From contig WHTT01000024.1 in the NCBI GenBank assembly GCA_009377605.1, positions 1-64,000 on the forward strand: DNA of 64,000 bases. The letters are read 5' to 3'. The notes under the pieces were generated by a model. It did not search any database, had not been told where the DNA came from, and saw only the letters and a program-made list of their open reading frames with translations. Source of the DNA: Luteitalea sp. (GTDB lineage: Bacteria; Acidobacteriota; Vicinamibacteria; Vicinamibacterales; Vicinamibacteraceae). The number at the start of each line of letters is the position of its first letter. Position 1 is the stretch's first letter. The position numbers and the translations under genes were made by a program. Positions 1 through 64,000 of this stretch are shown piece by piece.

Positions 1-314
1 TGGCGTTCCAGGTCGCGCGGCGCACGAACGAGCTTGGCATGCGGATGGTCCTTGGTGCCAGCCCACGGTCGATGATAGGCCTCGTCCTGAGGGATGTCGT
101 GGGAATGCTCGTGCCTGGTGTCGTGATCGGCGCAGTCGTTGCTCTCATGCTGACCGGCCTCGCCCGCGGGATCCTGTTCGGCCTCACGCCAAGCGAGCCC
201 GGCGTATTCGTCATCGCCGCGTCCGTCCTCGCGTTCGCCGCGGTTCTCGCGGCTTGGCTGCCGGCCCGTCGCGCCTCGCGCGTGAATCCGCTTGAGGCAC
301 TTCGCCACGAGTAG
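1..314 (+). CDS. ABC transporter permease, C-terminal end (ADOP/MacB-like), cut by window edge
   Basis: The reading frame is open from the first base and ends at 314. The visible part is about 103 residues. It begins with an FtsX-type region containing ELGMRMVLGAS, followed by three hydrophobic segments and the ending RRASRVNPLEALRHE. That ending is the hallmark C-terminus of the MacB/FtsX-like permeases called ADOP, which are numerous in Acidobacteria, and the intact 854-residue copy at 17983-20547 ends almost identically. The protein sits in the inner membrane. Its substrate cannot be read from sequence. Everything upstream, including the start, lies outside the window. Confidence 0.85.
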   Translation, partial: AFQVARRTNELGMRMVLGASPRSMIGLVLRDVVGMLVPGVVIGAVVALMLTGLARGILFGLTPSEPGVFVIAASVLAFAAVLAAWLPARRASRVNPLEALRHE

Positions 315-559
315 TGCGGATCAGCTGTCTGGACCGACGCGGGCCGGCGCTCGTTGCGCACCTGTCGTGGCCGGATGAGGTGCAGCGCCGCACGGTTCGA
401 TCAACTCTTGGGGATCGAGGTTCCGATCGTGCGGAATCGACAGCGTTGGAGCCGGTGAGCCGCATTTTCGCGAGTTGGAACCAGCTCGACGGGTGGCTGC
501 GGCAGGTTGAGGCGCTGCGACGGGCGGCGTAAGCCTTCCGGTCCTTCTCGTGGCAGTCG

Positions 560-575
560 ATACCATATCTGGTAT
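560..575. promoter_or_regulatory. Inverted repeat, candidate autoregulatory operator of the toxin-antitoxin pair
   Basis: ATACCA-TATC-TGGTAT is a perfect 6-bp inverted repeat with a 4-nt spacer. It ends 9 nt before the GTG proposed as toxin start. HigBA-type systems normally repress themselves through such a palindrome, bound by the HTH antitoxin encoded second. The role is inferred from position and symmetry. Confidence 0.55.
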
Positions 576-584
576 GATGCTCGA

Positions 585-911
585 GTGGCCTGGAGCGTCG
601 AGACTCTGAACGTGACCGTCGATGCCGAGCTGGCAGAGCTGCCGCCGGACATGCGAGCGCGACTCGTTCGGATTGCAGAGCTGATCGAATCGGTCGGCCT
701 GCCGAACGTGAAGGAGCCGCACGTTCGCCACATCCGCGGGCCGCTTTGGGAGATTCGCCTCAAGGGGAAAGCCGGGCTTGCCCGCGCCCTCTACGTCACC
801 GCCCGGGAGCAGCGTGTTGTCATCCTGAGAGCCTTTGTCAAAAAGACCGAGAAGACGTCGCCCGGCGAAATCGAGTTGGCGCTGCAAAGGACCAAGGAGC
901 TGAAGCCATGA
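585..911 (+). CDS. HigB-like toxin (RelE-fold, phage Gp49/DUF891 type)
   Basis: The 108-residue protein reads VRHIRGPLWEIRLKGK, then LARALYVTAREQRVVILRAF and KKTEKTSPGEIELA. This is the typical layout of Gp49-like HigB toxins, which are ribosome-associated mRNA interferases. The GTG at 585 is preferred because the frame upstream runs through the palindromic operator and makes an unlikely N-terminal extension. The stop overlaps the antitoxin start (ATGA at 908-911). Toxin-first order is characteristic of higBA. No catalytic residue can be assigned with certainty from the sequence alone. Confidence 0.8.
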   Translation: MAWSVETLNVTVDAELAELPPDMRARLVRIAELIESVGLPNVKEPHVRHIRGPLWEIRLKGKAGLARALYVTAREQRVVILRAFVKKTEKTSPGEIELALQRTKELKP

Positions 912-1195
912 CGAAGATCAGCGAGCTCCATCGCCGCTGGAGCAAGGACGCCGACTACAAGGACGCCTACGAAGGCCTGAGTGAGGAATTCGACCTCGCG
1001 CGGGCACTGATCGAGGCGCGGACGGCCGCGGGGCTGTCGCAGTCACAGCTCGCGCGGCGCATGAAGACCTCGCAGTCCTACATCGCACGGATCGAAGGTG
1101 GGAAGGTAAGGCCATCGACGGATGCGCTGGAACGGTTCGCGGAAGCCACGCGCACGCGATTGCGGATCGTCTTCGAACCGCAGTCTGCGCGGTGA
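908..1195 (+). CDS. HigA-like antitoxin, XRE-family helix-turn-helix
   Basis: The 95-residue protein carries a classical HTH_3 domain at about residues 28-82. It reads LIEARTAAGLSQSQLARRMK, then SQSYIARIEGGKVRPS, with the C-terminal TRTRLRIVFEP usual in HigA/XRE antitoxins. It is translationally coupled to the toxin by the ATGA overlap. It should neutralise the toxin and bind the palindrome at 560-575. The pair appears complete and is the best preserved mobile-type element in the first 5 kb. Confidence 0.85.
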   Translation: MTKISELHRRWSKDADYKDAYEGLSEEFDLARALIEARTAAGLSQSQLARRMKTSQSYIARIEGGKVRPSTDALERFAEATRTRLRIVFEPQSAR

Positions 1196-1253
1196 CTCTC
1201 GCTTGGGCGTGAGATCGTAGCGTCGCCTACGTGGCGCACTGACCATCAAATAG

Positions 1254-1696
1254 ATGGAGAGCATTTCACCGAGACGTGTGCGGACCGCCCTCTGCGATCA
1301 AGAGGGCTTCTACCCATTTCGCAGCCTCCTGGCCGGTACACTCTCCTCACTCGATGAGCTCGCCCTCGCCGAGCGATTCGCCAGAGCCGTTGCCTTCCAC
1401 GACGCGATAGCGATGGAGGGGCAGCCGATGCCGGCGCCAGAGGAGGAGGAGGACTGGACCGACGACCAAATCGCGGCGGGCGGCAGGCCGGTCATCGTAG
1501 CGTTCATGCCAGTGCTGTCCGGGTACGGCGAGCTCTTTGTCAACAATCTTGGGCCGGACCCGCTGCATGGCAAGAAGCTAGAACTGTCCGACTCGCTGCG
1601 AGCGTTAGCGAGGGAAATGTCTGGCGCTGGACCTGGCGACCCCTATCACGATGCTCACGAGCGCTACCTGTACAAGCTGACCCAGACACTTCGTGA
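1254..1696 (+). pseudogene. Hypothetical protein, 3' end lost at a junction
   Basis: The frame starts at an ATG 58 nt after the antitoxin. It encodes a plausible acidic protein with an EEEEDWTDDQ patch, and protein-like composition continues through HERYLYKLTQTLREG. From about 1696 the frame turns into arginine- and serine-rich sequence that is merely the antisense of the gene coming the other way. I read this as a truncated gene whose natural C-terminus is gone. I do not recognise the family. The adjacent toxin-antitoxin pair and methylase module suggest accessory DNA. Confidence 0.5.
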
Positions 1697-2007
1697 GGGT
1701 AGAACTCGTACACCACGACCTCGTCGAACACGGTCGGTTCGTAGCTCGCGGGCGCGGTCTTTACCTGCGTGACGAGATTCTTGAACTTGCGCCAGTCCGT
1801 ATAGAGACGGAAGCGCTCGCGCATGCGGAACGTGCTGTCGCCAGCCGGCTCGATGATGTTCTTGAACTGCTTGGACCAGTACGCGTCGGCACTGGTTTCC
1901 GCCCAGCCTGTCGCCTTCCTCACGTCCTCCTTGGTGAAGGTCTCCAGTGTCCGTAGCTTCTCCAAGAAGAACGCATGGACCTTTCGCTGGGTCGTCTCGT
2001 CCGCCAT
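1697..2007 (-). pseudogene. Small winged-helix-like protein, 3' truncated, third gene of methylase-nuclease module
   Basis: The start at 2007 follows the nuclease stop directly. The first ~103 residues look genuine: a helix-rich N-terminus, then FTKEDVRKATGWAETSADAY, which resembles a DNA-binding winged-helix segment, then YTDWRKFKNLVTQVK and FDEVVVYEFY. Beyond that the open frame continues to 1540 but is only the antisense of the neighbouring truncated gene. The product is probably a DNA-binding partner of the nuclease upstream. I infer this from the context and not from a named family. Confidence 0.5.
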
Positions 2008-2424
2008 CTACAGCTTCCCGGCGTTCGCCTTCGCGACGAACGCCTCAAGGGTCATCACTTCCACCGACTCGGCGTGATTCAGGTACTTGTGCAGCCCGCC
2101 ATCGGTGTAGAACTTCCGAAGCTTCCAACCTTCGCCGCCGAGCACGAGGTACGCCTTCTGATAGGCGCCGGTGGCAACGGCCTCCATCAGGCAGATCACC
2201 TCGAACGGCACCTTCTGCTCAGCCGTGCCGGACACCTGCTGCCACTTCATCGAGACAAGCACAGTGCGCCCGTCTCTTTCGGCGACGACGTCAACCTTGT
2301 GCGCCCCGAGACCGAGCCTCTTGCCGATGCGCTCCTGAACCTTGAACGCCCAGCCGCCGTGGCGCAGTGCGGGCAGCACCATGTCTTCCAACACGCCACC
2401 CGTGCGCGTGTTGCCAGGGCTCAT
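2008..2424 (-). CDS. PD-(D/E)XK-type nuclease-like protein
   Basis: This 138-residue protein has an N-terminal helix with TGGVLEDMVLPALRHGG, then KVDVVAERDGRTVLVSMKWQ. That spacing of Asp and (S)xK on adjacent strands fits the PD-(D/E)XK fold. A conserved-looking Gln follows and then a helix, PFEVICLMEAV. Glu replaced by Ser before the Lys is an accepted variant in this superfamily. The start overlaps the methylase stop (ATGA). It could be a restriction-type endonuclease paired with the Dam-like methylase. The family assignment is moderately sure and activity is inferred. Confidence 0.65.
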   Translation of the reverse strand: MSPGNTRTGGVLEDMVLPALRHGGWAFKVQERIGKRLGLGAHKVDVVAERDGRTVLVSMKWQQVSGTAEQKVPFEVICLMEAVATGAYQKAYLVLGGEGWKLRKFYTDGGLHKYLNHAESVEVMTLEAFVAKANAGKL

Positions 2425-3248
2425 CGCAGGTTACGGGTGGCGAGCACTTCCGGTGCCGGCGTACGATCGCCGGTGCAGCTGATGCGCCGGGGCGCATTGA
2501 GGAACTCTAGGTTGAACTTCAGTGAGCGGTACAGCTTCACGATGCGCGGTGTCGCCTGGTTCGACAGGATGACCGGCCCCTTGTGCCTGGCGAGCCACTC
2601 GGCGGCGCGCTGCTGTTCGTCCCAGTCGAAGCCGCCCTTCGAGTACTGCGTGAACGGGACATCGTACGGCGGGTCGGCGTACACGAAGTCGGACGGCTCG
2701 ATCTCAAGCTGCTCGAAGTCCATGCACGTGAACATCCACCCGCGGAAAGCCTCGCGGTACTCCGCGAACTCCGTCCGGTAGTTGATGGTCCTGTACTTGC
2801 CAAACGGCACGTTGAAGCCGCCCTTGCTGTTGAAGCGGCAGAGGCCGTTGTAGCCGGTGCGGTTCAGGTAGTAGAAGAGCGTGGCGGCCTCGGCGGTCTG
2901 GCTCTTGCCTGTCGAGAGCAGGTCGTTGAACCGTTCGCGCCCGCGGTAGTACGCGCGGGAGTCGTTCACCATCTCGACGTCGCCGGGCAGGCCCTTCTTG
3001 AGCCATTGGTAAAAGTTGATGACGTGCGGATTGACGTCATTGAGCAATGCCCGGTCCGGCACCAGGCCCGTGGCGACGGCCAGCCCGCCGCAGAATGGCT
3101 CGACAAGCCGGCGCGACGAGTGCGGCAACCAGTACGGCACGAGTTCGGGGAGCTGCCAGCGCTTGCCGCCCGCCCACTTCAGCGGGGGCTTGACGGGCTC
3201 AGGCTCCGGCTGTGGCTCGGGACGGCGGAACGCGCGAACTACGCCCAT
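2421..3248 (-). CDS. Dam-family DNA adenine N6-methyltransferase (D12 class)
   Basis: The protein has 275 residues. KWAGGKRW (about 24-31) and VEPFCGGLAV (about 49-58) form the SAM-binding motif I region of D12-class adenine methylases. The catalytic motif IV is DPPY at residues 192-195. FYYLNRTGYNGLCRFN and GGFNVPFGKY match the conserved mid-region of Dam/DpnM enzymes. It should methylate adenine in a short, probably GATC-like site. It heads a three-gene minus-strand run with a nuclease-like and a winged-helix-like protein, like a restriction-modification module. Target specificity cannot be read here. Confidence 0.9.
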   Translation of the reverse strand: MGVVRAFRRPEPQPEPEPVKPPLKWAGGKRWQLPELVPYWLPHSSRRLVEPFCGGLAVATGLVPDRALLNDVNPHVINFYQWLKKGLPGDVEMVNDSRAYYRGRERFNDLLSTGKSQTAEAATLFYYLNRTGYNGLCRFNSKGGFNVPFGKYRTINYRTEFAEYREAFRGWMFTCMDFEQLEIEPSDFVYADPPYDVPFTQYSKGGFDWDEQQRAAEWLARHKGPVILSNQATPRIVKLYRSLKFNLEFLNAPRRISCTGDRTPAPEVLATRNLR

Positions 3249-3383
3249 ATCAGGTGCTCAACATAGCATATGGGGTGCCACGCGGAGGGCCACACCAGAA
3301 AGTGTGGTGCGGGTGAGGCCGCCGTTTAAGACAAGCGGCAGATCCGCGAGTCGCGAACCGCGACTTCAGCCCATCGCGCCGCA

Positions 3384-3539
3384 ATGCACCCGGATACAAG
3401 TGAAGTCGCCACGCACATGCGCGAGTTCGGTATGGCCATCGTCGGTCGAGCCGTCTACGACCTGACGCTCTCGGAAATGATGGCGCCGTACAAGCACTCG
3501 ATGGCGGCCGGGATCGCTGCACACGGGCCGAAATCGTGA
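3384..3539 (+). CDS. Small hypothetical ORF (51 aa), coupled to the next
   Basis: The frame begins MHPDTSEVATHMREFGMAIV and ends AAHGPKS. Composition is protein-like, and the stop overlaps a GTG start of the next small frame (GTGA at 3536-3539), an arrangement typical of translational coupling. There is no recognised domain and no clear ribosome binding site. It may be a real small gene or the remains of a larger one between the methylase and the phospholipase-like gene. Confidence 0.25.
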   Translation: MHPDTSEVATHMREFGMAIVGRAVYDLTLSEMMAPYKHSMAAGIAAHGPKS

Positions 3540-3736
3540 TCAAGGCGCGCATCGCTCAGGAGCACCCACTCCTCCTGTTCAACCAGCCGCTTGTGCGTAC
3601 GTTCTGGAACGAGTCAGTCGTTCCGTACGCGGCCGTCTGGGACGAGTACGTCTGGGAGCACGACGGCCTGAAGATGCAGTTGGAGCGTGGTCGACTTCGC
3701 GCTCGCGGCTCACGCCAGTTCGCCAGCTGCCTCTAA
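3536..3736 (+). CDS. Small hypothetical ORF (66 aa)
   Basis: It starts with GTG overlapping the previous stop. The first ~50 residues, containing HPLLLFNQPLVRTFWNE and YAAVWDEYVWEHDGLKMQ, look like protein. The last part (GRLRARGSRQ) looks like non-coding translation, so the gene may be truncated. No family is recognised. Confidence 0.25.
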   Translation: MIKARIAQEHPLLLFNQPLVRTFWNESVVPYAAVWDEYVWEHDGLKMQLERGRLRARGSRQFASCL

Positions 3737-3807
3737 CCTCTCACTCCTGTGAACGCCAGCTCAAGCAGGTTGCCCGACCCGACCGTGACAAATGCGTGGA
3801 CCGCTCG

Positions 3808-4674
3808 TCAGCGCCAGCGCAACTGCGGCCTGAAGCGCCCAGCCCGTCGTCGTCGTTCGTTGTCGTAGGCCGCGGAGACTGGCCGCCAGCGGCCGCGATG
3901 GTCCCAGAGCCGCCGGCCGATCTCCTCTGGTCCCAGTTCGCGGAGACTGTTGTCGGTGAGCAGGCCTTGTGCCGCGTCGGCGATCTGGCGCACGACGACC
4001 GGATCCGTCATGCGGACCAGGGCCTCCACGTTGAGAAAGAAGCCTGACTTCGTGAAGTTCGCCGACCCAACGTACGCGACGGCTTCGTCGATCACATAGA
4101 GCTTCGCGTGCAGCATGGGCGTGAAAGACGGATCACCCTCCGAACGTGCGGCGATCGTCCGCTGCGCCGCGAAGCGCCAGTGATACTCGTAGCGGTACGG
4201 GTGTAGGTACGCCGCGTACGCGAGTCCTGCGGCTGCGAGCAGAATGCCGCCGCTCAACTCCAGGACGGGCGCCAGAGCCGAGACTCCCTGCGCGACGCTG
4301 AGCCAGGCGGTGCACAGCACGCCGACGAAGAGGCTCACACACGCGACAGTGGCTCGCCAACGCTGCACGCCTGGCCGGACGTGCCGGTCCTGCCGGAGCA
4401 AAGTGGCCGCCAGGGCAGGCTGCTCGCAGATCGCATCGCTCGCGATGAGGGTGATCCGAACGCCCGCCTGATGCCGCGGCTCGAGCTGCTCGACGAGCTC
4501 TCTGGTGAGGAACGGCGAGACGACGATGATGCTGGTCGTGGCGCCTTGAATCTCACGCCATGCGCGATCGCCGGCGCGGCGGCCGAAGATGAATTCCACC
4601 GCCGGACCGCTGGAGAACCGGCCGCGGCCCTGCTCGTCGCGTGACGGAGTGACGTGCATAGGGTTCGTCCCCAT
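3808..4674 (-). CDS. Phospholipase D-like protein with internal transmembrane hairpin
   Basis: The protein has 288 residues. The N-terminal half contains the PLDc_2-type fold start (REIQGATTSIIVVSPFLTRE). The C-terminal half carries one HKD motif, HAKLYVID, with H189, K191 and D196, followed by YVGSANFTKSGF. Between them lie two hydrophobic segments at about 107-129 and 134-157, which would anchor the catalytic domain to a membrane. Single-HKD proteins usually dimerise to form one active site. An ATG five codons downstream is an alternative start. Substrate (lipid or nucleic acid) is unknown. Confidence 0.8.
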   Translation of the reverse strand: MGTNPMHVTPSRDEQGRGRFSSGPAVEFIFGRRAGDRAWREIQGATTSIIVVSPFLTRELVEQLEPRHQAGVRITLIASDAICEQPALAATLLRQDRHVRPGVQRWRATVACVSLFVGVLCTAWLSVAQGVSALAPVLELSGGILLAAAGLAYAAYLHPYRYEYHWRFAAQRTIAARSEGDPSFTPMLHAKLYVIDEAVAYVGSANFTKSGFFLNVEALVRMTDPVVVRQIADAAQGLLTDNSLRELGPEEIGRRLWDHRGRWRPVSAAYDNERRRRAGRFRPQLRWR

Positions 4675-5115
4675 GACCCTCGTAATACGTAACAGGGTGC
4701 ACGAAATTCCACGTCTTCGCCAGTCCTTGTCCTTTCGACTCCGGAATTCACATCTGAGTCAAGTTTCCGGGCTCGCAAGTGAGCGTCGGGGAGCGCGGCC
4801 GGAGGCCGCGGTCCGCTAGAACGAGAATCGGAACTGCAACTGCACTGAGCGGAGCGGCAGGGCATCGGTTGCCGCACCGAACCCGGCGGTCGCTGGCCTC
4901 AGCCGATCCTGGTTGACGGAGCCGTCCTCGTTGTCTGCGAGACAGGGAATGTCCTGCCTCGATTGTCGGCGTCATCGCAGGTGTCGCCGACGGCTTCTAT
5001 CGTCTCCGGTGTCCACATCGCCGTAGCAGCCGCTCATTACAGTATTCCGTCGCCTGTGACAAAGCTTTGGTCGCGGCCTGGCGTCCCGCGTACGCTGCGC
5101 GAAAGGAATCCTGAA
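4675..5115. other. Intergenic region between divergent genes, no gene seen
   Basis: This 441-bp stretch separates the divergent phospholipase-like and secreted-protein genes. It contains one copy of a 38-bp dispersed repeat (4784-4821). No convincing coding frame was found. Confidence 0.6.
4784..4821 (+). repeat. Dispersed 38-bp repeat, copy 1
   Basis: The sequence beginning CGTCGGGGAGCGCGGCCGG and ending GGTCCGCTAGAA recurs in reverse orientation at 31582-31619 with one mismatch. It contains the short palindrome GCGGCCGGAGGCCGC. Both copies are intergenic, which suggests a REP-like element. Confidence 0.75.
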
Positions 5116-5862
5116 ATGAGACCAATCAAACTCTTCACTCTCGTTTTCAGTCTTTGGGCAGGCATCTGCGCAAATGCTCAAACCCCCACACCGGCTAAAT
5201 ACCGCATCTGTATGGACGTTGCGCACCAGCAGAGATTCTGGCACGACCCCGCAGATATGGCAGGAATGGACGTGAAAGTGATCGAACGAGTGAAATACAT
5301 GACGGGAGAGTTTGTAGAGACCGCCACCTCTGTAGACGCGAGCTTGTCCTACCTGAAAGAAGAAATAAAACCCAAAGACCTGGAAGAATGCGACCTGCTG
5401 TTCATCCATACTCCTTCGGCGAAGTACACACCCGGTGAGGTCAGCGTCATATCGAAACACGTCGGCAGCGGCGGTTCGCTCTTCCTGGTGATGGATCAGG
5501 ACATGTGGTCGACCCTGGAGCAGACCAATGTGAACGACCTTATCCGTTCGTTCGGCATACAGTTCGGTGGCGAGAGTCCCGATTCGCTGGCGGGCGGTCA
5601 CACCAGAGCAGGCCTCATTACCGATAAGAGCTTGAAGATCTCTTATCACGGCGCGAGGACGGTCACCGGTGGCACCCCGTTTTGCTTCAACGACCGGCCT
5701 GATGCCCATCCCTTCGGCACATTCATGGAGGTGGAGAACGGCGGGAAGATCATCGTGATGGGCGACGGTATGGTTTCGTTGTACATGACGAGCTGGGAAG
5801 GCGTTGACGATTATCAGTGCCAGGAATTCATGCAGGATGTGTTTCGGTGGTTGCTGAAGTGA
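5116..5862 (+). CDS. Secreted DUF4350/ThuA-like protein
   Basis: The ATG at 5116 is chosen for the AAAGGA ribosome binding site eight bases upstream and the signal peptide it gives (MRPIKLFTLVFSLWAGICAN, cleavage after NA-Q). The 248-residue product has a flavodoxin-like alternation: DLLFIHTPSAKYTPGEV, HVGSGGSLFLVMD, and GGKIIVMGDGMVS near the end. This resembles DUF4350/ThuA-type glutamine-amidotransferase-like folds without the catalytic Cys. Its lower GC and lysine-rich stretches (EEIKPKDLEE) differ from its neighbours and may mark transfer. Function unknown. Confidence 0.75.
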   Translation: MRPIKLFTLVFSLWAGICANAQTPTPAKYRICMDVAHQQRFWHDPADMAGMDVKVIERVKYMTGEFVETATSVDASLSYLKEEIKPKDLEECDLLFIHTPSAKYTPGEVSVISKHVGSGGSLFLVMDQDMWSTLEQTNVNDLIRSFGIQFGGESPDSLAGGHTRAGLITDKSLKISYHGARTVTGGTPFCFNDRPDAHPFGTFMEVENGGKIIVMGDGMVSLYMTSWEGVDDYQCQEFMQDVFRWLLK

Positions 5863-6259
5863 TCCTGTAAGGTTCTGTCTGCTATCTTCACGTGGTTGCA
5901 AACCGCTCGCGCGAAGTACCGGGTCCAACAACATCTGCAGGCGAGAGGCTGGAACGGTACTGTTCCGATAGGTCAGGTGCGACGCTTCTTCAGACCGTCT
6001 CTTTCCATCCGGTTCCTTCAATCTCCCACGGCATAGCTCAACTATGCCATGGGAATAATAATGCTGTAATGGTTATAAATGGTCGCCGCGCTGACCGCGC
6101 CATGTCTAGCTTGTCGTGCCAGTGGCGAGCCCTACCACTGCACCGCCGGGGCGGGATTCGGGCACTTGCCGACGGTCTTGCAGATGAACGCAAGGACAAA
6201 GATGCCCTCGTCTGGCGTCGGGCTCTTCCAGAGCGCCCCGACTGTCATGGAAGCTGCAC
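5863..6259. other. Low-information intergenic region
   Basis: Nearly 400 bp with no convincing gene. Open frames here switch frame repeatedly and have no start signals. The only structure noted is the hairpin at 6025-6053. Confidence 0.5.
6025..6053. terminator. Hairpin, possible terminator
   Basis: CCCACGGCATAG-CTCAA-CTATGCCATGGG forms a 12-bp stem with one G-T type mismatch and a 5-nt loop, followed by the AT-rich AATAATAAT. It lies about 160 nt after the secreted-protein gene. It lacks a proper T-tract, so the terminator function is tentative. Confidence 0.4.
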
Positions 6260-6373
6260 CGATTGCCGCAAGGAATCACGTATGCTGAAGCGTTCGAGAT
6301 CAATCAATATGGCCGCGTGCCCACCGATGCCGAGATTCGCGAGCTGTTTCCCTTCTTTCCTGCGGAGCCGTGA
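6260..6373 (+). pseudogene. C-terminal remnant of an unidentified gene
   Basis: The frame reads [20 protein letters not shown], continues [13 protein letters not shown] and stops at 6371-6373. This has the look of a real protein C-terminus, but upstream the frame is immediately interrupted and unlike coding sequence. The family is not recognised. It precedes the PIG-L gene in the same orientation, so it may have been the first gene of that run. Confidence 0.35.
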
Positions 6374-6411
6374 GACCATTCGGTGACGGCGACGCTGTTC
6401 GAGATAGCCCT

Positions 6412-7230
6412 ATGGCGGAACAACATGCTCGTGTGCTGACCGTGATGGCGCACCCGGACGATGTGGAGATCCTAGTTGGAGGTATGCTGTTGCATCTCAC
6501 GGGAGCCGGTTGGGAGGCTGCCGTCATCACCATGACGGCGGGCGATTGTGGATCGAGTGAGACGCCAAGCAAAGACGAGATCTCGCGCATCCGATATGCC
6601 GAGGCCGAGGCGTCGGCGGCGTCCATCGGTGCTCGATATGCGTGTGCAGGGCTCGCCGATGTGGAAGTCTTTGCCAATGCAGAAAGTGTGCGCAGAGTCG
6701 TCGAGCTTCTTCGGACATTTGTGCCGGACGTCGTGATCACGCACTCGCCGTCGGACTATATGCTGGATCATGAAGAGACTGCTCGCATTGTTCGGGGCGC
6801 CGTCTTTGCGGGGGCGATGCCCTTGTATCAAACGAGACATGCGCCGCCAGCAGCACCGCTGCCCTCGACGCCGGCTCTTTACTATGCAGATCCCGTCGAG
6901 GGCCTGGACCCAATGGGGCGGCGTGTCTACCCAGACTTCTACATCGACATTAGTGAGCAGATAGAGGGCAAGCGCAAGCTACTCGCTCACCATGTTTCAC
7001 AGCGTGCCTGGCTGCGGCGTCAGCACGGTGTCGACGAATATCTTGAACGCATGACCGAGTGGGCCGCCATCTACGGCCGGGAGTGCGGCGTGGCGCATGC
7101 GGAGGGCTTCCGCCAGCACCTTGGTCACGGCTATCCTCGGGAGCCGAGGCTTCAGGACGCGCTCAAGTCGCATCTGCGTACACGCACGGATCATCGCGCA
7201 GGTCTGCTTGATCGTGACCAGGTGTCGTGA
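6412..7230 (+). CDS. PIG-L family deacetylase (GlcNAc-PI de-N-acetylase-like)
   Basis: The protein has 272 residues from the ATG at 6412; a GTG at 6370 is an alternative start. [13 protein letters not shown] holds the AHPDD metal-binding and catalytic motif of the LmbE/PIG-L family, and [13 protein letters not shown] supplies the third zinc ligand. These zinc enzymes remove N-acetyl groups from GlcNAc-type sugars or conjugates. It leads a run with a Gfo/Idh dehydrogenase, a TIM-barrel isomerase and an NAD-dependent epimerase, so a role in breaking down an acetylated amino sugar or glycoside is likely. No signal peptide is seen, so it should act in the cytoplasm. Confidence 0.85.
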
Positions 7231-7317
7231 CCTGGCAACGAGGCGCGTTCGCAGATGGTCGAGAGGTTCTGGCTGTGGCGGTTCATCCGATGCCGCCAAT
7301 CCGTGGAGACGACAAGG

Positions 7318-8355
7318 ATGAGTGATCTCAAGGTAGGTGTTGTTGGGCTCGGCTGGGTGGCAGGTGCTCACATCGAGACGTTCAGGAACATCGACGGTGC
7401 CGATGTGACGGCGGTGTGCACACGACGTCACGTCGATGAGGCGGAGCTAGCGAAGCAGTTCGGGATCCCGGTGAAGATGTACCGGAACTACGACGAGATG
7501 CTCAATGATCCGTCACTAGACGTCATCGATATTTGCACGCCTCACTCGCTGCATCCTGGCCAGGCGATCGCCGCTGCCCAGGCGGGGAAGCACCTGCTCA
7601 TCGAGAAGCCGATCGCGCTCACCTATGAGGACACGAAAGCCGTCGGGGCCGCGGTTCGCAAGGCAGGAGTCAAGACGTGCGTCTGCTTCGAGCTCCGCTT
7701 CAGCGGCCAGGGCATGGCCATTCGCTCGATGCTCGACCAAGGCCTCGTGGGCAGCGTGTATTACGGAGAGGTGGATTACTATCACGGGATCGGCCCCTGG
7801 TACAAGCAGTTCTCTTGGAACGTCAAGAAAGCCATGGGAGGCAGTAGTCTGCTGACAGCGGGGTGTCATGCGCTCGATCTGTTGCTCTGGTACATGGACG
7901 GGCCGGTGGAGGAGGTGTCGAGCTACAGCACCAAGACGACGAGCCCTGACTTTCGAGACTACGAGTACGACACAACGTCGGTGACACTGCTGAAGTTCGA
8001 AGATGGCCGAGTGGGGAAGGTCGCCTCCGTGATCGATTGCCAGCAACCTTACTACTTTCACATCCATCTGGTGGGGAGTGAAGGAAGCGTGCTGGACGAT
8101 CGATTTTACAGCGCCAAATTGAAGGGTACGACGAAAGACCGCTGGAGCCGCGCGGCCGTCCCGTTGATCGACTCGGGAGACGTTGCACACCATCCATACC
8201 AACCGCAGTTCCAGGCCTTCGTGGACAGCATTCGACGAGATGAGCCGATGCCGTTGACGGACTTCGACACCGCGTGTGCGTCACACAGGGTCGCGTTTGC
8301 TGCGGACCGGTCGGCTCAGGAGCGCCGCGCGGTCAAGCTGTCCGAGCTGGACTGA
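7318..8355 (+). CDS. Gfo/Idh/MocA family oxidoreductase
   Basis: The protein has 345 residues. The start at 7318 gives the Rossmann motif [13 protein letters not shown] right at the N-terminus. LIEKPIALT contains the conserved EKP used in catalysis and cofactor contact. GGCHALDLL-type sequence ([19 protein letters not shown]) supplies the family His/Asp region. These enzymes oxidise or reduce sugar or inositol hydroxyls with NAD(P). It is the second gene of the probable sugar-catabolic run. A longer start at 7255 adds an unlikely basic leader. Confidence 0.9.
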
Positions 8356-8386
8356 CCTGTTTTCCGGAGGCGTGGTTCACTGTTGA

Positions 8387-8680
8387 CACCATGCCGAGCA
8401 GATAAGCGTCGCGCAGGCTGCCCGTATGGTCGGGATGAGCGGATCGCGGTTCATGAAGTTCTTCAAGCAGGCGACCGGCCGCACGTTCGTCAGCTATGTC
8501 ACGCACGTCCGCCTGGCGCAGGCGTGTGAGATGCTGCGACACACCGATCGCAGCGTGTCCGAAATCGCGGCGGCCGTCGGCTTGCCTGACCATCCATATT
8601 TCGACCGGAAGCTCAAGCAGCACTTCCGGACCTCACCGCGCGCGATGCGCGCGCAGTGGGCAAAGCCCACACGTGTATGA
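8387..8680 (+). pseudogene. AraC-family regulator reduced to its DNA-binding domain
   Basis: In frame with a stop at 8384-8386, the sequence opens EQISVAQAARMVGMSGSRFM. It covers both helix-turn-helix motifs of an AraC domain (FVSYVTHVRLAQACEMLR, SVSEIAAAVGLPDHPYF) and ends normally. The whole N-terminal sensor domain is missing, and no ATG precedes the first helix; the first ATG at 8426 would cut it. It is probably a decayed regulator of the surrounding sugar cluster. Its stop overlaps the start of the next gene (ATGA at 8677), so it may still be translated. Confidence 0.7.
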
Positions 8681-9495
8681 GCCATACTCGGACGACCATC
8701 GGCACCACCAGTTATGGGTTTCGTTACCTGCTCTTGGATGAGCGCCGGGCACCTCCGCTCAGTGCGGTCGTGCGACAGACGCGTGACGTGGGCTTGCAAG
8801 CCCTGCAGATCTGCGAGAACGCGCGGCCGCTGACGATGGGCGTCGCCGAGTGGCGAGACCTCCTCCAGTTGGCAGGCGATATCGGGCTGGCGCTGCACAT
8901 GGGATGCATGACGCTGGATCTCGATACGCTCGCGCGCTATCTCGAGCGGGCGGCCACGATCCCGGGCGCGTCGGCGTTGCGCCTGGTGATGGAAGACGAG
9001 GTCGGCGAGCGCCCATCGGCCGATCGGATTGCACGGTTCCTGGACGACGCGACCCTCCGGGCACGCGACGCGGGGCTCACGCTGGTGCTCGAGAACCACT
9101 TCCACATCCCCTGTCGCGTTCTGGCGGAAGCGGTCCGCGGCTACCCAGAGAGCGCCGTGGCGTTCTGCCTCGACTCGGCGAATTCACTGCGCAACTGGGA
9201 GTCCGCTGACCAGGTCTTCGATCTGCTCGACCCTCGCGCGGCGTTCTATCATCTCAAGGATTATCGCGTGCGAGGATCGAACGTCGGATTCGAGGTCGGG
9301 GGTGCGCCGTTGGGCGAAGGCGCGCTCGACCTCCGCGCCTGCCTGCAGCGGATCCATGCTCGGCATGCTGCGCCGTTGATCTTTCTCGAGAACTGGGTGC
9401 CGGCCACCGGAGACTGGACGGCGGACGTCGCGGCGGATGCGGCGTGGCTGGCTCGCTCGCGGGCGAATCTCGAACGCGCGTTGATGTCCCCGTAA
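8677..9495 (+). CDS. Sugar phosphate isomerase/epimerase-like TIM barrel
   Basis: The protein has 272 residues. LTLVLENHFHIP and VAFCLDSANSLRNWES are the metal-binding strands typical of the xylose isomerase-like AP endonuclease-2 barrel, with YHLKDYRV and PLIFLENW as the third and fourth. The start overlaps the AraC remnant stop. Members isomerise, epimerise or dehydrate sugars and inosose. It probably works on the product of the adjacent Gfo/Idh dehydrogenase. There is no signal peptide, unlike the related gene at the right edge of the window. Confidence 0.8.
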   Translation: MSHTRTTIGTTSYGFRYLLLDERRAPPLSAVVRQTRDVGLQALQICENARPLTMGVAEWRDLLQLAGDIGLALHMGCMTLDLDTLARYLERAATIPGASALRLVMEDEVGERPSADRIARFLDDATLRARDAGLTLVLENHFHIPCRVLAEAVRGYPESAVAFCLDSANSLRNWESADQVFDLLDPRAAFYHLKDYRVRGSNVGFEVGGAPLGEGALDLRACLQRIHARHAAPLIFLENWVPATGDWTADVAADAAWLARSRANLERALMSP

Positions 9496-9541
9496 CGTGT
9501 GCGTTCTTGTGCTCCGCACGAACGCAGTGAACAATACGCTC

Positions 9542-10441
9542 ATGAAGGTATTCGTAATCGGAGCCACAGGCTATATCGGTGGCGCCGTGGCGCAGGGCCT
9601 GGTGGGGGATGGACATCAAGTTCTGGGGATGGCGCGCTCGGAGCAGAAAGCGGCGCAACTGCAGGCACGTGGCATCCAGCCCGTGCTTGCGACACTCTAC
9701 GATCGGCGAGTCATCGAAAAGACCGCCGCGTCCGCCGATGCGGTTGTCAGCGCGGCTGACTCGGACAATGCGTACACGGTGACGGCACTGCTCGGTGCGC
9801 TCCGGGACAGCGGTAAATGGCTGATCCACACGTCGGGCTCCAGCATCGTTGGGGACCGGGCGGAAGGTCACGCATCGGATGCGATTTACGACGAGGAATC
9901 CCGGCCTGCTCCAAGACTGGAAAAGCGGGCGCGAGTGGCAATCGACGAGGCGGTGCTCGGTGCAGCGTCGGATGGCGTGCGGTCCGTCGTGATCTGCCCC
10001 ACCATGGTCTACGGCGTGGGTCAGGGCCTGCATGAGCACTCGGTGCAAGTGCCGATGCTCGCTCGGCTGACACGCGAGTACGGTGCCGGTGTGCACATCG
10101 GTCCGGGTAAGAATCGATGGTCCAACGTGCACATCGAGGACCTCGTAAACCTGTACCGCATCAGTCTGACCGAGGTGCCAGGCGGAACCTTCCTGTTCGG
10201 CGCGAACGGAGAAGCCGCCCTGAGAGACATCGCCGCCGCTATCAGTCGCAGGCTCGGGTTCCAGGGAAGGACGGTCGGCATTTCCGCGGAAGAAGGCATT
10301 CATCGGGTCGGTGCCGAGGCTTCTGAGTTCGCGCTGGCGTCCAACAGCCGCGTGCGCGCCGTGGCAGCGCGCGCTCTGGGTTGGCGGCCGCGACATGACG
10401 ATCTTCTCGAGGGAATCGACTCGGGAGCGTATCCCGTGTAA
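9542..10441 (+). CDS. NAD-dependent epimerase/dehydratase (SDR, extended type)
   Basis: The protein has 299 residues from the ATG at 9542, which places the Rossmann motif VFVIGATGYIGGAVA at the very N-terminus. WLIHTSGSSIVGD and VVICPTMVYGVGQG follow the atypical extended-SDR pattern, in which the usual YxxxK is not evident. The C-terminal half (SNVHIEDLVNLYRISL) fits NAD-dependent epimerases. It is the last gene of the sugar-type run from 6412 and likely processes a sugar or a nucleotide sugar. Confidence 0.85.
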   Translation: MKVFVIGATGYIGGAVAQGLVGDGHQVLGMARSEQKAAQLQARGIQPVLATLYDRRVIEKTAASADAVVSAADSDNAYTVTALLGALRDSGKWLIHTSGSSIVGDRAEGHASDAIYDEESRPAPRLEKRARVAIDEAVLGAASDGVRSVVICPTMVYGVGQGLHEHSVQVPMLARLTREYGAGVHIGPGKNRWSNVHIEDLVNLYRISLTEVPGGTFLFGANGEAALRDIAAAISRRLGFQGRTVGISAEEGIHRVGAEASEFALASNSRVRAVAARALGWRPRHDDLLEGIDSGAYPV

Positions 10442-10596
10442 TAAACGAGCGCCGCGTAGTGCAATCGTGTGAGCGTCGCGTCGGCTATTCAATTGCCGGG
10501 ATCTCCTGAAGCCCGTCCATCCGGTACCGCGATAATGATCCTCGCCGGAGATCGCATCTGATCCGCAGACGATCGAAGACCAACGCGCCGCTCGCG

Positions 10597-11964
10597 TTAG
10601 TTTCCCACCGCAAACAACGTTCGATCACTCCGCAGGAACAGCCGTCCGTTCGAGATCGCCGGCGACGCGATGAAGCGTTCGGCGAGGTCGTTCCGTGCCA
10701 GAACATCCGGCTCGCGTCCCGCGCGCAGTACGATCGTTTCGCCTGTTTCACTCACCAGATAGATCTTGCCATCGCCCGCAACTGGCGACGCGAAGAACAC
10801 GCTGTCGAGGCGATGCTGCCAGACACGCTCGCCGCTGCGCGCGTCGGCACATGTGACGACGCCAATCTCGTTCGTCAGGTAGAGCAACCCGTCGTAGTAC
10901 AGGATTGAAGGCACATACGACGCACCGGCTGGCGCCCGCCAGTCGATGTGCGTCTTCGTCACGTCGCCTCGGCCGCCCGGCCGGATGGCCATGTAGTCGC
11001 TGTTGCGATAGCCGCGGCTCATGTAGATTCGCCCCTCGTGGAAGACGGCCGACGGAATTGGTGTCTGGCGGTCGCCGTCGGCGTACCACAGGAGCGTTCC
11101 CGTCGCCGGGTCGTAGACGTCGATTCGCTCCGAGGAGTTGACGAGGAGCTCGTCTCCCTCCGGTCCCGGGATCACCACCGGTGTGCTGTGTGAAACGCGA
11201 CCTGCGCCGCGGTCCGCCTTCCAGCGCTCTTTCCCCGTGCGCGCGTCGAGCGCCAGCAGGTACGAGCTCGGCAGGTGGTCGCACAGCAGGAGGAGCAGAT
11301 CGCCATGGAGCATTGGCGAGCTGCCGTGGCCCCATTGCGCCTCGAACGGCGAGTACTCGATACCGAGATGGCGCGTCCACACGACGCGTCCCTCCATATC
11401 GAGTGCCACGAGCTGGCCGTTGCCGAACCAGGCGTACACGCGCTCGCCGTCGGTGACCGGCGTGGGCGTGGCCAGATTGTGCTTTTCGTGAAGCTCGGGG
11501 AGCGGCCCCGTAGCGTCGGTGCGGTATTGCCACAGTCTGCGGCCGTCGGATCGCCGGAATGCCTCCACGACCAGCCAGATCTCTGCGTCCGAGGCGGATC
11601 GCCGGCCTCCAATGGCGCTTTCGCGCTCCGCAAGCGAGCGATTGTCGCGCGCCAATTGCGGATGAGAGCCTGGCGCGACCCGCGCGCTGCCGATCTGCGA
11701 CGTGACGAACACCCGGTCGCCCCACACGATGGGAGACGAGGTCCCCAGTCCCGCGAGCGGCGCCCGCCATGCCATGTTCTCCGTGGTGCTCCAACGGGTG
11801 GGGAGGTTCGATTCAGGCGAAATGCCAACGCTGGACGGGCCACGCCACTGCGGCCAGTTCTGCCCGGCGGCTTCAGGAGCGGCCCATCCAAGCAGGCCCG
11901 CGGTCGTCAGGACGCTGAACGCCACGCGTGTCGCGATACTCCAGCGTGCGGCATCGGTCGTCAT
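10597..11964 (-). CDS. Secreted PQQ-binding-like beta-propeller protein
   Basis: The protein has 455 residues. The start at 11964 gives a signal peptide ending in AAPEAAGQ, just before NWPQWRGPSSVG, the usual opening of this outer-surface propeller family. Blade motifs recur: VYAWFGNGQLVALDMEG, YLLALDARTGKERWK, and IDVYDPATGTLLWYADGD. Such PQQ-like propellers are common in Planctomycetes and Acidobacteria and are not necessarily quinoproteins. It is convergent with the epimerase gene. Function beyond a periplasmic or surface propeller is unknown. Confidence 0.85.
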   Translation of the reverse strand: MTTDAARWSIATRVAFSVLTTAGLLGWAAPEAAGQNWPQWRGPSSVGISPESNLPTRWSTTENMAWRAPLAGLGTSSPIVWGDRVFVTSQIGSARVAPGSHPQLARDNRSLAERESAIGGRRSASDAEIWLVVEAFRRSDGRRLWQYRTDATGPLPELHEKHNLATPTPVTDGERVYAWFGNGQLVALDMEGRVVWTRHLGIEYSPFEAQWGHGSSPMLHGDLLLLLCDHLPSSYLLALDARTGKERWKADRGAGRVSHSTPVVIPGPEGDELLVNSSERIDVYDPATGTLLWYADGDRQTPIPSAVFHEGRIYMSRGYRNSDYMAIRPGGRGDVTKTHIDWRAPAGASYVPSILYYDGLLYLTNEIGVVTCADARSGERVWQHRLDSVFFASPVAGDGKIYLVSETGETIVLRAGREPDVLARNDLAERFIASPAISNGRLFLRSDRTLFAVGN

Positions 11965-11999
11965 GGTGGTCCAGTATAGCGAGTTGATTCGCCAACCAA

Positions 12000-12123
12000 T
12001 TAGCACCGGCAGGTGACCACCCGCCTGGGCCGGGCTGTGGCGCGCTCGAGGTGATCGGCCATCTCCTCCTGCATCTCCCGCGCGAGCCGGCGGCGCAGGA
12101 CGACGACGTTCAATGACGCCGCT
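12000..12123 (-). pseudogene. Remnant of an ADOP permease N-terminal region
   Basis: On the minus strand this reads LRRRLAREMQEEMADHLERA and stops soon after. It resembles the cytoplasmic N-terminal helix of ADOP permeases (family pattern: short basic helix, then EEMRFHLE). No membrane domain follows, so it is a fragment. Confidence 0.4.
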
Positions 12124-12178
12124 GGCCAGGCGCGGTCTGTTGGCGAGATCCGGAGGTCAACGCCGCTAGCGGAACCCC

Positions 12179-12845
12179 TCAGCGGGACGCGAGTGGGCGC
12201 TGTTCGGCCACGACCTTGTTGCGAAGCGTGCCGATGCCCTCGATCTCGACTTCGAACGTGTCACCCGGCTGCACGGCCTGCGTCGTGCCGGGCGTTCCGG
12301 TGAAGATCACGTCGCCGGGCTCCAGGGTGACATAGCGGCTGATGTAGCTCACCACGTTGTCGATCGAGAAGATCAGCAGATCGGTCGTCGTCTCCTGCAC
12401 GACCTTGCCGTTGTGGCGACCAATCAGCTTCAGCTTGTTGTAGTTGGCCCCGCGGACCAGCGCCGGGCCGATCGGACCGAACGTGTCGGCGCCCTTGGCG
12501 CGGAACCACTGCAGATCGGCCTTCTGCCAATCGCGCTCGCTCACGTCGTTGCACGGCGCCACACCGAACACGTGGTCCTTCACCTGCGCCTCCGTGATGT
12601 TCTTCGCCTTCCGGCCCATCACGACGCAGATTTCGGCTTCGTAGTGAACGTTCGTGGCGTCCACCGGATACACGATGTCGGCGTCGTGGCCGATGAGGGA
12701 GGTGGGCAGCTTCGCGAACAGGCCGACGTACTTTGCCGGCGACTGCTGGCCGATATGGCTGCGGTAGTTCAGACCGGCTGCGATGACCTTCTTAGCCTCG
12801 GCAGGCGGTAGGAGCTTGACGTCCGCCAGGCGCACGGTGCGTCCG
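12179..12845 (-). pseudogene. Fumarylacetoacetate hydrolase family protein, 5' truncated
   Basis: From about 12845 the frame reads TVRLADVKLLPPAEAKKVIA, then GLNYRSHIGQ, VHYEAEICVVMG with the metal-binding Glu residues, the catalytic-core GDVIFTGTPGTT, and it finishes normally. This is the catalytic domain of FAH-family enzymes, which cleave C-C bonds or hydrate oxo-acids. The usual N-terminal region is absent. It is replaced by sequence that in another frame encodes the start of a response regulator, so there is no native start codon. The open frame to 12934 is not a real N-terminus. Confidence 0.75.
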
Positions 12846-12917
12846 CTCGGCTTCGCGCAGGCCCTTGGCGACGAACGCGGCGATGGTCGAGTCGTCTTCC
12901 ACGAGCAGCACGCGCAT
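12846..12917 (-). pseudogene. First ~24 codons of an OmpR-type response regulator
   Basis: MRVLLVEDDSTIAAFVAKGL then REA is the unmistakable first beta-strand and helix of a receiver domain, with the acidic pair EDD. It breaks off at the junction with the FAH gene, before the phosphorylated Asp. No other part of the regulator is present in the window. Confidence 0.7.
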
Positions 12918-12970
12918 GATCCTGAAAGCAGCATACAACGGCGCGGTGCGCGCCCTCACTCGTTGGCACT

Positions 12971-13032
12971 CGTAGCGCAGGCCTTTAGGCCTGCCCGGCG
13001 CCGAGTTGGCAGGCCTAAAGGCCTGCGCTACG
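12971..13032. repeat. Perfect 25-bp inverted repeat (AQAFRPA-type palindrome)
   Basis: The left arm 12971-12995 (CGTAGCGCAGGCCTTTAGGC then CTGCC) and the right arm 13008-13032 are exact reverse complements, separated by 12 nt. Translated, it yields the AQAFRPA / GLRYECQ fragments often annotated as small hypothetical proteins in Acidobacteria. This is a REP-like element and not a gene. Confidence 0.9.
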
Positions 13033-13210
13033 ACTGTCAATGCAAGGCGTCGCGGAGGGCGTTCCTGTTGGCTTGCTCGACGGGCGAGTAATTGCCGCCC
13101 GTGCCGTGGTGTAGCCAGGTGCCTTCAGGAGGACTCGGACCGCGTGCCGCGCGTCACCAAGTAGATCCATGAACGTCACCTATGTGCAGGAGTGCGAGCG
13201 CACGTCCCGA

Positions 13211-13882
13211 TCAGGAGCGGTCGCCCCCGTGCCCGAGGGGGCTGTGCCCGAGGGCGTTCGCGGCCTCGTCCATCCGCCTCTCGAGATCCTGTACGCGACG
13301 CTCGAGACCCGCGAGGCCTTGACCACTCGCCATCGCGTCTCCGCTCGGCAGCACCGCCACCGACCGACCGCGCACGAACCGAGCATAGCCGAGGCCCAGC
13401 GTAATCACGAGCGCGGCGGTCATGACGATGAACCGCACAATGGAGGTGTTCGTGGCGATGATCCACCCGACCCCGTAGACCATCGTGAAGACGCCGCCCA
13501 GCAGCAGGCCGTTGCTGATCACCGGCAACTGATCGGCGCGGACGAGCGAGATTGCCATGGTGAGGGTGGCGAAGATGATCAGGATGATACTCGTGTTCCG
13601 ACCCCATACTTCGCGCACCGCCCGCGCGGCGTCGAGCAGGTCGTTGCGCTCGTCTGCGATCTGCTGGATCTGCGCTCGGTCTGTCGGCCTCGACGCTTCT
13701 GGCGCCACGGCGTTCTTGAGTGCCTGCTCCCGCCGGTTGAGCTCCCGGATCTGGCGATCGAGCTCCGGCTCTCGTGAAGGATAGAAGGTATACACGCCCA
13801 CTCCAATGAACGCGGTCACCATCAGCCCCAAGAAGATCGCAAAGATGATCTGCAGGCCGCTTCCCTGTCTCATGTCGGTCAT
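13211..13882 (-). CDS. Integral membrane protein with coiled-coil ends
   Basis: The protein has 223 residues. The first hydrophobic helix is at about 11-33 (IIFAIFLGLMVTAFIGVGVY). A charged helical stretch follows (REPELDRQIRELNRREQALK). Three more membrane helices lie at about 95-115, 121-141 and 147-166, and the tail is heptad-like (LERRVQDLERRMDEAANAL). No named family is recognised. It stands alone, on the opposite strand to the sugar dehydrogenase downstream. Confidence 0.7.
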   Translation of the reverse strand: MTDMRQGSGLQIIFAIFLGLMVTAFIGVGVYTFYPSREPELDRQIRELNRREQALKNAVAPEASRPTDRAQIQQIADERNDLLDAARAVREVWGRNTSIILIIFATLTMAISLVRADQLPVISNGLLLGGVFTMVYGVGWIIATNTSIVRFIVMTAALVITLGLGYARFVRGRSVAVLPSGDAMASGQGLAGLERRVQDLERRMDEAANALGHSPLGHGGDRS

Positions 13883-14184
13883 ATTGAGCCTCTCGGGTTC
13901 GATGAGCCCTGATGCGGCGCCACCGGGGGATTACCAGACGTGTAATTGCGATTACGTCGGTCGTAACGATGGAAGCCCAGCCGGTCTCGTACGACCGCGG
14001 CCGATCTCCGATCGCGGCCCCCGCACTGCCGTGATATGCGCTCGCCAAGGAACGTTATCAGGGCACGTCCCTTGCACGATGCCAATGCCGACGCCTCGAT
14101 GGAGGCCTCCCAGGTAGCGAGCAATCGGACACCCTGCTGGTCACCGACGAGCGGACGGCCAGCCATCACATCGGAGGTGCTTGA
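13883..14184. other. Intergenic region between divergent genes
   Basis: About 300 bp without a supportable gene. It presumably holds the promoters of the membrane protein and of the dehydrogenase. Only the ribosome binding site of the latter (GGAGG, near 14172) is clear. Confidence 0.5.
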
Positions 14185-15951
14185 ATGTCTGCACCAACTC
14201 GAGTGCTGCGTGTTGTTGCCTTGATGGCTCTGCTGACAGTACTGGTCGGTATCCCGCTCATCTCTCGAGACAGTCCGCCGTTGGAGGACCCTATTCCGGA
14301 ACCAATCCGGACCGGCAACGTCGAGATCAGCCTGGCACCGGTCGCCGATGGCTTGACGGCCCCAAACTGGGGAACGTTCGCCCCCGGATGCGCCGAGCTG
14401 AGTGGCCGGTTGTACGTGACAGATCAGGATGGCATCCTGTGGGGCATCGAGCTGGCAACTGGCGAGAAGGACGTCATTCTCGACGTGAGCGCCATGCTGG
14501 TTAGCCTGGGCGTTGGCGGGCCGGGAACCTTCGACGAGCGGGGCTTCTTGGGTGTGGCCTTTCATCCGGACTACGCGCAGAACGGGCTCCTCTACACCTA
14601 TACATCCGAACCGGTGGCCGGCCCAGCGGATTATTCCACCATGCCTGAAGGCGTGTCGGCCAACCACCAGAGCGTCGTGCGCGAGTGGCACGTTCCGGAT
14701 CCCTGCAGTCCGGATTCGGTGGTCGACCCTTCGACCAACCGGGAACTCCTACGTGTAGATGAGCCACAGTTCAATCACGATGCCGGGGCGCTCGTTTTCG
14801 GTCCCGACCGTTATCTGTACATCGCGTTCGGTGACGGCGGCCAAGCAGACGACCAGGGTGATGGACACGTCGAGGGTGGGAATGGCCAGGATCCGAGCAA
14901 TATCCTCGGGAGCATCGTCCGCATCGATCCGACCGGCAGCAACGCTCCCAATGGCAAGTACGGCATTCCGGTCGATAACCCATTTGTCGGCGTGGACGGC
15001 TTCCTCGACGAAATCTATGTCTATGGCCTACGTAACCCGTTCCGCTTCTCGTTCGACTCGCGGACCGGCAGGATGTACATCGGCGACGTCGGCCAGAACG
15101 ACATCGAGGAAATCGATATTGGCGTCGCGGGCGGCAACTTCGGCTGGCGCATCAAAGAGGGCTCCTTCTGCTTCGACCCGAACGGGACGGAGCCGGGCTT
15201 TGTCTTCGCGTGCCGGCCCGGCGATCTGCCGGACGATCTGATTGACCCAATTGCTGAATACGACCATGACGAGGGCGTCGCCGTGGTTGGCGGTTTCGTC
15301 TACCGGGGCAACCGGATCCCAGCCCTGAAGGGCCGTTACGTCTTTGGCGATTTCGCCGGCCCGACCGGCGGAAGGCTGTTCTTCCTGCATCGGAACAACC
15401 GCATTCGCGAATTCCAGCTGGCCGATAAGGAGATGCTGGGGCTCTCAGTGCTGGGCTTTGGCCAGGACACTCGCGGTGAGCTGTACGTGCTGGCAAACGA
15501 GGAAGGCGTGCCCTTCGGCGAGAGCGGCGTTGTCCTCCAGATCACCCCGGCCAAGGGACGGCGAGCCACGTTCTCGGCTCACTTGAGCGGTGCCTCGGAG
15601 GTGCCGCCAGTAGGCACGCGAGCTCGTGGCCAAGCCCTTGTTCGGTTCAGCGACCGTACAGCGCTGAACTTCACCGTGCTCGTTGGCAACATCCGAGGTG
15701 TCACGGCTTCCCATATTCACTGCGGCCCTGAGGGCGTGAATGGCCCGGTCGGCGTCACCCTTTTCAGCGGTGGCCCGCTGGACGTCCACGGCATCTTGGT
15801 GCGGAGCTCCGCCACTTCGCCTGACACAGACAACGCCTGCGGTTGGGAAACGCTGGACGAGGTGGAGACCGCCATCTTGAGGGGAAACGCCTATGTCAAC
15901 GTCCACACGCAGACCAACCCGGCGGGCGAAATCCGAGGCCAGGTCCGCTGA
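14185..15951 (+). CDS. Secreted PQQ-type sugar (glucose/sorbosone) dehydrogenase fused to a CHRD domain
   Basis: The protein has 588 residues, with a GGAGG ribosome binding site and an N-terminal signal/anchor helix (VVALMALLTVLVGIPLI). The GSDH propeller occupies about 45-460: ERGFLGVAFHPDY, NHDAGALVFGPDRYLYIAFG, and VYGLRNPFRFSFD with the conserved Arg-Asn-Pro. A CHRD domain follows at about 470-588 (FSAHLSGASEVPPV, ASHIHCGPEGVNGPV, ending NPAGEIRGQVR). CHRD is an Ig-like domain known from chordin and bacterial surface proteins. The enzyme should oxidise sugars outside the cytoplasm. Its 3' end abuts a truncated ABC permease. Confidence 0.9.
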   Translation: MSAPTRVLRVVALMALLTVLVGIPLISRDSPPLEDPIPEPIRTGNVEISLAPVADGLTAPNWGTFAPGCAELSGRLYVTDQDGILWGIELATGEKDVILDVSAMLVSLGVGGPGTFDERGFLGVAFHPDYAQNGLLYTYTSEPVAGPADYSTMPEGVSANHQSVVREWHVPDPCSPDSVVDPSTNRELLRVDEPQFNHDAGALVFGPDRYLYIAFGDGGQADDQGDGHVEGGNGQDPSNILGSIVRIDPTGSNAPNGKYGIPVDNPFVGVDGFLDEIYVYGLRNPFRFSFDSRTGRMYIGDVGQNDIEEIDIGVAGGNFGWRIKEGSFCFDPNGTEPGFVFACRPGDLPDDLIDPIAEYDHDEGVAVVGGFVYRGNRIPALKGRYVFGDFAGPTGGRLFFLHRNNRIREFQLADKEMLGLSVLGFGQDTRGELYVLANEEGVPFGESGVVLQITPAKGRRATFSAHLSGASEVPPVGTRARGQALVRFSDRTALNFTVLVGNIRGVTASHIHCGPEGVNGPVGVTLFSGGPLDVHGILVRSSATSPDTDNACGWETLDEVETAILRGNAYVNVHTQTNPAGEIRGQVR

Positions 15952-15954
15952 TTC

Positions 15955-16551
15955 CTCGATAACCAGGATTGCGAGGATGTCCGCGCTCCAGACGGCCGCC
16001 GGGCCCTCCCTGTGCGCAGCCACGGATGGCAGGCCGAGCAGGAACGGAATGAAGAAGTTCAGCGAGACGTTACCCACGGTGATGACCGTCGCGTGCCATC
16101 CCATCGAATCGCTGAGGAGTGCGACGCCGTGCAGCACGCAGTAGTAAGCGAGGAGATAACCGAGGATCGCCGCCCAGGAGGGCAGCCAACCATCGGGAAT
16201 CGACGAGACGTCAATGGCGAAAGCGGTGGCAGCGCTCAGCACGGCCCACGGCACGACGAAGGCGATGGCGTTGGCACCGAGCTTCGCCGCCGCGTACTGC
16301 GTCGTCGACACCGGCAGGCTCAGCACGAACTGCGCGACGTTGTCCTTCCTCTCCTGCACCACGCCGGTCATCACCAGGAAGATGTTCAAGACGATCAGGA
16401 TGCAGATGAGCAGCACGCCGCCGACGTACGCGGATGTCGGGCCGAGCGGCATCACGGCAACCGCGATTGCGCCCGCGAGGACGGACCCGGCGACCAGCCA
16501 GCGGACGAGATAGAGATCCTTCAGCACCAGGTACCTAACGGTGGAGCTCAT
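15955..16551 (-). pseudogene. ABC-2 type permease, 3' truncated
   Basis: It starts in an ATGA overlap with the ATPase stop. About 198 residues look real, with membrane segments VAGSVLAGAIAVAVMPLG, GGVLLICILIVLNIFLV, VVPWAVLSAATAFAI, AAILGYLLAYYCVLHGVAL and VSLNFFIPFLLGLPSV. After SADILAILVIE the frame enters the antisense of the sugar dehydrogenase 3' end and loses all membrane character. At least the final helix is therefore missing. The transporter may be inactive unless the lost part was small. Confidence 0.7.
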
Positions 16552-17444
16552 GTGTCGTTCTCCCGTCGATTGCTCATTACGGTGGCGACGAAGATCTCCT
16601 CGAGCGTCATACGCTGCACCTCGCGCACCGTGGCGCCGGCACGCTCGTAGACGGCGTCGAGCCCGTCTGCATACGTCCGAGTGGTGACAACGGCGATTCG
16701 CCCCGTCGCGGTCGTGTCGACCACGCCAGGTGGCTGCGGCAGGGGCATGCCCGACGGGACATCGAGGCGCAGGCGGCGCCAGCGATCGAGAAACGTCTCC
16801 TTGTCGCTCGAGTCAATGAGCCTGCCGCGATCGAGAAACGCGATCTGATCCGAGATCTGCTCGACGTCCTGCGTGTTGTGCGATGAGAAGAGGATCGCGC
16901 GGCGCTCGTCGCGGATCACGTCCATGAGCTCGGCGAGCACTTCATGCCGCGCCACCGGATCCAGACCCGTCGTCGGCTCGTCGAGCAGCAGCAGGCGTGG
17001 CCTCCGTGCCAGCGCGAGCAACAACGTGGCTTTCATCCGCTGGCCGTGCGACAGCGCCTTGACCGTTTGCGCCGGGTGCAAGTTGAAGCGTTGTGCCAGG
17101 AGCTCTGCATACGCGCCGTCCCACCTGGGACAGACCGAGGCCACCAGGCGCATATGCCACGCGAGTGTCGCCGACCCATAGAGGCGCATGTCCTCGGAGA
17201 CGAAGCCGACCTCGCGCTTCGCGATAGCCGCCTCGCGCGGCATCACATGGCCCAGGACACGGACCTCACCGCGGTCCTGCCGCACCATTGCCATGAGAAT
17301 GCGGATGATCGTCGACTTGCCGGCGCCGTTCGGGCCTACCAGCCCGAGGATCTGTCCGGGGTCGAGCTGCAACCGGATGTCCGACAACCGGAAGAAGCGG
17401 TACGACTTCTCGACACCTTCCAGCGCAATGACGGGCTCAGTCAT
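16548..17444 (-). CDS. ABC transporter ATP-binding protein
   Basis: The protein has 298 residues. Walker A is LVGPNGAGKSTIIRI, the signature is LSHGQRMKATLLLALA, Walker B is LLLLDEPTTGLDP, and the switch histidine is in ILFSSHNTQDVEQ. The C-terminal extension is typical of YtrB/CcmA-like exporters. It lies between a YtrA-type GntR repressor and the truncated permease, all overlapping, which is the standard arrangement of these three-gene operons. Confidence 0.95.
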   Translation of the reverse strand: MTEPVIALEGVEKSYRFFRLSDIRLQLDPGQILGLVGPNGAGKSTIIRILMAMVRQDRGEVRVLGHVMPREAAIAKREVGFVSEDMRLYGSATLAWHMRLVASVCPRWDGAYAELLAQRFNLHPAQTVKALSHGQRMKATLLLALARRPRLLLLDEPTTGLDPVARHEVLAELMDVIRDERRAILFSSHNTQDVEQISDQIAFLDRGRLIDSSDKETFLDRWRRLRLDVPSGMPLPQPPGVVDTTATGRIAVVTTRTYADGLDAVYERAGATVREVQRMTLEEIFVATVMSNRRENDT

Positions 17445-17830
17445 CGTTGTTTTCCATCGCTCTTCAAGGCTTCCCGCAGCCGCGACTCGAGCTCACCTGC
17501 CGTAAGCCCGAGCACGCGGGCGATCTCAGCAGCGGCCGCCAGATGCTCGTCCAGCTCGTCATGCCGCAACCTCGTGGCGAGGTCGGCGCCATCGGCCACA
17601 AACGACCCCTTGCCGTGCCGCGTCACGATCACGCCGTCGCGCTCCAGCTCGAAGTAGGCGCGCTTGACCGTGATCACGCTCACCTGCACCGTGGCCGCCA
17701 GCGCCCGGATCGATGGCAGCTCGTGCCCAGGCGGCCAGTCGCCGACGGCAATTCGGTGCCTGACTTGCTCCATGATCTGGAGATACATCGGGCGCCGATC
17801 GGCCTGGGAGATCAGCAGGTCACTGTGCAT
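17441..17830 (-). CDS. GntR-family repressor, YtrA subfamily
   Basis: The protein has 129 residues from the ATG at 17830; a GTG at 17851 is possible but falls beyond the operator. The winged helix at about 15-75 reads YLQIMEQVRHRIAVGDWPPG, then ELPSIRALAATVQVSVITVK and GVIVTRHGKGSFV. It ends with the short helical dimerisation segment that defines YtrA. It overlaps the ATPase start and should autoregulate the operon through the palindrome at 17823-17844. Confidence 0.9.
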   Translation of the reverse strand: MHSDLLISQADRRPMYLQIMEQVRHRIAVGDWPPGHELPSIRALAATVQVSVITVKRAYFELERDGVIVTRHGKGSFVADGADLATRLRHDELDEHLAAAAEIARVLGLTAGELESRLREALKSDGKQR

Positions 17831-17844
17831 GTTAATATGCACAG
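17823..17844. promoter_or_regulatory. Operator-like palindrome at the YtrA-type gene start
   Basis: CTGTGCAT-GTTAAT-ATGCACAG is a perfect 8-bp inverted repeat with a 6-nt spacer. It overlaps the start codon of the GntR gene and is followed upstream by the AT-rich GTATAC. The position suits autorepression. Confidence 0.65.
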
Positions 17845-17982
17845 TATACACTGGATTGGAGCGATGGCAACCGTGAGGCTCGGGGGGTAGCGGTGAGCCC
17901 CTTCGGCGTCTTCGCGTCGATATCTGGAACCGTTGCCTCGGGTGAACGTATGTGATTGGATCCCGAGTGAGCGGGAGCTTCG

Positions 17983-20547
17983 ATGATCTTGTTCGAAACC
18001 CTACTCCAGGACCTCCGTTATGGCGCGCGCACGCTGCGGCGCAATGCGGGCTTCACGGCCGTGTCGATTTTGGCGTTGGCGCTCGGGATCGGCGTCAACA
18101 CAGCCGTCTTCACCGCCTATAAGGCGTTCATCGCGCGGCCGCTCGATGCGCGCGACCCCGACACGCTGGTCAACTTTTCGTTGCGCCTCCAGTCTGGCGC
18201 GACCAACGCGAGATTCAGCTACCCGGATTACGAAGCCTATCGGGACCGTCTCCAGTCGTTCAGCGGCGTCATCGCGTTTTCGATCGAACAACTGACGCTC
18301 ACGGATGCGGGTGCCGCTATCGCCCGGCGCAGCGCGGAGAACGGGTCTCTGATGGGAAGACTCGGGCTGCTGAGTCCGTCCGCCAGCAACAAAGAGGTCG
18401 CCAGTGCCTTCATTGTTTCGGAGAATTACTTCTCGGTGCTCGGCGTGGTGCCCGTGCGGGGCCGCGCCTTCGACGGCATCAGTCTGTCTGAGCTCGCCAC
18501 GTCGCCCTCAGTGCTGATCAGCGAGAACTACTGGCAGCGACGCTTCGCAGGCGATCCCGCGGTGTTGGGGAAGAGCATTCGCCTCAATGGTGGCGCCTTC
18601 ACCATCATCGGGATCACGCCGGCCAACTTCACTGGCACGAGCGTGGCCGTGCCCAACTTCTGGCTGCCGCTCAGTCTCTATCCGCTGGTGCATCCTGACA
18701 GCAGCCGCCTGCGGGACCGCGAAGACTTGTGTTGTCGCCTGTTCGGCCGTCTCGCGCCGGGCGTCAGCATGAGCGAGGCGCAGGCAGAGACGACTGTGCT
18801 GGCCTCTCACCTGAGAGCGCTGCACGAGCCCGACTCCGAGCTGAGGAAAGACGTGAGCGCGGTGATTTCGCCCGGCTCGCCCTTGCCGGGGATCAGCGCC
18901 AGCCTGAGGCTGACCATCGTTTTGATCATGCTCGCGGCGGGCATGGTGCTGATCATCGCCTGCGCCAACGCCGCCGGTCTGCAACTGGCGCGTGCGACCG
19001 CGCGTCAGCAGGAGCTCGGCATGCGTCTCTCGCTCGGCGCCAGCCGATCGCGTCTGATTCGGCAGTTGGTGACCGAAAGCACGCTGCTGGGCGTGCTGGC
19101 GGGCTCGCTTGCGCTTCCTGTGACCTGGACGATGCTGCATCTGGCGGCCACCAAAGCGGCCGAAGAGCTGCCAGCCGAGTACACGCTTATCTTCGATGTG
19201 AGCCCCGACATCAAAGTCTTCGCGTACGTCCTGGCGATTTCCGTGCTTGCGGGCATGCTGTTCGGGCTCGCGCCGGCGATGGCGAGCTCCCGCTCCGCCC
19301 TGTTCTCGATCACCCGAGGAACGGGCACGTCGCTCGTGCGCAGCAGACTGCGTCATGGCCTCATTGCCGCCCAGGTCGCCGTCTCGCTGACACTGATGAT
19401 TGCCGGCGGCCTGTTGGTGCGCAGCGCCAGTCAGGCGCTCAGCATGGACACGGGCTACGACGGCGAGCGCGTCATCAATGTGAGTCTGCAATTCCCCGAG
19501 GAGCGGACCTACACCGCCGACTACAGGGCGGCCCTCGTGCGCGACATTCGCAGCCGTCTCACGGCACTGCCCGGAGTGGCAGCGATGACCAGTGCGCGAG
19601 CGCCGAACGACAACGGCGGGCGCCGCGCCGCGGTGTCACTGGATGGCGAAGCGCCGTCACCCCACAATATGCGCGCGACGCTCTATTACACGTGGGTGCA
19701 GCCGAACTACTTCGAGACGCTGGGCATTCCCCTTTCCCGGGGCCGCGGCTTTCGAGCACAGGCCGGACCGCCGGACCACGCCGTGATCCTCAGTGAATCC
19801 GCCGCGCGGCGCCTCTGGCCGGAACAAAACCCGCTCGGCCGCAGCGTGCGCCTTGGGACCGACGGACAATTCCAAGGCAAAGGTGAACTGTTGCCCGACG
19901 GCCCGACTTGGCAAGTCATCGGCGTGGCCCGCGACACACGCGGCGTCACGCTCGATGGCAGCGACTCCCAACAGATCTACGTCCCGCTGCCGGAGGACCG
20001 ACTCCAGGATTACCCGATTCTCCTGCGGACGAACGCGGATCCAACCCTGGTGATGCGCGCGATGGAACCGGCGATCGCGGCGGTCGACCCTGGAGTGAGC
20101 GTCACAACCTCGACGCTGCAGGCGATGCTTCGCCGCACGGACGCGTTTCTCATCGCGAGCATGTCAGCCGCGATCGCGTCCAGCATCAGCCTGTTCGGGC
20201 TCCTGCTTGCCTCGATGGGGATCTACAGCACCGTCAGCTACGACGTCGTCCTTCGCGCGCGCGAAGTGGGCATCCGCATGGCGATCGGCGCTCAGAAGCG
20301 CCACGTGCTGGCCCTGGTGATGCGAGGGAGTCTCCGTCCCGTGGTCGCCGGATTACTCCTCGGGATGGTGCTAGCTGTTGGCGCGTCGCACCTGCTGCGA
20401 GGTGTGCTCTATGGCCTCGGCGCCGTCGATGTGGTCTCCTTCGCGGGCGCGTCCTTGCTGTTCCTGACCATTGCGCTTGCCGCGAGCTGGCTGCCATCCC
20501 GGCGAGCGATGCGCGTCGATCCGCTCGTGGCGCTCAGACATCAGTAG
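17983..20547 (+). CDS. ADOP-type ABC permease (MacB/FtsX-like, duplicated)
   Basis: The protein has 854 residues. It starts MILFETLLQDLRYGARTLRR, the standard ADOP opening. The first membrane helix is VSILALALGIGVNTAVFTAY, then comes a large periplasmic MacB core domain (VVPVRGRAFDGI, ILISENYWQRRF). FtsX domains lie at about 305-420 and 735-845. Both contain the ARQQELGMRLSLGASRSRLI / AREVGIRMAIGAQ type motif, and the protein ends RRAMRVDPLVALRHQ. The lack of an adjacent ATPase is normal for the family. A PadR regulator follows. Substrate unknown. Confidence 0.95.
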   Translation: MILFETLLQDLRYGARTLRRNAGFTAVSILALALGIGVNTAVFTAYKAFIARPLDARDPDTLVNFSLRLQSGATNARFSYPDYEAYRDRLQSFSGVIAFSIEQLTLTDAGAAIARRSAENGSLMGRLGLLSPSASNKEVASAFIVSENYFSVLGVVPVRGRAFDGISLSELATSPSVLISENYWQRRFAGDPAVLGKSIRLNGGAFTIIGITPANFTGTSVAVPNFWLPLSLYPLVHPDSSRLRDREDLCCRLFGRLAPGVSMSEAQAETTVLASHLRALHEPDSELRKDVSAVISPGSPLPGISASLRLTIVLIMLAAGMVLIIACANAAGLQLARATARQQELGMRLSLGASRSRLIRQLVTESTLLGVLAGSLALPVTWTMLHLAATKAAEELPAEYTLIFDVSPDIKVFAYVLAISVLAGMLFGLAPAMASSRSALFSITRGTGTSLVRSRLRHGLIAAQVAVSLTLMIAGGLLVRSASQALSMDTGYDGERVINVSLQFPEERTYTADYRAALVRDIRSRLTALPGVAAMTSARAPNDNGGRRAAVSLDGEAPSPHNMRATLYYTWVQPNYFETLGIPLSRGRGFRAQAGPPDHAVILSESAARRLWPEQNPLGRSVRLGTDGQFQGKGELLPDGPTWQVIGVARDTRGVTLDGSDSQQIYVPLPEDRLQDYPILLRTNADPTLVMRAMEPAIAAVDPGVSVTTSTLQAMLRRTDAFLIASMSAAIASSISLFGLLLASMGIYSTVSYDVVLRAREVGIRMAIGAQKRHVLALVMRGSLRPVVAGLLLGMVLAVGASHLLRGVLYGLGAVDVVSFAGASLLFLTIALAASWLPSRRAMRVDPLVALRHQ

Positions 20548-20662
20548 CCTGTCTTAACGGTTCTTCTCGCCCTCGTCCCAGACATCCAGCTCAACAGCAC
20601 CAGGGTCGCCGGTCCGGTTGGTCTCCTTCGCTGGCGGAACCCGCCAGAGGCTGGTTTCGTAT

Positions 20663-20685
20663 GATATCTTGTGTGACCAGATATC
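20663..20685. promoter_or_regulatory. Operator-like inverted repeat upstream of PadR gene
   Basis: GATATCT-N9-AGATATC is a perfect 7-bp inverted repeat lying 11 nt before the chosen PadR start codon. PadR repressors bind dyads with an 8-10 nt spacing near their own promoters. The fit is good, but binding is inferred. Confidence 0.6.
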
Positions 20686-20695
20686 TGCCTCTAAC

Positions 20696-21100
20696 ATGAC
20701 TCTCGTGACACCTGACGCTGATCGCGCCGACGACCGGAAGGGCATCCTGAGGGAGCTCAAGCGGGGATCGCTGGAGCTGATCGTTCTCCACCTGCTCTCG
20801 CTCTCTCCGGGTGAGGCCTATGGCTACGAGATCGTCACGAAGCTCCCCGCGCAGACCGACGGGGCCCTCGAAGTGACAGACGGCACGCTCTACCCGGTCC
20901 TGTACCGGCTGGAGCGGGCCGGGTACGTCGACGTGCGCTGGGATACGCCGAAGCGCGGCGTGCCGCGGAAGTACTACCGGCTCACCGCGGAGGGCCGAGT
21001 CGAGCTCGCACGGCTCACGCGCGAGTGGACGACGTTCGCGGAGGCGATGACGCGCCTGCTTGGTCAACAGCCGGGTGCCACATCGGAGACGACAGAATGA
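20696..21100 (+). CDS. PadR-family transcriptional regulator
   Basis: The protein has 134 residues from the ATG at 20696. The winged helix reads ILRELKRGSLELIVLHLLSL, GEAYGYEIVTKL, the PadR hallmark LEVTDGTLYPVLYRLERAGY, and RGVPRKYYRLTAEGR. Its stop overlaps the start of a HAAS/RDD protein (ATGA), a pairing common for this family. It probably represses its own operon through the dyad at 20663-20685, and perhaps the ADOP permease gene just upstream. Confidence 0.92.
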   Translation: MTLVTPDADRADDRKGILRELKRGSLELIVLHLLSLSPGEAYGYEIVTKLPAQTDGALEVTDGTLYPVLYRLERAGYVDVRWDTPKRGVPRKYYRLTAEGRVELARLTREWTTFAEAMTRLLGQQPGATSETTE

Positions 21101-21728
21101 CTACTACGACCAGTGCCATGACCGAACAGGAGCACTACATCAGCCAGGTCGTCGACTGTCTGCCGCAGGCCTCGCGTCTGCGCGCGAGCATCGCGATGGA
21201 GCTGCGCGACAACCTGCAGGCGCGCGTCGAGAGCGGACAGCCGGTTGACGAGGTCCTGCGGCAGCTCGGCGATCCGGTGGCGCTCGCCGAGTCGTATCTT
21301 GCCGCGGTGCCGCTCGTCAGCGCGCCGTTCTGGAGCCGGGCCGCCGCGAAGATCATCGACGTCATCGCGATCGCGTTCGTTGTCGGCCCCATCGCCGGTC
21401 TGGTCGCGCTGCTCGTGCGTGCCGAGTGGGTTCCGCTCCTCATCGTGATGATCATCTTCCTCGGTGGCAGCGTGCTGTTCGGCGCCTACACGACGCTGTC
21501 CGAGTGGGCCTTCGGCCAGACGCTCGGCAAGCTCGCGCTCGACCTGCGTGTCGTTCGCGAGTCGGGTGCCCGCATCAGCCTGGCACAATCGGCCGTGCGC
21601 CAGCTTCCGATGCTCTTGAACATCTATTGATCGATGTCTTCTTCGCGCTCTTCACCGAGCAGAGCCAGCGTGCCTTCGAGCTCCTCTCCAAGACGCGTGT
21701 GGTTGTCGCCGCCGACGATCACGCGTGA
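21097..21728 (+). pseudogene. HAAS + RDD membrane protein with a frameshift
   Basis: The N-terminal HAAS-like segment (QASRLRASIAMELRDNLQAR, then LRQLGDPVALAESYLA) is followed by an RDD domain: RAAAKIIDVIAIAFVVGPIA, two membrane helices and FGQTLGKLALDLRVV. The frame stops after QLPMLLNIY at 21630. In the -1 frame the protein continues without a gap as LIDVFFALFTEQSQRAFELL and SKTRVVVAADDHA to 21728, which is the normal end of an RDD protein. A single-base change near 21625-21629 explains this. Either the gene is recently broken or the base call is wrong. Confidence 0.75.
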
Positions 21729-21782
21729 ACGCGGCTGTTGGATCTTGGAAGCGCGCTGTCAACGAGCCTGGCCGGGTACCTG

Positions 21783-22778
21783 TCAAGCGGGAAGTTGCTG
21801 ACTCAGATGGCACCGCTGTAGCAGCCGTTCGCCTAGTTCTACAAAGTTTCTCCTCGCTTCCGCCACGGCCTTCGTGTGTGCGCCGATGGCTCCGTCAGCG
21901 GCCGTGAGATGAAACATTGGCTTCCGCGCTTCCTGCGCCATCGGCATCAGGCTTCGGTAGTGCTTCACCCGGGCGAGGAGGTGGCCGTTTGACATAACAG
22001 GAGCCGATTCTCCAAGCACTTCACGACTGTAGTCCTCGGGGATACGCTTTTCCCACCGCTCGTAGGCACGAACGGGTCGATTCAGCCGCTCCGCGTGTTG
22101 CATGATGATGTAACCTGCTGGCTGAATGTGCCCGGCTGGTAGTTCAAGCGCCGGATCGGGATTCAGTTCAATCCGAATATGCCAGTCCTCGCGCCAGCGA
22201 CGAATCATTGGGCCGAGGTTCTTCAGCCCTTGGAGCGAGAACAGATCCGGGACCAGCGGAATGGCCAGGTAGTCGGACGCAACGAGCGCAGCTCGATTGA
22301 TCGCGCCAAGATTAGGGCCGAGATCGACAAGCACGAACTCGGCGCCATGACTCCGTGCTCCATGCTGCAGCACCCGCCAGAACGCAGACATGACGCGAAA
22401 CGCACGCTCCTGCCGGTCAAGGCATCGTGGCCACTGCTGCGACAGCTCGTCTTCGAATCGCGCAAGGGCGAGATCGCCAGGCAGCAAGCCCAAGCCACCG
22501 GCAATATCTTCCACATGAGGCTTTTCGACGATATCGCCGGTTCCCTTGAGCAACGGCTCGATCGCGCCGAAGACAGTCCTGGCATGAGGACTATCAGACC
22601 AGAGCTGCTCCAGTCGATCTTCGTCCAGGAATGCAGCCGTGAGATTCGCCTGCGGGTCGAGGTCAGCGACCAGGATACAATGCCGCTGATCCCGGTACAT
22701 CCAGGCGAGATGGTACACAAGAGACGTCTTTCCTACGCCTCCCTTGTTGTTGAAGAATGCGATGACAGGGACTCTCAC
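21783..22778 (-). CDS. ParA/Soj-type AAA ATPase
   Basis: The protein has 331 residues. The deviant Walker A is FNNKGGVGKTSLVYHLAWM. VADLDPQANLTAAFL (switch I) and AEFVLVDLGPNLGAINRAAL (Walker B region) are typical of ParA/MinD-like ATPases. The C-terminal third (ESAPVMSNGHLLARVKHYRS) resembles chromosome-encoded ParA-like proteins that lack a ParB partner. The start overlaps the stop of the AlbA_2 gene (ATGA), and no parB or parS is visible. A partition role is therefore less likely than a role with its partner. Confidence 0.85.
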   Translation of the reverse strand: MRVPVIAFFNNKGGVGKTSLVYHLAWMYRDQRHCILVADLDPQANLTAAFLDEDRLEQLWSDSPHARTVFGAIEPLLKGTGDIVEKPHVEDIAGGLGLLPGDLALARFEDELSQQWPRCLDRQERAFRVMSAFWRVLQHGARSHGAEFVLVDLGPNLGAINRAALVASDYLAIPLVPDLFSLQGLKNLGPMIRRWREDWHIRIELNPDPALELPAGHIQPAGYIIMQHAERLNRPVRAYERWEKRIPEDYSREVLGESAPVMSNGHLLARVKHYRSLMPMAQEARKPMFHLTAADGAIGAHTKAVAEARRNFVELGERLLQRCHLSQQLPA

Positions 22779-23965
22779 GGCCTTCTCCTGAGGGTAGCAA
22801 GCACTGCAGTGGGTTGAACGTCGAACTCGAGCGGAGGGTTGCCGTTCTTTTCAAGCTCCCGCCGCGCGATTGCAATTCCCACTCCGAATCGCTGCACAAA
22901 CCCAAGGGTCCTCATCGCCTCGGCGATGAGCGGGTTTCGGTAGTCACTCACATACGGCTCGCCGAAGTTCTCAGCCGTTACCTGACCGTAGGGTCCTCCA
23001 GGGCTGTGAACCTCGATCCGGTCGTCGAACCAGTACACACGAACCGGAGCGCCTGTGCCTTCGTAGTTGCGATGCATGACGGCGTTGCGAATAATCTGCT
23101 GCAGCGCTGCGAGAGGGTACGCTGGCACGCGAACCTCTGTCTCGTGGCTCGTGAAATCGACTGTAACCTCGTTGTGTGCCTTGATCACATCGTCAACCCC
23201 GCGAAGGACGTCGGCAAGACGCCCGGAGAGTAGCTTCTCGTCTCTCACGGAGTCGCTCAATTCTGTGCCAGCGAACCGCACGAACTGCACGTACGCACCC
23301 GGCATCCATGCGGTCGAGTCGATTCCCGCTACCAACAGGCCAGCGTATGTGGGGCTGCCGCCCGGTCCCTGGAAATGGATGGCTCGAAGTTGGTGCTCAA
23401 TCGGCCGGCGGTTCTCCGCGAGCACGTCAGGATCGATAGCCGCTGGCAAATACTCGTCGCGCAGGTACCCGACGTCCAAGTCTGATAAGGTGGCGCCAAC
23501 CGTCTCTCTGGCGTCGAACGGTAGGTTGAAGCCACGCTGTCGTTCAACCAACTGCCGTTCTTCATCCCCGGTCGCGGTTGCACGCCTCGGCCCTACCCGT
23601 ATGCAAACCCGACCGCGGTAACGGACAGGAAGCGTCCGAGACGGCTGCACTATCGCCACCGCAAGCTCGCATCCGACGATCACACGTTTCTGTACGATCA
23701 TGGACGGTAAGGGCAGGATTGTCCCGTCATCGCGCATCTGAGCAAGCGAAATGAGCAGCTTGTCGGTGATCGGCTCCCCTGCACAAGAGCCGTCATTCCT
23801 CACGCCGATGAACAGCACGCCTGGCTTGGCATGGCCAGGCATGTCGTTTGCGAAGGCGCAGATCGCTTCATGGATCTTGTCTGGATCCGACAGCGACTGT
23901 TTCCGCTCGACTCGGTCAGATTCGATCTCGGTCAGGAGCTGTTCCAGCTGCTCGTCGGTCAGCAT
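22775..23965 (-). CDS. AlbA_2 (Schlafen-type) protein with GHKL-like C-terminal domain
   Basis: The protein has 396 residues from the ATG at 23965, which has a strong GCGGGGG leader. AlbA_2 domain: ESDRVERKQSLSD, IHEAICAFANDM, KPGVLFIGVRNDG and the RGRVCIRVGPRR loop. The C-terminal part has the histidine-kinase-like ATPase_4 signature: IRNAVMHRNYE (N box), RIEVHSPGGP (G1) and VQRFGVGIAIARREL. These ATP-dependent DNA-binding regulators occur widely in accessory DNA. It is coupled to a ParA-like ATPase. No HTH partner is seen. Confidence 0.88.
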   Translation of the reverse strand: MLTDEQLEQLLTEIESDRVERKQSLSDPDKIHEAICAFANDMPGHAKPGVLFIGVRNDGSCAGEPITDKLLISLAQMRDDGTILPLPSMIVQKRVIVGCELAVAIVQPSRTLPVRYRGRVCIRVGPRRATATGDEERQLVERQRGFNLPFDARETVGATLSDLDVGYLRDEYLPAAIDPDVLAENRRPIEHQLRAIHFQGPGGSPTYAGLLVAGIDSTAWMPGAYVQFVRFAGTELSDSVRDEKLLSGRLADVLRGVDDVIKAHNEVTVDFTSHETEVRVPAYPLAALQQIIRNAVMHRNYEGTGAPVRVYWFDDRIEVHSPGGPYGQVTAENFGEPYVSDYRNPLIAEAMRTLGFVQRFGVGIAIARRELEKNGNPPLEFDVQPTAVLATLRRRP

Positions 23966-24211
23966 GCAACCCCCGCCTCGGAGGCCATGCCTCGTGAAGC
24001 GGCCCAAACGGGTACCACCACGCCCACGCGCTGGCCGAGCTGCCGAACGTTATCGTCCCAGATATTAAGGCAAACCTTCACGAGCCCAGTATAGGTGCAA
24101 ATAAGAACGCCTCTAGCACGCGCGACGGGGGGCCATCTAGCCTGGTGCGCAACCATGCTCAAGGCCAAGGTGGTGATGGCCGAAGGAGTGGTGGTCCGTC
24201 ATGGTTAGCAT

Positions 24212-24248
24212 TTCGACTATTTCAAGCATCTTCGAAATGTGGTAAATA
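24212..24248 (+). promoter_or_regulatory. Promoter with putative GntR operator, FG-GAP operon
   Basis: The -35-like TTTCAA (24220-24225), a 17-nt spacer and TAAATA (24243-24248) overlap two TTCGA elements 19 nt apart (24212 and 24231). The promoter at 27136-27172 has exactly the same layout, and the GntR gene lies between the two. The transcript leader would be about 95 nt. Confidence 0.6.
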
Positions 24249-24348
24249 CGGGAGCTCCGTCAACGAGGGGGGCGGCCCGAGGAGGGGAGTCATGACGCCC
24301 CCGTGGTTCATTCGGCTCGGCGCGCCTGGTAGTCGGGAGACCTTCCAG

Positions 24349-26265
24349 ATGAACAACACCCGCCGCTCATCGGTTGCCATCATTGCCACGCTCTCGACAT
24401 TAGGAGCGGTAGTCGCCGCGCAGAACTATCAGACGGAGACGACGTATCAGGGAACCTCGCTCGCGGGCTGGCGCGTCGTCGGCGACGCTGCCTGGCGCGC
24501 CGAGAACGGCGAATACGTCGGGGCGCTGAAGGGTCCTGGAGGCGGATGGCTGATGCTCGACAAGTCGCTGCAGGACGTTGGCGTCTTCGCGCGCTTCCGC
24601 TGTACCGGAGGCTGCAAAACCGGTGTCCTGCTCCGCGCCGAGAAGACCGCGAACGGTACCAAAGGCATTTACGTCGCGCTCGCTGGCGACGAGCCAGGTA
24701 GCTATGCGGTGACGCTCGATTCGAACGGCAAGGAGCTCTCACGAGAGAGACTCCGGCCCGCCGGAGGCCAGATGCGCTTCGCTCCTCCAGCGACCAGTCC
24801 CCCTGAGGGCGGCGGTGCGAGCCGCGGTGCAGGCGGCGGGCGCGGCTCAGAGCCGACCGGGCTTCCTATCGTCCCGCCCGTCGGCGGACTCCACGCGGAC
24901 GACTGGAATCTTGCTGAAGTCCTGCTCGATGCGAGCATCGTCCGAGCGTTTCTGAACGAGGTCGCGGTTCCGGGCGGTGCGGCGGACGAGACCCTCGGAC
25001 GTTTCGGCGCAATCGGCTTCTACGTCGGAGGCACGGGTGAAGTGCGGTACACGGATGTTGCAACCAGCGATCTTGCCATCAAGACGTTGCCCGCCGAAGA
25101 GGTATCGCGGAATTTCCGAATGCAGCGCCTCACTGACTTCTATTACAGCTGGGGTGCGGCGGTAGGTGACTTCAATCAGGATGGCGTCTCTGACATTGCT
25201 GCGGGTCCGTATTTCTACGCGGGACCGACATATACGACCTTCCGGGAAATCTACCCGGCGCAAACGGTCAACCCTTCAACGGAGTACCCGGCCGACTGCA
25301 TGCAGAGCTTCGCGGGCGATTTCACGGGCGACGGCTGGGACGACGTGATCTGCATGGGTGCCATAGGGCAGCCGCTGCATCTCTATGTGAATCCAAAAGG
25401 GGAGCCTCGGCGGTGGGACATGGTCGATGTGCTGCCGCAAGTGCGGAAGGAAGTTTCCGTGATGAGAGACATCGATGGCGACGGTGAGCCTGAGTATGTC
25501 TACGGCGACGGCGAATTTCTCCGATTCGCCAAACCTGATCCTACGAACCCCACAGGACAGTGGAAGGTCCACGACATCTCGACTCAGGGCCCCTGGGGAG
25601 CTGGGCATGGTCTCGGCGTCGGCGACATCAACGGCGACAATCGGGAGGACGTTGTCGATCCGTATGGCTGGTGGGAGCAGCCCTCAGCCGGTGCAGCGAG
25701 TGGCGTCTGGACGTATCACCCTGAGGCGTTCGCGAGATGGACCGGTCATGCCGGGCCGGGCGGAGGCGAGATGGGTGTCTATGATGTGAACGGCGACGGG
25801 CTCACCGACGTGGTCACTGTGCTCCAGGCGCACGGGTTTGGTCTGGCGTGGTTCGAGCAGAAGCGAGATGCGTCGGGGAAGCGCACCTTCCAGCGGCACT
25901 CGATTGTCGATAACTTCGCTTCGGAGAATGCGGGCGACGTGACGATTTCGGAAATGCACGGATCGACCGTTGCTGACGTCGACGGTGACGGCATTCCAGA
26001 CTTCATCGTCGGCAAGCGACACTGGTCGCATTTGGACAACTATTCGGATCCGGATCCGTACGGCGCACCGGTGCTCTATCTATTTCGCACAGTGCGTGAC
26101 GCGAAAGCGCCGGGCGGTGCGGCTTTCGTACCCGAGCTCGTGCACAACCGATCAGGTGCAGGAAACGCCGTGACGGCCGAGGACATCGACAAGGATGGCC
26201 GGATGGATATCGTGACTTCCACGAACCGCGGTTTGTTCCTGTTCTCGGGACGGCCACGCACGTGA
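24349..26265 (+). CDS. Secreted DUF1080-like + FG-GAP/VCBS repeat protein
   Basis: The protein has 638 residues. The ATG at 24349 is chosen because it starts a signal peptide (SSVAIIATLSTLGAVVAAQ). A concanavalin-like DUF1080 domain fills about 30-265, with a proline/glycine-rich insert near 140-175. Calcium-binding propeller repeats follow: GDFNQDGVSDIAAGP, GDFTGDGWDDVICMG, DIDGDGEPEYVYGDG, YDVNGDGLTDVVTV and ADVDGDGIPDFIVGK. It is probably an exported carbohydrate-binding or -cleaving protein. The stop overlaps the GntR start (GTGA). Confidence 0.88.
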   Translation: MNNTRRSSVAIIATLSTLGAVVAAQNYQTETTYQGTSLAGWRVVGDAAWRAENGEYVGALKGPGGGWLMLDKSLQDVGVFARFRCTGGCKTGVLLRAEKTANGTKGIYVALAGDEPGSYAVTLDSNGKELSRERLRPAGGQMRFAPPATSPPEGGGASRGAGGGRGSEPTGLPIVPPVGGLHADDWNLAEVLLDASIVRAFLNEVAVPGGAADETLGRFGAIGFYVGGTGEVRYTDVATSDLAIKTLPAEEVSRNFRMQRLTDFYYSWGAAVGDFNQDGVSDIAAGPYFYAGPTYTTFREIYPAQTVNPSTEYPADCMQSFAGDFTGDGWDDVICMGAIGQPLHLYVNPKGEPRRWDMVDVLPQVRKEVSVMRDIDGDGEPEYVYGDGEFLRFAKPDPTNPTGQWKVHDISTQGPWGAGHGLGVGDINGDNREDVVDPYGWWEQPSAGAASGVWTYHPEAFARWTGHAGPGGGEMGVYDVNGDGLTDVVTVLQAHGFGLAWFEQKRDASGKRTFQRHSIVDNFASENAGDVTISEMHGSTVADVDGDGIPDFIVGKRHWSHLDNYSDPDPYGAPVLYLFRTVRDAKAPGGAAFVPELVHNRSGAGNAVTAEDIDKDGRMDIVTSTNRGLFLFSGRPRT

Positions 26266-27059
26266 CGGCGCCGCCACGTGTCTTGCGTACGCTCAGCACG
26301 GACCTCTTCGAGCAGTTGCGCGCGGACATTCTCCACTGCCGGCTCGACCCGGGGGCGCGCCTGCGGTTCAAAGAGCTCCGCCAGCGCTACAAGTCTGGGC
26401 TGAGCCCGCTCCGGGAGGCGCTGATGCGGCTTGTCGCAGAGGGGCTTGTCGTACTGACGGACCACAAGGGGTTCACCGTCGCGCCCGTGACGAGGGAGGA
26501 AATGATCGACATCGCGCGGACGCTCTTCGAGCTCGAAGCGCTGGCGATCCGGCTTGCGATCGAGAAGGGTGACGACCACTGGGAAGCCACTGTCGTGGCG
26601 CGCTGTCACGAGCTCTCGAAACGGTCAGTGTTCACGGAAGGTGGCGAGCTCGATGTTGAATGGGAAGCACGCAACGTGGCGTTCCACAAATCGCTGTACG
26701 CCGCGTGCGGATCGCCGTCACTGATCGAGCTCACGCGGCAGCTTTCAGAGCGTTTCTCGCGCTACCGCAAGCTATGGGCGCGCGAGGCCGACGGCACACG
26801 CGATGTCGCCAGGGAGCATGAGGAGATCATGAAGGCCACGATAGGGCGCGACGCCGCGCGGGCCGTGGCACTGCTGCGCCACCATCGCGAGACGACCATC
26901 GACGACATCGTGATGAATTGGGACCGCTCGCTGGCGGCGGCAGCGCCGCCGCCGCGGTCGAGAGCCGCACGAGCGGCCGGGAGACGTCGCCCGCGGGCGG
27001 TTGGGCGATCACGGCGCGCCAGAGCGTCTGCGACGTCCTCTCGTGCCCGACCTCGTTGA
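26262..27059 (+). CDS. GntR-family regulator, FadR/FCD type
   Basis: The protein has 265 residues with a GTG start overlapping the upstream stop. HTH at about 10-75: EQLRADILHCRLDPGARLRF, then SPLREALMRLVAEGLV and HKGFTVAPVTREEM. The FCD ligand-binding domain follows (TLFELEALAIRLAI, NVAFHKSLYAACGSP, EHEEIMKATIGRDA), with conserved Asp/His positions typical of metal-dependent effector binding. The last ~35 residues are low-complexity Ala/Arg and may be read-through beyond the native end. It likely controls the promoters at 24212 and 27136. Confidence 0.88.
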   Translation: MTAPPRVLRTLSTDLFEQLRADILHCRLDPGARLRFKELRQRYKSGLSPLREALMRLVAEGLVVLTDHKGFTVAPVTREEMIDIARTLFELEALAIRLAIEKGDDHWEATVVARCHELSKRSVFTEGGELDVEWEARNVAFHKSLYAACGSPSLIELTRQLSERFSRYRKLWAREADGTRDVAREHEEIMKATIGRDAARAVALLRHHRETTIDDIVMNWDRSLAAAAPPPRSRAARAAGRRRPRAVGRSRRARASATSSRARPR

Positions 27060-27135
27060 CCGCGCCGGTTTCTGCCTCGAGCGCGCTGTCTCTCGCCAGC
27101 ATGTGGTGTTGGGAAAACAGACTGTCTCGGAGTTG

Positions 27136-27172
27136 TTCGATAATTGAAATACACTTCGAACATCTGTAATAT
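27136..27172 (+). promoter_or_regulatory. Promoter with putative GntR operator, molybdenum hydroxylase gene
   Basis: TTGAAA (27144-27149), a 17-nt spacer and TAATAT (27167-27172) lie 23 nt before the hydroxylase start. Two TTCGA elements 19 nt apart (27136 and 27155) match the layout upstream of the FG-GAP gene position for position. Confidence 0.7.
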
Positions 27173-27195
27173 GGCCGCATTCTGAGACAACAACC

Positions 27196-29517
27196 ATGAG
27201 CGACTCGATCGTCGGTCAGTCCGTGAGGCGCGTCGGTGGCGTCGAGCGCGTCACCGGTCAGCAGCGCTACACGGCTGACATCCGGTTCGAGCACGAGCTG
27301 CATGTCAAGCTCGTGCATCTCGATTGCGCCCGCGCACGAATCAAGGCCATTGATACGGCCGCGGCGGCACGAGTGAAAGGCGTCCACTCCGTGTTGACGG
27401 CCGACGATCTTCCGCAACCGATGCCGCGATACGGTCCGGTGGAGATGGATCGTCCCGTGCTGGCGGTGGAGGAGACGAAGTTCTTCGGCGAGCCGGTCGC
27501 GGTTGTCGCAGCGGAGACGCTCGATGCCGCCGAAGCTGCGGCAGGACTGGTGCGCGTGGAGTACGAGCCGCTGCCTGCCGTGCTGACGGTGACCGACGCT
27601 CTCGACCCTGCGTCTCCCTTGGTACGCGATCCTGCGCTGCGTCCCAACGATCCCCTCGCGCACACGAACACGCTCAGAGAGTGGGATTTCGGCTGGGGCG
27701 ATCCAGGCCACGCGCCCACTGACTGCATCGTGGAGAACGAGTACACGTTCCCAATGGTCACGCACTTCGCCATCGAGCCACACGCGTTTCTAGCCGTGGC
27801 AGACCACGATGGCGTCTCCATCTGGAGCCCGACGCAGCATCCCTTTGTGCTGCAGCGGGTGGTGGCCGCCGTATTGGGATGGCCGCTGTCCAAGGTGCGC
27901 ATTGTCGCCCCGGACCCGGGAGGCGGGTTCGGTGGCAAGGGGTGGCCCAAGTTCGAGCCGCTGGTCGCCTTTCTGGCGCTGAAGACCCGGCGGCCGGTCC
28001 GGTTGGTGCTGACGCTCGAAGAAACGTTTCAGGCGGCGCGTCGTACGTCCGCCGTTGTCCATGCGCGTACGGGCTTCGATCGCGGCGGGCGGATCCTGTT
28101 CCAGGATCTGACCGCCAATTTCCTGCTCGGCGCATACGCGGACATCGGCGTTCGCGTGGTCAGCAAGGCGAGCTACGCGGGCTGCGGTCCCTATCGCACG
28201 CCACACGCACGCGTCCGCGCGCGCGCGCTGCTCTCGCATACGACCTCGAGCACCGCGTTCCGTGGCTTCGGTACCCCACAGATGTCGTGGGCCACCGAGT
28301 CGCAGCTCAATGAGGCGGCTCGTCAGCTCGGCCTGGACCCGCTCGAGATCCGGCTTCGAAACGTGGCGCAGAAGGGAGAAGCGTTCATTCCGAACGACAC
28401 CCCGTGCGACGGGGACTGGGCAGGAGCGCTGCAACTCGCCGCAGACGCCATCGGCTGGACGACGCCCCTCCCCAAGCATCGCGCGCGCGGCATCTCGCTG
28501 GGACTGAAGAGCTCGTCGACCGCGTCGGCGTCGTTCGCACAGACGCGTCTCCACTACGACGGCAGTGCCACGATCCTCTCGGGCACGTCCGACATGGGGC
28601 AGGGCGCACGCACCATCTTCGCGCAGATCGCGGCGGAGGAGTTGGGGATCCCAATCGAGCGAATCTCGATCGTCATGGGCGATACCTCGACGGTTCCCTA
28701 TGACTCGTCGACATCCGCCAGCCGATCGTCAGTCTTCATGGGACAGGCGGTGCAGAACGCGTGTCGCGATATCAAGGCGCAGCTCAGGACCATGGCGGCT
28801 GAAACGTTCTCCCTGTCGGAGGAGCTCATCTCCGTCGAGCCGGGCGTCGTGCGCGTGCCCGATCATGTGCTGCCGTATGCGGAGCTCTTGCGCCGGTACT
28901 TCGCGTCCACACGCGGCGAGGTTGTCGGCCTGGGCCACAAGCGCAGCCGATTCATCGAAGAGCATCCACTCGGTGGGAAGCCGGTGTTCTGGGAGCTGAT
29001 GTGCGCCGCGGTGGAGGTAGAGGTCGATGTCGAGACTGGCATGAGCGGCGTTCATCGGCTCTTCCTGGTCAGTGACATCGGCAAGGCGCTGAATCCCATG
29101 CAGGTCGAGTCCCAAGACGAGGGCGCGGCCATCATGGGACTGGGACATACGTTCATGGAGCAACTGTTGCTCGACGAACGCGGGCGCATCCGGAATCTGG
29201 GGGCGCTCGACTACCGGATTCCGACGATTCAGGACACGCCCCGCCATCTCGAGTCCATTTTGATTGAGAACGGCGACGGCCCGGGGCCATTCGGCGCCAA
29301 GGGGGCCGGTGAGGGTGGCATTCTCGCGATTGCCGCCGCGGTCGGCGCGGCCGTCAACGAGGCAGCTGGCGTCACGATTCGTGACCTGCCACTCACGCCG
29401 GAACGCATCTGGCGGGCGGTCAGGGACAAGGCGAGTCCCGAGAGCGTCGCGCCCGCGCCCGCCGATACGACCAGCGCCGTTCCCGTCGGCGGCGCGGGCG
29501 CCAAGAGTGCCCGTTGA
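27196..29517 (+). CDS. Xanthine dehydrogenase/CoxL-family molybdopterin-binding subunit
   Basis: The protein has 773 residues. VGGVERVTGQQRYTADI opens the a/b hammerhead domain. Molybdenum-cofactor motifs follow: PDPGGGFGGKGWPKFEPLVA, TAFRGFGTPQMSWATES, SGTSDMGQGARTIFAQIAAE, and GPFGAKGAGEGG with the catalytic Glu. Enzymes of this family hydroxylate purines, aldehydes, CO or aromatic acids. The small [2Fe-2S] and medium FAD subunits are not encoded nearby, so they must come from elsewhere or be absent. It probably belongs to the GntR regulon. Confidence 0.92.
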   Translation: MSDSIVGQSVRRVGGVERVTGQQRYTADIRFEHELHVKLVHLDCARARIKAIDTAAAARVKGVHSVLTADDLPQPMPRYGPVEMDRPVLAVEETKFFGEPVAVVAAETLDAAEAAAGLVRVEYEPLPAVLTVTDALDPASPLVRDPALRPNDPLAHTNTLREWDFGWGDPGHAPTDCIVENEYTFPMVTHFAIEPHAFLAVADHDGVSIWSPTQHPFVLQRVVAAVLGWPLSKVRIVAPDPGGGFGGKGWPKFEPLVAFLALKTRRPVRLVLTLEETFQAARRTSAVVHARTGFDRGGRILFQDLTANFLLGAYADIGVRVVSKASYAGCGPYRTPHARVRARALLSHTTSSTAFRGFGTPQMSWATESQLNEAARQLGLDPLEIRLRNVAQKGEAFIPNDTPCDGDWAGALQLAADAIGWTTPLPKHRARGISLGLKSSSTASASFAQTRLHYDGSATILSGTSDMGQGARTIFAQIAAEELGIPIERISIVMGDTSTVPYDSSTSASRSSVFMGQAVQNACRDIKAQLRTMAAETFSLSEELISVEPGVVRVPDHVLPYAELLRRYFASTRGEVVGLGHKRSRFIEEHPLGGKPVFWELMCAAVEVEVDVETGMSGVHRLFLVSDIGKALNPMQVESQDEGAAIMGLGHTFMEQLLLDERGRIRNLGALDYRIPTIQDTPRHLESILIENGDGPGPFGAKGAGEGGILAIAAAVGAAVNEAAGVTIRDLPLTPERIWRAVRDKASPESVAPAPADTTSAVPVGGAGAKSAR

Positions 29518-29534
29518 GCGTCCAGGAGGAGACT

Positions 29535-30038
29535 GTGCAGAAACATCTGAAGAGTTTTGGTCCGTTGGGGACCGTTATGCTGACGGCGTGTCTTGCGAGC
29601 GGGTACGGATCGCCGGCCAATGCGCAGGTCGCCGCCGCGCCGGTTGCCGACGTGTCGCCTCCTGCTGCAGCCGACGGGGACGCCACGACGGACATCACGC
29701 GGGAAGTGGTGCAGCGCCACCTGAAGACATTTGGCGCCGGCGATCTCGAAGGCGTGCTGGCAGACTATGCGGACGATGCGGTCATGTTCACGCCGAATGG
29801 TCCCATCGAGGGGAAGGAAGCACTCCGGTCGACGTTTACCGAGCTCATTGCCGAGTGGGGCCAGCCCGGCACGACCTTCAACCTGCAGCAGGAGCGGTAC
29901 GAGGGCGAGCACGGGTACACCCTGTGGACGGCTGAAACGAGCGCCAATGTCTACGAGCTCGGGATGGACGGCTTCGTCGTGCGCGATGGCAAGATTGTCG
30001 CGCAGTTCTTTGGTGCCAAGGTCACTCCTAAGAAATAG
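29535..30038 (+). CDS. Secreted NTF2/SnoaL-like protein
   Basis: The protein has 167 residues. The GTG at 29535 is chosen for the AGGAGGA site five bases before it. A signal peptide ends at PANAQ. An Ala/Pro linker follows, and then a SnoaL/DUF4440-type domain: VVQRHLKTFGAGDLEGVLAD, YADDAVMFTPNGPIEGKEAL, and WTAETSANVYELGMDGFVVR. This cone-shaped fold binds small ligands or acts as an isomerase or hydrolase. It follows the molybdenum hydroxylase closely and is likely co-transcribed. Confidence 0.85.
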   Translation: MQKHLKSFGPLGTVMLTACLASGYGSPANAQVAAAPVADVSPPAAADGDATTDITREVVQRHLKTFGAGDLEGVLADYADDAVMFTPNGPIEGKEALRSTFTELIAEWGQPGTTFNLQQERYEGEHGYTLWTAETSANVYELGMDGFVVRDGKIVAQFFGAKVTPKK

Positions 30039-30147
30039 GCCGTGCGCCTGTCAACAGCAGCTTGGCACAAGCGCACGTCAGCGGACGGTGAAATCGATCG
30101 CAATGGAGACGAGAACGGGCACAGGCGCCAGGCGTGATGGCAGCTGA

Positions 30148-30774
30148 TCAACGTCCGGACCTCGCGACCTCCACGCCTGCGTCGAGCAGCTGCTCAGCGA
30201 GGCCGCGGGGATCCGTCACATGGACCGTGTGCATGCCGAGGGCCCGCGCCGCGAGCACGTTCTCTTCCCGGTCATCCACGAACAGGCTGGTTGCGGGCTC
30301 CGCCTGCATGACATCGAGGGCCATCTCGTAGATCCGCGCGTCAGGCTTGCGGCCCCCCAGGTAGCAGGAGCTGAAGAACGCGCGGAAGATGTCGCGGAGC
30401 CGAAACGTGTCAATGCGATAGCGATTCAGCTCGCGCGACTCGTTGTTGATCGTGGCCAGCCTGTAGGATCCCGCTGACGCGAGGTTTCGGAGCAGGCTCA
30501 GCACCGAGTCGTGGGGCTGCGATTGCGCCTGCATGAATCTGGTGAAGGCGTCGCGCGAAAATGATCGATGCCGGTGGAAGACCACGTGATCGAGATACCC
30601 ATCCAGCGACTGCTCGCCACGCTCGAAGGCGTCGATCAGCGCCTGGTGTCGTTGCTCGATCTCCTCGAGGTCGAGAGAAAAATGTAGCGCGGCGGATCGA
30701 CGGGCGTCGGTGTCCCAGCCGTTCGTGAGGCAGACGCCGCCGACGTCGAAGAAGATCGTGGCTATGCGACTCAT
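30148..30774 (-). CDS. HAD-superfamily hydrolase (subclass IA, YihX-like)
   Basis: The protein has 208 residues. Motif I is TIFFDVGGVCL, with the nucleophile Asp but Gly in place of the second Asp, as in YihX/epoxide-hydrolase-type HADs. Motif II is around ATINNESREL, motif III is GGRKPDARIYEMAL, and motif IV is SLFVDDREENVLAA. A helical cap lies between motifs I and II. It probably acts as a small-molecule phosphatase or related hydrolase. Its start overlaps the stop of a short frame (ATGA at 30771-30774). Confidence 0.9.
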   Translation of the reverse strand: MSRIATIFFDVGGVCLTNGWDTDARRSAALHFSLDLEEIEQRHQALIDAFERGEQSLDGYLDHVVFHRHRSFSRDAFTRFMQAQSQPHDSVLSLLRNLASAGSYRLATINNESRELNRYRIDTFRLRDIFRAFFSSCYLGGRKPDARIYEMALDVMQAEPATSLFVDDREENVLAARALGMHTVHVTDPRGLAEQLLDAGVEVARSGR

Positions 30775-30900
30775 CGAACGTTCGTCACCTCGCGCGCCTT
30801 CTGCCAGAAGTGGTAATAGAAACTCGGTGTCTCGATCGTCGTGCCCGACTTAATGGCCTCGATGAACAGGGCGCCAAGTGACGGCTCGCGCGGCGGCGCG
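30771..30900 (-). other. Short coding-like frame between Crp/Fnr and HAD genes
   Basis: The frame reads LGALFIEAIKSGTTIETPSF, YYHFWQKAREVTNVR and stops in an ATGA overlap with the HAD start. Composition is protein-like and the overlap suggests coupling, but no start codon lies outside the Crp/Fnr gene. It may be the C-terminal remnant of a lost gene or a small leader. Family unknown. Confidence 0.25.
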
Positions 30901-31554
30901 TCAGTCGTGCAAAACGACGCTGATGAGGGAGTCGTTGATTCTGAGCTCGCCGTTGTACTCGATGAACCCAAGCTTCCGGAACTTGTTCATGAAGAAGTTC
31001 ACGCGTGAGCGTGTGGTGCCGACCATCTCCGCAAGCGTCTCCTGAGGGATCTTTGGCAGCACTCGGTGTGGCTTGTCCTCCTTGCCGTAGCGTGCCAGCA
31101 GGAGGAGCGTACGGGCCAGCCGTTTCTCGCTGGAATTGAACAGCTGATCGACGAGATCGGCTTCCACGCGGCTGTTCCGCGCCAGCATGTAGGCGATGAA
31201 CCGATCCGAGAGATCAGGCTGGTCGTGCAGCAGGTGAATCATGTGCTGTGTGTCGATCAGGAGGACGGTGGTCTTTGCCATGGCGGTCGCGGTCGCCATG
31301 CGGAGCGGTTGACCCGCGAGGGCCCCTTCACCCAAGAAGTCGCCAGGCCCCAGCATCGCCACGACGGCTTCCTTACCCGTCTTGGAGAGCACCGAAAGCT
31401 TCACACTGCCTTTCTGAATGTAGTTGACGGTCTCGCAGGCGTCACCCTGCGAGAAGATGACGTCTCTTGGTCGGTACGCCTTGATCCTTCTCGCCACGCC
31501 CGCCGAATCGAGAAACGCCTGAACGTCGAAGGCGCGCTGCTGCTGTGCCGTCAC
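30901..31554 (-). CDS. Crp/Fnr-family transcriptional regulator
   Basis: The protein has 217 residues. The cyclic-nucleotide-binding fold (YRPRDVIFSQGDACETVNYI, GPGDFLGEGALAGQPLRMAT) lacks the Arg-Ser phosphate cassette of cAMP-responsive Crp, and Fnr-type N-terminal cysteines are absent, so the effector is unclear. The HTH is at the C-terminus: PQETLAEMVGTTRSRVNFFM, then NKFRKLGFIEYNGELRI. Many acidobacterial regulators of this subgroup end in IxDSLISVVLHD as here. It precedes the HAD gene on the same strand. Confidence 0.9.
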   Translation of the reverse strand: MTAQQQRAFDVQAFLDSAGVARRIKAYRPRDVIFSQGDACETVNYIQKGSVKLSVLSKTGKEAVVAMLGPGDFLGEGALAGQPLRMATATAMAKTTVLLIDTQHMIHLLHDQPDLSDRFIAYMLARNSRVEADLVDQLFNSSEKRLARTLLLLARYGKEDKPHRVLPKIPQETLAEMVGTTRSRVNFFMNKFRKLGFIEYNGELRINDSLISVVLHD

Positions 31555-31581
31555 AGAGCCTCCCGGATCATCGAGATCTCA

Positions 31582-31619
31582 TTCTAGCGGACCGCGACCT
31601 CCGGCCGCGCTCCCCGACG
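31582..31619 (-). repeat. Dispersed 38-bp repeat, copy 2 (with adjacent GC-rich hairpin)
   Basis: The reverse complement of 4784-4821 with one mismatch. Immediately beyond it, GGCGCGC-N7-GCGCGCC (31619-31640 region) forms a further stem. The composite lies between the Crp/Fnr and Nramp-like genes. Confidence 0.75.
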
Positions 31620-31694
31620 GCGCGCCCGGCGAGCGCGCCCTAGCATTTCGAGCCCACACACGCGCCGGTCAGCGCCGCGGCGAAGGCCTTCGGT

Positions 31695-32930
31695 TCATCG
31701 GACGGCGCCGAGGAAGCCCCTCACGGCGATAGCCAGCATGTAGAGCGTGTACAGCACCGTCACCGCCATGCCCAGGTTCATCCAGCGGCTGTTGGGGCTC
31801 CCGGCCGAGAAGCCCTTCTTCAGGAGCAAGAGCCACGTGAAGAGCGCGATGAGCGGCATGATGAGCGGGCTGACCGCCTGGGACGCAATCATGATCTGCA
31901 CGGGGCTGCCGCCGAACACGGGAATCACCAAGCTGACCGACGCGGTGGCGAGCACGAGCAGGCGGTACCCGGGGGCCGTCAGGTCGCGATGATAGCCGAA
32001 GAAATCTGCGATCATCCATGGCCCGAGAATCATGTTGGCGAACATCGAGGAGAGCCCGGCGGCGAGAATCCCGACCACGAACGCCGTCGCCGCGAACGGG
32101 CCGGCCAGCGGTTGCAGCGTCCGCACCATGTCGATGGCGCGCTCGACCGGCAGGCCTTCGTCGTGCAGCGTTCCCGCGGCGCAGGCCATGATGGCGGCGT
32201 TCATCACGAGGAGGAGGATCGCTGCGACCAGGGAGTCTCGATACACGATGGGCAGCTCGGCCGGACGCCACCCTTTTTCCAGGACCACGATGCTGCGCGA
32301 GAACAGGCACACCGAGGCCAGCGTGGTGCCCACCATACCGGCGACGAGCAGGTGCGGGCTTCCTGTGGCCGGAAAGCTCGGGACGAGGCCGTGCAGCACG
32401 TCCCCCGGTGAAGGCGGCACCGCCGAGGCCGTCAGGAAGAACGACAACCCCATCATCGCCACCAGCCCGGCGGCCGCCTTCAGGAAGAGCTCATGACGCC
32501 CGTTCCAGAAGAGCCATAACAGGAGCAGCATCAACGCCACGGCGGACGGCAGACGCCCGATGCCCTCGCCGCTGGTCGTGAACGGCCGGGACCATTCCCG
32601 GAGGACGTCGCTCATGATGCCCATGACACCGATGAGCGAGGCGACCTGTGTGATCACCATCGCGAGGATGATGCACGCCGTGATCGGGGCGCCGAAGCCA
32701 TCGCGGAAGTTACTCAGGATGCCCCGGCCGGACACCACCGTCACCTTGCTGATCGCCGAGAACATGATGTGAGTGAACAGCGAGGCGAGCACCAAGGTCC
32801 AGAGCAGCGTCATCCCGTGGCTGGCACCGGCTGAGGCCATGGTCGTGACGCTGCCCGTCCCGATGACGTAGGCGACCATGAAGATCCCGGGCAGGATCGA
32901 CGAAACGAGCGTGCTGCGGTTCGATGACAC
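31695..32930 (-). CDS. Nramp-related membrane transporter without the usual metal-ligand motif
   Basis: The protein has 411 residues and about eleven hydrophobic helices. The first, LPGIFMVAYVIGTGSVTT, aligns with Nramp TM1, but the metal-binding DPGN is replaced. TM6 (LASVCLFSRSIVV) likewise lacks the MPH-type motif. HGMTLLWTLVLASLFTHIMF, KVTVVSGRGIL and the ending conform to the family fold. The substrate may therefore not be Mn or Fe; Nramp-related Mg or other carriers are possible. The gene stands alone, with a palindrome just upstream. Confidence 0.8.
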   Translation of the reverse strand: MSSNRSTLVSSILPGIFMVAYVIGTGSVTTMASAGASHGMTLLWTLVLASLFTHIMFSAISKVTVVSGRGILSNFRDGFGAPITACIILAMVITQVASLIGVMGIMSDVLREWSRPFTTSGEGIGRLPSAVALMLLLLWLFWNGRHELFLKAAAGLVAMMGLSFFLTASAVPPSPGDVLHGLVPSFPATGSPHLLVAGMVGTTLASVCLFSRSIVVLEKGWRPAELPIVYRDSLVAAILLLVMNAAIMACAAGTLHDEGLPVERAIDMVRTLQPLAGPFAATAFVVGILAAGLSSMFANMILGPWMIADFFGYHRDLTAPGYRLLVLATASVSLVIPVFGGSPVQIMIASQAVSPLIMPLIALFTWLLLLKKGFSAGSPNSRWMNLGMAVTVLYTLYMLAIAVRGFLGAVR

Positions 32931-32950
32931 GGTACGAAGAGGAGCTCAGC

Positions 32951-32966
32951 ATACCATCTGGATGGT
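32951..32966. promoter_or_regulatory. Palindrome upstream of the Nramp-like gene
   Basis: TACCAT-CTGG-ATGGTA is a perfect 6-bp inverted repeat 21 nt before the start codon. It could be an operator, but no regulator can be named. Confidence 0.35.
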
Positions 32967-33180
32967 AGGCGCCGGGCGGAGTACTCGAGGGGTGTCCTCC
33001 CTTTGTTCACAAACGCGTCAATTGACGTTGTTCAATAAGTCAGCGTCGCCCGCGACGAGCGATTCTCGGGTGCGACATCCGGGCGGCCTGGGAGGAGGCC
33101 TCTGGGAGTGAGCGCGCTCTCGACAGCCATCAGCCACGATCGACCTGGTCTAACCGACCTGATCCATCGCGCGGGGAACG

Positions 33181-33270
33181 GCGATGCGGCTCGTGGGACT
33201 GATCGCGGCGGCCGAGCCCGCATGGCGCGGGTTGCGAATTCAGCCGACCGAAGCGCTGAGAGAGGAGTAG
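33181..33270 (+). pseudogene. C-terminal remnant of an ADOP permease
   Basis: The frame AMRLVGLIAAAEPAWRGLRI followed by QPTEALREE and a stop copies the conserved tail of ADOP permeases (compare RRAMRVDPLVALRHQ of the intact copy). Nothing of the membrane domains remains in front of it. Confidence 0.5.
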
Positions 33271-33382
33271 CGCTAGAGGGCGAGGCCGCCAATTCCCGGC
33301 TGCACGAAGACCTAGAGTGGACTCGTGCGGTAATGTCGGGCGCCCGCCCCGCCCGCTCTCGACATCTCGTGACTGCTAGAAT

Positions 33383-33607
33383 ATGACAATGGTGATTGCC
33401 TCCGGAAAAGTCGTCGATGGCCGGGTCGAGCTGGATAGCGAGCTGCCCGAAGGAGTGTCCGTCACCGTGCTCGCGCGTGAAGGCGACGAGACGTTTGAAG
33501 CCGACGCAGAGACCGAGCGCCTGCTCCTCGACGCCATCGCGCAGTGCGAACGCGGTGAGACCATCCCGATGGCGCAACTGTTAGGTGAACTCCGCGATCG
33601 CGAGTGA
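33383..33607 (+). CDS. Small antitoxin-like protein
   Basis: The protein has 74 residues. A short N-terminal barrel-like segment, VIASGKVVDGRVELDSELPE, is followed by helical sequence ending RGETIPMAQLLGELRDRE. This matches the pattern of small antitoxins that precede RelE/ParE toxins. A GTG toxin start overlaps its stop (GTGA at 33604-33607), but the toxin itself is cut after about ten codons. It is therefore an orphaned antitoxin. An ATG two codons later (33389) is an equally good start. Confidence 0.65.
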   Translation: MTMVIASGKVVDGRVELDSELPEGVSVTVLAREGDETFEADAETERLLLDAIAQCERGETIPMAQLLGELRDRE

Positions 33608-33633
33608 ACGAACCGCTTCCCATCGTCGTCAGC
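33604..33633 (+). pseudogene. First ~10 codons of a RelE/ParE-type toxin
   Basis: VNEPLPIVVS is the common N-terminus of ParE/RelE toxins linked to this antitoxin type. The frame then enters the antisense of the thioredoxin-reductase fragment. The remainder of the toxin is not in the window. Confidence 0.5.
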
Positions 33634-34217
33634 CGTCAGCGAAGATCAAGGACCGATGTGCTGCGATTCCAGCCTGGGCGCCGTCACCGACCGCCATCGC
33701 CACACTGCCGGTTGCCCGTGCGACGTCTCCACAGGCGAAGACGCCCGCCACTGTCGTTTCCTTCGATGCGTCTGTGCGAATGAACGGACCGACCGCTCCC
33801 TCGTCGAATGCGCAACCCAGTTGTTCGGCGACAGGACTTGCCGCGCGAGTGCGGCTGGACGCGAACAAGCCGTCGAATGGTAGCAGCCTCCCATCGGCAA
33901 GCTCGATGGTTGCGGTATCCACGATGCGCACGACGCGTTCCGCTTCGATGACGACGCCCCGCGCCGACAACGCGGCGGTCTGGGCCTGGTCGGGAACAAA
34001 CAGGCCGTTGGTGAACAGCGTGACCTGCCCCCAGTCCGGCAGCATCATCGCATGATGATGTGAGACGGGGCCGACCGCAAGCACGCCGATGCGGCCATTG
34101 TGCAATTCGTAGCCGTGGCAGTACGGGCAGTGGAAGACGCTTTGCCCCCAGCGCTGCGCAAGACCCTCGACCTGCGGCAACTCGTCCACGACGCCGGTGG
34201 CGAGCACTGCGACCTTC
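33629..34217 (-). pseudogene. Thioredoxin reductase-like flavoprotein, 5' truncated
   Basis: The genuine part starts near KVAVLATGVVDELPQVEGLA. It includes the redox motif FHCPYCHGYEL, the NAD-binding-domain segment RIGVLAVGPVSHHHAMML, and the FAD motif TVAGVFACGDVARATGSVAM. The N-terminal FAD Rossmann half is missing. Upstream of 34217 the sequence belongs to a TPR gene on the other strand. Without the N-terminal FAD domain the product cannot be a working reductase. Confidence 0.75.
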
Positions 34218-34748
34218 AGCTTCGAGCCACACGAGCTCGATCCCCTGTCGCTCATCATCACCACGGATCTCGGTTGGGCGTTGATGTCGGCCGACGAGTA
34301 CCATCGCGCGGTCCCGCAGCTGCAGCATGCGGCCAGCATGGATCCGACGTTCTTCTTTGCCCCGTACTATCTCGGCTTGGCCTACAGCCTGCAGGGTCGC
34401 TACGAAGCCGCGATCGGCGAGTTCCGGAAAGCGGAGCAGATTGAGCCAAACGCCCAGGTGGCCGGGCAGCTCGGCTTCCTCTATGGCGTCACCGGCCGGC
34501 GGAACCAGGCAGTGGCGCGCCTGCGCCGCCTCGAGGCGCGGTCGCAGAAGGACTATGTGTCACCGTATCTCATCTCGCTGGTTCATGCCGGTCTCGACGA
34601 ACAGGACCTGGCACTCGGCTGGTTCGCTCGCGCCATCCGCGAACGATCGGCCTCGCTGCTCTGGCCGGGCGCCAAGCTGATCAGCCGGCACCTGCGGGTC
34701 GGCACGCGACTGGCGCGCCTCCTCGATGCTTCAGGCATCCCGCGCTGA
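34218..34748 (+). pseudogene. TPR-repeat C-terminal fragment
   Basis: From about HELDPLSLIITTDLGWALMS the frame carries three to four TPR-type helix pairs (FFFAPYYLGLAYSLQGRYEA, VAGQLGFLYGVTGRRNQAVA, LDEQDLALGWFARAIRERS). The opening phrase is typical of the middle of large regulators that join a winged helix or kinase domain to TPRs, so the N-terminal effector domain is lost. It converges on rocD and overlaps it by 18 bp. Confidence 0.6.
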
Positions 34749-35963
34749 TGCCACCACGCGTCGAGCGGGAGCCCCACCGAGCACCCGCGCCAGTCGTGCC
34801 ACGGCCCAGTCGATCTCCTGTTTGGTGATGACCAGTGGTGGCGCGAGCCGAATCACATCCTCGTGCGTCTCTTTGCAGAGAATGCCCTCGGCGACCAGCG
34901 CCTCACAATAGGACCGAGCGGGCTCGGTCAACTCGACGCCAATCCAGAGCCCGCGACCACGGATCTCCCGGACGAGCGGTCCGCTCAACGCCCTTCTCAG
35001 CTGCTCGAGGAAGTACGTACCTAGCTCCTCGGAACGCTCCGCGAGCCGTTCGTGTTGAATGACCCGGATCGCCGCACGCGCGATGGCGCAGGCAAGTGGG
35101 TTGCCACCGAACGTGCTGCCATGGTCGCCTGGCTTCAGCACGTCGAGAATCGGCGCCGAGGCGAGCACCGCCGACACGGGGTAGAAGCCGCCGGACAGCG
35201 CTTTGCCGAGAACGAGCACATCGGGCATGACGGCGTCATGCAGGCAGGCGAACAAAGCACCCGCGCGGCCCAGCCCCGATTGGATCTCGTCGGCAATCCA
35301 GAGCACGTTACGCTCGGAGCAGATTTCGCGAACGGCGGTCAAGTACCCTTGCGGCGGTATGAGGACGCCCGCCTCGCCCTGGATCGGCTCGACGAGAAAC
35401 GCACAGGTGTCGGCCGTGATCGCCTCAGCAAGCGCTGCGGCGTCGCCGAAAGGAATCGCCCGGAAACCGGGCGTGAGCGGACCGAAGTCACGCCGATACG
35501 CCTCCTCTGTCGACAAGCTCACCGTTGTCGTCGTCCGCCCGTGAAAGTTCTGGCGGCAGACGATGATCTCAGCGCGGTCTTTGGCAATGCCCTTGACCGT
35601 GTATCCCCAGCGCCGCGCAACCTTGACGGCCGTTTCAACGGCCTCGGCACCGGAGTTCATGAACAGCACGCGCTCCATGCCCGCGAGCTCGGTGAGCTCC
35701 TTGCAGAGCCACGGGAGCTGATCATTGCGGAACGCGCGCGAGGTGAGCGTCAACCGCTGCGCCTGGTCGCGACAAGCCTCGAGGATCTCCGGATGGCAAT
35801 GGCCTTGATTCACCGCCGAGTATGCCGACAGGCAATCGAGATAGCGCCGGCCCTCGACGTCGTAGAGCCAGACCCCTTCGCCGCGGTGGAGGACGACATC
35901 GAGTGGCAGGTAGTTGTGCGCACCATGTCGCTGCTCCATGTCGATGAGCTCGTGCGGTGTCAT
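34731..35963 (-). CDS. rocD: Ornithine aminotransferase (ornithine-oxo-acid transaminase)
   Basis: The protein has 410 residues, a normal length. The opening [40 protein letters not shown] (phosphate loop), [20 protein letters not shown], the cofactor Asp in [13 protein letters not shown] and the PLP lysine in [13 protein letters not shown] are characteristic of class-III RocD. It converts L-ornithine and 2-oxoglutarate to glutamate semialdehyde and glutamate. A GGAGG site precedes the start. It is monocistronic. It is the best conserved gene of this otherwise broken region. Confidence 0.95.
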
Positions 35964-36128
35964 CTATTTCCTCCAGATGTGCCTCCAGGAGCCTACATCG
36001 CTTGCCCCATGGAATTCATGAGGAGATCCTGAAGCCCGTACATTTCCGCCGAGGTCATGACGCACACGGAATCACGGACGCGACTGAGGCATCGAAAACT
36101 TGACTCGCTGAGTCACGTGCCTCGAGAT

Positions 36129-36185
36129 GGTAGGGCGCGTCAGCCTCCCGCGCCGTCACGGCCGCCTCGGCGAGGCGGCCCTACC
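36129..36185. repeat. Palindromic REP-like element
   Basis: The outer arms GGTAGGGC and GCCCTACC enclose an inner perfect hairpin, GGCCGCCT-CGGCG-AGGCGGCC (36160-36180). It lies between rocD and the MOSC fragment. Confidence 0.65.
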
Positions 36186-36240
36186 TAGACCCTTGAGGTA
36201 CCATTTGGCAGGCCCGCGCTCCGAGCCCGTGCCCACCATC

Positions 36241-36684
36241 ATGCATGTTCGCGATCTCTATATCTATCCGCTGAAGTCCTGCGCGGGGGGGCGCCTGGAC
36301 GCCGCCCAGCTCGACCGGTTCGGGCTCGTGGGGGACAGACGCTGGATGCTGGTCGACCGAGCCGGTCGGTTCCTGTCGCAGCGCGAGCTGCCGCGGATGG
36401 CGCTGCTGCGAGTGACCGCGTACTTTGGCGCGCTGGCAGTGTCGGCGCCGGACAGGTCGACGCTGACCGTCAGTGTTCCGGCTGCGCAGGCGCCGCGTGT
36501 GCCGGTGACCGTATGGCGGGACCGGTGCGAAGCGCTGGATGCCGGCGATGAGGCGGCGCGCTGGATGTGCGCGTTCGTCGAACGCGAGTGCCGGCTCGTG
36601 TACGCGCCGGATGACTTCCTGCGTCCGGTCGATCGCGCGCACGTGTCCGGCCGGGAGCTGATGGGCGTCAACTCGAGGTTGTAA
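36241..36684 (+). pseudogene. MOSC-domain protein, N-terminal half only
   Basis: The start at 36241 reads MHVRDLYIYPLKSCAGGRLD, then FGLVGDRRWMLVDRAGRFLS. This is the beta-barrel MOSC_N domain of molybdenum-cofactor-sulfurase-like proteins. The frame keeps family character up to DDFLRPVDRAHV and then ends. The C-terminal MOSC domain, with the conserved Cys, is absent. At 147 residues it is little more than half the usual length. Confidence 0.75.
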
Positions 36685-37108
36685 TGATCCGAACCGCTCT
36701 GTTCTCCTTCCGGTGGGTGCTCGCATCCGCCGCCGCCCTGCTCGGTGCCCTGCTCGGGGGCCGCGAGGCGTGCGGCGTGGCGCGCGCGCGCAGGATCCGG
36801 GTGCCCGCTACGACCTCGTGCTCAGCCTGGAAGACGCCATCCGGCGCATGACGTCGTTCCCGGCCCAGCGACTCGGCCTCCGCGATCGGGGGCTCCTGCG
36901 TCCGGGCCAGATGGCGGATATCGCCGTCTTCGATCCGGCCACCATCGTCGACCACTCCACGTTCAGCGATCCGCACCAGCTTGCCGAAGGCATGCGATAT
37001 GTCCTGGTCAACGGCGTGCTCGTCGTGGACGGCGGCCGGCACACGGGCGCCCGGCCGGGACGTGCGCTCCGCGGCCCCGGCCAGGCGGTTGCCGGCTCGA
37101 CCCCCTGA
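36684..37108 (+). pseudogene. Secreted N-acyl-D-amino-acid deacylase with a large internal deletion
   Basis: The ATG at 36684 begins a good signal peptide (TALFSFRWVLASAAALLGAL). That frame soon fails. In another frame from about 36800, LSLEDAIRRMTSFPAQRLGL, RDRGLLRPGQMADIAVFDP and EGMRYVLVNGVLVVDGGRHT form the C-terminal end of a D-aminoacylase. All metal-binding residues are in the missing middle. The neighbour on the other strand is an N-acylamino acid racemase, which fits a lost pathway pair. Confidence 0.6.
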
Positions 37109-37141
37109 GGGGCCGGGCACGGCTCCGACTCGGCCGTGCGG

Positions 37142-38326
37142 TCAGCGAGTCGTCCGATCGATTCGCTCGATCGTCACGGTCTGCCGCGCGATGTACTCGA
37201 CATCGATGTCGAAGCCAAGCCCCACGCCGGATGGAACCGCGATCGTGCCGTCCGACGCCACCTCGACGGCCGGCACGATCACGTCGCGTGCGAAGTAGCG
37301 CGCACTGGCCGAGATGTCGCCCGGCAGCACGAACCCCGGCAGGCTGGCCAGCGCGAGGTTATGGGCGCGGCCGATACCGGATTCGAGCATACCGCCGCAC
37401 CAGACGGGCACGCCCCGGGACAGACAGAGATCATGGATTGCCAGCGCTTGAGCATAACCGCCCACGCGCCCCACCTTGATGTTGATGATGCGGCACGCGC
37501 CGAGCTGCAGGGCCTGCCGCGCGCTTCGCACACCCACGACGCTCTCGTCCAGGCAGATCGACGTGGACAGATGCGCCTGCAGCGCCGCGTGATCCACGAG
37601 ATCGTCGCGCTCAAAGGGCTGCTCGATCATCAGCAGGCCGAACTCATCGAGCCGCCGGAGATGGTCGACGTCGGCCAGTGAGTACGCAGCGTTCGCATCC
37701 ACGGACAAGAGGATGTCCGGATATTGCCGCCGCACCTCGCGGACGATGTCGACGTCCCAGCTTGGCTTGATCTTGAGCTTGATCCGCTGGTAGCCGAGCG
37801 CGAGATGCCGTTCGACGCGGTCGAGCAGATCCGGTAGGCGCGGCTGGATGCCGAGGCTCACGCCGACGGGCACGCGGTTGCGCTCGCCGGCGAGCGCAAC
37901 CGCCAGGGAGACGCGCTCTCGCTGCGCCGCCAGGTGCGTGTACGCCAGTTCCAGCCCCGCTTTGGCCATGTTATGACCTGCGACATGCGCGAAGCGTCCC
38001 GCGAGATCCTGGAGACCGGTCACCGGCTTGGCGAGGGCCGCAGGGGCGAGAAAGTCGCGGATGACGTGCCGAGCCGTTTCCACGGTCTCATAGCTGTACG
38101 CGGGCGCTTCGCCGGCGACGATCTCACCCCAGCCGACCAGGCCGTCCGCCCTCATCGCGACGAGCACGACCAGGCGCGACTCGAGACGCTCGTTGCTTGT
38201 CTCGAAGGGCTCGACCAACGGCAGCCGCACCAGGCGGATCTCGATGCCTTCGAGCGCGAGCGGCTCCCGCGTCGCAGGCAGCAGGCGGCCACGTGGCTCG
38301 TACGTTCGTTCCGTCGGCATGGGCAT
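37142..38326 (-). CDS. N-succinylamino acid racemase / o-succinylbenzoate synthase (enolase superfamily)
   Basis: The protein has 394 residues. The catalytic KxK is in GYQRIKLKIKPSW, the metal ligands are in LLSVDANAAYS, LMIEQPF and ICLDESVVG, and the second catalytic Lys is in CRIINIKVGRVGG. This is the MenC/NSAR family, whose members often racemise N-acylamino acids. No menaquinone genes are near, while a broken D-aminoacylase is. Racemase activity in D-amino acid use is therefore the better guess. The first ~25 residues are variable and an internal start is possible. Confidence 0.88.
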   Translation of the reverse strand: MPMPTERTYEPRGRLLPATREPLALEGIEIRLVRLPLVEPFETSNERLESRLVVLVAMRADGLVGWGEIVAGEAPAYSYETVETARHVIRDFLAPAALAKPVTGLQDLAGRFAHVAGHNMAKAGLELAYTHLAAQRERVSLAVALAGERNRVPVGVSLGIQPRLPDLLDRVERHLALGYQRIKLKIKPSWDVDIVREVRRQYPDILLSVDANAAYSLADVDHLRRLDEFGLLMIEQPFERDDLVDHAALQAHLSTSICLDESVVGVRSARQALQLGACRIINIKVGRVGGYAQALAIHDLCLSRGVPVWCGGMLESGIGRAHNLALASLPGFVLPGDISASARYFARDVIVPAVEVASDGTIAVPSGVGLGFDIDVEYIARQTVTIERIDRTTR

Positions 38327-38504
38327 CTCTTTGGGTCACAACACGGCGACGAGACGATGGCAGGTCGCGTATGAGGAAGCACACCACCGCATCATGAGCC
38401 AAGAAGGAGCCAAAAATCATCAATCGCCGATCAAGTGTTCTCAGAACTCGTCAGTGCGGCACGTCATCTCGTCTAGCAATGGAATCCGTGCGCGTGGAAA
38501 TCTC

Positions 38505-38557
38505 TTGACGCCTCCTTCTCGTAGTGCTAATTTTTATCCACTAGGCTAAGTTTTTAG
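38505..38557 (+). promoter_or_regulatory. Promoter with AT-rich direct repeats before the HEAT-repeat gene
   Basis: TTGACG (38505), a 17-nt spacer and TAATTT (38528) form a sigma-70-like promoter. GCTAATTTTTA (38526) and GCTAAGTTTTTA (38545) are near-identical direct repeats overlapping and following the -10. They could be a repressor site (BlaI-like regulators often accompany such genes), but none is encoded here. Confidence 0.5.
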
Positions 38558-38628
38558 CATAGACGCTATCCGAATCCAAACCCGAATCCTGGACCACCCG
38601 GAGCCTGACGCCGGGGGAGAACCGTGTC

Positions 38629-39630
38629 ATGAGGATGCCACTTCGCACGATGTTCGTTGGCTTGGGGCTCTCGACCGGCGCACTGATTCTCGCGACCGCG
38701 TCGGCACCGAGAGCCGCGCAGACCACCGTCGCAGTCGATGATTTGATTGCTCAGCTTTCGTCCGCCGATCCGGCGGCTCGAGTGCGCGCCGCTTGCGAGC
38801 TCGAGGATCTGGGCTCTCGGGCAGCTCCCGCGATTCCCGCGCTCGTCACGCTTCTCGCCGACGACGCATCGGTGGACCGGCGCGAGTGTCATCCCGAGTG
38901 GCACTGGGGCAGAGCGGACGACGATCCGACGAGTCCTGGGCGGGAGGGCGCCTGGGCGTTGGCGGGCGTGGGCCGCGCTGGATACGAGGCCCTGCTCGGC
39001 GCGCTGGAGGATCCACGCTGGATTGCGCGGCGGCATGCGGCGGCTGGGCTCGGCCGATTCGAAGACCCGGCCGCCATCGAGCCCCTGCAGGCGGTATTGA
39101 AGGATCAGGAGCCGGGCGTGCGCGAGTCGGCGGTTTGGGCGCTTGGAGCGATTGAGCATCCGCGCGCCATTCCGGCCGTGTCGGCCGTGCTCGGCGACCA
39201 GGATCCGCGTGTGCGCCGACAGGCCGCGTGGGCCCTCGGCTCGATCGAGGATATCGCGGCCATCGACGCGCTGGCCCGCGCCCTCTCGGATCCCGACGCG
39301 GACGTTCGTGAGCAGGTCGCCTGGGCACTTGGGTCGATTGAAGATCCTTCCGGGATCGAGCCGCTCGTCACGGCGATCTCGGACAGCGACGCGAAGGTGC
39401 GATCGCAAGCCGCCTGGGCGCTCGGATCGATCGAAGATCGCGCGGGCGTTCCAGCCCTGATCGACGCGCTGCGCGACGCGGATCCGGACGTTCGGAAGCA
39501 GGGGGCGTGGGCGCTCGGATCAATCGGTGACTTGCAGGCGCAGGACGCGTTGATCGTGGCTGCGAAGGATCCGGCTGCGACTGTCCGGCGCCAGGCGATT
39601 TGGGCGCTCGGTGAGCTGGACGAGCGGTAA
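38629..39630 (+). CDS. Exported HEAT-repeat protein
   Basis: The protein has 333 residues. The signal peptide (GLGLSTGALILATASAPRAA) is followed by one divergent HEAT unit and then about six regular 31-residue repeats. Their core is VRxQAAWALGSIEDxxAIxAL (for example VRRQAAWALGSIEDIAAIDA and VRSQAAWALGSIEDRAGVPA). HEAT solenoids mediate protein-protein binding. Similar proteins in Acidobacteria sit beside BlaR1/M56 sensor genes, but none is present here. The near-identical repeats make the DNA internally repetitive at 39110-39600. Confidence 0.85.
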   Translation: MRMPLRTMFVGLGLSTGALILATASAPRAAQTTVAVDDLIAQLSSADPAARVRAACELEDLGSRAAPAIPALVTLLADDASVDRRECHPEWHWGRADDDPTSPGREGAWALAGVGRAGYEALLGALEDPRWIARRHAAAGLGRFEDPAAIEPLQAVLKDQEPGVRESAVWALGAIEHPRAIPAVSAVLGDQDPRVRRQAAWALGSIEDIAAIDALARALSDPDADVREQVAWALGSIEDPSGIEPLVTAISDSDAKVRSQAAWALGSIEDRAGVPALIDALRDADPDVRKQGAWALGSIGDLQAQDALIVAAKDPAATVRRQAIWALGELDER

Positions 39631-39691
39631 GCCGACGGGAAGCCAGCACGTCAAGGGACAACGGCTCGCCGTACGATCAGCGAGCCCGTGC

Positions 39692-39946
39692 TCACGTCTC
39701 CTCTGTGGGGCTGTCGTCCGCCTCGAGGTTGATCGGCGTGCTCGCCAGTACCTCGGCTGCCTTTTCGGCGTCCTCCGATCGAACGAACAGCTCGATCCCG
39801 CCCAGCCAGAGATGCGGCCGCATGCCGCCGCAATCGTCGGCCCTGACGAGGACCGGCACGCCGGCCGCCTCGAGCGTCGTCTTGGCGAGGTCTGCCTCGA
39901 ACCGATTCACGTAGGTGGCGGCGCGGACGAGATCCGTATCAGACAT
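39692..39946 (-). CDS. DUF2007-type putative signal-transducing protein
   Basis: The protein has 84 residues from the ATG at 39946. LVRAATYVNRFEADLAKTTL, then EAAGVPVLVRADDCGG and GGIELFVRSEDAEKAAEVLA match the ferredoxin-like DUF2007 family of small PII-like proteins. It ends in a short acidic tail. A longer frame upstream to 40009 lacks such support. Function unknown. Confidence 0.8.
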   Translation of the reverse strand: MSDTDLVRAATYVNRFEADLAKTTLEAAGVPVLVRADDCGGMRPHLWLGGIELFVRSEDAEKAAEVLASTPINLEADDSPTEET

Positions 39947-40013
39947 GCCTTGTTCACTCCTGGCCACATGATCAGGGTCGCGCATCGCCGGCTTTCGCAC
40001 AATGATCATGCTA

Positions 40014-40658
40014 TCACCGCAAACGTGCTAAGCGAGGCGTCTCGGAGACGAAGAACTGGGTAACTGCCGGCCAGGCGAGCGGAATGAGCATGTCAGGCAA
40101 GGGCTCCTCTTCCGCGTCGCGAAAGTACGTGAGCGCCTTCAAGATGTGGGTGCGGCTATACGACACGGCTGCGTACTTCTTGGCAAAGCTCTCGAAGAGC
40201 TCTCGAAGCCCATACTCTTGCGCAACCACGTAGAGGTCCACGAAGTCCCGGCGGACACCGCGACTTGCGATTGCCTCGATCTTCATGCACGCAATGTCGC
40301 GTGGGTCGGCGACCTCGACATTCCCGTACAGACGGAGCGGAAAGAGCAGCGGATACGGGTAGTGGAGAAAGCTGACCTTCACGCCGTGGAGGGTGAGATG
40401 CGCGGTACCCTGTGCGAGTGCAACGCGCGCGAGACCCTTCTGGCCACGTAGCCGGTCGCGAAGCACGGCGCTGTCGAATTCCGCTTCCCGGAAGAGATCG
40501 AGATCGACGGAGCGGCGATGACCGTACTGGAGCGCCACGCCGGTGCCGCCCGCGAGGTAGAAGCCGGCGAGCAGGGATCGCTGGGCGAGATTGCTGGTAG
40601 TCTTCGCCCACGCTTCGGGCAGCACTTCCGGATGCCATTCAGACGGACGTTCGGCCAT
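40014..40658 (-). CDS. AbiEii/AbiGii-type nucleotidyltransferase toxin
   Basis: The protein has 214 residues. The GAGGAAT site and the sequence MAERPSEWHPEVLPEAW mark the start. The nucleotidyltransferase core has FYLAGGTGVALQYGHRRSVD followed by LDLF (the GGT...DxD pattern). DIACMKIEAIASRGVRRDFV then DLYVV supplies the K and D/Y motifs of the family. These proteins are toxins of type IV toxin-antitoxin or abortive-infection systems. The gene directly upstream on the same strand encodes the usual small partner. Confidence 0.88.
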   Translation of the reverse strand: MAERPSEWHPEVLPEAWAKTTSNLAQRSLLAGFYLAGGTGVALQYGHRRSVDLDLFREAEFDSAVLRDRLRGQKGLARVALAQGTAHLTLHGVKVSFLHYPYPLLFPLRLYGNVEVADPRDIACMKIEAIASRGVRRDFVDLYVVAQEYGLRELFESFAKKYAAVSYSRTHILKALTYFRDAEEEPLPDMLIPLAWPAVTQFFVSETPRLARLR

Positions 40659-40711
40659 GGCGATTCCTCGAGTGTGGCCCTGGAGCGCCGACCAAGTCCG
40701 GGGACTTGCGA

Positions 40712-40972
40712 CTAGCGCTGAAGAGCGGCGACGTCGCCGATGGGCAGGTCGAACACGAGTGCCCAAAAGTTCGCGGAGCGGGGAGAGAGATGGCGATCGG
40801 TGCGGAGCACGTCCTGGATCTGCTCCCTGCTGAACACTCGGGTGAGCCAAGCCACGTCTTCTTCCTCCCCACGTTCCAGAACCCGCTCGATGGTGTAGCG
40901 CGGGTGGGCGGCGGGACGAAAATCCTGAGGATTCACATCCCAGAACAATGGCCGCAAGTGGTTTGGAATCAT
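40712..40972 (-). CDS. DUF6922-like partner (putative antitoxin) of the AbiEii protein
   Basis: The protein has 86 residues from the ATG at 40972, with a GTG at 40990 as alternative. LRPLFWDVNPQDFRPAAHPR, YTIERVLERGEEEDVAWLTR, then LSPRSANFWALVFDLP are typical of the small helical proteins encoded just before AbiEii-like toxins. The 53-nt gap and same strand support an operon. The antitoxin role is inferred from the pairing. Confidence 0.75.
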   Translation of the reverse strand: MIPNHLRPLFWDVNPQDFRPAAHPRYTIERVLERGEEEDVAWLTRVFSREQIQDVLRTDRHLSPRSANFWALVFDLPIGDVAALQR

Positions 40973-41202
40973 AAGTTTAGATACTAACACGCAAGCGCGC
41001 CGGCGTCAAATGCTGGAGCCTTCGTTGCGACTGACGGAAGGAAAGAGCATCAATGAGCACGGTAAGTGGTCGAAGAGGAGCACCGTGTCATCGTGCGGCT
41101 CGGGAGGCTGGCAGATAGAGAGCAGATGTGACAGCGCGAGACTACCTGCTAATGTCTTAGGGTTCGACTCGGAGGGCCGCTGATCATCGGAGGGGAGCTC
41201 TC

Positions 41203-41814
41203 ATGGACGTATCGTCGCTGTTGATCTTTGCCGGAGCGCTGGTTGTCGCCGCCGGGTCGCCAGGCCCGAGCGTCGCGGCGCTGGTCGCGCGCGTGCTTGC
41301 CAAGGGCTATCGCGACGTGCTGCCGTTTCTGGCGGCGATGTGGCTCGGTGAGGCGCTCTGGCTGTCGTTCGCCGTGTTCGGGCTTGCGGTCGTCGCCCAG
41401 ACCTTCCACCTTCTATTTCTCGCCGTCAAGTATCTGGGTCCCGCCTATCTGTTCTATCTTGCTTGGAAGATGTGGTTCGCGCCGGTCGCGGTGAAGGATG
41501 ACGCGCTGCCGCGCGAGAGATCGGCGGGAACGCTGTTCATCGCGGGCATGACCGTCACGCTCGGCAATCCCAAGATCATGCTGTTCTACGTGGCGCTGCT
41601 GCCGACGATCATCGATCTGACCCATGTGACGGCCCTCGGTTGGACGGAGCTGACGGTGACGATGTTGGCCGTGCTAGTGGTTGTCGACATGACATGGGTC
41701 ATGTTGGCAGTGCAGGCGCGGCGGTTTCTCAGGAGTGCGCGAGCCATGCGCGCCGCCAATCGCACCAGCGCTTCTGTGATGGCGGGTGCGGCGGCTGCGA
41801 TCGCCGTCCGCTAA
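41203..41814 (+). CDS. LysE/RhtB-family amino-acid exporter
   Basis: The protein has 203 residues and about five to six membrane helices. AAGSPGPSVAALVARVLAKG holds the family signature GPxxxxV near the N-terminus. GPAYLFYLAWKMWFAP and MTVTLGNPKIMLFYVALLPT are also characteristic. A GGAGG site lies upstream. It should export amino acids or similar metabolites from the cell. Confidence 0.92.
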   Translation: MDVSSLLIFAGALVVAAGSPGPSVAALVARVLAKGYRDVLPFLAAMWLGEALWLSFAVFGLAVVAQTFHLLFLAVKYLGPAYLFYLAWKMWFAPVAVKDDALPRERSAGTLFIAGMTVTLGNPKIMLFYVALLPTIIDLTHVTALGWTELTVTMLAVLVVVDMTWVMLAVQARRFLRSARAMRAANRTSASVMAGAAAAIAVR

Positions 41815-41888
41815 TGTTTCGTGTAGGTTCCTCGCCGAGTGCTTGGATCGCTGATCGTCATCCCTTGCGGGCGCGGTATGATTGGCCG

Positions 41889-42506
41889 GTGTCCGCCGGC
41901 GTGTCCACCGAAGTCCGAACGCAGTTCGGAGAGATCGACATCTACCTCTTCGATCAAGTCCTTCGCGGCCGATTTGATTCTCGCCGGCGTGTCCTCGATG
42001 CGGGCTGCGGTGCCGGGCGCAATCTTTCCTTCTTTCTGCGTCACGGCTTCGACGTGCGCGCCGTGGATGCCGATGCCGCCGCGATTCGTTCGGTGCGTCA
42101 GCTCGTGGCCTCATTGAATCCAGCGATTCCACCCGAGCAGATTCACCAGGGGTCGCTCGAGGCGCTTCCCTGGGAAGACGACTCGACAGATGCGGTCATC
42201 AGCAGTGCCGTTCTCCACTTCGCCCGCGACGAGAGGGAGTTCGGGGCGATGATTCAGGAAATGTGGCGCGTGCTGGCGCCCGGCGGCCTCTTCTTCGCGC
42301 GTCTCGCGACCAGCATCGGCCTGGAACGTCACCTTCCGTCGGCGACAGGTCGCATGCGGTTGCCCGACGGCTCGGAGCGCTTCGTGACCGACGAGCAGAC
42401 TCTTCTGAACTGGACGTCGACGCTGGGCGGAACGCTTGCCGATCCCCTGAAGACGACAAACGTGCAGAACGTGAGGTGTATGACGACGTGGGTGCTGGAG
42501 AAGTAA
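41889..42506 (+). CDS. SAM-dependent methyltransferase (class I)
   Basis: The protein has 205 residues. The GTG at 41889 is preferred because VSAGVSTEVRTQFGEIDIYL looks like the native start; an ATG at 41814 would add 25 unlikely residues. The SAM motif is RRVLDAGCGAGRNLSFFL, motif II acid is VRAVDADAAAI, and the post-motif LPWEDDSTDAVISSAVLHF fits the Methyltransf_11 family. Substrate unknown. It follows the LysE gene on the same strand. Confidence 0.88.
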   Translation: MSAGVSTEVRTQFGEIDIYLFDQVLRGRFDSRRRVLDAGCGAGRNLSFFLRHGFDVRAVDADAAAIRSVRQLVASLNPAIPPEQIHQGSLEALPWEDDSTDAVISSAVLHFARDEREFGAMIQEMWRVLAPGGLFFARLATSIGLERHLPSATGRMRLPDGSERFVTDEQTLLNWTSTLGGTLADPLKTTNVQNVRCMTTWVLEK

Positions 42507-42578
42507 CCTCCTACCGCTTCGGTCACGGTGTGGCTGGGTCATCCCGTGGTGAAAAGGCAGTCCCCATAGAAGCGCGAT

Positions 42579-43039
42579 TCATTCGAACCGGTACAGCTTG
42601 ACCCGGAGGATTGAAGCCTCGGGAGCGTTGAAGCGCAGAGCGGTGCCCGTCTGCTTGCTGGCGGCCTGCGTCTCCATGTCGTAGGAAATCATGATTGCGT
42701 CACCGTTGAGGGTGCGACCAGGAACCCATTGGCCGCTCTGGTAAACCCCCTCCTCCACGGTGGCGAGTCCGACCGTCTCGTCCGCGTTCGTCCGAGAGGC
42801 GAACGTGACCTGGATGGAACCGCCAAGCACGACGAACTCATCGGGGCCGGTCTGCATCATGACGGCGTAGCCCTGCGCCGGCAGATCCGACGGATCCCGG
42901 CGATTCGTCACGAGCGCGGGCGTCAGAATGTAGTCTCCCATCTCCACTTTCGCGCTTGGATTTTCCTGCGTGAGCGACACGCCGCGGATCGTGCCGGCCG
43001 CCTGATGCTCCAGAATCTGCGGCGCAACCGCCTGCCGCT
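42579..43039 (-). pseudogene. C-terminal fragment of a DUF5597 glycosidase (GH35/GH42-like)
   Basis: From the junction the frame reads APQILEHQAAGTIRGVSLTQ, then PDEFVVLGGSIQVTF, ATVEEGVYQSGQWVPGRTLN, and it ends ILRVKLYRFE. This is the C-terminal DUF5597 domain found at the end of beta-galactosidase-like TIM-barrel enzymes. The catalytic domain is missing, and the fragment lies out of frame behind a TonB receptor fragment on the same strand. Confidence 0.65.
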
Positions 43040-44871
43040 GCATTCGCGTATGCGTAGCCCGTATCCAAGGGGTTATTCGCGTTGGTGCCGAAGTTGAAAG
43101 CTCCAAAGGGAGATCCACCCTGCGTCCCCATCTCGCGAGAATTACGTTCAAACGAAACGCCAAATTTCAGATTGTGGGACCCGCGGACGATGGAGAAGCG
43201 ATCGCTAATGAGTATCGTTTGGAAGGACGACTCGAACGGATAACGGTCGAGATACTCGAGGGTTGCGGGCGTCCCTGGGACGCCTCCAAACTCTGCCCAC
43301 GGCAGCAGGTCGAGCGGTTTACCCTCTGGAAACAGGGAGCCTGCGGTGAAGCCTGCCGAATCCCTCTGATTACGAGCCAAGGCGTCGGCGGGGCTTGTTG
43401 TATCGAAGTTGCTCCGCGTCCATCCGACATGGAACTCGTTCAGCACTGTAGGCGACAAGACACGTGTATAGCGCACAGAAGATGTCTGGTCGAGGGAATC
43501 GCCGTTTGTCGGCAACTGTGGCCAGTTCGCACGGCCGGGGCCCGTGCTCGATCCCGTCGCGCCCGTGTAAGATACTGTCAAAAAGTTGTTGGAATTGAAG
43601 TTGTAGTCAATCTTCAGGGCGTCATAACGGCTCTTGTTGCTCGTGGGGAATTCGCTGACGAAGTGATAGTTGCCGCCCGAAATGTTATCGTCGAAGAAAT
43701 TCGGCTCCGGAAAGGCATTCAAGAGAGCCAAACCGCTCGAGTCCAGCTGGCTTCGAGGAATCCTGTTTCCCGCATACGGCTCTTGCGTCACCGGGTCTGT
43801 CACCGTGATGAGGTTCCCGTCGAGGTCGAACGATTGAGAGAAGTCTCCCTGCCGCTCGAGCACCGTCGGCACCTTGACTTGGTCGATGTCGACGCCTTCG
43901 CGAGGCCAATGTTCCTGACTGAAGAAGAAGAATAACTTGGATTTGTCCGTATTGAACTTTCCGGGAATGTAAATCGGGCCGCCCAAATTGTATGTCCACG
44001 TGTTGTACCTGTACCGCGGCTTGTCTCTTCCTTCCCGATTATCGAAGAAGTTCGTGGCATTGAACTGCTCATGGCGTGTGAAGTAGGAGCCAAGCCCGTG
44101 AAAATCCCTGGTCCCGGATTTGGTCACGACTTCCACGTTGGCTCCCGACAGGCGGCCATACTCTGCCTGATAGTTACTGGTTAAGATCTTGACTTCTTCG
44201 ATCGAATCCACACTGACGTTAGCGAAGTGCTCTGCCGGATAGTCAGTGCTGGTAATCGGTGTGCCGTCGATCGTGATGTTGTTGGTGGTATTGCGCATAC
44301 CAAGCGCATTGAAGCTCACTCTCGCTCCTGGCTGTGCCGGATTCGAGAAGTTCACGATGCCAGGCACCAGCTGCACGAGGGTCTTGAAGTCGCGCCCCAT
44401 GTTGCTGAGGTGGGCAATCTGAGAAGTGGAAATCGACAGGGAGCGTTCGCCGCTCTGAGTCTCCACGACTGCACTCTTGGCCGAGACGGACGCAACCTCT
44501 GAAAGTGCACCGACTTGCAGGACGATGAGTCCGACTGGATATCGTTGGCCAGTCTCCACAACCACGCTCTTTCTCTCGGCTGTCGCAAACCCGTCCTTGG
44601 CGACGGTGAGGAAATACTCTCCGGCTTCAAGCGCCGTATACACGAATGTGCCGTCCGAGCCGGTGACTGTCGTGCGTTGCCGGCCGGTCGCCACTTGTGT
44701 CAGCGTCACCGCGGCTTCGGGTATCGCAGCGCCGCTTGCATCCTGAACTGCGCCCGACATGGAGCTGGTGATGAACTGTGCAAACCCGACGCTCGCCAAT
44801 GGCGAGAGCAGTAAGAAGAGCGCGGCCAACGGCGAGACCGTGGACAAGAGAACCCGTAGAGGAGAGCTCAC
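43040..44871 (-). pseudogene. Oar-like TonB-dependent receptor, 3' truncated
   Basis: It has a GTG start with AGGAGG six bases upstream and a signal peptide ending GFAQ. A carboxypeptidase-regulatory-like domain follows (SGAVQDASGAAIPEAAVTLT), then a plug domain (FKTLVQLVPGIVNF, NTTNNITIDGTPITSTDYPA, IEEVKILTSNYQAEYGRLSG) and the first barrel strands to about residue 610 (PLDTGYAYAN). It then breaks into a DUF5597 fragment in another frame. Intact relatives in this window have 1081-1183 residues, so the second half of the barrel is lost and it cannot form a pore. Confidence 0.85.
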
Positions 44872-45134
44872 ACGACACCTCCTGCGTTGTGAGGAGCACT
44901 ACTGAGTTGGCTTGAAGAAGATCAAGAAGACCATCAGGGTCAACGCAAGAATAAATGCGCGTTGAGGGTCGGATAAGTCATGGGAATGACGCACAGTTTC
45001 AGTGACATCGGCGTCAGCGGTGGCCGCCCGTGCCGCGCCCGGAGAACGGAGCTGCAGCGCAGCTTACCGATGCGTTTCGGTTCGCACGCGCGCGGAGGTG
45101 AACCCGGCCAGGTGTTCGATGCTCTGTAGTGGAT

Positions 45135-45163
45135 GATCTATCATAGAGAGTTAGCGCTGTCAA
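45135..45163 (-). promoter_or_regulatory. Promoter of the truncated TonB receptor
   Basis: On the minus strand TTGACA (45158-45163), a 17-nt spacer and TAGATC (45135-45140) lie about 265 nt before the receptor start. The -35 is perfect, the -10 weaker. Confidence 0.45.
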
Positions 45164-45219
45164 CAGTCAAATGTTTGGGAGGGCCCACAAAAACTGGGGG
45201 GGCAAGGTCTTCCCGCACT

Positions 45220-45248
45220 TTGACAGACTCTCGGCGAAGTACTAGAAT
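45220..45248 (+). promoter_or_regulatory. Promoter of the TonB receptor-TPR-CRTAC1 operon
   Basis: TTGACA (45220-45225), an exact 17-nt spacer and TAGAAT (45243-45248) make one of the strongest sigma-70-like matches of the window. The leader to the ATG at 45363 is about 107 nt. Confidence 0.65.
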
Positions 45249-45362
45249 CCACTCTCAATTCTCAAACGCGTGAGGTGGATCCACACGCCAGACGAGGTCG
45301 TCGGGCGAGGCGGACGGGACGCGCCTTCGCGATCGCCACCGGTAGCCGAGGGGGAGGTTCCG

Positions 45363-48300
45363 ATGCAGGGATGCGGTCGTCTTCTAGCGTTGCTGGTCGC
45401 GTTCGTGGCGCTGGCTGCCACGGTGTGGGGCCAGAGCTTCAACGGCGCGATCACCGGTGTCGTCACCGACACGAGCGGCGCCGTCGTGCCAGACGTGGCG
45501 CTCACGCTCCGGAACCTCGCCACCGACCAGGTCGTCGGCGCGACCGTCTCCGACCCTGACGGGGCGTACGCCTTTCGCAACCTGACGCCCGCCAGCTACG
45601 AGCTGCAGGCCATCAAGCCCGGCTTCCAGGAGGTGGTGGTGCCGGGCATCGAGGTCACGCTGAGCTCCCTGCAGCGCATGGACATCGAGCTCCAGGCGAG
45701 CGGGCAACAGGAGCGCGTGGAGGTGACCGCGTCCCCCTCGGTGCTGAGCTACAACAGCGGCACACAAGCGCACGGCATCACGCCAGAGACCCTCCAGCAG
45801 CTTCCGCTGCTCTTTGGCTCCGGTCCGCGCTCGGCGGCGACCTTCGCCACCTTGATGCCGGGCGTGTCGACAGGAGGACGCGCGAACGCCTTCGACGCGA
45901 GGATCAACGGCGGCCTGCAGTCGGGCGACGAGGCGACCCTGGACGGCGTCAGCATGCAGCAGGGCTTCATGAGCCAGGGCGGGATGGTCTCCATCTTTCA
46001 GGACTTCCCGATGTCGCCGGACATGGTGAGCGAGGTGAAGGTGCTCACCTCCAACTACGCGCCCGAATACGGCAACTCCACCTCTGGACAGATCATGGCG
46101 GTCACCAAGTCGGGCGGCAGCGATTTCCATGGCGCGCTGTTCGAGTACCACCGGAACGATGCGTTGAACGCGACGCAGTGGGGGGCTGATCACAAGGCGC
46201 CGCTCGAGCGCCACAACTTTGGCGCGAACATCGGCGGACCGGCAAAGGTGCCCGGGCTCTGGGGGGACCGCTGGCAGACCTACTTCTACTTTGACGCCGA
46301 AGGGTACCGACAGAAAGGTGGAACGAATCTTCCCACCATCTCCATCCCCTCAATGGCGCAGCGCAATGGCGACTTCAGGGACTGGCGCGACTCGAGCGGC
46401 CGGCTGATTCCCATTTTCGACCCTGCCACGTTGCGGCCCGACGGTCAGGGCGGCTTCACCAAGGACCAGTTCATGGGCTGCGACGGGCGGACGCCAAACG
46501 TGATCTGCCCCGATCGCATCAATCCCATTGTCCGGTCGTGGCTGGACGCGCTGCCGACCCCCACCAACGGCCAGGCGCTGAACAACTACCAGCCGCCGGC
46601 GCCGATTCCGGACACGATTCTCGGCGATTCGAACTACTACCTCGGACGCGTCGACGTGCAGGTCGGCGCGAACAACCACTTCTTCGCGAGCTTCTGGCAT
46701 CAGCGCGCACCCGCCAAGTTTCTGTCGTTGCTGCCGCAATCTGTCGCCAACGAGACGTATTCCGATCCCCAGAACTCGTGGGTGAACCGGTTCAACTATG
46801 ACCGTATCTTCACGTCCAGCGTGCTCAATCACTTGTCGATGGGGTACCTGAACCGAAACGAGGGCTACGGCTGCGTCAACCAGGGCTTCGTCGGCGACTT
46901 TCCGCAGATTGAAGGCGTGGCAGGCTACAACGTGCCCCCGCAGATCGAATTCTCCGACGACTACGAGCAGCTTGGCTGCAACGCCGGTGTCAACGTGGGC
47001 AATGTGACGACGCGCCCGACGTTCATCATCAACGACATCGTCACATGGATGAAGGGCAGCCACACCGTGAAGATCGGGATGGAGTACCGCAGCATCATGG
47101 GAAACATCCACACCAACAGCAACCTGGCGGGCGCGTTCTCCTTTGGTCGCGGCTCGACGGGCCTCCTCGGCGTCAACAGCGGCAGCCCCATCGCCAGCTT
47201 CCTCCTGGGCGCGGTGGACAGCGGCGACGTGACCTATTACGACGTCAGCACGACCTACGCGCGGCAGTCGGCGTGGGTCTTCCATGCTGGCGACACCTGG
47301 CGGATTGGCAACAAGCTGACGCTCGACTACGGGTTGCGGTGGGACTACTTCTCGCCCTCTCGCGAGAAGTATGACCGCTTCTCCTTCTTCGACCCGGAGG
47401 GGGCCAATCCCGGCGCCGGCGGGCGGCCAGGGCGCCTGGCGTTCGCCGGCGACGGCTACGGCGCGGCAAGCTATGGCGCGCCCTACCCGGAGGAGCCGTG
47501 GTACGGGGGCTTGGCACCGCGGCTGGGCGCTGTCTATGCCCTCAACGAGAAGACGAACGTCCGCGCGGGATGGGGCGTGTTCTTCACGCAGGCCTTCTAC
47601 CCCGGATGGGGCGGCGGCATGTCACAAGACGGCTTCTCGAACAACGTCACGTTCAACACCTCGCTGGGCGGCATCCGGCCGGCCTTCTTCCTAGACGAGG
47701 GGTTCCCGCAGAACTTCCAGGCGCCGCCGATCATCGAGGCCGATTACCGCAACGGCCAGGACATCCTGTATCGACCGATCGATGCCAACGAGCGTCCCTA
47801 CGCGCACCAGTGGAACCTCACGGTCGACCGCGAGCTTCGCGACGACCTCGCCCTGACTGTCGCCTACGTGGGCACGCTCGGTCGGCGGCTTCCCTCGAGC
47901 ATCGAGCCGTTGAACGCGCTCGACCCGGCGCTGCTCTCGATGGGCTCGGCGCTCTACGACGAGTTCGAGCCGGGCATGACGAGCCTCCATGGCGTGCAGG
48001 TGCCCTACGCAGGGTGGGCGGAGCAGATGGTCGGCTGCGCGCCATCGGTGGCACAGGCGCTGCTGCCGTATCCGCAGTACTGCAGCAACCTGCAAGGCCT
48101 CAACGAGAACTACGGCGAGTCCAGGTACCACTCGCTGCAGATGAAGCTCGAGAAGCGGTTCTCGGGGGGCACCTACGGACTCGTCTCTTACACATTGTCC
48201 AAGACCGTCTCGAGTGGGTCTGACAACGTCCAGCGGGGAAACGCGGCGACAGCAAACGACGCACAGGGTGTCATCTCGCCGTTCGAAAGAGAGCGCAACG

Positions 48301-48914
48301 AAGCGATCACCGTGGACGATACGCCGCACGTCCTGTCGGCCGCGTTTGTCTATGAGCTGCCGCTCGGACGGGGTAGGCGGTACCTGAACGATAGTCGCCT
48401 GGCCGATGCGCTGCTCGGCGGATGGCAGGTCAGCACCATCTTCCGCTATTCCTCCGCGCTGCCGTTCTTCTTCCGCTCCGGCTTCTGCAACGTTCCCGAT
48501 CAGTTCCAGGCCGCATGCATCCCGGCGATCCAGGACGCCTCTGCAGTCTTTGGCCAGGATCCGGGAAGCTTCGATCCGGGGGAAGGGCCGCTCTTCAATC
48601 GCGATGCGTTCGAATCAGAGGACGCGTTCAACTTCTATTACGGGCAGGGCAACCGCATTGAAGAAGAGATTCGGGGATTTTCCTATCGCAACCAGGACCT
48701 TTCCTTGATCAAGAACACGAGGTTGCCGGGCAACACGAACCTCCAGATACGCATAGAAGTGTTCAATCTCTGGAACTGGCACATGTTTACCGACTCGGGC
48801 GCGTACGGCAGCTCCGCCTTCAACACGGATCTCGCGAGCCCGGACTTCGGTGTGTGGAACGGGGCGGTATCGGACCCGCGGAACATCCAGGTGGCGGCGC
48901 GCTTCGAGTTTTGA
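45363..48914 (+). CDS. Oar-like TonB-dependent receptor
   Basis: The protein has 1183 residues. It has a signal peptide (LLALLVAFVALAATVWGQ), an N-terminal Ig-like carboxypeptidase-regulatory domain (GAITGVVTDTSGAVVPDVAL), a plug (PLLFGSGPRSAATFATLMPG, SEVKVLTSNYAPEYGNSTSG) and a long barrel ending in the outer-membrane type terminal Phe (IQVAARFEF). Such receptors import large substrates or act in surface functions in Acidobacteria. The stop overlaps the next start as TGATG. It heads an operon with two TPR proteins and a CRTAC1 protein. Confidence 0.93.
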   Translation: MQGCGRLLALLVAFVALAATVWGQSFNGAITGVVTDTSGAVVPDVALTLRNLATDQVVGATVSDPDGAYAFRNLTPASYELQAIKPGFQEVVVPGIEVTLSSLQRMDIELQASGQQERVEVTASPSVLSYNSGTQAHGITPETLQQLPLLFGSGPRSAATFATLMPGVSTGGRANAFDARINGGLQSGDEATLDGVSMQQGFMSQGGMVSIFQDFPMSPDMVSEVKVLTSNYAPEYGNSTSGQIMAVTKSGGSDFHGALFEYHRNDALNATQWGADHKAPLERHNFGANIGGPAKVPGLWGDRWQTYFYFDAEGYRQKGGTNLPTISIPSMAQRNGDFRDWRDSSGRLIPIFDPATLRPDGQGGFTKDQFMGCDGRTPNVICPDRINPIVRSWLDALPTPTNGQALNNYQPPAPIPDTILGDSNYYLGRVDVQVGANNHFFASFWHQRAPAKFLSLLPQSVANETYSDPQNSWVNRFNYDRIFTSSVLNHLSMGYLNRNEGYGCVNQGFVGDFPQIEGVAGYNVPPQIEFSDDYEQLGCNAGVNVGNVTTRPTFIINDIVTWMKGSHTVKIGMEYRSIMGNIHTNSNLAGAFSFGRGSTGLLGVNSGSPIASFLLGAVDSGDVTYYDVSTTYARQSAWVFHAGDTWRIGNKLTLDYGLRWDYFSPSREKYDRFSFFDPEGANPGAGGRPGRLAFAGDGYGAASYGAPYPEEPWYGGLAPRLGAVYALNEKTNVRAGWGVFFTQAFYPGWGGGMSQDGFSNNVTFNTSLGGIRPAFFLDEGFPQNFQAPPIIEADYRNGQDILYRPIDANERPYAHQWNLTVDRELRDDLALTVAYVGTLGRRLPSSIEPLNALDPALLSMGSALYDEFEPGMTSLHGVQVPYAGWAEQMVGCAPSVAQALLPYPQYCSNLQGLNENYGESRYHSLQMKLEKRFSGGTYGLVSYTLSKTVSSGSDNVQRGNAATANDAQGVISPFERERNEAITVDDTPHVLSAAFVYELPLGRGRRYLNDSRLADALLGGWQVSTIFRYSSALPFFFRSGFCNVPDQFQAACIPAIQDASAVFGQDPGSFDPGEGPLFNRDAFESEDAFNFYYGQGNRIEEEIRGFSYRNQDLSLIKNTRLPGNTNLQIRIEVFNLWNWHMFTDSGAYGSSAFNTDLASPDFGVWNGAVSDPRNIQVAARFEF

Positions 48915-49921
48915 TGTGCCTCACGTCACACGCCGGAACAGACGCCCTGCTGAAGATGCGCACGTGGATCGTGCTCGCGGCGCTGCTCTTCCTGGCAACG
49001 CCGCGCGCCCAGACGCAACCGCAATCACCGGCTCTGCTGGACGTTGAGCGGTTCGGCGCCCGATCTACGCTGCGCGTGCCAGACATCCCCCGCAAGGAGG
49101 ACGTCAACCGTGCCATCCACGCGCGCGACTGGGCGCGTGTCGAGCGTCTGCTGGTGGAGGAGATCGACCGTCGTCCGAACGCTCCAGAAGTCCTCAAGCT
49201 TCTCGCGCGCGTGTTCTTGATCGACCAGAAGCCGCTCAACGCCGCGATTGCCATCAAGAAAGCCGAGGCGCTCGCGCCCCTCGATGAGGAAACGCGGTAC
49301 ACCCTCGTGCTGGCCTACGTGGCGATTGAGCGGCACGATTGGGCGCGCGCCGAGCTCAATCGCCTGGTCGCCTCGGACTCCGATGACCCCAGGTATCAGT
49401 ACTGGCTCGCACGACTCGATTACGACGGCGGCTTGTACGCCTCGGCCATCGAGCGGCTGGAGGGCGTCATCGCTCGGGATCCCGATTTCATCCGTGCGCA
49501 CGACAACCTGGGTCTCTGCTACGAGGCGCAGAATCGGCCGGACAAGGCGATTGTGCACTACCACAAGGCCATCGACCTGAACCGCCGGGCGGCGACGAAA
49601 TCAGTCTGGCCGCCACTGAATCTGGCCGTGTTGCTGCGCAGTCGCGGCGAGCTCGGCGAGGCCGAAGCGCTGCTGCGAGAGGCGGTTCGATACGACCAGG
49701 CCTCGCCGCGCGCACACTACGAGCTGGGACGCGTATTGGAAGAGTTGGAGCGCGCGGACGCCGTGGAGGCGTTGCAGCGTGCCGTGTCGCTCGACGCGTC
49801 GTATCCTGATCCGCACTACGCTCTGGCGCGAATCTATCGCGTGCAAGGGCGCGCGGAGGAGGCGCGTCAGGCGCTTGCGACCTTCAAGCGGCTCGACGCC
49901 CAGCAGGAGGCGAGACCGTGA
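48914..49921 (+). CDS. Exported TPR-repeat protein
   Basis: The TGATG overlap at 48912-48916 favours the ATG at 48914. An ATG at 48956 (MRTWIVLAALLFLATPRAQ) gives a cleaner signal peptide and may be the true start. The mature part has about seven TPR pairs (PDFIRAHDNLGLCYEAQNRP, VWPPLNLAVLLRSRGELGEA, PRAHYELGRVLEELERADAV). It is periplasmic or lipid-free secreted. Its stop overlaps the start of the next TPR gene (GTGA). It presumably scaffolds the receptor or the CRTAC1 protein. Confidence 0.88.
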   Translation: MCLTSHAGTDALLKMRTWIVLAALLFLATPRAQTQPQSPALLDVERFGARSTLRVPDIPRKEDVNRAIHARDWARVERLLVEEIDRRPNAPEVLKLLARVFLIDQKPLNAAIAIKKAEALAPLDEETRYTLVLAYVAIERHDWARAELNRLVASDSDDPRYQYWLARLDYDGGLYASAIERLEGVIARDPDFIRAHDNLGLCYEAQNRPDKAIVHYHKAIDLNRRAATKSVWPPLNLAVLLRSRGELGEAEALLREAVRYDQASPRAHYELGRVLEELERADAVEALQRAVSLDASYPDPHYALARIYRVQGRAEEARQALATFKRLDAQQEARP

Positions 49922-51507
49922 CGGTACGCAGGCTCGTCGTGCTCCTATCGCTGCTGGTCGCGGCGGCCTCGGGAGCGGAGGCTCGGCAAGCGACACCGGC
50001 GGCCGCTCCGGCTGCGGCGGCGCCGCCGGCGACGTTGCAGCGGATTGCAGATCTTGTGGGCGGCGACGATCTCGCGGGCGCCAAGGCGGCGGTCGACGCC
50101 GCCCTCGCGTCCTATCCCTCGGACGCCGCGCTTCGCAACCTCGCCGGCGTGGTTAGCGCACGCCAGGACGCCTATGTCGCTGCCGAGTCGCACTTCAAGA
50201 CGGCTATCCGCCTCGCGCCGCACGCGGCAGCCGCGTATGAGAACCTTGGCCGCTTGTATCAGGAGCGGTCGGGCGTAGACGATGCCGCACGGGCAAAGGC
50301 GATCACGACCTATCGGCAGCTTCTTCGCGTCGATCCAACCAACCTCGAGGGGCTCTATCAGGCGGCATTCCTGCTCGCCCTCGAAGGCCAGTTCGCAGAA
50401 TCACGCGAGCTCATCGGCCGGCTGCCCGACGATGTGCGGGAGCGACCGCAAGCGCTGGTGGTGCTGGCGGCCGATCTGGCAGGACTCTCGGACGGTGCGG
50501 CCGCAGCCAAGGTGGTCTCCAGACTGGCCGCGCATCGGGATCTGTCCGCAGAGGATGTCACGAGCGTGCTACCGGCGCTCGATCGCGCGTCCGACGACCG
50601 GGCCGCGCAAGCGTTGTTCGAGGCACTCGATGGTCGTGGTCTGGCGACGCCTCAGCTGTTACATCGACTGGGTCGGATCCACGCGGGACACGGCCGGTTT
50701 GCCGAAGCCAACGCGGTGCTCGACCGTGCCGCGGGCGGGGCGCCGTCGGTGCCGATCCTGCTGGACCTGGCGCGCGTGAACGACAAGCTGGGCGAGAGCC
50801 AGCGAGCCCTTGGGTACGTCGCGCACGCGCGGGCGCTGGATCCGGACAACGCCACCACGCACTTCCTCTTCGGCGTCATCTGCGTGAAGCTCAATCTCGG
50901 CGCGGAGGCCTACGACGCGCTCACGAAGGCCGTCGCGCTCGAGCCCGATAACGCCCTCGCGAACTACGCCCTTGGCGCGGTCGCGATCCATCGTCACGAC
51001 CCGTCCGAGGCGATCACGCATTTCGAGACGTACGTCCGGCTCGTACCGGATGATCCGCGTGGCAAGTTTGCGCTCGGTGCCGCGCGCTTCTACAGCAATA
51101 TGTTCGATGAAGCACGGCAGGATCTCGTGCAGGCGACGCAAGCCCCCGAGACCGCCGCGGGTGCACATTATCTGCTGGCGCGAATTGCGCGTCAGACCAA
51201 CAATCTGGACAGGGCCAGGCGGGAGCTGGACGAGGCGCTCCGGGCAAACCCGGACTACGCAGATGCCTGGGCCGAGCTCGGGCTCGTGCGCCTTCGGATG
51301 CGGCGCTACGCGGAAGCAGAGCAATCGCTCGAGAGAGCGCTCGCGATCGATGCGGAGAACCATGCGGCTACACTGCACCTGGCGGCGCTCTACGCCCGCA
51401 CGAAGGATCCGCGGCAGGAAGAACTGAAGCGGCGCCTGAAGGTTCTGCAGGAGAAGCGCGCCGACGCGGCCCAGGATTTCCTGAGGATCATCGAGGTGGT
51501 GCCGTAG
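49918..51507 (+). CDS. Exported TPR-repeat protein, larger
   Basis: The protein has 529 residues with a GTG start. The signal peptide (LVVLLSLLVAAASGAEARQ) is followed by an Ala/Pro linker and about ten TPR units spread over the whole length (RNLAGVVSARQDAYVAAESH, AHYLLARIARQTNNLDRARR, AWAELGLVRLRMRRYAEAEQ). It is translationally coupled to the previous TPR gene and followed after 59 nt by the CRTAC1 gene. This layout recurs in Acidobacteria, but the purpose is not established. Confidence 0.9.
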   Translation: MTVRRLVVLLSLLVAAASGAEARQATPAAAPAAAAPPATLQRIADLVGGDDLAGAKAAVDAALASYPSDAALRNLAGVVSARQDAYVAAESHFKTAIRLAPHAAAAYENLGRLYQERSGVDDAARAKAITTYRQLLRVDPTNLEGLYQAAFLLALEGQFAESRELIGRLPDDVRERPQALVVLAADLAGLSDGAAAAKVVSRLAAHRDLSAEDVTSVLPALDRASDDRAAQALFEALDGRGLATPQLLHRLGRIHAGHGRFAEANAVLDRAAGGAPSVPILLDLARVNDKLGESQRALGYVAHARALDPDNATTHFLFGVICVKLNLGAEAYDALTKAVALEPDNALANYALGAVAIHRHDPSEAITHFETYVRLVPDDPRGKFALGAARFYSNMFDEARQDLVQATQAPETAAGAHYLLARIARQTNNLDRARRELDEALRANPDYADAWAELGLVRLRMRRYAEAEQSLERALAIDAENHAATLHLAALYARTKDPRQEELKRRLKVLQEKRADAAQDFLRIIEVVP

Positions 51508-51566
51508 CGAGGGCTTCAGGCCCTTGGGCGCGCAGACGTCGAAACTCCAGGCTTCAGCGTACGCCT

Positions 51567-53408
51567 ATGTGTCGGTTGCCAACGGCTCTCGCGATTCTTC
51601 TCGCACTGGCAGGTCTGGCGGCTCAAGATGTGCCGCCGACCAAGGGCGCTCCTCCTGCGTCTGCGCACGCCGCGCCAGACGTGCGCTATGTCGACGTCAC
51701 GGATGACGCCGGGCTCTCTGGGTTTCGTCACGTGTCGGGTGGCGCAGAGAAGGACTACATCATCGAGACCACGGGCTCGGGCGTGGCGATGGTCGACTTC
51801 GATCGTGACGGCTTCCTGGATCTCTACTTCGTCAACGGCTCGTCGCTCGACCGGATGCGTCAGGGTGTGAGTGCGCCGAAGGCCGCGCTCTTCCGCAACA
51901 CCGGTGACGGCACGTTCCGCGACGTGACGGACGAGGCCGGTGTGGCCAACGAGCGTTGGGGACAAGGGGTCTGCGCGGGAGATTTCGACAACGACGGTGC
52001 TCTGGACTTCTATGTCACGAACGTCGGGCAGAATCGCTTGTACCGCGGCACTAGCGGGACGGCCTTCGTTGACGAGGCGGTGGACGCGAAGGTCGGCGTG
52101 GACGGCTGGTCGACGGGATGCGCCTTCGGTGACTACAACGGCGATGGGTGGCTCGACCTGTATGTTGCCGGTTACGTGGACCTGGACATCGCGGCGCTTC
52201 CCCCTGTGCCGGAGCGCAGCACGGCAGGGGACGCGGGGAAGGCGCCCACGGCAGCTACGCCTGCGACCTCCCAGGGCCGCGGAGTCGGCATGGGCGCCTC
52301 GTACTCGGCGGACGCTGCCGTCTGCACTTACCGAGGGGTGCCGGTCATGTGCGGCCCCCGCGGGCTGAAGGGTGCGCGTGATTATCTCTTCCGCAACAAC
52401 GGCGACGGCACGTTCACCGATGTCACGCGTGAGGCGGGTGTGTGGGCCGAGCCCGCACGCTACGGACTGGGGGTCGCCTGGTTCGACATGGACAATGACG
52501 GGCAGCTCGATGTGCTGGTCGCCAACGACTCTGGTCCGAACCATCTCTTTCGCAATCTTGGCACGGGGCGCTTCGAGGATGTGAGCTACGTGTCCGGTGC
52601 GGCGCTCGACGGCGACGGCCGGTCGCAGGCGCACATGGGCGTTGCCATCGGCGACTTCGACAACGATGGTCACGACGACATTCACATCACGAACTTCGCG
52701 GACGACTTCAACGCGCTCTACCGCAATCATGGCGACGGAAGCTTCACGGAGGTGAGCGCCAGGTTCGGCGTCGCGGCGGCGTCGATTCCCTTCCTCGGCT
52801 GGGGCACCCACTTTGTCGACTACGACAACGACGGCTGGCGCGATCTCCTGGCGGTGAACGGACACGTGTATCCGGCGGCGGACGCCCTGGAGTGGAACAA
52901 CTCGTATGCGCAGCGCGCCTTGCTCTATCGCAACCTCGATGGTAAGAAGCTCGAGGAGATCGGATCGGCTGCCGGGCCGGCGCTCCTCGAACCGCGGGCA
53001 GCTCGCGGGTCCGCCGTTGGCGACTTCGACAACGACGGCGGAGTCGATGTTGCCGTCAACACGCTCGACGGCCCGCCGCTCGTCGCGCGGAACGCGGGCG
53101 ATGGTCGCGGTCACTGGCTCACGGTGGAGCTCCGCGGCGACCCAGAGCAGCAGTGTCCGAGGGACGCCATCGGCTCGGTGGTGTTCGTGACCGCCGGCAA
53201 ACGCCGGCTCCGTGGCGAGGTCGCGAGTGGGCGCAGCTACCTGTCACAGTCGGACCTGCGGGTGCACTTCGGTCTCGGCGCGGCCACCACGATCTCGCGC
53301 ATCGAGGTCCGCTGGGCGAACGGTCCTGCCGAGACGTACCCAGGACCAAGCGTCGATAGCCTGGTCGTGGTCGATCAGGCGCGTGGTGTGCTCTCCGGCA
53401 ATCGGTGA
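51567..53408 (+). CDS. CRTAC1-like FG-GAP protein with ASPIC/UnbV domain
   Basis: The protein has 613 residues. It has a signal peptide (LPTALAILLALAGLAAQ), a phrase typical of the family start (YVDVTDDAGLSGFRHVSGGA), calcium-binding propeller loops (VDFDRDGFLDLYFVNG, GDFDNDGALDFYVTNVG, GDYNGDGWLDLYVAGYVD, GDFDNDGHDDIHITNFAD) and a C-terminal ASPIC/UnbV domain (LRGEVASGRSYLSQSDLRVH, then FGLGAATTISRIEVRW). It is a surface or periplasmic propeller, last in the receptor operon. The biological role is not known. Confidence 0.92.
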   Translation: MCRLPTALAILLALAGLAAQDVPPTKGAPPASAHAAPDVRYVDVTDDAGLSGFRHVSGGAEKDYIIETTGSGVAMVDFDRDGFLDLYFVNGSSLDRMRQGVSAPKAALFRNTGDGTFRDVTDEAGVANERWGQGVCAGDFDNDGALDFYVTNVGQNRLYRGTSGTAFVDEAVDAKVGVDGWSTGCAFGDYNGDGWLDLYVAGYVDLDIAALPPVPERSTAGDAGKAPTAATPATSQGRGVGMGASYSADAAVCTYRGVPVMCGPRGLKGARDYLFRNNGDGTFTDVTREAGVWAEPARYGLGVAWFDMDNDGQLDVLVANDSGPNHLFRNLGTGRFEDVSYVSGAALDGDGRSQAHMGVAIGDFDNDGHDDIHITNFADDFNALYRNHGDGSFTEVSARFGVAAASIPFLGWGTHFVDYDNDGWRDLLAVNGHVYPAADALEWNNSYAQRALLYRNLDGKKLEEIGSAAGPALLEPRAARGSAVGDFDNDGGVDVAVNTLDGPPLVARNAGDGRGHWLTVELRGDPEQQCPRDAIGSVVFVTAGKRRLRGEVASGRSYLSQSDLRVHFGLGAATTISRIEVRWANGPAETYPGPSVDSLVVVDQARGVLSGNR

Positions 53409-53445
53409 GCGGGTTATGACGTGGTGTAACCGGAAAGGTGACCGT

Positions 53446-54891
53446 GTGAACAAACCACAGGAAAGGCCTGGACGCACGATGAGTCGCCGGGAGGCGCTCC
53501 GGCTGACCGGAGCGGTCATGGCCGCCCCTCTGGTCGCCGGCCCCACGGCGTCGTTGCAAGCCCGCAGAACAAAACGGGTGGTCATCATCGGGGGAGGCAT
53601 CAGCGGTCTTTGCACGGGCTACGAGCTGGCGAAGCGCGGTCATGACGTCACCGTCCTGGAAGCCAGTGGGCGGCCCGGAGGTCACGTTCGCACGATTCGT
53701 GATCCGCTGGCCGACGGGTTGTATGCAGACGGTGGCGCGGAGCACTTCACTCGGCCTGGATACGAGCGGTTCTGGGGCTACGTCCAGGAGTTCAATCTAC
53801 CGGTGTCGCACTGCGCCCAACGTGACGAGACTTCCCGTTACATCGAAGACCGGTGGTATGCGGAAGAAACGTTGCACGATGCTCGCGTTCTGGAGCAGAT
53901 GGGTTTCAATCAGAGGGAACGCAAATATCTGGCGGACCATCCGTGGCCGGAGCTGGGCCTGCTCTATTACCAGCCCTATCTGGACCGTTTCACGGACGAG
54001 TATCGTCCTTTCGAAGCCGGGCTCGACGAGCTGGACGACATTTCCATTAGCGATCTGCTCGAAAAGGATGGCGCTTCAGCGGCCGCAATCAATTACTTGG
54101 GCGGGCCCAGCTCGGCCCTGCACGTCTTGTGGCATGCCGCCATCCTTGCACTTCGTGGCGTCGCGCTCTTCCCGCAAGAGGTCTTTCGCATCACCGGCGG
54201 CAATCAGCGCATGACCGACAGCTTCGCCGAAAGGCTGGGCGACAGTCTGTTACTGGGCTGCCCCGTGAGCGCCATCGAGCACGGCAACACAGGGGTAACG
54301 GTTACCTACAGCGGCTTCGGCCGGACGAGACAGTTGGAAGCGGACTATGCAGTGGCCTGCATCAATCTCTCGATGCTCCGGAAGATCTCGGTCACACCCG
54401 CGTGGCCGCAGAGCAAGAGCTACGCGATCCGGAACGTTCCGTACTATTCCAACACTCGTATCATCTTCCAGTCCCGGAGCCGCTTTTGGGAAAGAGACGA
54501 GTTGAGCCCGAACCGGGCGCTCGGGCAGCCTGGCCTCTCCACTGTCTGGCAAATGGCTGCGGAAGTGGAGACGGGAAGGGGCTTACTGGAAGGCGCAGCG
54601 CCCGGCGTCGTCTCGGCGGAGCAAGCGCTGAAGACCTTTCGGGGACTCTATCCCGGGAAATCAGAGAACATCGAGCAGGCGTACGTCGTCAACTGGGCGC
54701 TGGACCCCTGGGCCGCGCTGTGTGAGACGACGCTTTACGCCCCGGGGCAGCTTCGCAGAATCTGGCCGCACGTGATCGAGCCGGTCGGGCGAATCTACTT
54801 CGCCGGCGCGTATGCTGACAATCTGAATTGGGGGATGGAAGCCGCCACGAGATCTGCCAATCGGGTGGCTGATGCCATCAACGAAGCTTAA
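53446..54891 (+). CDS. Tat-exported FAD-dependent amine oxidase-like protein
   Basis: The protein has 481 residues from the GTG at 53446; an ATG at 53479 is the alternative. SRREALRLTGAVMAAPLVAG is a twin-arginine signal. The dinucleotide fold is VVIIGGGISGLCTGYELAKR, then GHDVTVLEASGRPGGHVRTI. The C-terminal FAD motif is RIYFAGAYADNLNWGMEAAT. It belongs to the flavin amine oxidase / protoporphyrinogen oxidase-like group. It lies 37 nt behind the CRTAC1 gene and may be co-transcribed. Substrate unknown. Confidence 0.88.
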   Translation: MNKPQERPGRTMSRREALRLTGAVMAAPLVAGPTASLQARRTKRVVIIGGGISGLCTGYELAKRGHDVTVLEASGRPGGHVRTIRDPLADGLYADGGAEHFTRPGYERFWGYVQEFNLPVSHCAQRDETSRYIEDRWYAEETLHDARVLEQMGFNQRERKYLADHPWPELGLLYYQPYLDRFTDEYRPFEAGLDELDDISISDLLEKDGASAAAINYLGGPSSALHVLWHAAILALRGVALFPQEVFRITGGNQRMTDSFAERLGDSLLLGCPVSAIEHGNTGVTVTYSGFGRTRQLEADYAVACINLSMLRKISVTPAWPQSKSYAIRNVPYYSNTRIIFQSRSRFWERDELSPNRALGQPGLSTVWQMAAEVETGRGLLEGAAPGVVSAEQALKTFRGLYPGKSENIEQAYVVNWALDPWAALCETTLYAPGQLRRIWPHVIEPVGRIYFAGAYADNLNWGMEAATRSANRVADAINEA

Positions 54892-54948
54892 TCCCAAGAT
54901 CGAGCGGCCGGTCCTGAGGCGCGCGCGGACCCATCGACACCTCCATGG

Positions 54949-54960
54949 CGAAGCGCTTCG
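54949..54960. promoter_or_regulatory. LacI-type operator site 1 (iolD upstream)
   Basis: CGAAGCGCTTCG is a perfect 12-bp palindrome with central CG, as LacI-family operators have. It lies about 70 nt upstream of the iolD promoter. One of five such sites around this locus. Confidence 0.6.
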
Positions 54961-55027
54961 TTCACCGGAATATTGCGGCAAATCCGCGATCGTTGGCCGC
55001 TCTCATGACGCCAACTAGCGAATCGCT

Positions 55028-55055
55028 TTGCGAACAGCGAGATTGTTGCTAGACT
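55028..55055 (+). promoter_or_regulatory. Candidate iolD promoter
   Basis: TTGCGA (55028), a 16-nt spacer and TAGACT (55050) lie about 70 nt before the GTG start. The match is fair only. Confidence 0.4.
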
Positions 55056-55125
55056 GACGCGCACCCGCGGGACCATCGCCACAGTCGGGCACCAGATCTG
55101 CGCGCCCGCGGGTTGAGGAGGAGTC

Positions 55126-57051
55126 GTGTCCAGCACGCGGCGTCTGACGGTCGCGCAGGCGATTGTCGAGTTTCTCGTTCAACAGCACACGCGTCGCGAC
55201 GATGTCGAACAGCCGTTGTTCGCTGGCGCCTTCGCCATCTTCGGCCATGGCAACGTCGCCGGGCTGGGAGCGGCGCTCCTGGAGCGGACCGATCGGCTCC
55301 GCTGCATCCTCCCGCGCAACGAGCAGGCGATGGTGCACAGCGCTGTCGGCTTCGCCAAGATGCAGAACCGGCTCCAGGCGATGGTGTGCACCACCTCGAT
55401 CGGCCCCGGCGCGACCAACATGATTACCGGCGCGGCCGTCGCGACGATCAATCGGCTCCCCGTGCTGCTCCTGCCGGGCGATCTCTTCGCCACGCGCGCG
55501 CCCGCCCCGGTGCTTCAGCAGCTCGAGTCCGCGCAGTCGCAGGACGTGTCGGTCAACGACTGCTTCAAGCCAGTCTCGCGGTACTGGGATCGGATCAACC
55601 GGCCGGAGCAGGTGATCGCCGCGCTCCCTGAGGCCATGCGCGTGCTGACGTCCCCTGCCGAAACCGGCGCGGTGACGCTCTGCCTGCCGCAGGACGTGCA
55701 GACCGAGGCGTTCGATTTCCCCGAGGCGCTGTTTCGCAAGCGCGTCTGGACGATCCCACGTCTCCGGCCGGACGCGACGCTGCTCGCCGAGGCCGTCGCG
55801 CTGCTGCGGCAGGCGACGAGGCCGGTGATCGTCGCCGGCGGCGGCGTGCACTACAGCGGCGCCATCGACAGCCTCCGCGCGTTTGTCGACGCCACCGGGA
55901 TCGCCGTCGTCGAGACGCACGCGGGCAAGGGCGCGCTGCCGTACGACCATCCACAGGCGCTCGGCGCCGTCGGTGTCACCGGCACGCCGGGCGCGAACCG
56001 TCTCACGCGCGAAGCCGACGTCGTGCTCGTGGTGGGCTCGCGCCTCAGCGACTTCACGACCGCGTCGAAGAGCGCGTTCCAAAATCCGGCCGTGCGCTTC
56101 ATCGGCCTCAACGTCACCGAGCTCGATGCAGGCAAGCACCAGGCGCTGCCGCTCGTCGCCGATGCGCAGGTGACGCTCGACGAGCTGCGCCCCGCGCTCG
56201 CCGGATGGGAGACCTCCGCCGCGTACCGCGAGCAGGTCACGCGCGACCGTCTCGACTGGGAGCAGGAGATCGATCGGATCGTCGCGGGCCAGCAACAGGC
56301 GGACGAGCTTGCCGCCATTCCATCCGATCGGCAGGGCGCGGAGGCTGGGCGTCGTGCCATCAGCCAGGGCGAAGTCATCGGCCTGCTGAACGGGTTCGTC
56401 GGGCCGCGTGACGTCATCATCAACGCGGCGGGCAGCCTCCCGGGCGATCTCCACAAGCTCTGGCGCGCGCGCGATCCGAAGCAATATCACCTCGAATACG
56501 GCTACTCCTGCATGGGCTACGAGATCGCGGCGGGCCTGGGCGTGAAGCTGGCGGCCCCGGATCGCGACGTCTACGTGCTGGCGGGCGATGGCTCCTACCT
56601 GATGATGGCGCAGGAGATCGCGACCGCCGTGCAAGAGGGCATCCGTCTGACGATCCTCGTGCTGGACAACCACGGATTCGCGAGCATCGGGGCGCTCTCC
56701 GAATCTGTCGGCGCGCAGGGCTTCGCGACGGAGTATCGCTATCGGACCGAGTGCTCCGACCGGCTCGACGGGCCGCCCGTGCAGGTGGACTTCGCGGCCA
56801 ACGCGGCCTCGCTCGGCGCCCACGTGTGGCGCGCCGAGTCCCGCGACGCGATCCGTGAGGCGCTGCAGGCGGCCAAGGCGACGGAGGAGGGTGTCACGGC
56901 TATCGTCATTCCTGTCGATCGGCACGCGCAAGTCGGCGGACCGCCCGTGTGGTGGGACGTACCCGTCGCCGAGACCTCCACGCTCGCCAGCGTGCAAGAG
57001 GCGCGCGCACGCTACGTCGCCGCGCGTGCGCAACGCCGCTTCTATCTCTAG
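55126..57051 (+). CDS. iolD: 3D-(3,5/4)-trihydroxycyclohexane-1,2-dione hydrolase
   Basis: The protein has 641 residues, with a GTG start and GAGGAGG upstream. The thiamine-diphosphate enzyme layout is complete. The pyrimidine domain has the catalytic Glu in ILPRNEQAMVHSAVGF (E66). The central domain is at about 215-350. The cofactor domain has LAGDGSYLMMAQEIATAVQE with the Mg-binding GDG and downstream DNHGF. QPLFAGAFAIFGHGNVAGLG is a strong IolD signature. It opens the ring of the diketone in myo-inositol breakdown. Its stop lies in a large hairpin shared with the convergent lacI gene. Confidence 0.95.
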   Translation: MSSTRRLTVAQAIVEFLVQQHTRRDDVEQPLFAGAFAIFGHGNVAGLGAALLERTDRLRCILPRNEQAMVHSAVGFAKMQNRLQAMVCTTSIGPGATNMITGAAVATINRLPVLLLPGDLFATRAPAPVLQQLESAQSQDVSVNDCFKPVSRYWDRINRPEQVIAALPEAMRVLTSPAETGAVTLCLPQDVQTEAFDFPEALFRKRVWTIPRLRPDATLLAEAVALLRQATRPVIVAGGGVHYSGAIDSLRAFVDATGIAVVETHAGKGALPYDHPQALGAVGVTGTPGANRLTREADVVLVVGSRLSDFTTASKSAFQNPAVRFIGLNVTELDAGKHQALPLVADAQVTLDELRPALAGWETSAAYREQVTRDRLDWEQEIDRIVAGQQQADELAAIPSDRQGAEAGRRAISQGEVIGLLNGFVGPRDVIINAAGSLPGDLHKLWRARDPKQYHLEYGYSCMGYEIAAGLGVKLAAPDRDVYVLAGDGSYLMMAQEIATAVQEGIRLTILVLDNHGFASIGALSESVGAQGFATEYRYRTECSDRLDGPPVQVDFAANAASLGAHVWRAESRDAIREALQAAKATEEGVTAIVIPVDRHAQVGGPPVWWDVPVAETSTLASVQEARARYVAARAQRRFYL

Positions 57052-57123
57052 TGCGGTGTCTCCGAAATAGCTTGGCATTCGGCCGCCCTCGGTGCACAAG
57101 CTATTTCGGAGACACCACACTAG
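57048..57123. terminator. 27-bp-arm hairpin between iolD and lacI-type gene
   Basis: The arms 57048-57074 (CTAGTGCGGTGTCTCCGAAA then TAGCTTG) and 57097-57123 are reverse complements with one mismatch, around a 22-nt loop. The left arm includes the iolD stop codon. It could act as a bidirectional terminator for the convergent genes, or be a small palindromic mobile repeat ending in CTAG on both sides. Confidence 0.7.
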
Positions 57124-57135
57124 ACAGGCGCGCCG

Positions 57136-58179
57136 CTACCGGCCGGGCTTCGCGCCGCGACCGGCGCGCAGGTGATAGCCGCACGACTCGCGGATGAGCA
57201 GCGACGTCTTCAACACGACGGTCTTGAAGCCGCGCAGCCTCTTCTGGCCCTCGGGCGGGTCGAGCGTGTTGATGAGGAGCTCGGCCGCCGCCTGTCCGAT
57301 CTCGTACTTCGGAAGGTTGATGGTCGTCAGCCGCGGCGAGAACGCCTCGAGCCACGGGTGATCGTCGCACGTGACGAGGCCGATGTCGTCAGGGCAACGG
57401 ATCTGGTATTGGCGCAGCGCCGCCATGAAGCCGACGGCGCTCATGTAGTTTGCGACGAACACGGCGTCCGGCTTCCGCTTGAGCAGCGTGATGCCGGCGT
57501 CGTAGCCCGCCTCGACACGGAAGTCGCCGGACACGACGAGGTCTGGATCGACGGCGAGGCCGCCCGCCTCGAGCGCCTCCTTGTAGCCGACGAAGCGGCG
57601 CCGCGATGTGCTGACCTGCGGGCCGTTCAGCATGGCGATCCTGCGATAGCCGAGACGCACCAGATGCGCCACGGCTTCGTACGCGCCGCCCTCTTCGTCG
57701 ACTGTCACCACGTCGGAGCGGAGGCCCATGCCGAAGCGCATCAACTGGACGAGCGGCACGCCGAGCGTCTTGATCTGCTCGGCGACGTCGACGGGGATCC
57801 GGCCGCGAGCCTTGGTCAGCAGGATCCCATCGACGCGCTTGGCGAGGAACAGCCGGAGGGACTGCGCTTCCTTCTCGGGGTCGTCGTCGCTGTTGGCGAG
57901 CAGCAGCTCGTAGCGGCGGCTGCGCGCGCCGTCTTCGACGCCCCGGACGACGGCGGGCCAGAACGGGTTGGCGATGTTGAGGGCGATCATGCCGAGCGTC
58001 TGGGTCCGCTGGCGTGCGAGGCTGCGGGCGACGAGGTTGGGCTGGTAGTTGAGCTCGTGGACCGCGCCGGTGACGCGCGCCTTGAGAGCGGGGCTGACGT
58101 AGGCCGTGTGGTTGAGGACGGCGGAGACGGTGGCCGTCGAGACGCGGGCGCGCTTGGCGACATCGAAGATCGTGGCCAT
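57136..58179 (-). CDS. LacI-family transcriptional regulator of the inositol-type locus
   Basis: The protein has 347 residues. The HTH is TIFDVAKRARVSTATVSAVL, then the hinge helix LVARSLARQRT. The periplasmic-binding-like effector domain reads TLGMIALNIANPFWPAVVRG, VDGILLTKARGR, and ends with the family phrase VVLKTSLLIRESC. It lies between iolD and iolB, divergent from iolB. AAGCGCTT palindromes lie before its own start and before iolD, iolB and the TonB receptor, so it most likely represses them until an inositol-type ligand binds. Confidence 0.93.
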   Translation of the reverse strand: MATIFDVAKRARVSTATVSAVLNHTAYVSPALKARVTGAVHELNYQPNLVARSLARQRTQTLGMIALNIANPFWPAVVRGVEDGARSRRYELLLANSDDDPEKEAQSLRLFLAKRVDGILLTKARGRIPVDVAEQIKTLGVPLVQLMRFGMGLRSDVVTVDEEGGAYEAVAHLVRLGYRRIAMLNGPQVSTSRRRFVGYKEALEAGGLAVDPDLVVSGDFRVEAGYDAGITLLKRKPDAVFVANYMSAVGFMAALRQYQIRCPDDIGLVTCDDHPWLEAFSPRLTTINLPKYEIGQAAAELLINTLDPPEGQKRLRGFKTVVLKTSLLIRESCGYHLRAGRGAKPGR

Positions 58180-58230
58180 CGTCAGCCTCCAGGCTAGCGA
58201 CGCATTCTAGCAAGCACGGGGCGCGCTTGC

Positions 58231-58240
58231 AAAGCGCTTA
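58231..58240. promoter_or_regulatory. LacI-type operator site 2 (before lacI-type gene)
   Basis: AAAGCGCTTA lies 52 nt before the regulator start. It pairs with site 3 at a centre distance of about 212 bp, flanking the promoter at 58318. Confidence 0.6.
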
Positions 58241-58317
58241 GCTCCGGGGCCGCTCTGGCGCCGACGGCGCGTGCGCGCGGCGGTTGACCACGCGCGGCAG
58301 GGGAGCGGCAGGGGCGG

Positions 58318-58348
58318 TTGACAACGAACGGCACGGCGGGCGTATACT
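58318..58348 (+). promoter_or_regulatory. Candidate iolB promoter
   Basis: TTGACA (58318-58323) and TATACT (58343-58348) are both near-consensus, but the spacer is 19 nt, longer than ideal. It lies between operator sites 2 and 3. Confidence 0.5.
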
Positions 58349-58437
58349 AGCGACCCACGCGCCAGGACTGCCCACCACGGGCGCTCGCGGCGTTGTCGTG
58401 CCGCGCGCGCTGCTGCCGCCGGCCGCGGCATCCGCGT

Positions 58438-58457
58438 CCAGCGAAGCGCTTCGCTGG
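58438..58457. promoter_or_regulatory. LacI-type operator site 3 (before iolB)
   Basis: CCAGCGAAGCGCTTCGCTGG is a perfect 20-bp palindrome, the longest of the five sites. It lies downstream of the iolB promoter and 56 nt before its start codon, where a bound repressor would block transcription. Confidence 0.7.
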
Positions 58458-58512
58458 CGAGCCCGCGCAGGCGTGGGGCACCGAGGAGGCAGGCGTTGGA
58501 GGATTCAGGCGC

Positions 58513-59397
58513 ATGACGAACAGTCGTTCCCTGCTACGCTCGCGCGCAGCGCGCAATGGATCGGGCACCCTCGTGGCGGTGACGCCGGAGCGAGCTGGCT
58601 GGGACTACGTGCACTTCGCGGCACGCCGCATCGCGGCCGGCGACCGGTGGGCGGGACGGACGGGCGGAGATGAGGTCTGTCTCGTGCTGCTCCGCGGCGA
58701 GGCGGTCGTGACCTGCGCGTCCGCCCGATCGGGGGCAGTGCCCGCGAAGCCGGTGCGGCTCGGGCCGCGGCGCGACGTGTTCAGCGACTATCCGCACGCG
58801 CTCTACCTGCCGCGGGGCACGCGCTTCGAGGTGCGCGCGCGGCGCGCGACCGAGATCGCCGACTGCCGGTCGCCCACCGATCGCCGAAACGATGCGTTCG
58901 AGATCCGGCCACAGGATTGCGGGCTCGAGGTGCGCGGCGGCGGCAACGCCACGCGCCAGATCATCGACATCCTGCCGCCGTCGGCGCCGGCCGATCGCCT
59001 GCTGATCTGCGAGGTGTTGACCCCAGGCGGGAACTGGTCCAGCTATCCGCCGCACAAGCACGATCGGCATGCCCCGCCAATCGAGGCGGCCCTCGAAGAG
59101 ACGTACTACTTCCGATTCGCGCAGCCGAACGGCTTCGGCTATCAACGCCTGTACAGCCCCGACGGCCGGCAGGACACGGTGCTGCGCGTGACCCACGGTG
59201 ACCTCGTGCTCGTACCGGAGGGCTATCATCCGTTCGTTACAGCGCCGGGCTACGATGCCTATTACTTGAACGTGCTGGCCGGCAGCATCCGCTCGATGGC
59301 GGCGTTCGACGATCCGCGCTACGCGCACGTGCGTGCGAATTGGCCCCCGGCCGATCCGCGGGTGCCCATGGTCCCTCCGCCGGGTGTTCAGCCATGA
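58513..59397 (+). CDS. iolB: 5-deoxy-glucuronate isomerase
   Basis: The protein has 294 residues. The start at 58513 has GGAGG about ten bases upstream. The bicupin fold carries the metal site SSYPPHKHDRHAPPIEAALE followed by ETYYFRFAQPNGFGYQRLYS, with His, His and Glu, and the last His in VPEGYHPFVTAPGYDAYYLN. These are diagnostic for IolB, which isomerises 5-deoxy-D-glucuronate (the IolD product) to 2-deoxy-5-keto-gluconate. The presence of iolD and iolB together identifies the pathway. Confidence 0.95.
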   Translation: MTNSRSLLRSRAARNGSGTLVAVTPERAGWDYVHFAARRIAAGDRWAGRTGGDEVCLVLLRGEAVVTCASARSGAVPAKPVRLGPRRDVFSDYPHALYLPRGTRFEVRARRATEIADCRSPTDRRNDAFEIRPQDCGLEVRGGGNATRQIIDILPPSAPADRLLICEVLTPGGNWSSYPPHKHDRHAPPIEAALEETYYFRFAQPNGFGYQRLYSPDGRQDTVLRVTHGDLVLVPEGYHPFVTAPGYDAYYLNVLAGSIRSMAAFDDPRYAHVRANWPPADPRVPMVPPPGVQP

Positions 59398-59488
59398 AGA
59401 CGCTCGCGACGCACGCACCAGGCGGAAGGAACCTGACCGTGCTGGGCGTCGACGCGCCAGCCCGGGGCCCTTCGGGACGACGTGGTGA

Positions 59489-59500
59489 CGAAGCGCTTCG
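59489..59500. promoter_or_regulatory. LacI-type operator site 4 (upstream of TonB receptor promoter)
   Basis: CGAAGCGCTTCG, identical to site 1. It lies about 80 nt upstream of the candidate receptor promoter and 201 bp centre-to-centre from site 5. Confidence 0.6.
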
Positions 59501-59581
59501 ACAGCGGCGTTCGATCGCGAGACGGAGCGCGTGTCGGCCCGACAATGCCGTCGGAACGCTGAGGAAAGCGACAAGAGGGTC

Positions 59582-59610
59582 TTGACAATAGCGCCTCGGC
59601 GCGGCATGCT
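59582..59610 (+). promoter_or_regulatory. Candidate promoter of the TonB receptor
   Basis: TTGACA (59582-59587), a 17-nt spacer and CATGCT. The -10 is poor. It lies between operator sites 4 and 5, within the 399-bp gap between iolB and the receptor, where no gene is seen. Confidence 0.4.
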
Positions 59611-59689
59611 GCGACAGACCCTGTGAGGCGGTAGCGACGGCGCCATTGGCTTGGCTGCGGGCTGATGGCGCCATAAATAGCCGATGCAG

Positions 59690-59701
59690 CTAAGCGCTTA
59701 G
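59690..59701. promoter_or_regulatory. LacI-type operator site 5 (TonB receptor leader)
   Basis: CTAAGCGCTTAG is a perfect 12-bp palindrome 95 nt before the receptor start codon. It shares the AAGCGCTT core with the other four sites. Confidence 0.65.
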
Positions 59702-59796
59702 TTGTAAGACGCTGCACGATCGGCAGCACGGGCGGAGGGGCCGCGCCCACGGCGCGGCAGGCGCATCCGCGCCGATCGGCGCCAGAGGAGGAACCG

Positions 59797-62700
59797 ATGA
59801 CCGCGACGGTCGGGAAGCACTGCGCACTACTCGTCGCGATGCTGCTGGGAGCCGCATCGCTCTCGTTCGCCCAGTCGGACGCCGGAGGCCTACGGGTCCT
59901 GGTCGTCGATGGGACCGGATCGGTCCTGCCGGGCGCCCTCGTCTCCGTGACGAGCGTGGCCACGAACGTGATGGACACCAACGTGTCCAACAGCGAAGGC
60001 TATGCGTTCTTCACCCCCATTCCACGCGGCACCTATGTCGTCGAAGTCTCGCTCGACGGCTTCCAGTCGGTGCGCGTGCGCGACGTCAGCGTCGACGTGC
60101 AGCAGGACCGCCTCGTTCGGGCCGCGCTCGAGGTCGCGCAGGTCAGCGAGACCCTCGAGGTCACCGCCCAGGCCGCCCCCGTGCAGTCCGAAGAGGGCTC
60201 GCTCGGACAGGTCATCCAGGGCACCGTCGCCGTGGAGCTCCCGCTCGCCGCGCGTCGTTACAGCGACCTTGCGCTGCTCGCGCCGGGCTCGAGCAACAGC
60301 ACGCTCAACAGCGAGATCCGCGGCCCAGGTTGGTTCACGGTCAACGGCACCTCCCACACGCAGAACAATTTCGTCCTCGACGGGTTCGACAACAATCAGG
60401 GCACGACCAACATGCAATCGCTGTCGTCGCAGGTCGTGCAGCCGTCGCCCGACGCGATCGGTGAGTTCAAGGTCCAGACCAACAGCTTCTCGGCCGAGTT
60501 CGGCCGCTCCGCCGGCGCCGTCGTCAACGTCTCGCTGAAGTCCGGCACCAACGCGCGCCACGGATCCGGCTGGTACTACAACCGGTCCGACGCGCTGGCC
60601 GCCAACTCGTGGCGGGCCAATGCGCTCGATCAGGCGAAAGACGACCTCTCGTGGAACCAGTTCGGCGGCACCTTCGGCGGACCCATCATCGCGAACCGCG
60701 TGTTCTACTTCGGGCACTACGAAGGCTTCGATAGCGACAAGACGAACTTCTTCCTGACAGAGGTGCCCACGCTCGCGCAGCGCGACGGGAGCTTCCCGTT
60801 CGCCGTGCGCGATCCGGTGACGGGACAAGACTTCGCCGGCAACACGATTCCGCAGTCGCGCCTGGATCCGCTCGGCGCCAAGCTCGTGGACCTGTATCCG
60901 GAGCCCAACCTGCCGGGCCGCGTCGTGCCGGGCGGACGCACGGTCGAGAACTATGGCGTCTCGCGGCCGCAGACGGAGAGCACCCACAAGTTCGACATTC
61001 GCAACGACTACTACGTGTCGTCACAGGACCGCCTGTTCGTGCGCTACAGCTTCCTGCAGCAGGATATCTTCCGCGGGGCGATCTTCGCGCCGCCGGTCGA
61101 CGACGGCGCCGAAGGACGCGGGTCGCAGTACAACCGGAACCAGAGCTTGGGGACGAGCTGGACCCGCACGATCGGCGCGACGACCGTGAACGAGCTGCGC
61201 TTCGGCTACAACCGGACGTACGCCGCGTTCGAGCACGAAACGGTCGGCGGGATGAGCGGCACCGAGTTCGGCTTCGAGGGCATTCCGCCGGAGATGGACG
61301 CGACCGGCGGGCTGCCGCGGATCGCGGTGACCAACTACGAATCGATGGGCACGGGCTCATGGCGTCCGCAGTATCAGCTGCCGCAGTCGTTCCAGATCCT
61401 CGACGTGGTGACGATGGCGCGCGGGTCCCACGCGCTGTCGGCAGGCGTCGAGTTCCGGCACAAGCAGAACGAGTTCGTCGACGTCCGGCGCCGCAATCCG
61501 GAGTACTCGTTCACCGGGTTCTTCACGGGTGACGGGATCGCCGACATGCTGCTCGGCTGGCCGCAGACGCTGCGGATGAACAACGTGATGACGGCGGTGC
61601 AGCGCCAGAACGCGCTGGCGGGCTTCCTCCAGGACGACTGGAAGGTGACGCCGAACTTCACGCTCAACCTGGGCGTGCGGTACGAGTACGCCACGCCGTA
61701 CTGGGCCGACGAGCCGTACCCCAACATCAACATCGATGTCGAAACGGGCGAGCTCGTGCGGGCCACCGACGACAACCGGTATCTCGTCGATACCGACAGG
61801 AACAACATCGCGCCGCGCCTCGGCTTCGCGTATCAGGTGAAGCCGGAGCAGCTCGTCGTGCGCGGCGGCTACGGCCTGTTCTATGGCGGCGAGGAGTTCC
61901 GCGGATCGGGCGGCAACCTCGTGATGAACCCTCCCAACATGCTGTCGCCGGCCGTGACGCCCGTCGGCAACGAGCCGCCGCCGTACCTGGTCTCCGATCC
62001 CGTGCCGGCCCACCTGGCGACGTCATGGGACCCGGCGGACTCGGTGCGCACGAGCCTGCAGGTGCGCGATCCGGACCAGGACGCGGTCACGCTGCACCAG
62101 TGGAACGTCGCCGTGGAGCTGCGGCTGCCGATGGCGTCGACGATCGAGCTGGCGTACGTCGGCAACCGCGGGCGCAACCTCGCCGGCACGTGGCAATTGA
62201 ACCAGGTGCCGTTCGGCGTGGATGGCAGCGTCCCAGAGAACCGGCCATATCCGATGTGGAGCGGCATCGAGTTCTACGACACGCGGGCGCGATCGCAGTA
62301 CGACGGACTCCAGGCGAAGTTCGAGCACCGGTTCGCGAATGGCTGGTACAACCTGACGTCGTACTCGTACGGGCGCGCGTTCTCCGAGACCGGCGGCTTT
62401 GCGGCCAGCAACAGCCCACAGCTCTTGGGCGACTGGCGCGCGGAGTGGGCGCCCGACAGCCAGACGCCGCGGCACAGGCTATCGGTGGCCAACATCTACC
62501 AGCTCCCGGTCGGACGTGGACGCGCGATCGGCACGGACATGGGCCGCGTGTCGGACTTCCTGCTGGGCGGCTGGCAGATCTCGTCACTGGTCACATGGCA
62601 GACGGGCATTCCGGTCAACGTGACGCTCGCGTCGACCGGCATCGATCCCGCGACCGGCGAGCCGTACCGCTTCCTCGACCGCAACGGCGGCGGGCTGCGT

Positions 62701-63042
62701 CCGAACCTCGTGGGCGAGCCGAGCACCGGGATCGATCCGAAGGAGGATCGGTTCGCGTTCCTCAGCACGAGCGCGTACGAGGTGCAGACGCTCGACACGC
62801 CCGGTAACGCGCCGCGCAACTCGGCGTGGGGGCCGCGCTTCGCGAACGTCGACATCAGCCTGGTCAAGCGCTTCCGCCTGGACGATTCGCGGTACTTCGA
62901 CTTTCGCGCCGAGGCGTTCAACGTGCTGAACTCGACGCGCTTCCGTAATCCGGGCGGCGGGTTCGGTGGCTCGAGCTTCGGGATCATCAACGATGCCTAC
63001 GATCCGCGCGTGATTCAGATCGCGCTGCGGTTCGCCTTCTAA
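59797..63042 (+). CDS. Oar-like TonB-dependent receptor of the inositol-type locus
   Basis: The protein has 1081 residues, with GAGGAGGAA just upstream. It has a signal peptide (LVAMLLGAASLSFAQ), a carboxypeptidase-regulatory-like domain (LRVLVVDGTGSVLPGALVSV), a plug (RRYSDLALLAPGSSNS, HTQNNFVLDGFDNNQGTTNM, GEFKVQTNSFSAEFGRSAGA), a barrel, and a C-terminal aromatic ending VIQIALRFAF. With LacI-type operators on both sides of its promoter it is the probable outer-membrane importer of the locus, for inositol or an inositol conjugate such as phytate breakdown products. The substrate is inferred from context. Confidence 0.92.
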   Translation: MTATVGKHCALLVAMLLGAASLSFAQSDAGGLRVLVVDGTGSVLPGALVSVTSVATNVMDTNVSNSEGYAFFTPIPRGTYVVEVSLDGFQSVRVRDVSVDVQQDRLVRAALEVAQVSETLEVTAQAAPVQSEEGSLGQVIQGTVAVELPLAARRYSDLALLAPGSSNSTLNSEIRGPGWFTVNGTSHTQNNFVLDGFDNNQGTTNMQSLSSQVVQPSPDAIGEFKVQTNSFSAEFGRSAGAVVNVSLKSGTNARHGSGWYYNRSDALAANSWRANALDQAKDDLSWNQFGGTFGGPIIANRVFYFGHYEGFDSDKTNFFLTEVPTLAQRDGSFPFAVRDPVTGQDFAGNTIPQSRLDPLGAKLVDLYPEPNLPGRVVPGGRTVENYGVSRPQTESTHKFDIRNDYYVSSQDRLFVRYSFLQQDIFRGAIFAPPVDDGAEGRGSQYNRNQSLGTSWTRTIGATTVNELRFGYNRTYAAFEHETVGGMSGTEFGFEGIPPEMDATGGLPRIAVTNYESMGTGSWRPQYQLPQSFQILDVVTMARGSHALSAGVEFRHKQNEFVDVRRRNPEYSFTGFFTGDGIADMLLGWPQTLRMNNVMTAVQRQNALAGFLQDDWKVTPNFTLNLGVRYEYATPYWADEPYPNINIDVETGELVRATDDNRYLVDTDRNNIAPRLGFAYQVKPEQLVVRGGYGLFYGGEEFRGSGGNLVMNPPNMLSPAVTPVGNEPPPYLVSDPVPAHLATSWDPADSVRTSLQVRDPDQDAVTLHQWNVAVELRLPMASTIELAYVGNRGRNLAGTWQLNQVPFGVDGSVPENRPYPMWSGIEFYDTRARSQYDGLQAKFEHRFANGWYNLTSYSYGRAFSETGGFAASNSPQLLGDWRAEWAPDSQTPRHRLSVANIYQLPVGRGRAIGTDMGRVSDFLLGGWQISSLVTWQTGIPVNVTLASTGIDPATGEPYRFLDRNGGGLRPNLVGEPSTGIDPKEDRFAFLSTSAYEVQTLDTPGNAPRNSAWGPRFANVDISLVKRFRLDDSRYFDFRAEAFNVLNSTRFRNPGGGFGGSSFGIINDAYDPRVIQIALRFAF

Positions 63043-63084
63043 GCCTGGGATTAAGCAAGCACGCGCGTTCAGAGGAGGGCCACG

Positions 63085-64000
63085 ATGAGACACACATTGC
63101 AGCGCCGCGAGTTCCTGGGGCTCGCGGCCGCAACGGCGGCGGCCGCCGCGGGCGTGCCGCTCGGCGCGGTCGGCGAGCAGGCCGCGCAACCGGACCCGTC
63201 CGGCGGTGCGGGCCAGAAGTTCCGGATCGGACACAACCTCACGACCTACATCTCGGGCGGCCGCGGAACGGACGGCTTCTGGCGGGGTGTCGAGGAGATC
63301 GCCAGCCTTGGCGTGCACGGCACCGAGGCGGACGACAATCCCTCGAAGCTCACGGCCACCTACGGCGATCGGTCCAGCGAGGTGAAGGCGCGTCTCGCGA
63401 AGCACGACATGGCGCTCGTCGCGCTCTATCACACGCTGCCGGTCTCCGACCCGGCGAAGTACCAGGAGAACCTGGACAGCGGGATGCGCGTCGGCAAGTT
63501 CCTGAAGGCCGTTGGCGGCGATCTGATCAATCTCGCGGGCGGCGAGCGGCCGCAGCCGGATCCCACGGCGGAGTTCGCAGCGTTCGCAAAGCTGGCAAAC
63601 GAGCTGGGCAAACGGCTGCAGGAGGAGTACGGGCTACGCCTCGGGTACCACCCGCACCGTGGGCATCTCCTCGAGAACCGGGCGGACATCGACCGTGCGA
63701 TGGAGATGACCAACCCAAAGTACTTCTCGCTCTGCCCCGATACGGGACACCTGCTCGCGGGCGGCGCCGATCCGCTCGACGTCTTCAAGACGTACCGCTC
63801 CCGCATCATCTACATGCACTACAAGGACTTTGACCCAGACCTCGTGACGCCGCGGACGGCCGAGACGGGGCGCAAGGGCGGCTTTGTCGAGCTGGGAAAG
63901 GGCGTGATCGATTTCTCCGCGATCACGGCGCTGCTGTTGGACACGTCGTACGACGGGTGGGTGATGATCGAGCTCGATCGCGCGCCCGCCGCGGAGATCG
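63085..64000 (+). CDS. Tat-exported sugar isomerase/inosose dehydratase-like TIM barrel, cut by window edge
   Basis: It starts at 63085 behind AGAGGAGG and is open to the window end, so at least 305 residues are present. LQRREFLGLAAATAAAAAG is a twin-arginine signal. The barrel (FRIGHNLTTYISGGRGTDGF, LGYHPHRGHLLEN, FSLCPDTGHLLAGGADPLDV, IIYMHYKDFDPDLV) carries the acid and His metal ligands of the IolE/xylose-isomerase-like family. Next to iolD and iolB, an inosose dehydratase-type role is likely, but export to the periplasm is unusual for that step. It follows the receptor by 42 nt. Confidence 0.85.
   Translation, partial: MRHTLQRREFLGLAAATAAAAAGVPLGAVGEQAAQPDPSGGAGQKFRIGHNLTTYISGGRGTDGFWRGVEEIASLGVHGTEADDNPSKLTATYGDRSSEVKARLAKHDMALVALYHTLPVSDPAKYQENLDSGMRVGKFLKAVGGDLINLAGGERPQPDPTAEFAAFAKLANELGKRLQEEYGLRLGYHPHRGHLLENRADIDRAMEMTNPKYFSLCPDTGHLLAGGADPLDVFKTYRSRIIYMHYKDFDPDLVTPRTAETGRKGGFVELGKGVIDFSAITALLLDTSYDGWVMIELDRAPAAEI

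Follow-up and report, generated by a model that had tools for sequence, protein, structure and literature searches.

A TonB-type receptor encoded with two exported tetratricopeptide proteins and a CRTAC1-type propeller in Luteitalea: a candidate SusCD-like uptake system lacking SusD

Introduction

Acidobacteria are abundant in soil and carry dozens to hundreds of TonB-type receptors, and to our knowledge experimental work on the roles of these receptors is largely lacking. The closest described systems are the SusC/SusD loci for polysaccharide uptake in Bacteroidota, in which a receptor with a CarboxypepD_reg N-terminal domain is encoded next to an exported helical partner; SusC-SusD pairs are importers. 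Murine CRTAC1 (9etn), an FG-GAP propeller with an ASPIC domain, and the L-amino acid oxidases (LAAO) of the amine oxidase superfamily, with their PF01593 fold and FAD-binding motif, provide two further points of comparison. As described in the part of the source available to us, a PF13620 N-terminal extension marks the Oar subclass of TonB-dependent transporters, and Myxococcus Oar, which belongs to it, is needed for secretion of the PopC protease (PMC6434023). Among bacterial ASPIC/UnbV genes, available portions of two other papers include one in a Solibacter paralogue table (PMC3174227) and multiple copies in Poribacteria (PMC3909097). Literature searches, with subscription journals mostly outside their range, returned no work linking CRTAC1, TonB-dependent receptors and tetratricopeptide (TPR) proteins, none joining SusD with ASPIC, and none linking Acidobacteria, TonB-dependent receptors, SusD and TPR.

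In this study, we describe a five-gene cluster from Luteitalea sp. (contig WHTT01000024.1), lying in a stretch of 64,000 nucleotides hereafter called the window. We give roughly even odds (about 0.5) to the reading that it encodes a SusCD-like outer-membrane uptake system, in which TPR proteins would stand in SusD's place, a CRTAC1-type protein would act in lectin-like capture, and an FAD dehydrogenase would be linked to cytochrome c.

Results and Discussion

Layout of the cluster

All five genes reported in the earlier note are present on the + strand at 45220-54891, as judged from open reading frame coordinates and Pfam families:

45220..45248, + strand: sigma-70-like promoter, TTGACA-17-TAGAAT, 11/12 consensus matches
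45363..48914, + strand: TonB-type receptor (TBDR), 1183 aa, PF13620 CarboxypepD_reg N-terminal extension and PF25183 OMP_b-brl_4 barrel (563.9 bits)
48956..49921, + strand: TPR1, predicted exported tetratricopeptide protein, 321 aa (Pfam TPR families)
49918..51507, + strand: TPR2, predicted exported tetratricopeptide protein, 529 aa (Pfam TPR)
51567..53408, + strand: CRTAC1-type protein, 613 aa, FG-GAP propeller with seven DxDxDG-type motifs and UnbV_ASPIC domain
53479..54891, + strand: predicted Tat-type exported FAD enzyme, amine-oxidase superfamily PF01593, 470 aa (Pfam, FAD-binding motif)

The site at 45220-45248 is the best of three promoter-like sites with at least 9/12 matches in 12.5 kb (1.5 expected from shuffles), and in a congener (G001) the block around TTGACA-17-TAAAAT is kept while the flank upstream of it is not, which bears out the strong promoter proposed before. 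Given this one conserved promoter and intergenic gaps of 41 (TBDR-TPR1), -4 (TPR1-TPR2), 59 (TPR2-CRTAC1) and 70 bp (CRTAC1-FAD enzyme), the five genes are probably transcribed together. The likely starts are ATG 45363 for the receptor, preceded by GAGGGGGAGGT, GTG 49918 for TPR2, ATG 51567 for CRTAC1 and ATG 53479 for the FAD enzyme. The overlapping starts of the earlier note hold for the GTGA shared by TPR1 and TPR2; its TGATG depends on an in-frame ATG at 48914, and ATG 48956 is the likelier start of TPR1. Placement of all products outside the cytoplasm agrees with the signal peptides predicted for TBDR, TPR1, TPR2 and CRTAC1 and the Tat motif of the FAD enzyme, all assessed by eye and not by program, and the Pfam families agree with two TPR proteins and an ASPIC/UnbV propeller.

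As to broken genes elsewhere in the window, two neighbours were looked at. The receptor fragment at 42838-44871 covers profile positions 1-350 of 838; the other, at 42579-43163, is a C-terminal piece of GH35 covering positions 375-510 of 510.

To the right of the cluster, iolD begins after 234 bp on the same strand, followed by KduI/IolB, a second receptor, an AP_endonuc_2 enzyme, a PQQ dehydrogenase, a TPR gene and another CRTAC1. This order would fit a cluster that belongs to a myo-inositol region (iolD, LacI, IolB/KduI) and imports inositol or its derivatives; however, iolD has its own ribosome-binding site, and no relative of iolD or IolB was found in the congener's stretch around the cluster, so that we rank this last in probability among the readings considered here. 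As a sixth gene of the cluster iolD was rejected, its spacing here notwithstanding, for want of a relative around the congener's cluster.

The receptor and its TPR partners

The PF13620 extension and PF25183 barrel of TBDR, together with a signal peptide and a plug-like region with a TonB-box-like VEVTA, give it both the CarboxypepD_reg-plug-barrel build of SusCD receptors and the extension-plug-barrel build of Myxococcus xanthus Oar, with signal peptide, VEVTA and plug recognised by eye alone; the Pfam search of the receptor did not call Plug. It differs from Oar in its PF25183 barrel and in its genetic partners, which are TPR and CRTAC1 genes, and from SusC/SusD loci in the same type of barrel and in having no glycoside hydrolase within the unit. 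The receptor had been called giant, a description we do not retain, most PF25183 receptors of these genomes having a similar frame length.

In contrast to SusC/SusD loci, the cluster has two TPR proteins instead of SusD. The N-terminus of TPR1 is hydrophobic and shows no lipobox Cys by eye, and the AlphaFold model of TPR2 is an all-helical superhelix (mean pLDDT 88) with no SusD chain in the best 50 Foldseek rows or the best 50 VIA-align rows. Since the Pfam hits of both also include no SusD family, no lipobox was seen and TPR2 is a plain TPR superhelix, TPR1 and TPR2 are by these measures not SusD proteins. A search with PF07980 as the single SusD model found it absent from the genome itself and from 59 of the 60 genomes searched around it (present in 1/60), so that by this search and the Pfam families of TPR1 and TPR2 no SusD/RagB protein stands beside the receptor. 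By position, the two TPR proteins may hold SusD's place as exported partners of a receptor that would act as the energised channel, as its family suggests.

The main rival starts from the same architecture. A PF13620 extension with a barrel, surrounded by partners that all look exported, together with the part of Oar in PopC secretion, would also suit a receptor whose cargo is the CRTAC1 protein, and possibly also the FAD enzyme, while the TPR proteins serve as escorts in the periplasm. The evidence that weighs against export comes from the other copies of these genes, treated below.

The CRTAC1-type protein

Pfam assigns FG-GAP (PF13517, 2.2e-51) followed by UnbV_ASPIC (PF07593, 5.1e-17), and the structural model aligns with murine CRTAC1 9etn over 457 residues (Z 41.5, rmsd 2.4 A). 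Unlike the murine protein, it comes from a bacterium, and its gene stands with those for a receptor and TPR proteins. Foldseek ranks fungal GlcNAc lectins next after CRTAC1 and also returns integrins, and the VIA-align matches include many WD40-type propellers; propeller and TPR folds are compatible with many roles. From its fold, the protein may be a calcium-binding, lectin-like propeller, which in the uptake reading would act at the cell surface or in the periplasm to capture or present a carbohydrate or glycoside. The likeness of FG-GAP propellers to integrin alpha heads could instead point to CRTAC1 and TPR proteins as surface adhesins or sensors, with the receptor as anchor or signal transducer. 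However, no sensor kinase or sigma-factor gene lies within the cluster, and a kinase near a copy was seen only in G014, where it lies downstream; we regard such a role as improbable.

The FAD enzyme

The FAD enzyme carries the Tat motif SRREALRLTG, both Arg residues of which are invariant in six sequences, and among solved structures it matches L-amino acid oxidases and related amine oxidases best (E 1e-34). These matches would favor a nitrogen/redox module in which the receptor imports amino compounds and the enzyme, as an L-amino-acid or amine oxidase, acts on them. Against this, the Arg of GPMR in 1f8r, which we take to be the carboxylate-binding Arg90 of snake LAAO, aligns with His89 (His or Gln in the six sequences, Gln in one relative), and the GW near the flavin, presumably an LAAO motif, reads WG; the family motif DNLNWGM is a further difference from LAAO. 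Moreover, frames with CxxCH lie within 3.5 kb of 10/38 FAD relatives (38 of 41 loci surveyed, excluding the partial or weak matches L115, L116 and L117) and directly after the FAD relative in 6/8 Bacteroidota loci, and the enzyme is absent beside 9/10 receptor relatives. We consider a nitrogen/redox module improbable. The earlier label of FAD oxidase is sound as to the FAD family and doubtful as to oxidase, because relatives adjoin cytochrome c genes; judging from those neighbours, the Tat-exported enzyme would oxidise the substrate of the uptake system, with a c-type cytochrome and not oxygen receiving the electrons.

The enzyme gene adjoins TPR/CRTAC1 genes also in G001, G014, L092 and L094, and by raw count CRTAC1 occurs near 7/41 FAD-family loci (L077, L084, L089, L092, L094, L101 and L114, with L077 and L089 coming from genomes used to build the query). 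We rejected it as a fixed member, since FAD relatives L068-L070 (52-59% identity) have no CRTAC1 or TPR alongside and only one of ten receptor relatives has the gene; it is a recurrent but optional member of the set.

Conservation of the set

The congener G001 has all five genes in the same order with the promoter, at 87-94% identity and with dN/dS of 0.13-0.29, in keeping with the previous view that the cluster is under selection. All five also occur in G014, a metagenome-assembled genome (MAG) of another family, over two contig ends, and in a Solibacter MAG (L092) in a different order; L094 has TPR2, a TPR gene, CRTAC1 and FAD together. TBDR identity falls from 94% (G001) through 66% (G014) to 44% (L092), and that of TPR1 over the whole alignment from 88% through 52% to 34%; another comparison gave, in L092, 37% for TPR1, 38% for TPR2, 38% for CRTAC1 and 55% for FAD. 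Among 396 sampled genomes of the phylum, ten TBDR relatives, the window included, score at least 900 bits (next best 658), and beside them lie TPR1 in 7/10, TPR2 in 7/10, CRTAC1 in 6/10 and FAD in 1/10 (the window alone). The detailed neighbourhood look covered ten loci; L150 and L151 rest on the survey of receptor relatives. Conservation together, on which the proposal of an operon had been staked, was thus found for the five genes in G001, G014 and L092 and for most partners near the closest receptor relatives. Because order and strand are not kept at a distance, the set is a functional group more than a fixed operon.

A module carried in many copies

The Luteitalea genome itself contains 18 CRTAC1 domains and at least 61 PF25183 receptors (from 202 first-look candidates), for which reason proximity alone is weak evidence there. 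A receptor lies within 6 kb of 10/16 CRTAC1 genes (7/11 clusters) in G002 against 11% expected, and of 5/9 (3/6 clusters) in G003 against 9%; a TPR unit lies within 2 kb of 6/16 (6/11 clusters) in G002 against 3.4%, and 5/16 there have neither at these distances. Receptor match pieces were merged by hand into 56 units in G002 and 40 in G003, and observed and expected proximities are both low estimates because only part of the first-look candidates was scored (in G002, 61/83 receptors and 150/498 TPR). The cluster represents a specialised copy among the many of this module type that Luteitalea-related acidobacteria carry.

In Segetibacter koreensis, 7/11 CRTAC1 genes have a same-strand SusD gene no more than 6 kb upstream (1.7% expected). 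A CRTAC1 gene is found there directly behind SusD, and one locus has SusC-SusD-CRTAC1 beside an FAD relative. As SusC-SusD pairs import, this arrangement argues against export, as do the catabolic enzymes near several relatives, which suggest uptake, and the excess of PF25183 receptors over CRTAC1 domains, which leaves most receptors with no CRTAC1 cargo. We therefore judge export unlikely and prefer uptake. A carbohydrate link is suggested by the GlcNAc lectin matches of the CRTAC1 model and by the carbohydrate-enzyme neighbours of relatives, which comprise GH97 (L101), an alpha-galactosidase (L148), a 3-keto-disaccharide hydrolase (L149) and GFO/IDH/MocA (L143). These neighbours vary between loci, however, and not every neighbour is related (MacB permease, penicillin-binding protein, Pirin).

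Implications

More tentatively, and with somewhat less confidence than we place in uptake by this cluster, we suggest that SusD-less Acidobacteria may use such capture throughout the phylum and in many copies, in which TPR superhelices would partner an Oar-type receptor or cover it as a lid and CRTAC1 proteins would be the surface lectins, the same CRTAC1 type serving SusCD pairs in Bacteroidota. The recurrent receptor-TPR-TPR-CRTAC1 set without SusD is a concrete candidate for acidobacterial glycan capture machinery. It places bacterial CRTAC1 proteins in a functional context and forms a link to Bacteroidota, in which CRTAC1 adjoins SusCD.

Results

The earlier note had described an intact TonB receptor-TPR-TPR-CRTAC1-FAD oxidase operon under selection. 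The five-gene unit is real: all five genes lie on the + strand within the interval 45220-54891.

Genes of the cluster at 45220-54891, in order
Receptor (TBDR), 1183 aa, + strand: CarboxypepD_reg extension (PF13620) and OMP_b-brl_4 barrel (PF25183, 563.9 bits)
TPR1, 321 aa, + strand: second gene, TPR protein
TPR2, 529 aa, + strand: third gene, TPR protein
CRTAC1-kind protein, 613 aa, + strand: fourth gene, FG-GAP/UnbV_ASPIC propeller
FAD enzyme, 470 aa, + strand: fifth gene, amine-oxidase superfamily

The intergenic gaps are, in gene order, 41, -4, 59, and 70 bp, and the promoter at 45220, the top of three sites in 12.5 kb, has 11 of 12 consensus bases. This promoter block is kept in the congener G001 and the sequence just upstream of it is not; the five genes probably form one transcript. 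Signal peptides and a Tat motif were assigned by eye.

The congener has the five genes in the same order at 87-94% identity, with different flanking genes. The dN/dS ratios between the two (receptor 0.13, TPR1 0.29, TPR2 0.28, CRTAC1 0.27, FAD 0.18; dS 0.20-0.27) indicate that all five genes are under purifying selection, in agreement with the earlier note. In G014, a Vicinamibacteria MAG from another family of the order, one contig ends with the receptor (66%) and TPR1 (55%), followed by the first part of TPR2. Another contig opens with the remaining TPR2 (59%) and an additional TPR gene, after which come a second CRTAC1 gene on the opposite strand (L046:2135-4090), the best-matching CRTAC1 (68%), and then the FAD gene (56%); the two ends appear to join into one cluster. 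A Solibacter MAG locus (L092) carries CRTAC1 (38%), the receptor (44% over 1203 columns), TPR2 (38%), and TPR1 (37%) on one strand, with the FAD gene (55%) convergent to them. The five genes are thus conserved together in G001, in G014 across two contig ends, and in L092. A further locus, L094, has TPR2 (59%), a TPR gene (29% to TPR1), CRTAC1 (64%), and the FAD gene (58%).

The receptor profile was searched in 396 genomes sampled from the phylum and matched at E 1e-150 or better in 20; the ten loci with at least 900 bits (the next score was 658) were taken for a count of neighbors. A TPR1 relative adjoins seven of these ten receptors (window, L143, L145, L147, L148, L149, L150), a TPR2 relative likewise seven (window, L143, L144, L147, L148, L149, L150), CRTAC1 six (window, L143, L147, L149, L150, L151), and the FAD gene one, that of the window. 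No partner gene was found beside the receptor in L146, where the contig stops 476 bases past it. Since gene order and strand vary among loci, the set is more conserved than its order.

Several other genes of the window deserve mention. The stretch next to the cluster, 55126-59397, carries catabolic genes for inositol or a sugar acid: iolD (TIGR04377, 901 bits) and KduI/IolB, with a LacI regulator encoded on the opposite strand. At 42579-44871, the N-terminal portion of a PF25183 receptor (profile 1-350) and the C-terminal portion of a GH35 enzyme are encoded in overlap on one strand, which looks like the outcome of a deletion that fused two genes; beside the cluster, the congener instead carries a gene for a MacB/FtsX permease. 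An AbiEii-type nucleotidyltransferase gene (PF08843) at 40014-40850 may encode one partner in a toxin-antitoxin or abortive-infection pair.

Discussion

Among solved structures, the FAD enzyme is nearest to those of L-amino acid oxidases and their amine oxidase relatives. The position of what we take to be the carboxylate-binding Arg of L-amino acid oxidases is His in the FAD enzyme and Gln in one relative, and Trp-Gly stands where the Gly-Trp that these oxidases presumably have near the flavin would be expected. A one-haem CxxCH frame directly follows the FAD gene in 6/8 Bacteroidota loci (L102, L103, L104, L107, L108, L110) and does not in L106 and L114; seven-haem frames lie near it in two gp2 acidobacterial loci (L084, L101). 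CxxCH frames occur within 3.5 kb of the FAD gene in 10 of 38 loci, and the whole 64-kb window has three such frames. Pfam confirmed a cytochrome c domain in L102, L107, and L108 and none in L110. These neighbors make a cytochrome-linked dehydrogenase, with its putative electron acceptor, likelier than an oxygen-using oxidase, and the name oxidase is doubtful. The FAD enzyme family with the motif DNLNWGM occurs in Acidobacteria, Bacteroidota, and Verrucomicrobia and is a candidate uncharacterised periplasmic dehydrogenase.

The CRTAC1 protein has seven DxDxDG-type motifs, and its model (mean pLDDT 82.9) matches murine CRTAC1 with Z 41.5 and rmsd 2.4 A over 457 residues. After CRTAC1, Foldseek found fungal GlcNAc-binding lectins (E 2e-9) and then integrin heads; on the model, a lectin role is supported, not proven. 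Families, folds, gene order, conservation, selection, and the promoter block are direct observations; transport direction, complex formation, and a glycan ligand we infer. The cluster would import a glycoside. In the leading alternative, the receptor would instead be an Oar-type exporter of the CRTAC1 protein, a role with a precedent in Myxococcus Oar (PMC6434023). Glycoside uptake is favored because carbohydrate enzymes lie near relatives, namely GH97 (L101), alpha-galactosidase (L148), 3-keto-disaccharide hydrolase (L149), and GFO/IDH/MocA (L143), although other neighbors have no such link (MacB permease, penicillin-binding protein, Pirin).

A family search did not find SusD_RagB (PF07980) in the Luteitalea genome, and among 60 genomes searched around it only one had a match, a single weak one. 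In the bacteroidete Segetibacter koreensis, 7/11 CRTAC1 genes are preceded on their own strand by SusD at a distance of at most 6 kb (1.7% expected), and the locus beside its FAD relative reads SusC, SusD, CRTAC1. Thus, the acidobacterial TPR genes occupy the place of SusD, although TPR1 and TPR2 do not belong to the SusD family and the TPR2 model is a plain TPR superhelix (among the matches listed, a consensus TPR protein came first, with Z 26.8 and rmsd 4.8 over 268 residues).

Similar clusters recur within single genomes. The Luteitalea genome has 18 UnbV_ASPIC domains, and in the 13 stretches inspected, which cover the surroundings of the other 17, a TPR gene stands next to the CRTAC1 gene in eight (L001, L003, L004, L005, L007, L009, L011, L013) and a receptor is present in seven (the same except L011). 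In two one-contig genomes, a receptor lies within 6 kb of 10/16 (G002, labelled as another genus of the window's family; 11% expected) and 5/9 CRTAC1 genes (G003; 9% expected), and in G002 a TPR unit lies within 2 kb of 6/16 (3.4% expected). On the right of the window, a further cluster opens with a receptor (59797-63042) and continues past the window's end (L013:3086-9820, contig C24 63085-69819) with genes for an AP_endonuc_2 enzyme, a PQQ dehydrogenase, a TPR protein of 10 repeats, and another CRTAC1; this is a sister module with a quinoprotein where the FAD enzyme would stand. We found no description of a TBDR/TPR/CRTAC1 set in the literature searched, most subscription journals lying outside its scope. 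The unit is one example of a widespread kind of module that has been little described, and the Segetibacter koreensis count suggests that CRTAC1 proteins are standard parts of many SusCD loci.

Follow-up and report, generated by a model that had tools for sequence, protein, structure and literature searches.

The window, the whole 64,000-bp stretch of Luteitalea sp. DNA that was analyzed, carries at 55126-64000 what is, judging by the profile matches of the predicted products, a group of myo-inositol catabolism genes. On the plus strand lie iolD (55126-57051), for a trihydroxycyclohexane-1,2-dione acylhydrolase (TIGR04377, 901 bits against a cutoff of 715); iolB (58513-59397), for a 5-deoxy-glucuronate isomerase (TIGR04378, 301 bits against a cutoff of 205); a gene for an Oar-like TonB-dependent outer-membrane receptor (59797-63042; PF25183, PF13620 and PF00593); and an iolE-like gene of the xylose-isomerase fold (63085-64000; PF01261), which extends past the window end and scores 112 bits against TIGR04379, under the cutoff of 290. 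The minus strand carries, at 57136-58179, the gene for a LacI-family, RbsR/CcpA-like protein that we presume to be the iol repressor. The receptor is about 32% identical to receptors encoded near orthologous regulators in relatives, as against about 54-82% for the regulator and about 54-70% for IolB, which suggests that the window's receptor was exchanged or evolves fast. The convergent iolD and regulator genes have a short inverted-repeat element with ends CTAGTGCGGTGTCTCCGAAATAGCTTG between them (57048-57123). Its end sequence recurs at six further genomic positions, three with paired ends that enclose about 149 bp, one with a shorter pair and two with a single end; the element looks like a MITE-like dispersed element.

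The repressor matches PF00356 (60.4 bits) and PF13377 (108.9 bits), both over cutoff, giving it a LacI-type HTH and a periplasmic-binding-protein-like domain. Its nearest solved relatives by sequence are RbsR, CcpA and PurR, the best being the ribose operon repressor 9ny7, and it scores under the NCBIfam equivalog cutoffs for RbsR and CcpA. The tetramerization segment of LacI, with its leucine heptads, served for comparison with the C terminus. Aligned with LacI, the repressor matches no further than LacI residue 307, and the tail that follows the conserved RESCG is about 13 residues long and variable, has a pLDDT below 50 and contains no leucine heptads. By alignment, tail sequence and model, the repressor is missing a LacI-like C-terminal tetramerization helix, the segment that in LacI forms a four-helix bundle (PMC1762422), and such a short, variable, low-confidence tail without heptads makes a lac-type tetramer unlikely.

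Candidate operators and predicted promoters

A 20-bp weight matrix with the consensus CCAGCGAAGCGCTTCGCTGG, built from the window locus and eight relatives, finds six sites scoring above 15 within 4.75 kb of the locus (at 54948, 55018, 58229, 58441, 59488 and 59689). At that score simulated sequence gives about 4 hits per Mb, and the window's first 54 kb gives none. S1 (GCGAAGCGCTTCGT, 54948-54961; score 23.0) is intergenic and lies at about -107 from the predicted iolD start, while S1b (GCGAATCGCTTTGC, 55018-55031; 19.6), 70 bp from S1, overlaps the predicted iolD -35 (TTGCGA N16 TAGACT). S2 (GCAAAGCGCTTAGC, 58229-58242; 21.4) overlaps the -35 of the predicted repressor-gene promoter (minus strand, 58204-58232; TTGCAA N17 TAGAAT). 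S3 (58438-58457), a perfect 20-bp palindrome matching the consensus, has the top matrix score of the sites (28.2) and lies at about +93 from the predicted iolB start; S4 (ACGAAGCGCTTCGA, 59488-59501; 20.8) and S5 (GCTAAGCGCTTAGT, 59689-59702; 21.3) lie at about -122 and +80 from the predicted receptor start. The predicted iolB promoter (plus strand, 58318-58348) reads TTGACA N19 TATACT, and an equally placed TTGACA-type promoter is seen in relatives; the predicted receptor promoter (plus strand, 59582-59610) is a consensus match, TTGACA N17 CATGCT. All promoters and transcription starts given here are predictions from consensus matches, with the starts taken near 58355 for iolB and 59617 for the receptor gene, and the 19-bp spacer of the iolB promoter is long.

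The AAGCGCTT cores of S2 to S5 start at 58232, 58444, 59491 and 59692, with site centers at 58235.5, 58447.5, 59494.5 and 59695.5. An earlier, sequence-only reading of this DNA held that its sites 2 and 3 (our S2 and S3) flank the promoter at 58318 about 212 bp apart, and its sites 4 and 5 (our S4 and S5) that at 59582, 201 bp apart. Both arrangements are as it described them, with center distances of 212 and 201 bp around TTGACA followed by TATACT and by CATGCT, respectively, and the core promoters themselves are free of operators (sites at -118.5/+93.5 for iolB and -121.5/+79.5 for the receptor, from the predicted starts). It overlooked S1b, the sixth operator. An imperfect tandem repeat (GCGGTTGACCACGCGCGGCAGGGG / GCGGTTGACAACGAACGGCACGGCG) occupies 58281-58348, giving another TTGAC box 34 bp ahead of the iolB -35. 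A further AAGCGCTT at 62866-62873 was rejected as an operator: it lies inside the receptor gene, where it supplies codons for KRF, and with a matrix score below 9 it is a coding coincidence.

With 190 copies in the 6.79-Mb genome against 215 for a reversed control word, AAGCGCTT shows no genome-wide enrichment. Four copies within 1,468 bp have a Poisson probability of about 1e-7, or about 5e-4 after correction for all such windows. Since most of the matrix training came from these very loci, three controls matter: matrix sites occur in stretches beyond the training set, in G005 ahead of iolD and in G200 ahead of the receptor gene and of lacI/iolB; there are none at 28 other LacI-type loci; and there are none at iolB loci away from an ortholog of the regulator. 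All six iol sites are intergenic, whereas all seven of the other high-scoring genome sites examined, a sample from a genome-wide scan by pattern, lie inside long open reading frames. The lack of enrichment, the matrix controls and the location within reading frames elsewhere together rule out the sites as genome-wide elements. The pattern AA.CG.TT is kept in 23 of 23 aligned sites, which are even palindromes with a central CG, as LacI-family operators are (PMC4052901).

The regulator and its sites in relatives

Orthologs of the regulator, about 54-82% identical, are encoded by eight further genomes of the order and by G200. Outside the order the ortholog threshold was cleared by G200 and G199 alone, G199 having no matrix sites, and a scan of a public genome collection returned only regulators of at most 42% identity and no orthologs. 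Two sites lie around a TTGACA-type promoter upstream of the regulator in seven of these genomes, separated by 77 bp in G008, 166 in G012, 66 in G024, 68 in G038, 68 in G039, 228 in G057 and 236 in G059. Since such pairs recur at most orthologous regulators, the flanking arrangement goes beyond chance. The regulator-side site, equivalent to S2 in all seven, reads GCAAAGCGCTT or something very close to it, and its minus-strand TTTGC is the regulator's own predicted -35; the CAAAG form of the site yields this TTTGC -35 in most relatives, and in G057, G059 and G012 an operator lies over the regulator -35 much as S2 does. Because the regulator-side site supplies the predicted -35, S2 is best read as an autoregulatory operator.

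As for the second site of the pair, G024, G038 and G039 carry it at about +11. G012, G057 and G059 carry it at about +87 to +106; in these three the two operators flank the promoter without overlapping it, and the predicted start puts the promoter roughly midway between them. In G200 a single operator at lacI/iolB lies between the -35 and -10. With an operator at that position in G200 and at +11 in G024, G038 and G039, plain occlusion would be enough in these four. In G005, which has the repressor most like that of the window (82%), the receptor operators are spaced by 115 and 251 bp, with the 115-bp pair lying around the receptor promoter, and the iolD operators by 296 bp; at its iolD, GCGAAGCGCTTTGCCA overlaps the -35, with TACACT after a 19-bp spacer, as S1b does in the window. 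We note that in G012 and G057 (L070:129, L071:12715) the downstream operator lies about 50 nt inside the apparent coding start, where it reads AKRFG, an uncommon position for LacI-family sites. Comparison of the loci shows that the sites belong to the adjacent regulator and that they stand at the predicted promoters of iolD, the repressor gene, iolB and the receptor gene.

Repression by occlusion, roadblock or cooperation

We consider it probable, on the strength of these sequence comparisons, that the six sites are operators of one autoregulated RbsR/CcpA-like repressor of the LacI family that shuts off the myo-inositol locus. S1b would block the iolD -35 and S2 the repressor gene's own -35, the latter amounting to autorepression, and binding of an inositol-pathway metabolite, a guess at the inducer made from gene context, would release the locus. 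S3, at about +93, and S5, at about +80, may halt elongating RNA polymerase, cooperate with S2 and S4, or do both. In E. coli, LacI acts in vivo as a roadblock to transcription when its operator lies 102 bp downstream from the promoter (PMC4132739), and by analogy S3 and S5, at positions close to this, could repress as roadblocks. Because S1 and S4 lie upstream without a promoter of their own and are unexplained by independent action, some cooperation is favored, and these two sites are the best remaining evidence for it. Cooperation between operators is a fair hypothesis since the promoter-flanking operators are real and recur in relatives; any such cooperation would work through a flexible bridge like that of gal, not through a lac tetramer loop of precise phase.

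The sequence-only reading had proposed lac-type repression loops at both promoters, in part because the two spacings are close to whole numbers of helical turns (about 20 and 19). The arithmetic stands, 212 and 201 bp being 20.19 and 19.14 turns at 10.5 bp, but the agreement is no better than chance: two random distances come equally near whole turns with p = 0.19, or 0.07 with a tuned repeat. Across relatives, 13 spacings of 66-296 bp show no helical periodicity or preferred phase (Rayleigh p of about 0.2-0.9 over repeats of 10.4-11.2 bp per turn); the spacings are partly dependent, three coming from one near-identically laid-out family, and the result is the same after two of these are dropped. 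Conservation of phase is thereby ruled out over this range of repeats, the test addressing conservation and not function, and the two near-integral spacings are not evidence for a phased loop, tempting as that conclusion is. Lack of phase leaves loops possible, since lac loops of about 150 bp form even out of phase (PMC2553838).

It is possible, at somewhat less than an even chance, that repressor dimers pair across about 200 bp, S2 with S3 and S4 with S5, perhaps with HU, and so contribute to repression of iolB and the receptor gene. The iolB and receptor core promoters are overlapped by neither flanking operator, like flanking is seen in G059, G057 and G012 and in the 115-bp receptor pair of G005, and the gal operators OE and OI, 113 bp apart, are bridged by GalR dimers that touch directly and need HU (PMC4693257); the tolerance of lac loops for poor phasing is compatible with such a loop. 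Set against this, neither spacing nor phase is conserved, the repressor lacks the tetramerization helix, S2 is required anyway for autorepression, G200 makes do with a single operator at iolB, and roadblock explains S3 and S5. The midpoints of the candidate loop pairs fall between -22.5 and +4.5 from the predicted start in eight promoters. Upstream and downstream offsets also correlate, as they would with the promoter at the loop center, a correlation we do not claim since what underlies it is two classes of architecture that go with phylogeny. More doubtful is the broader proposition that an RbsR-like lineage without a tetramerization domain forms promoter-centered, phase-free loops of about 70-240 bp at inositol promoters in the order.

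A lac-type tetramer loop with whole-turn phasing is very improbable: it would account for the near-integral spacings of the window, but the tetramerization segment is missing, the phase agreement is of the kind expected by chance and the closest ortholog has other spacings. Slightly less probable still is that the sites serve another or a global, CcpA-like regulator of the LacI family. AAGCGCTT is near the generic LacI-family core and the genome encodes about 12 LacI homologs, but the sites track the ortholog of the adjacent regulator, are absent from the 28 other LacI-type loci and have a core without genome-wide enrichment. That the palindromes work in RNA, as leader hairpins, is the least credible reading, for although S3 and S5 fall within predicted leaders and an 8-bp hairpin could form from S3 (judged from sequence without folding), the palindromes are also found ahead of promoters, outside those leaders, at S1, S1b, S2 and S4, and the conserved AAGCGCTT center with its CG dyad is a LacI-type signature (PMC4052901).

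Comparison with known systems

For a bacterial order that has had little study, the locus yields a predicted inositol-use regulon, with its regulator, operator motif and targets. Should a loop be shown, the relatives, with spacings of 66-296 bp, would form a natural series for phase tolerance without a tetramerization domain. By sequence the closest solved relatives of the repressor are E. coli RbsR and Bacillus CcpA, although the gene neighborhood differs, and our literature search found no usable published RbsR operator sequence for comparison with S3. With E. coli lac, in which a LacI tetramer acts through O1, O2 and O3, the locus shares a LacI-fold repressor, several operators and, in some relatives, an operator at +11; it differs in having no tetramerization segment and no phase constraint, and its flanking sites in the window leave the iolB and receptor promoters uncovered. 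The nearer precedent is E. coli gal, where OE and OI flank the promoters and GalR dimers act with HU. Both systems place two operators around a promoter without overlap under a LacI-family repressor acting as dimers, whereas the gal operators are 113 bp apart against 201-212 bp here and 66-296 bp in relatives, and the loop here, like any HU site, is putative.

The closest likeness, drawn by description and not by motif sequence, is to the IolR regulons. In their comparative reconstructions, which make no mention of Acidobacteria in the text, Ravcheev et al. (2014, PMC4052901) named seven groups of LacI-family inositol regulators IolR; they found autoregulation in 72% of LacI-family regulators and more than one site in about 20% of operons. 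Like these regulons, the window pairs a LacI-family regulator of inositol genes with even, central-CG palindromes, predicted autoregulation and multiple sites, and its operators stand at inositol catabolism genes (iolD and iolB), at the receptor gene and at the regulator's own gene, and recur in relatives. IolR regulators, central-CG palindromes, autoregulation and multiple sites are already described, and the regulon predicted here adds to them.
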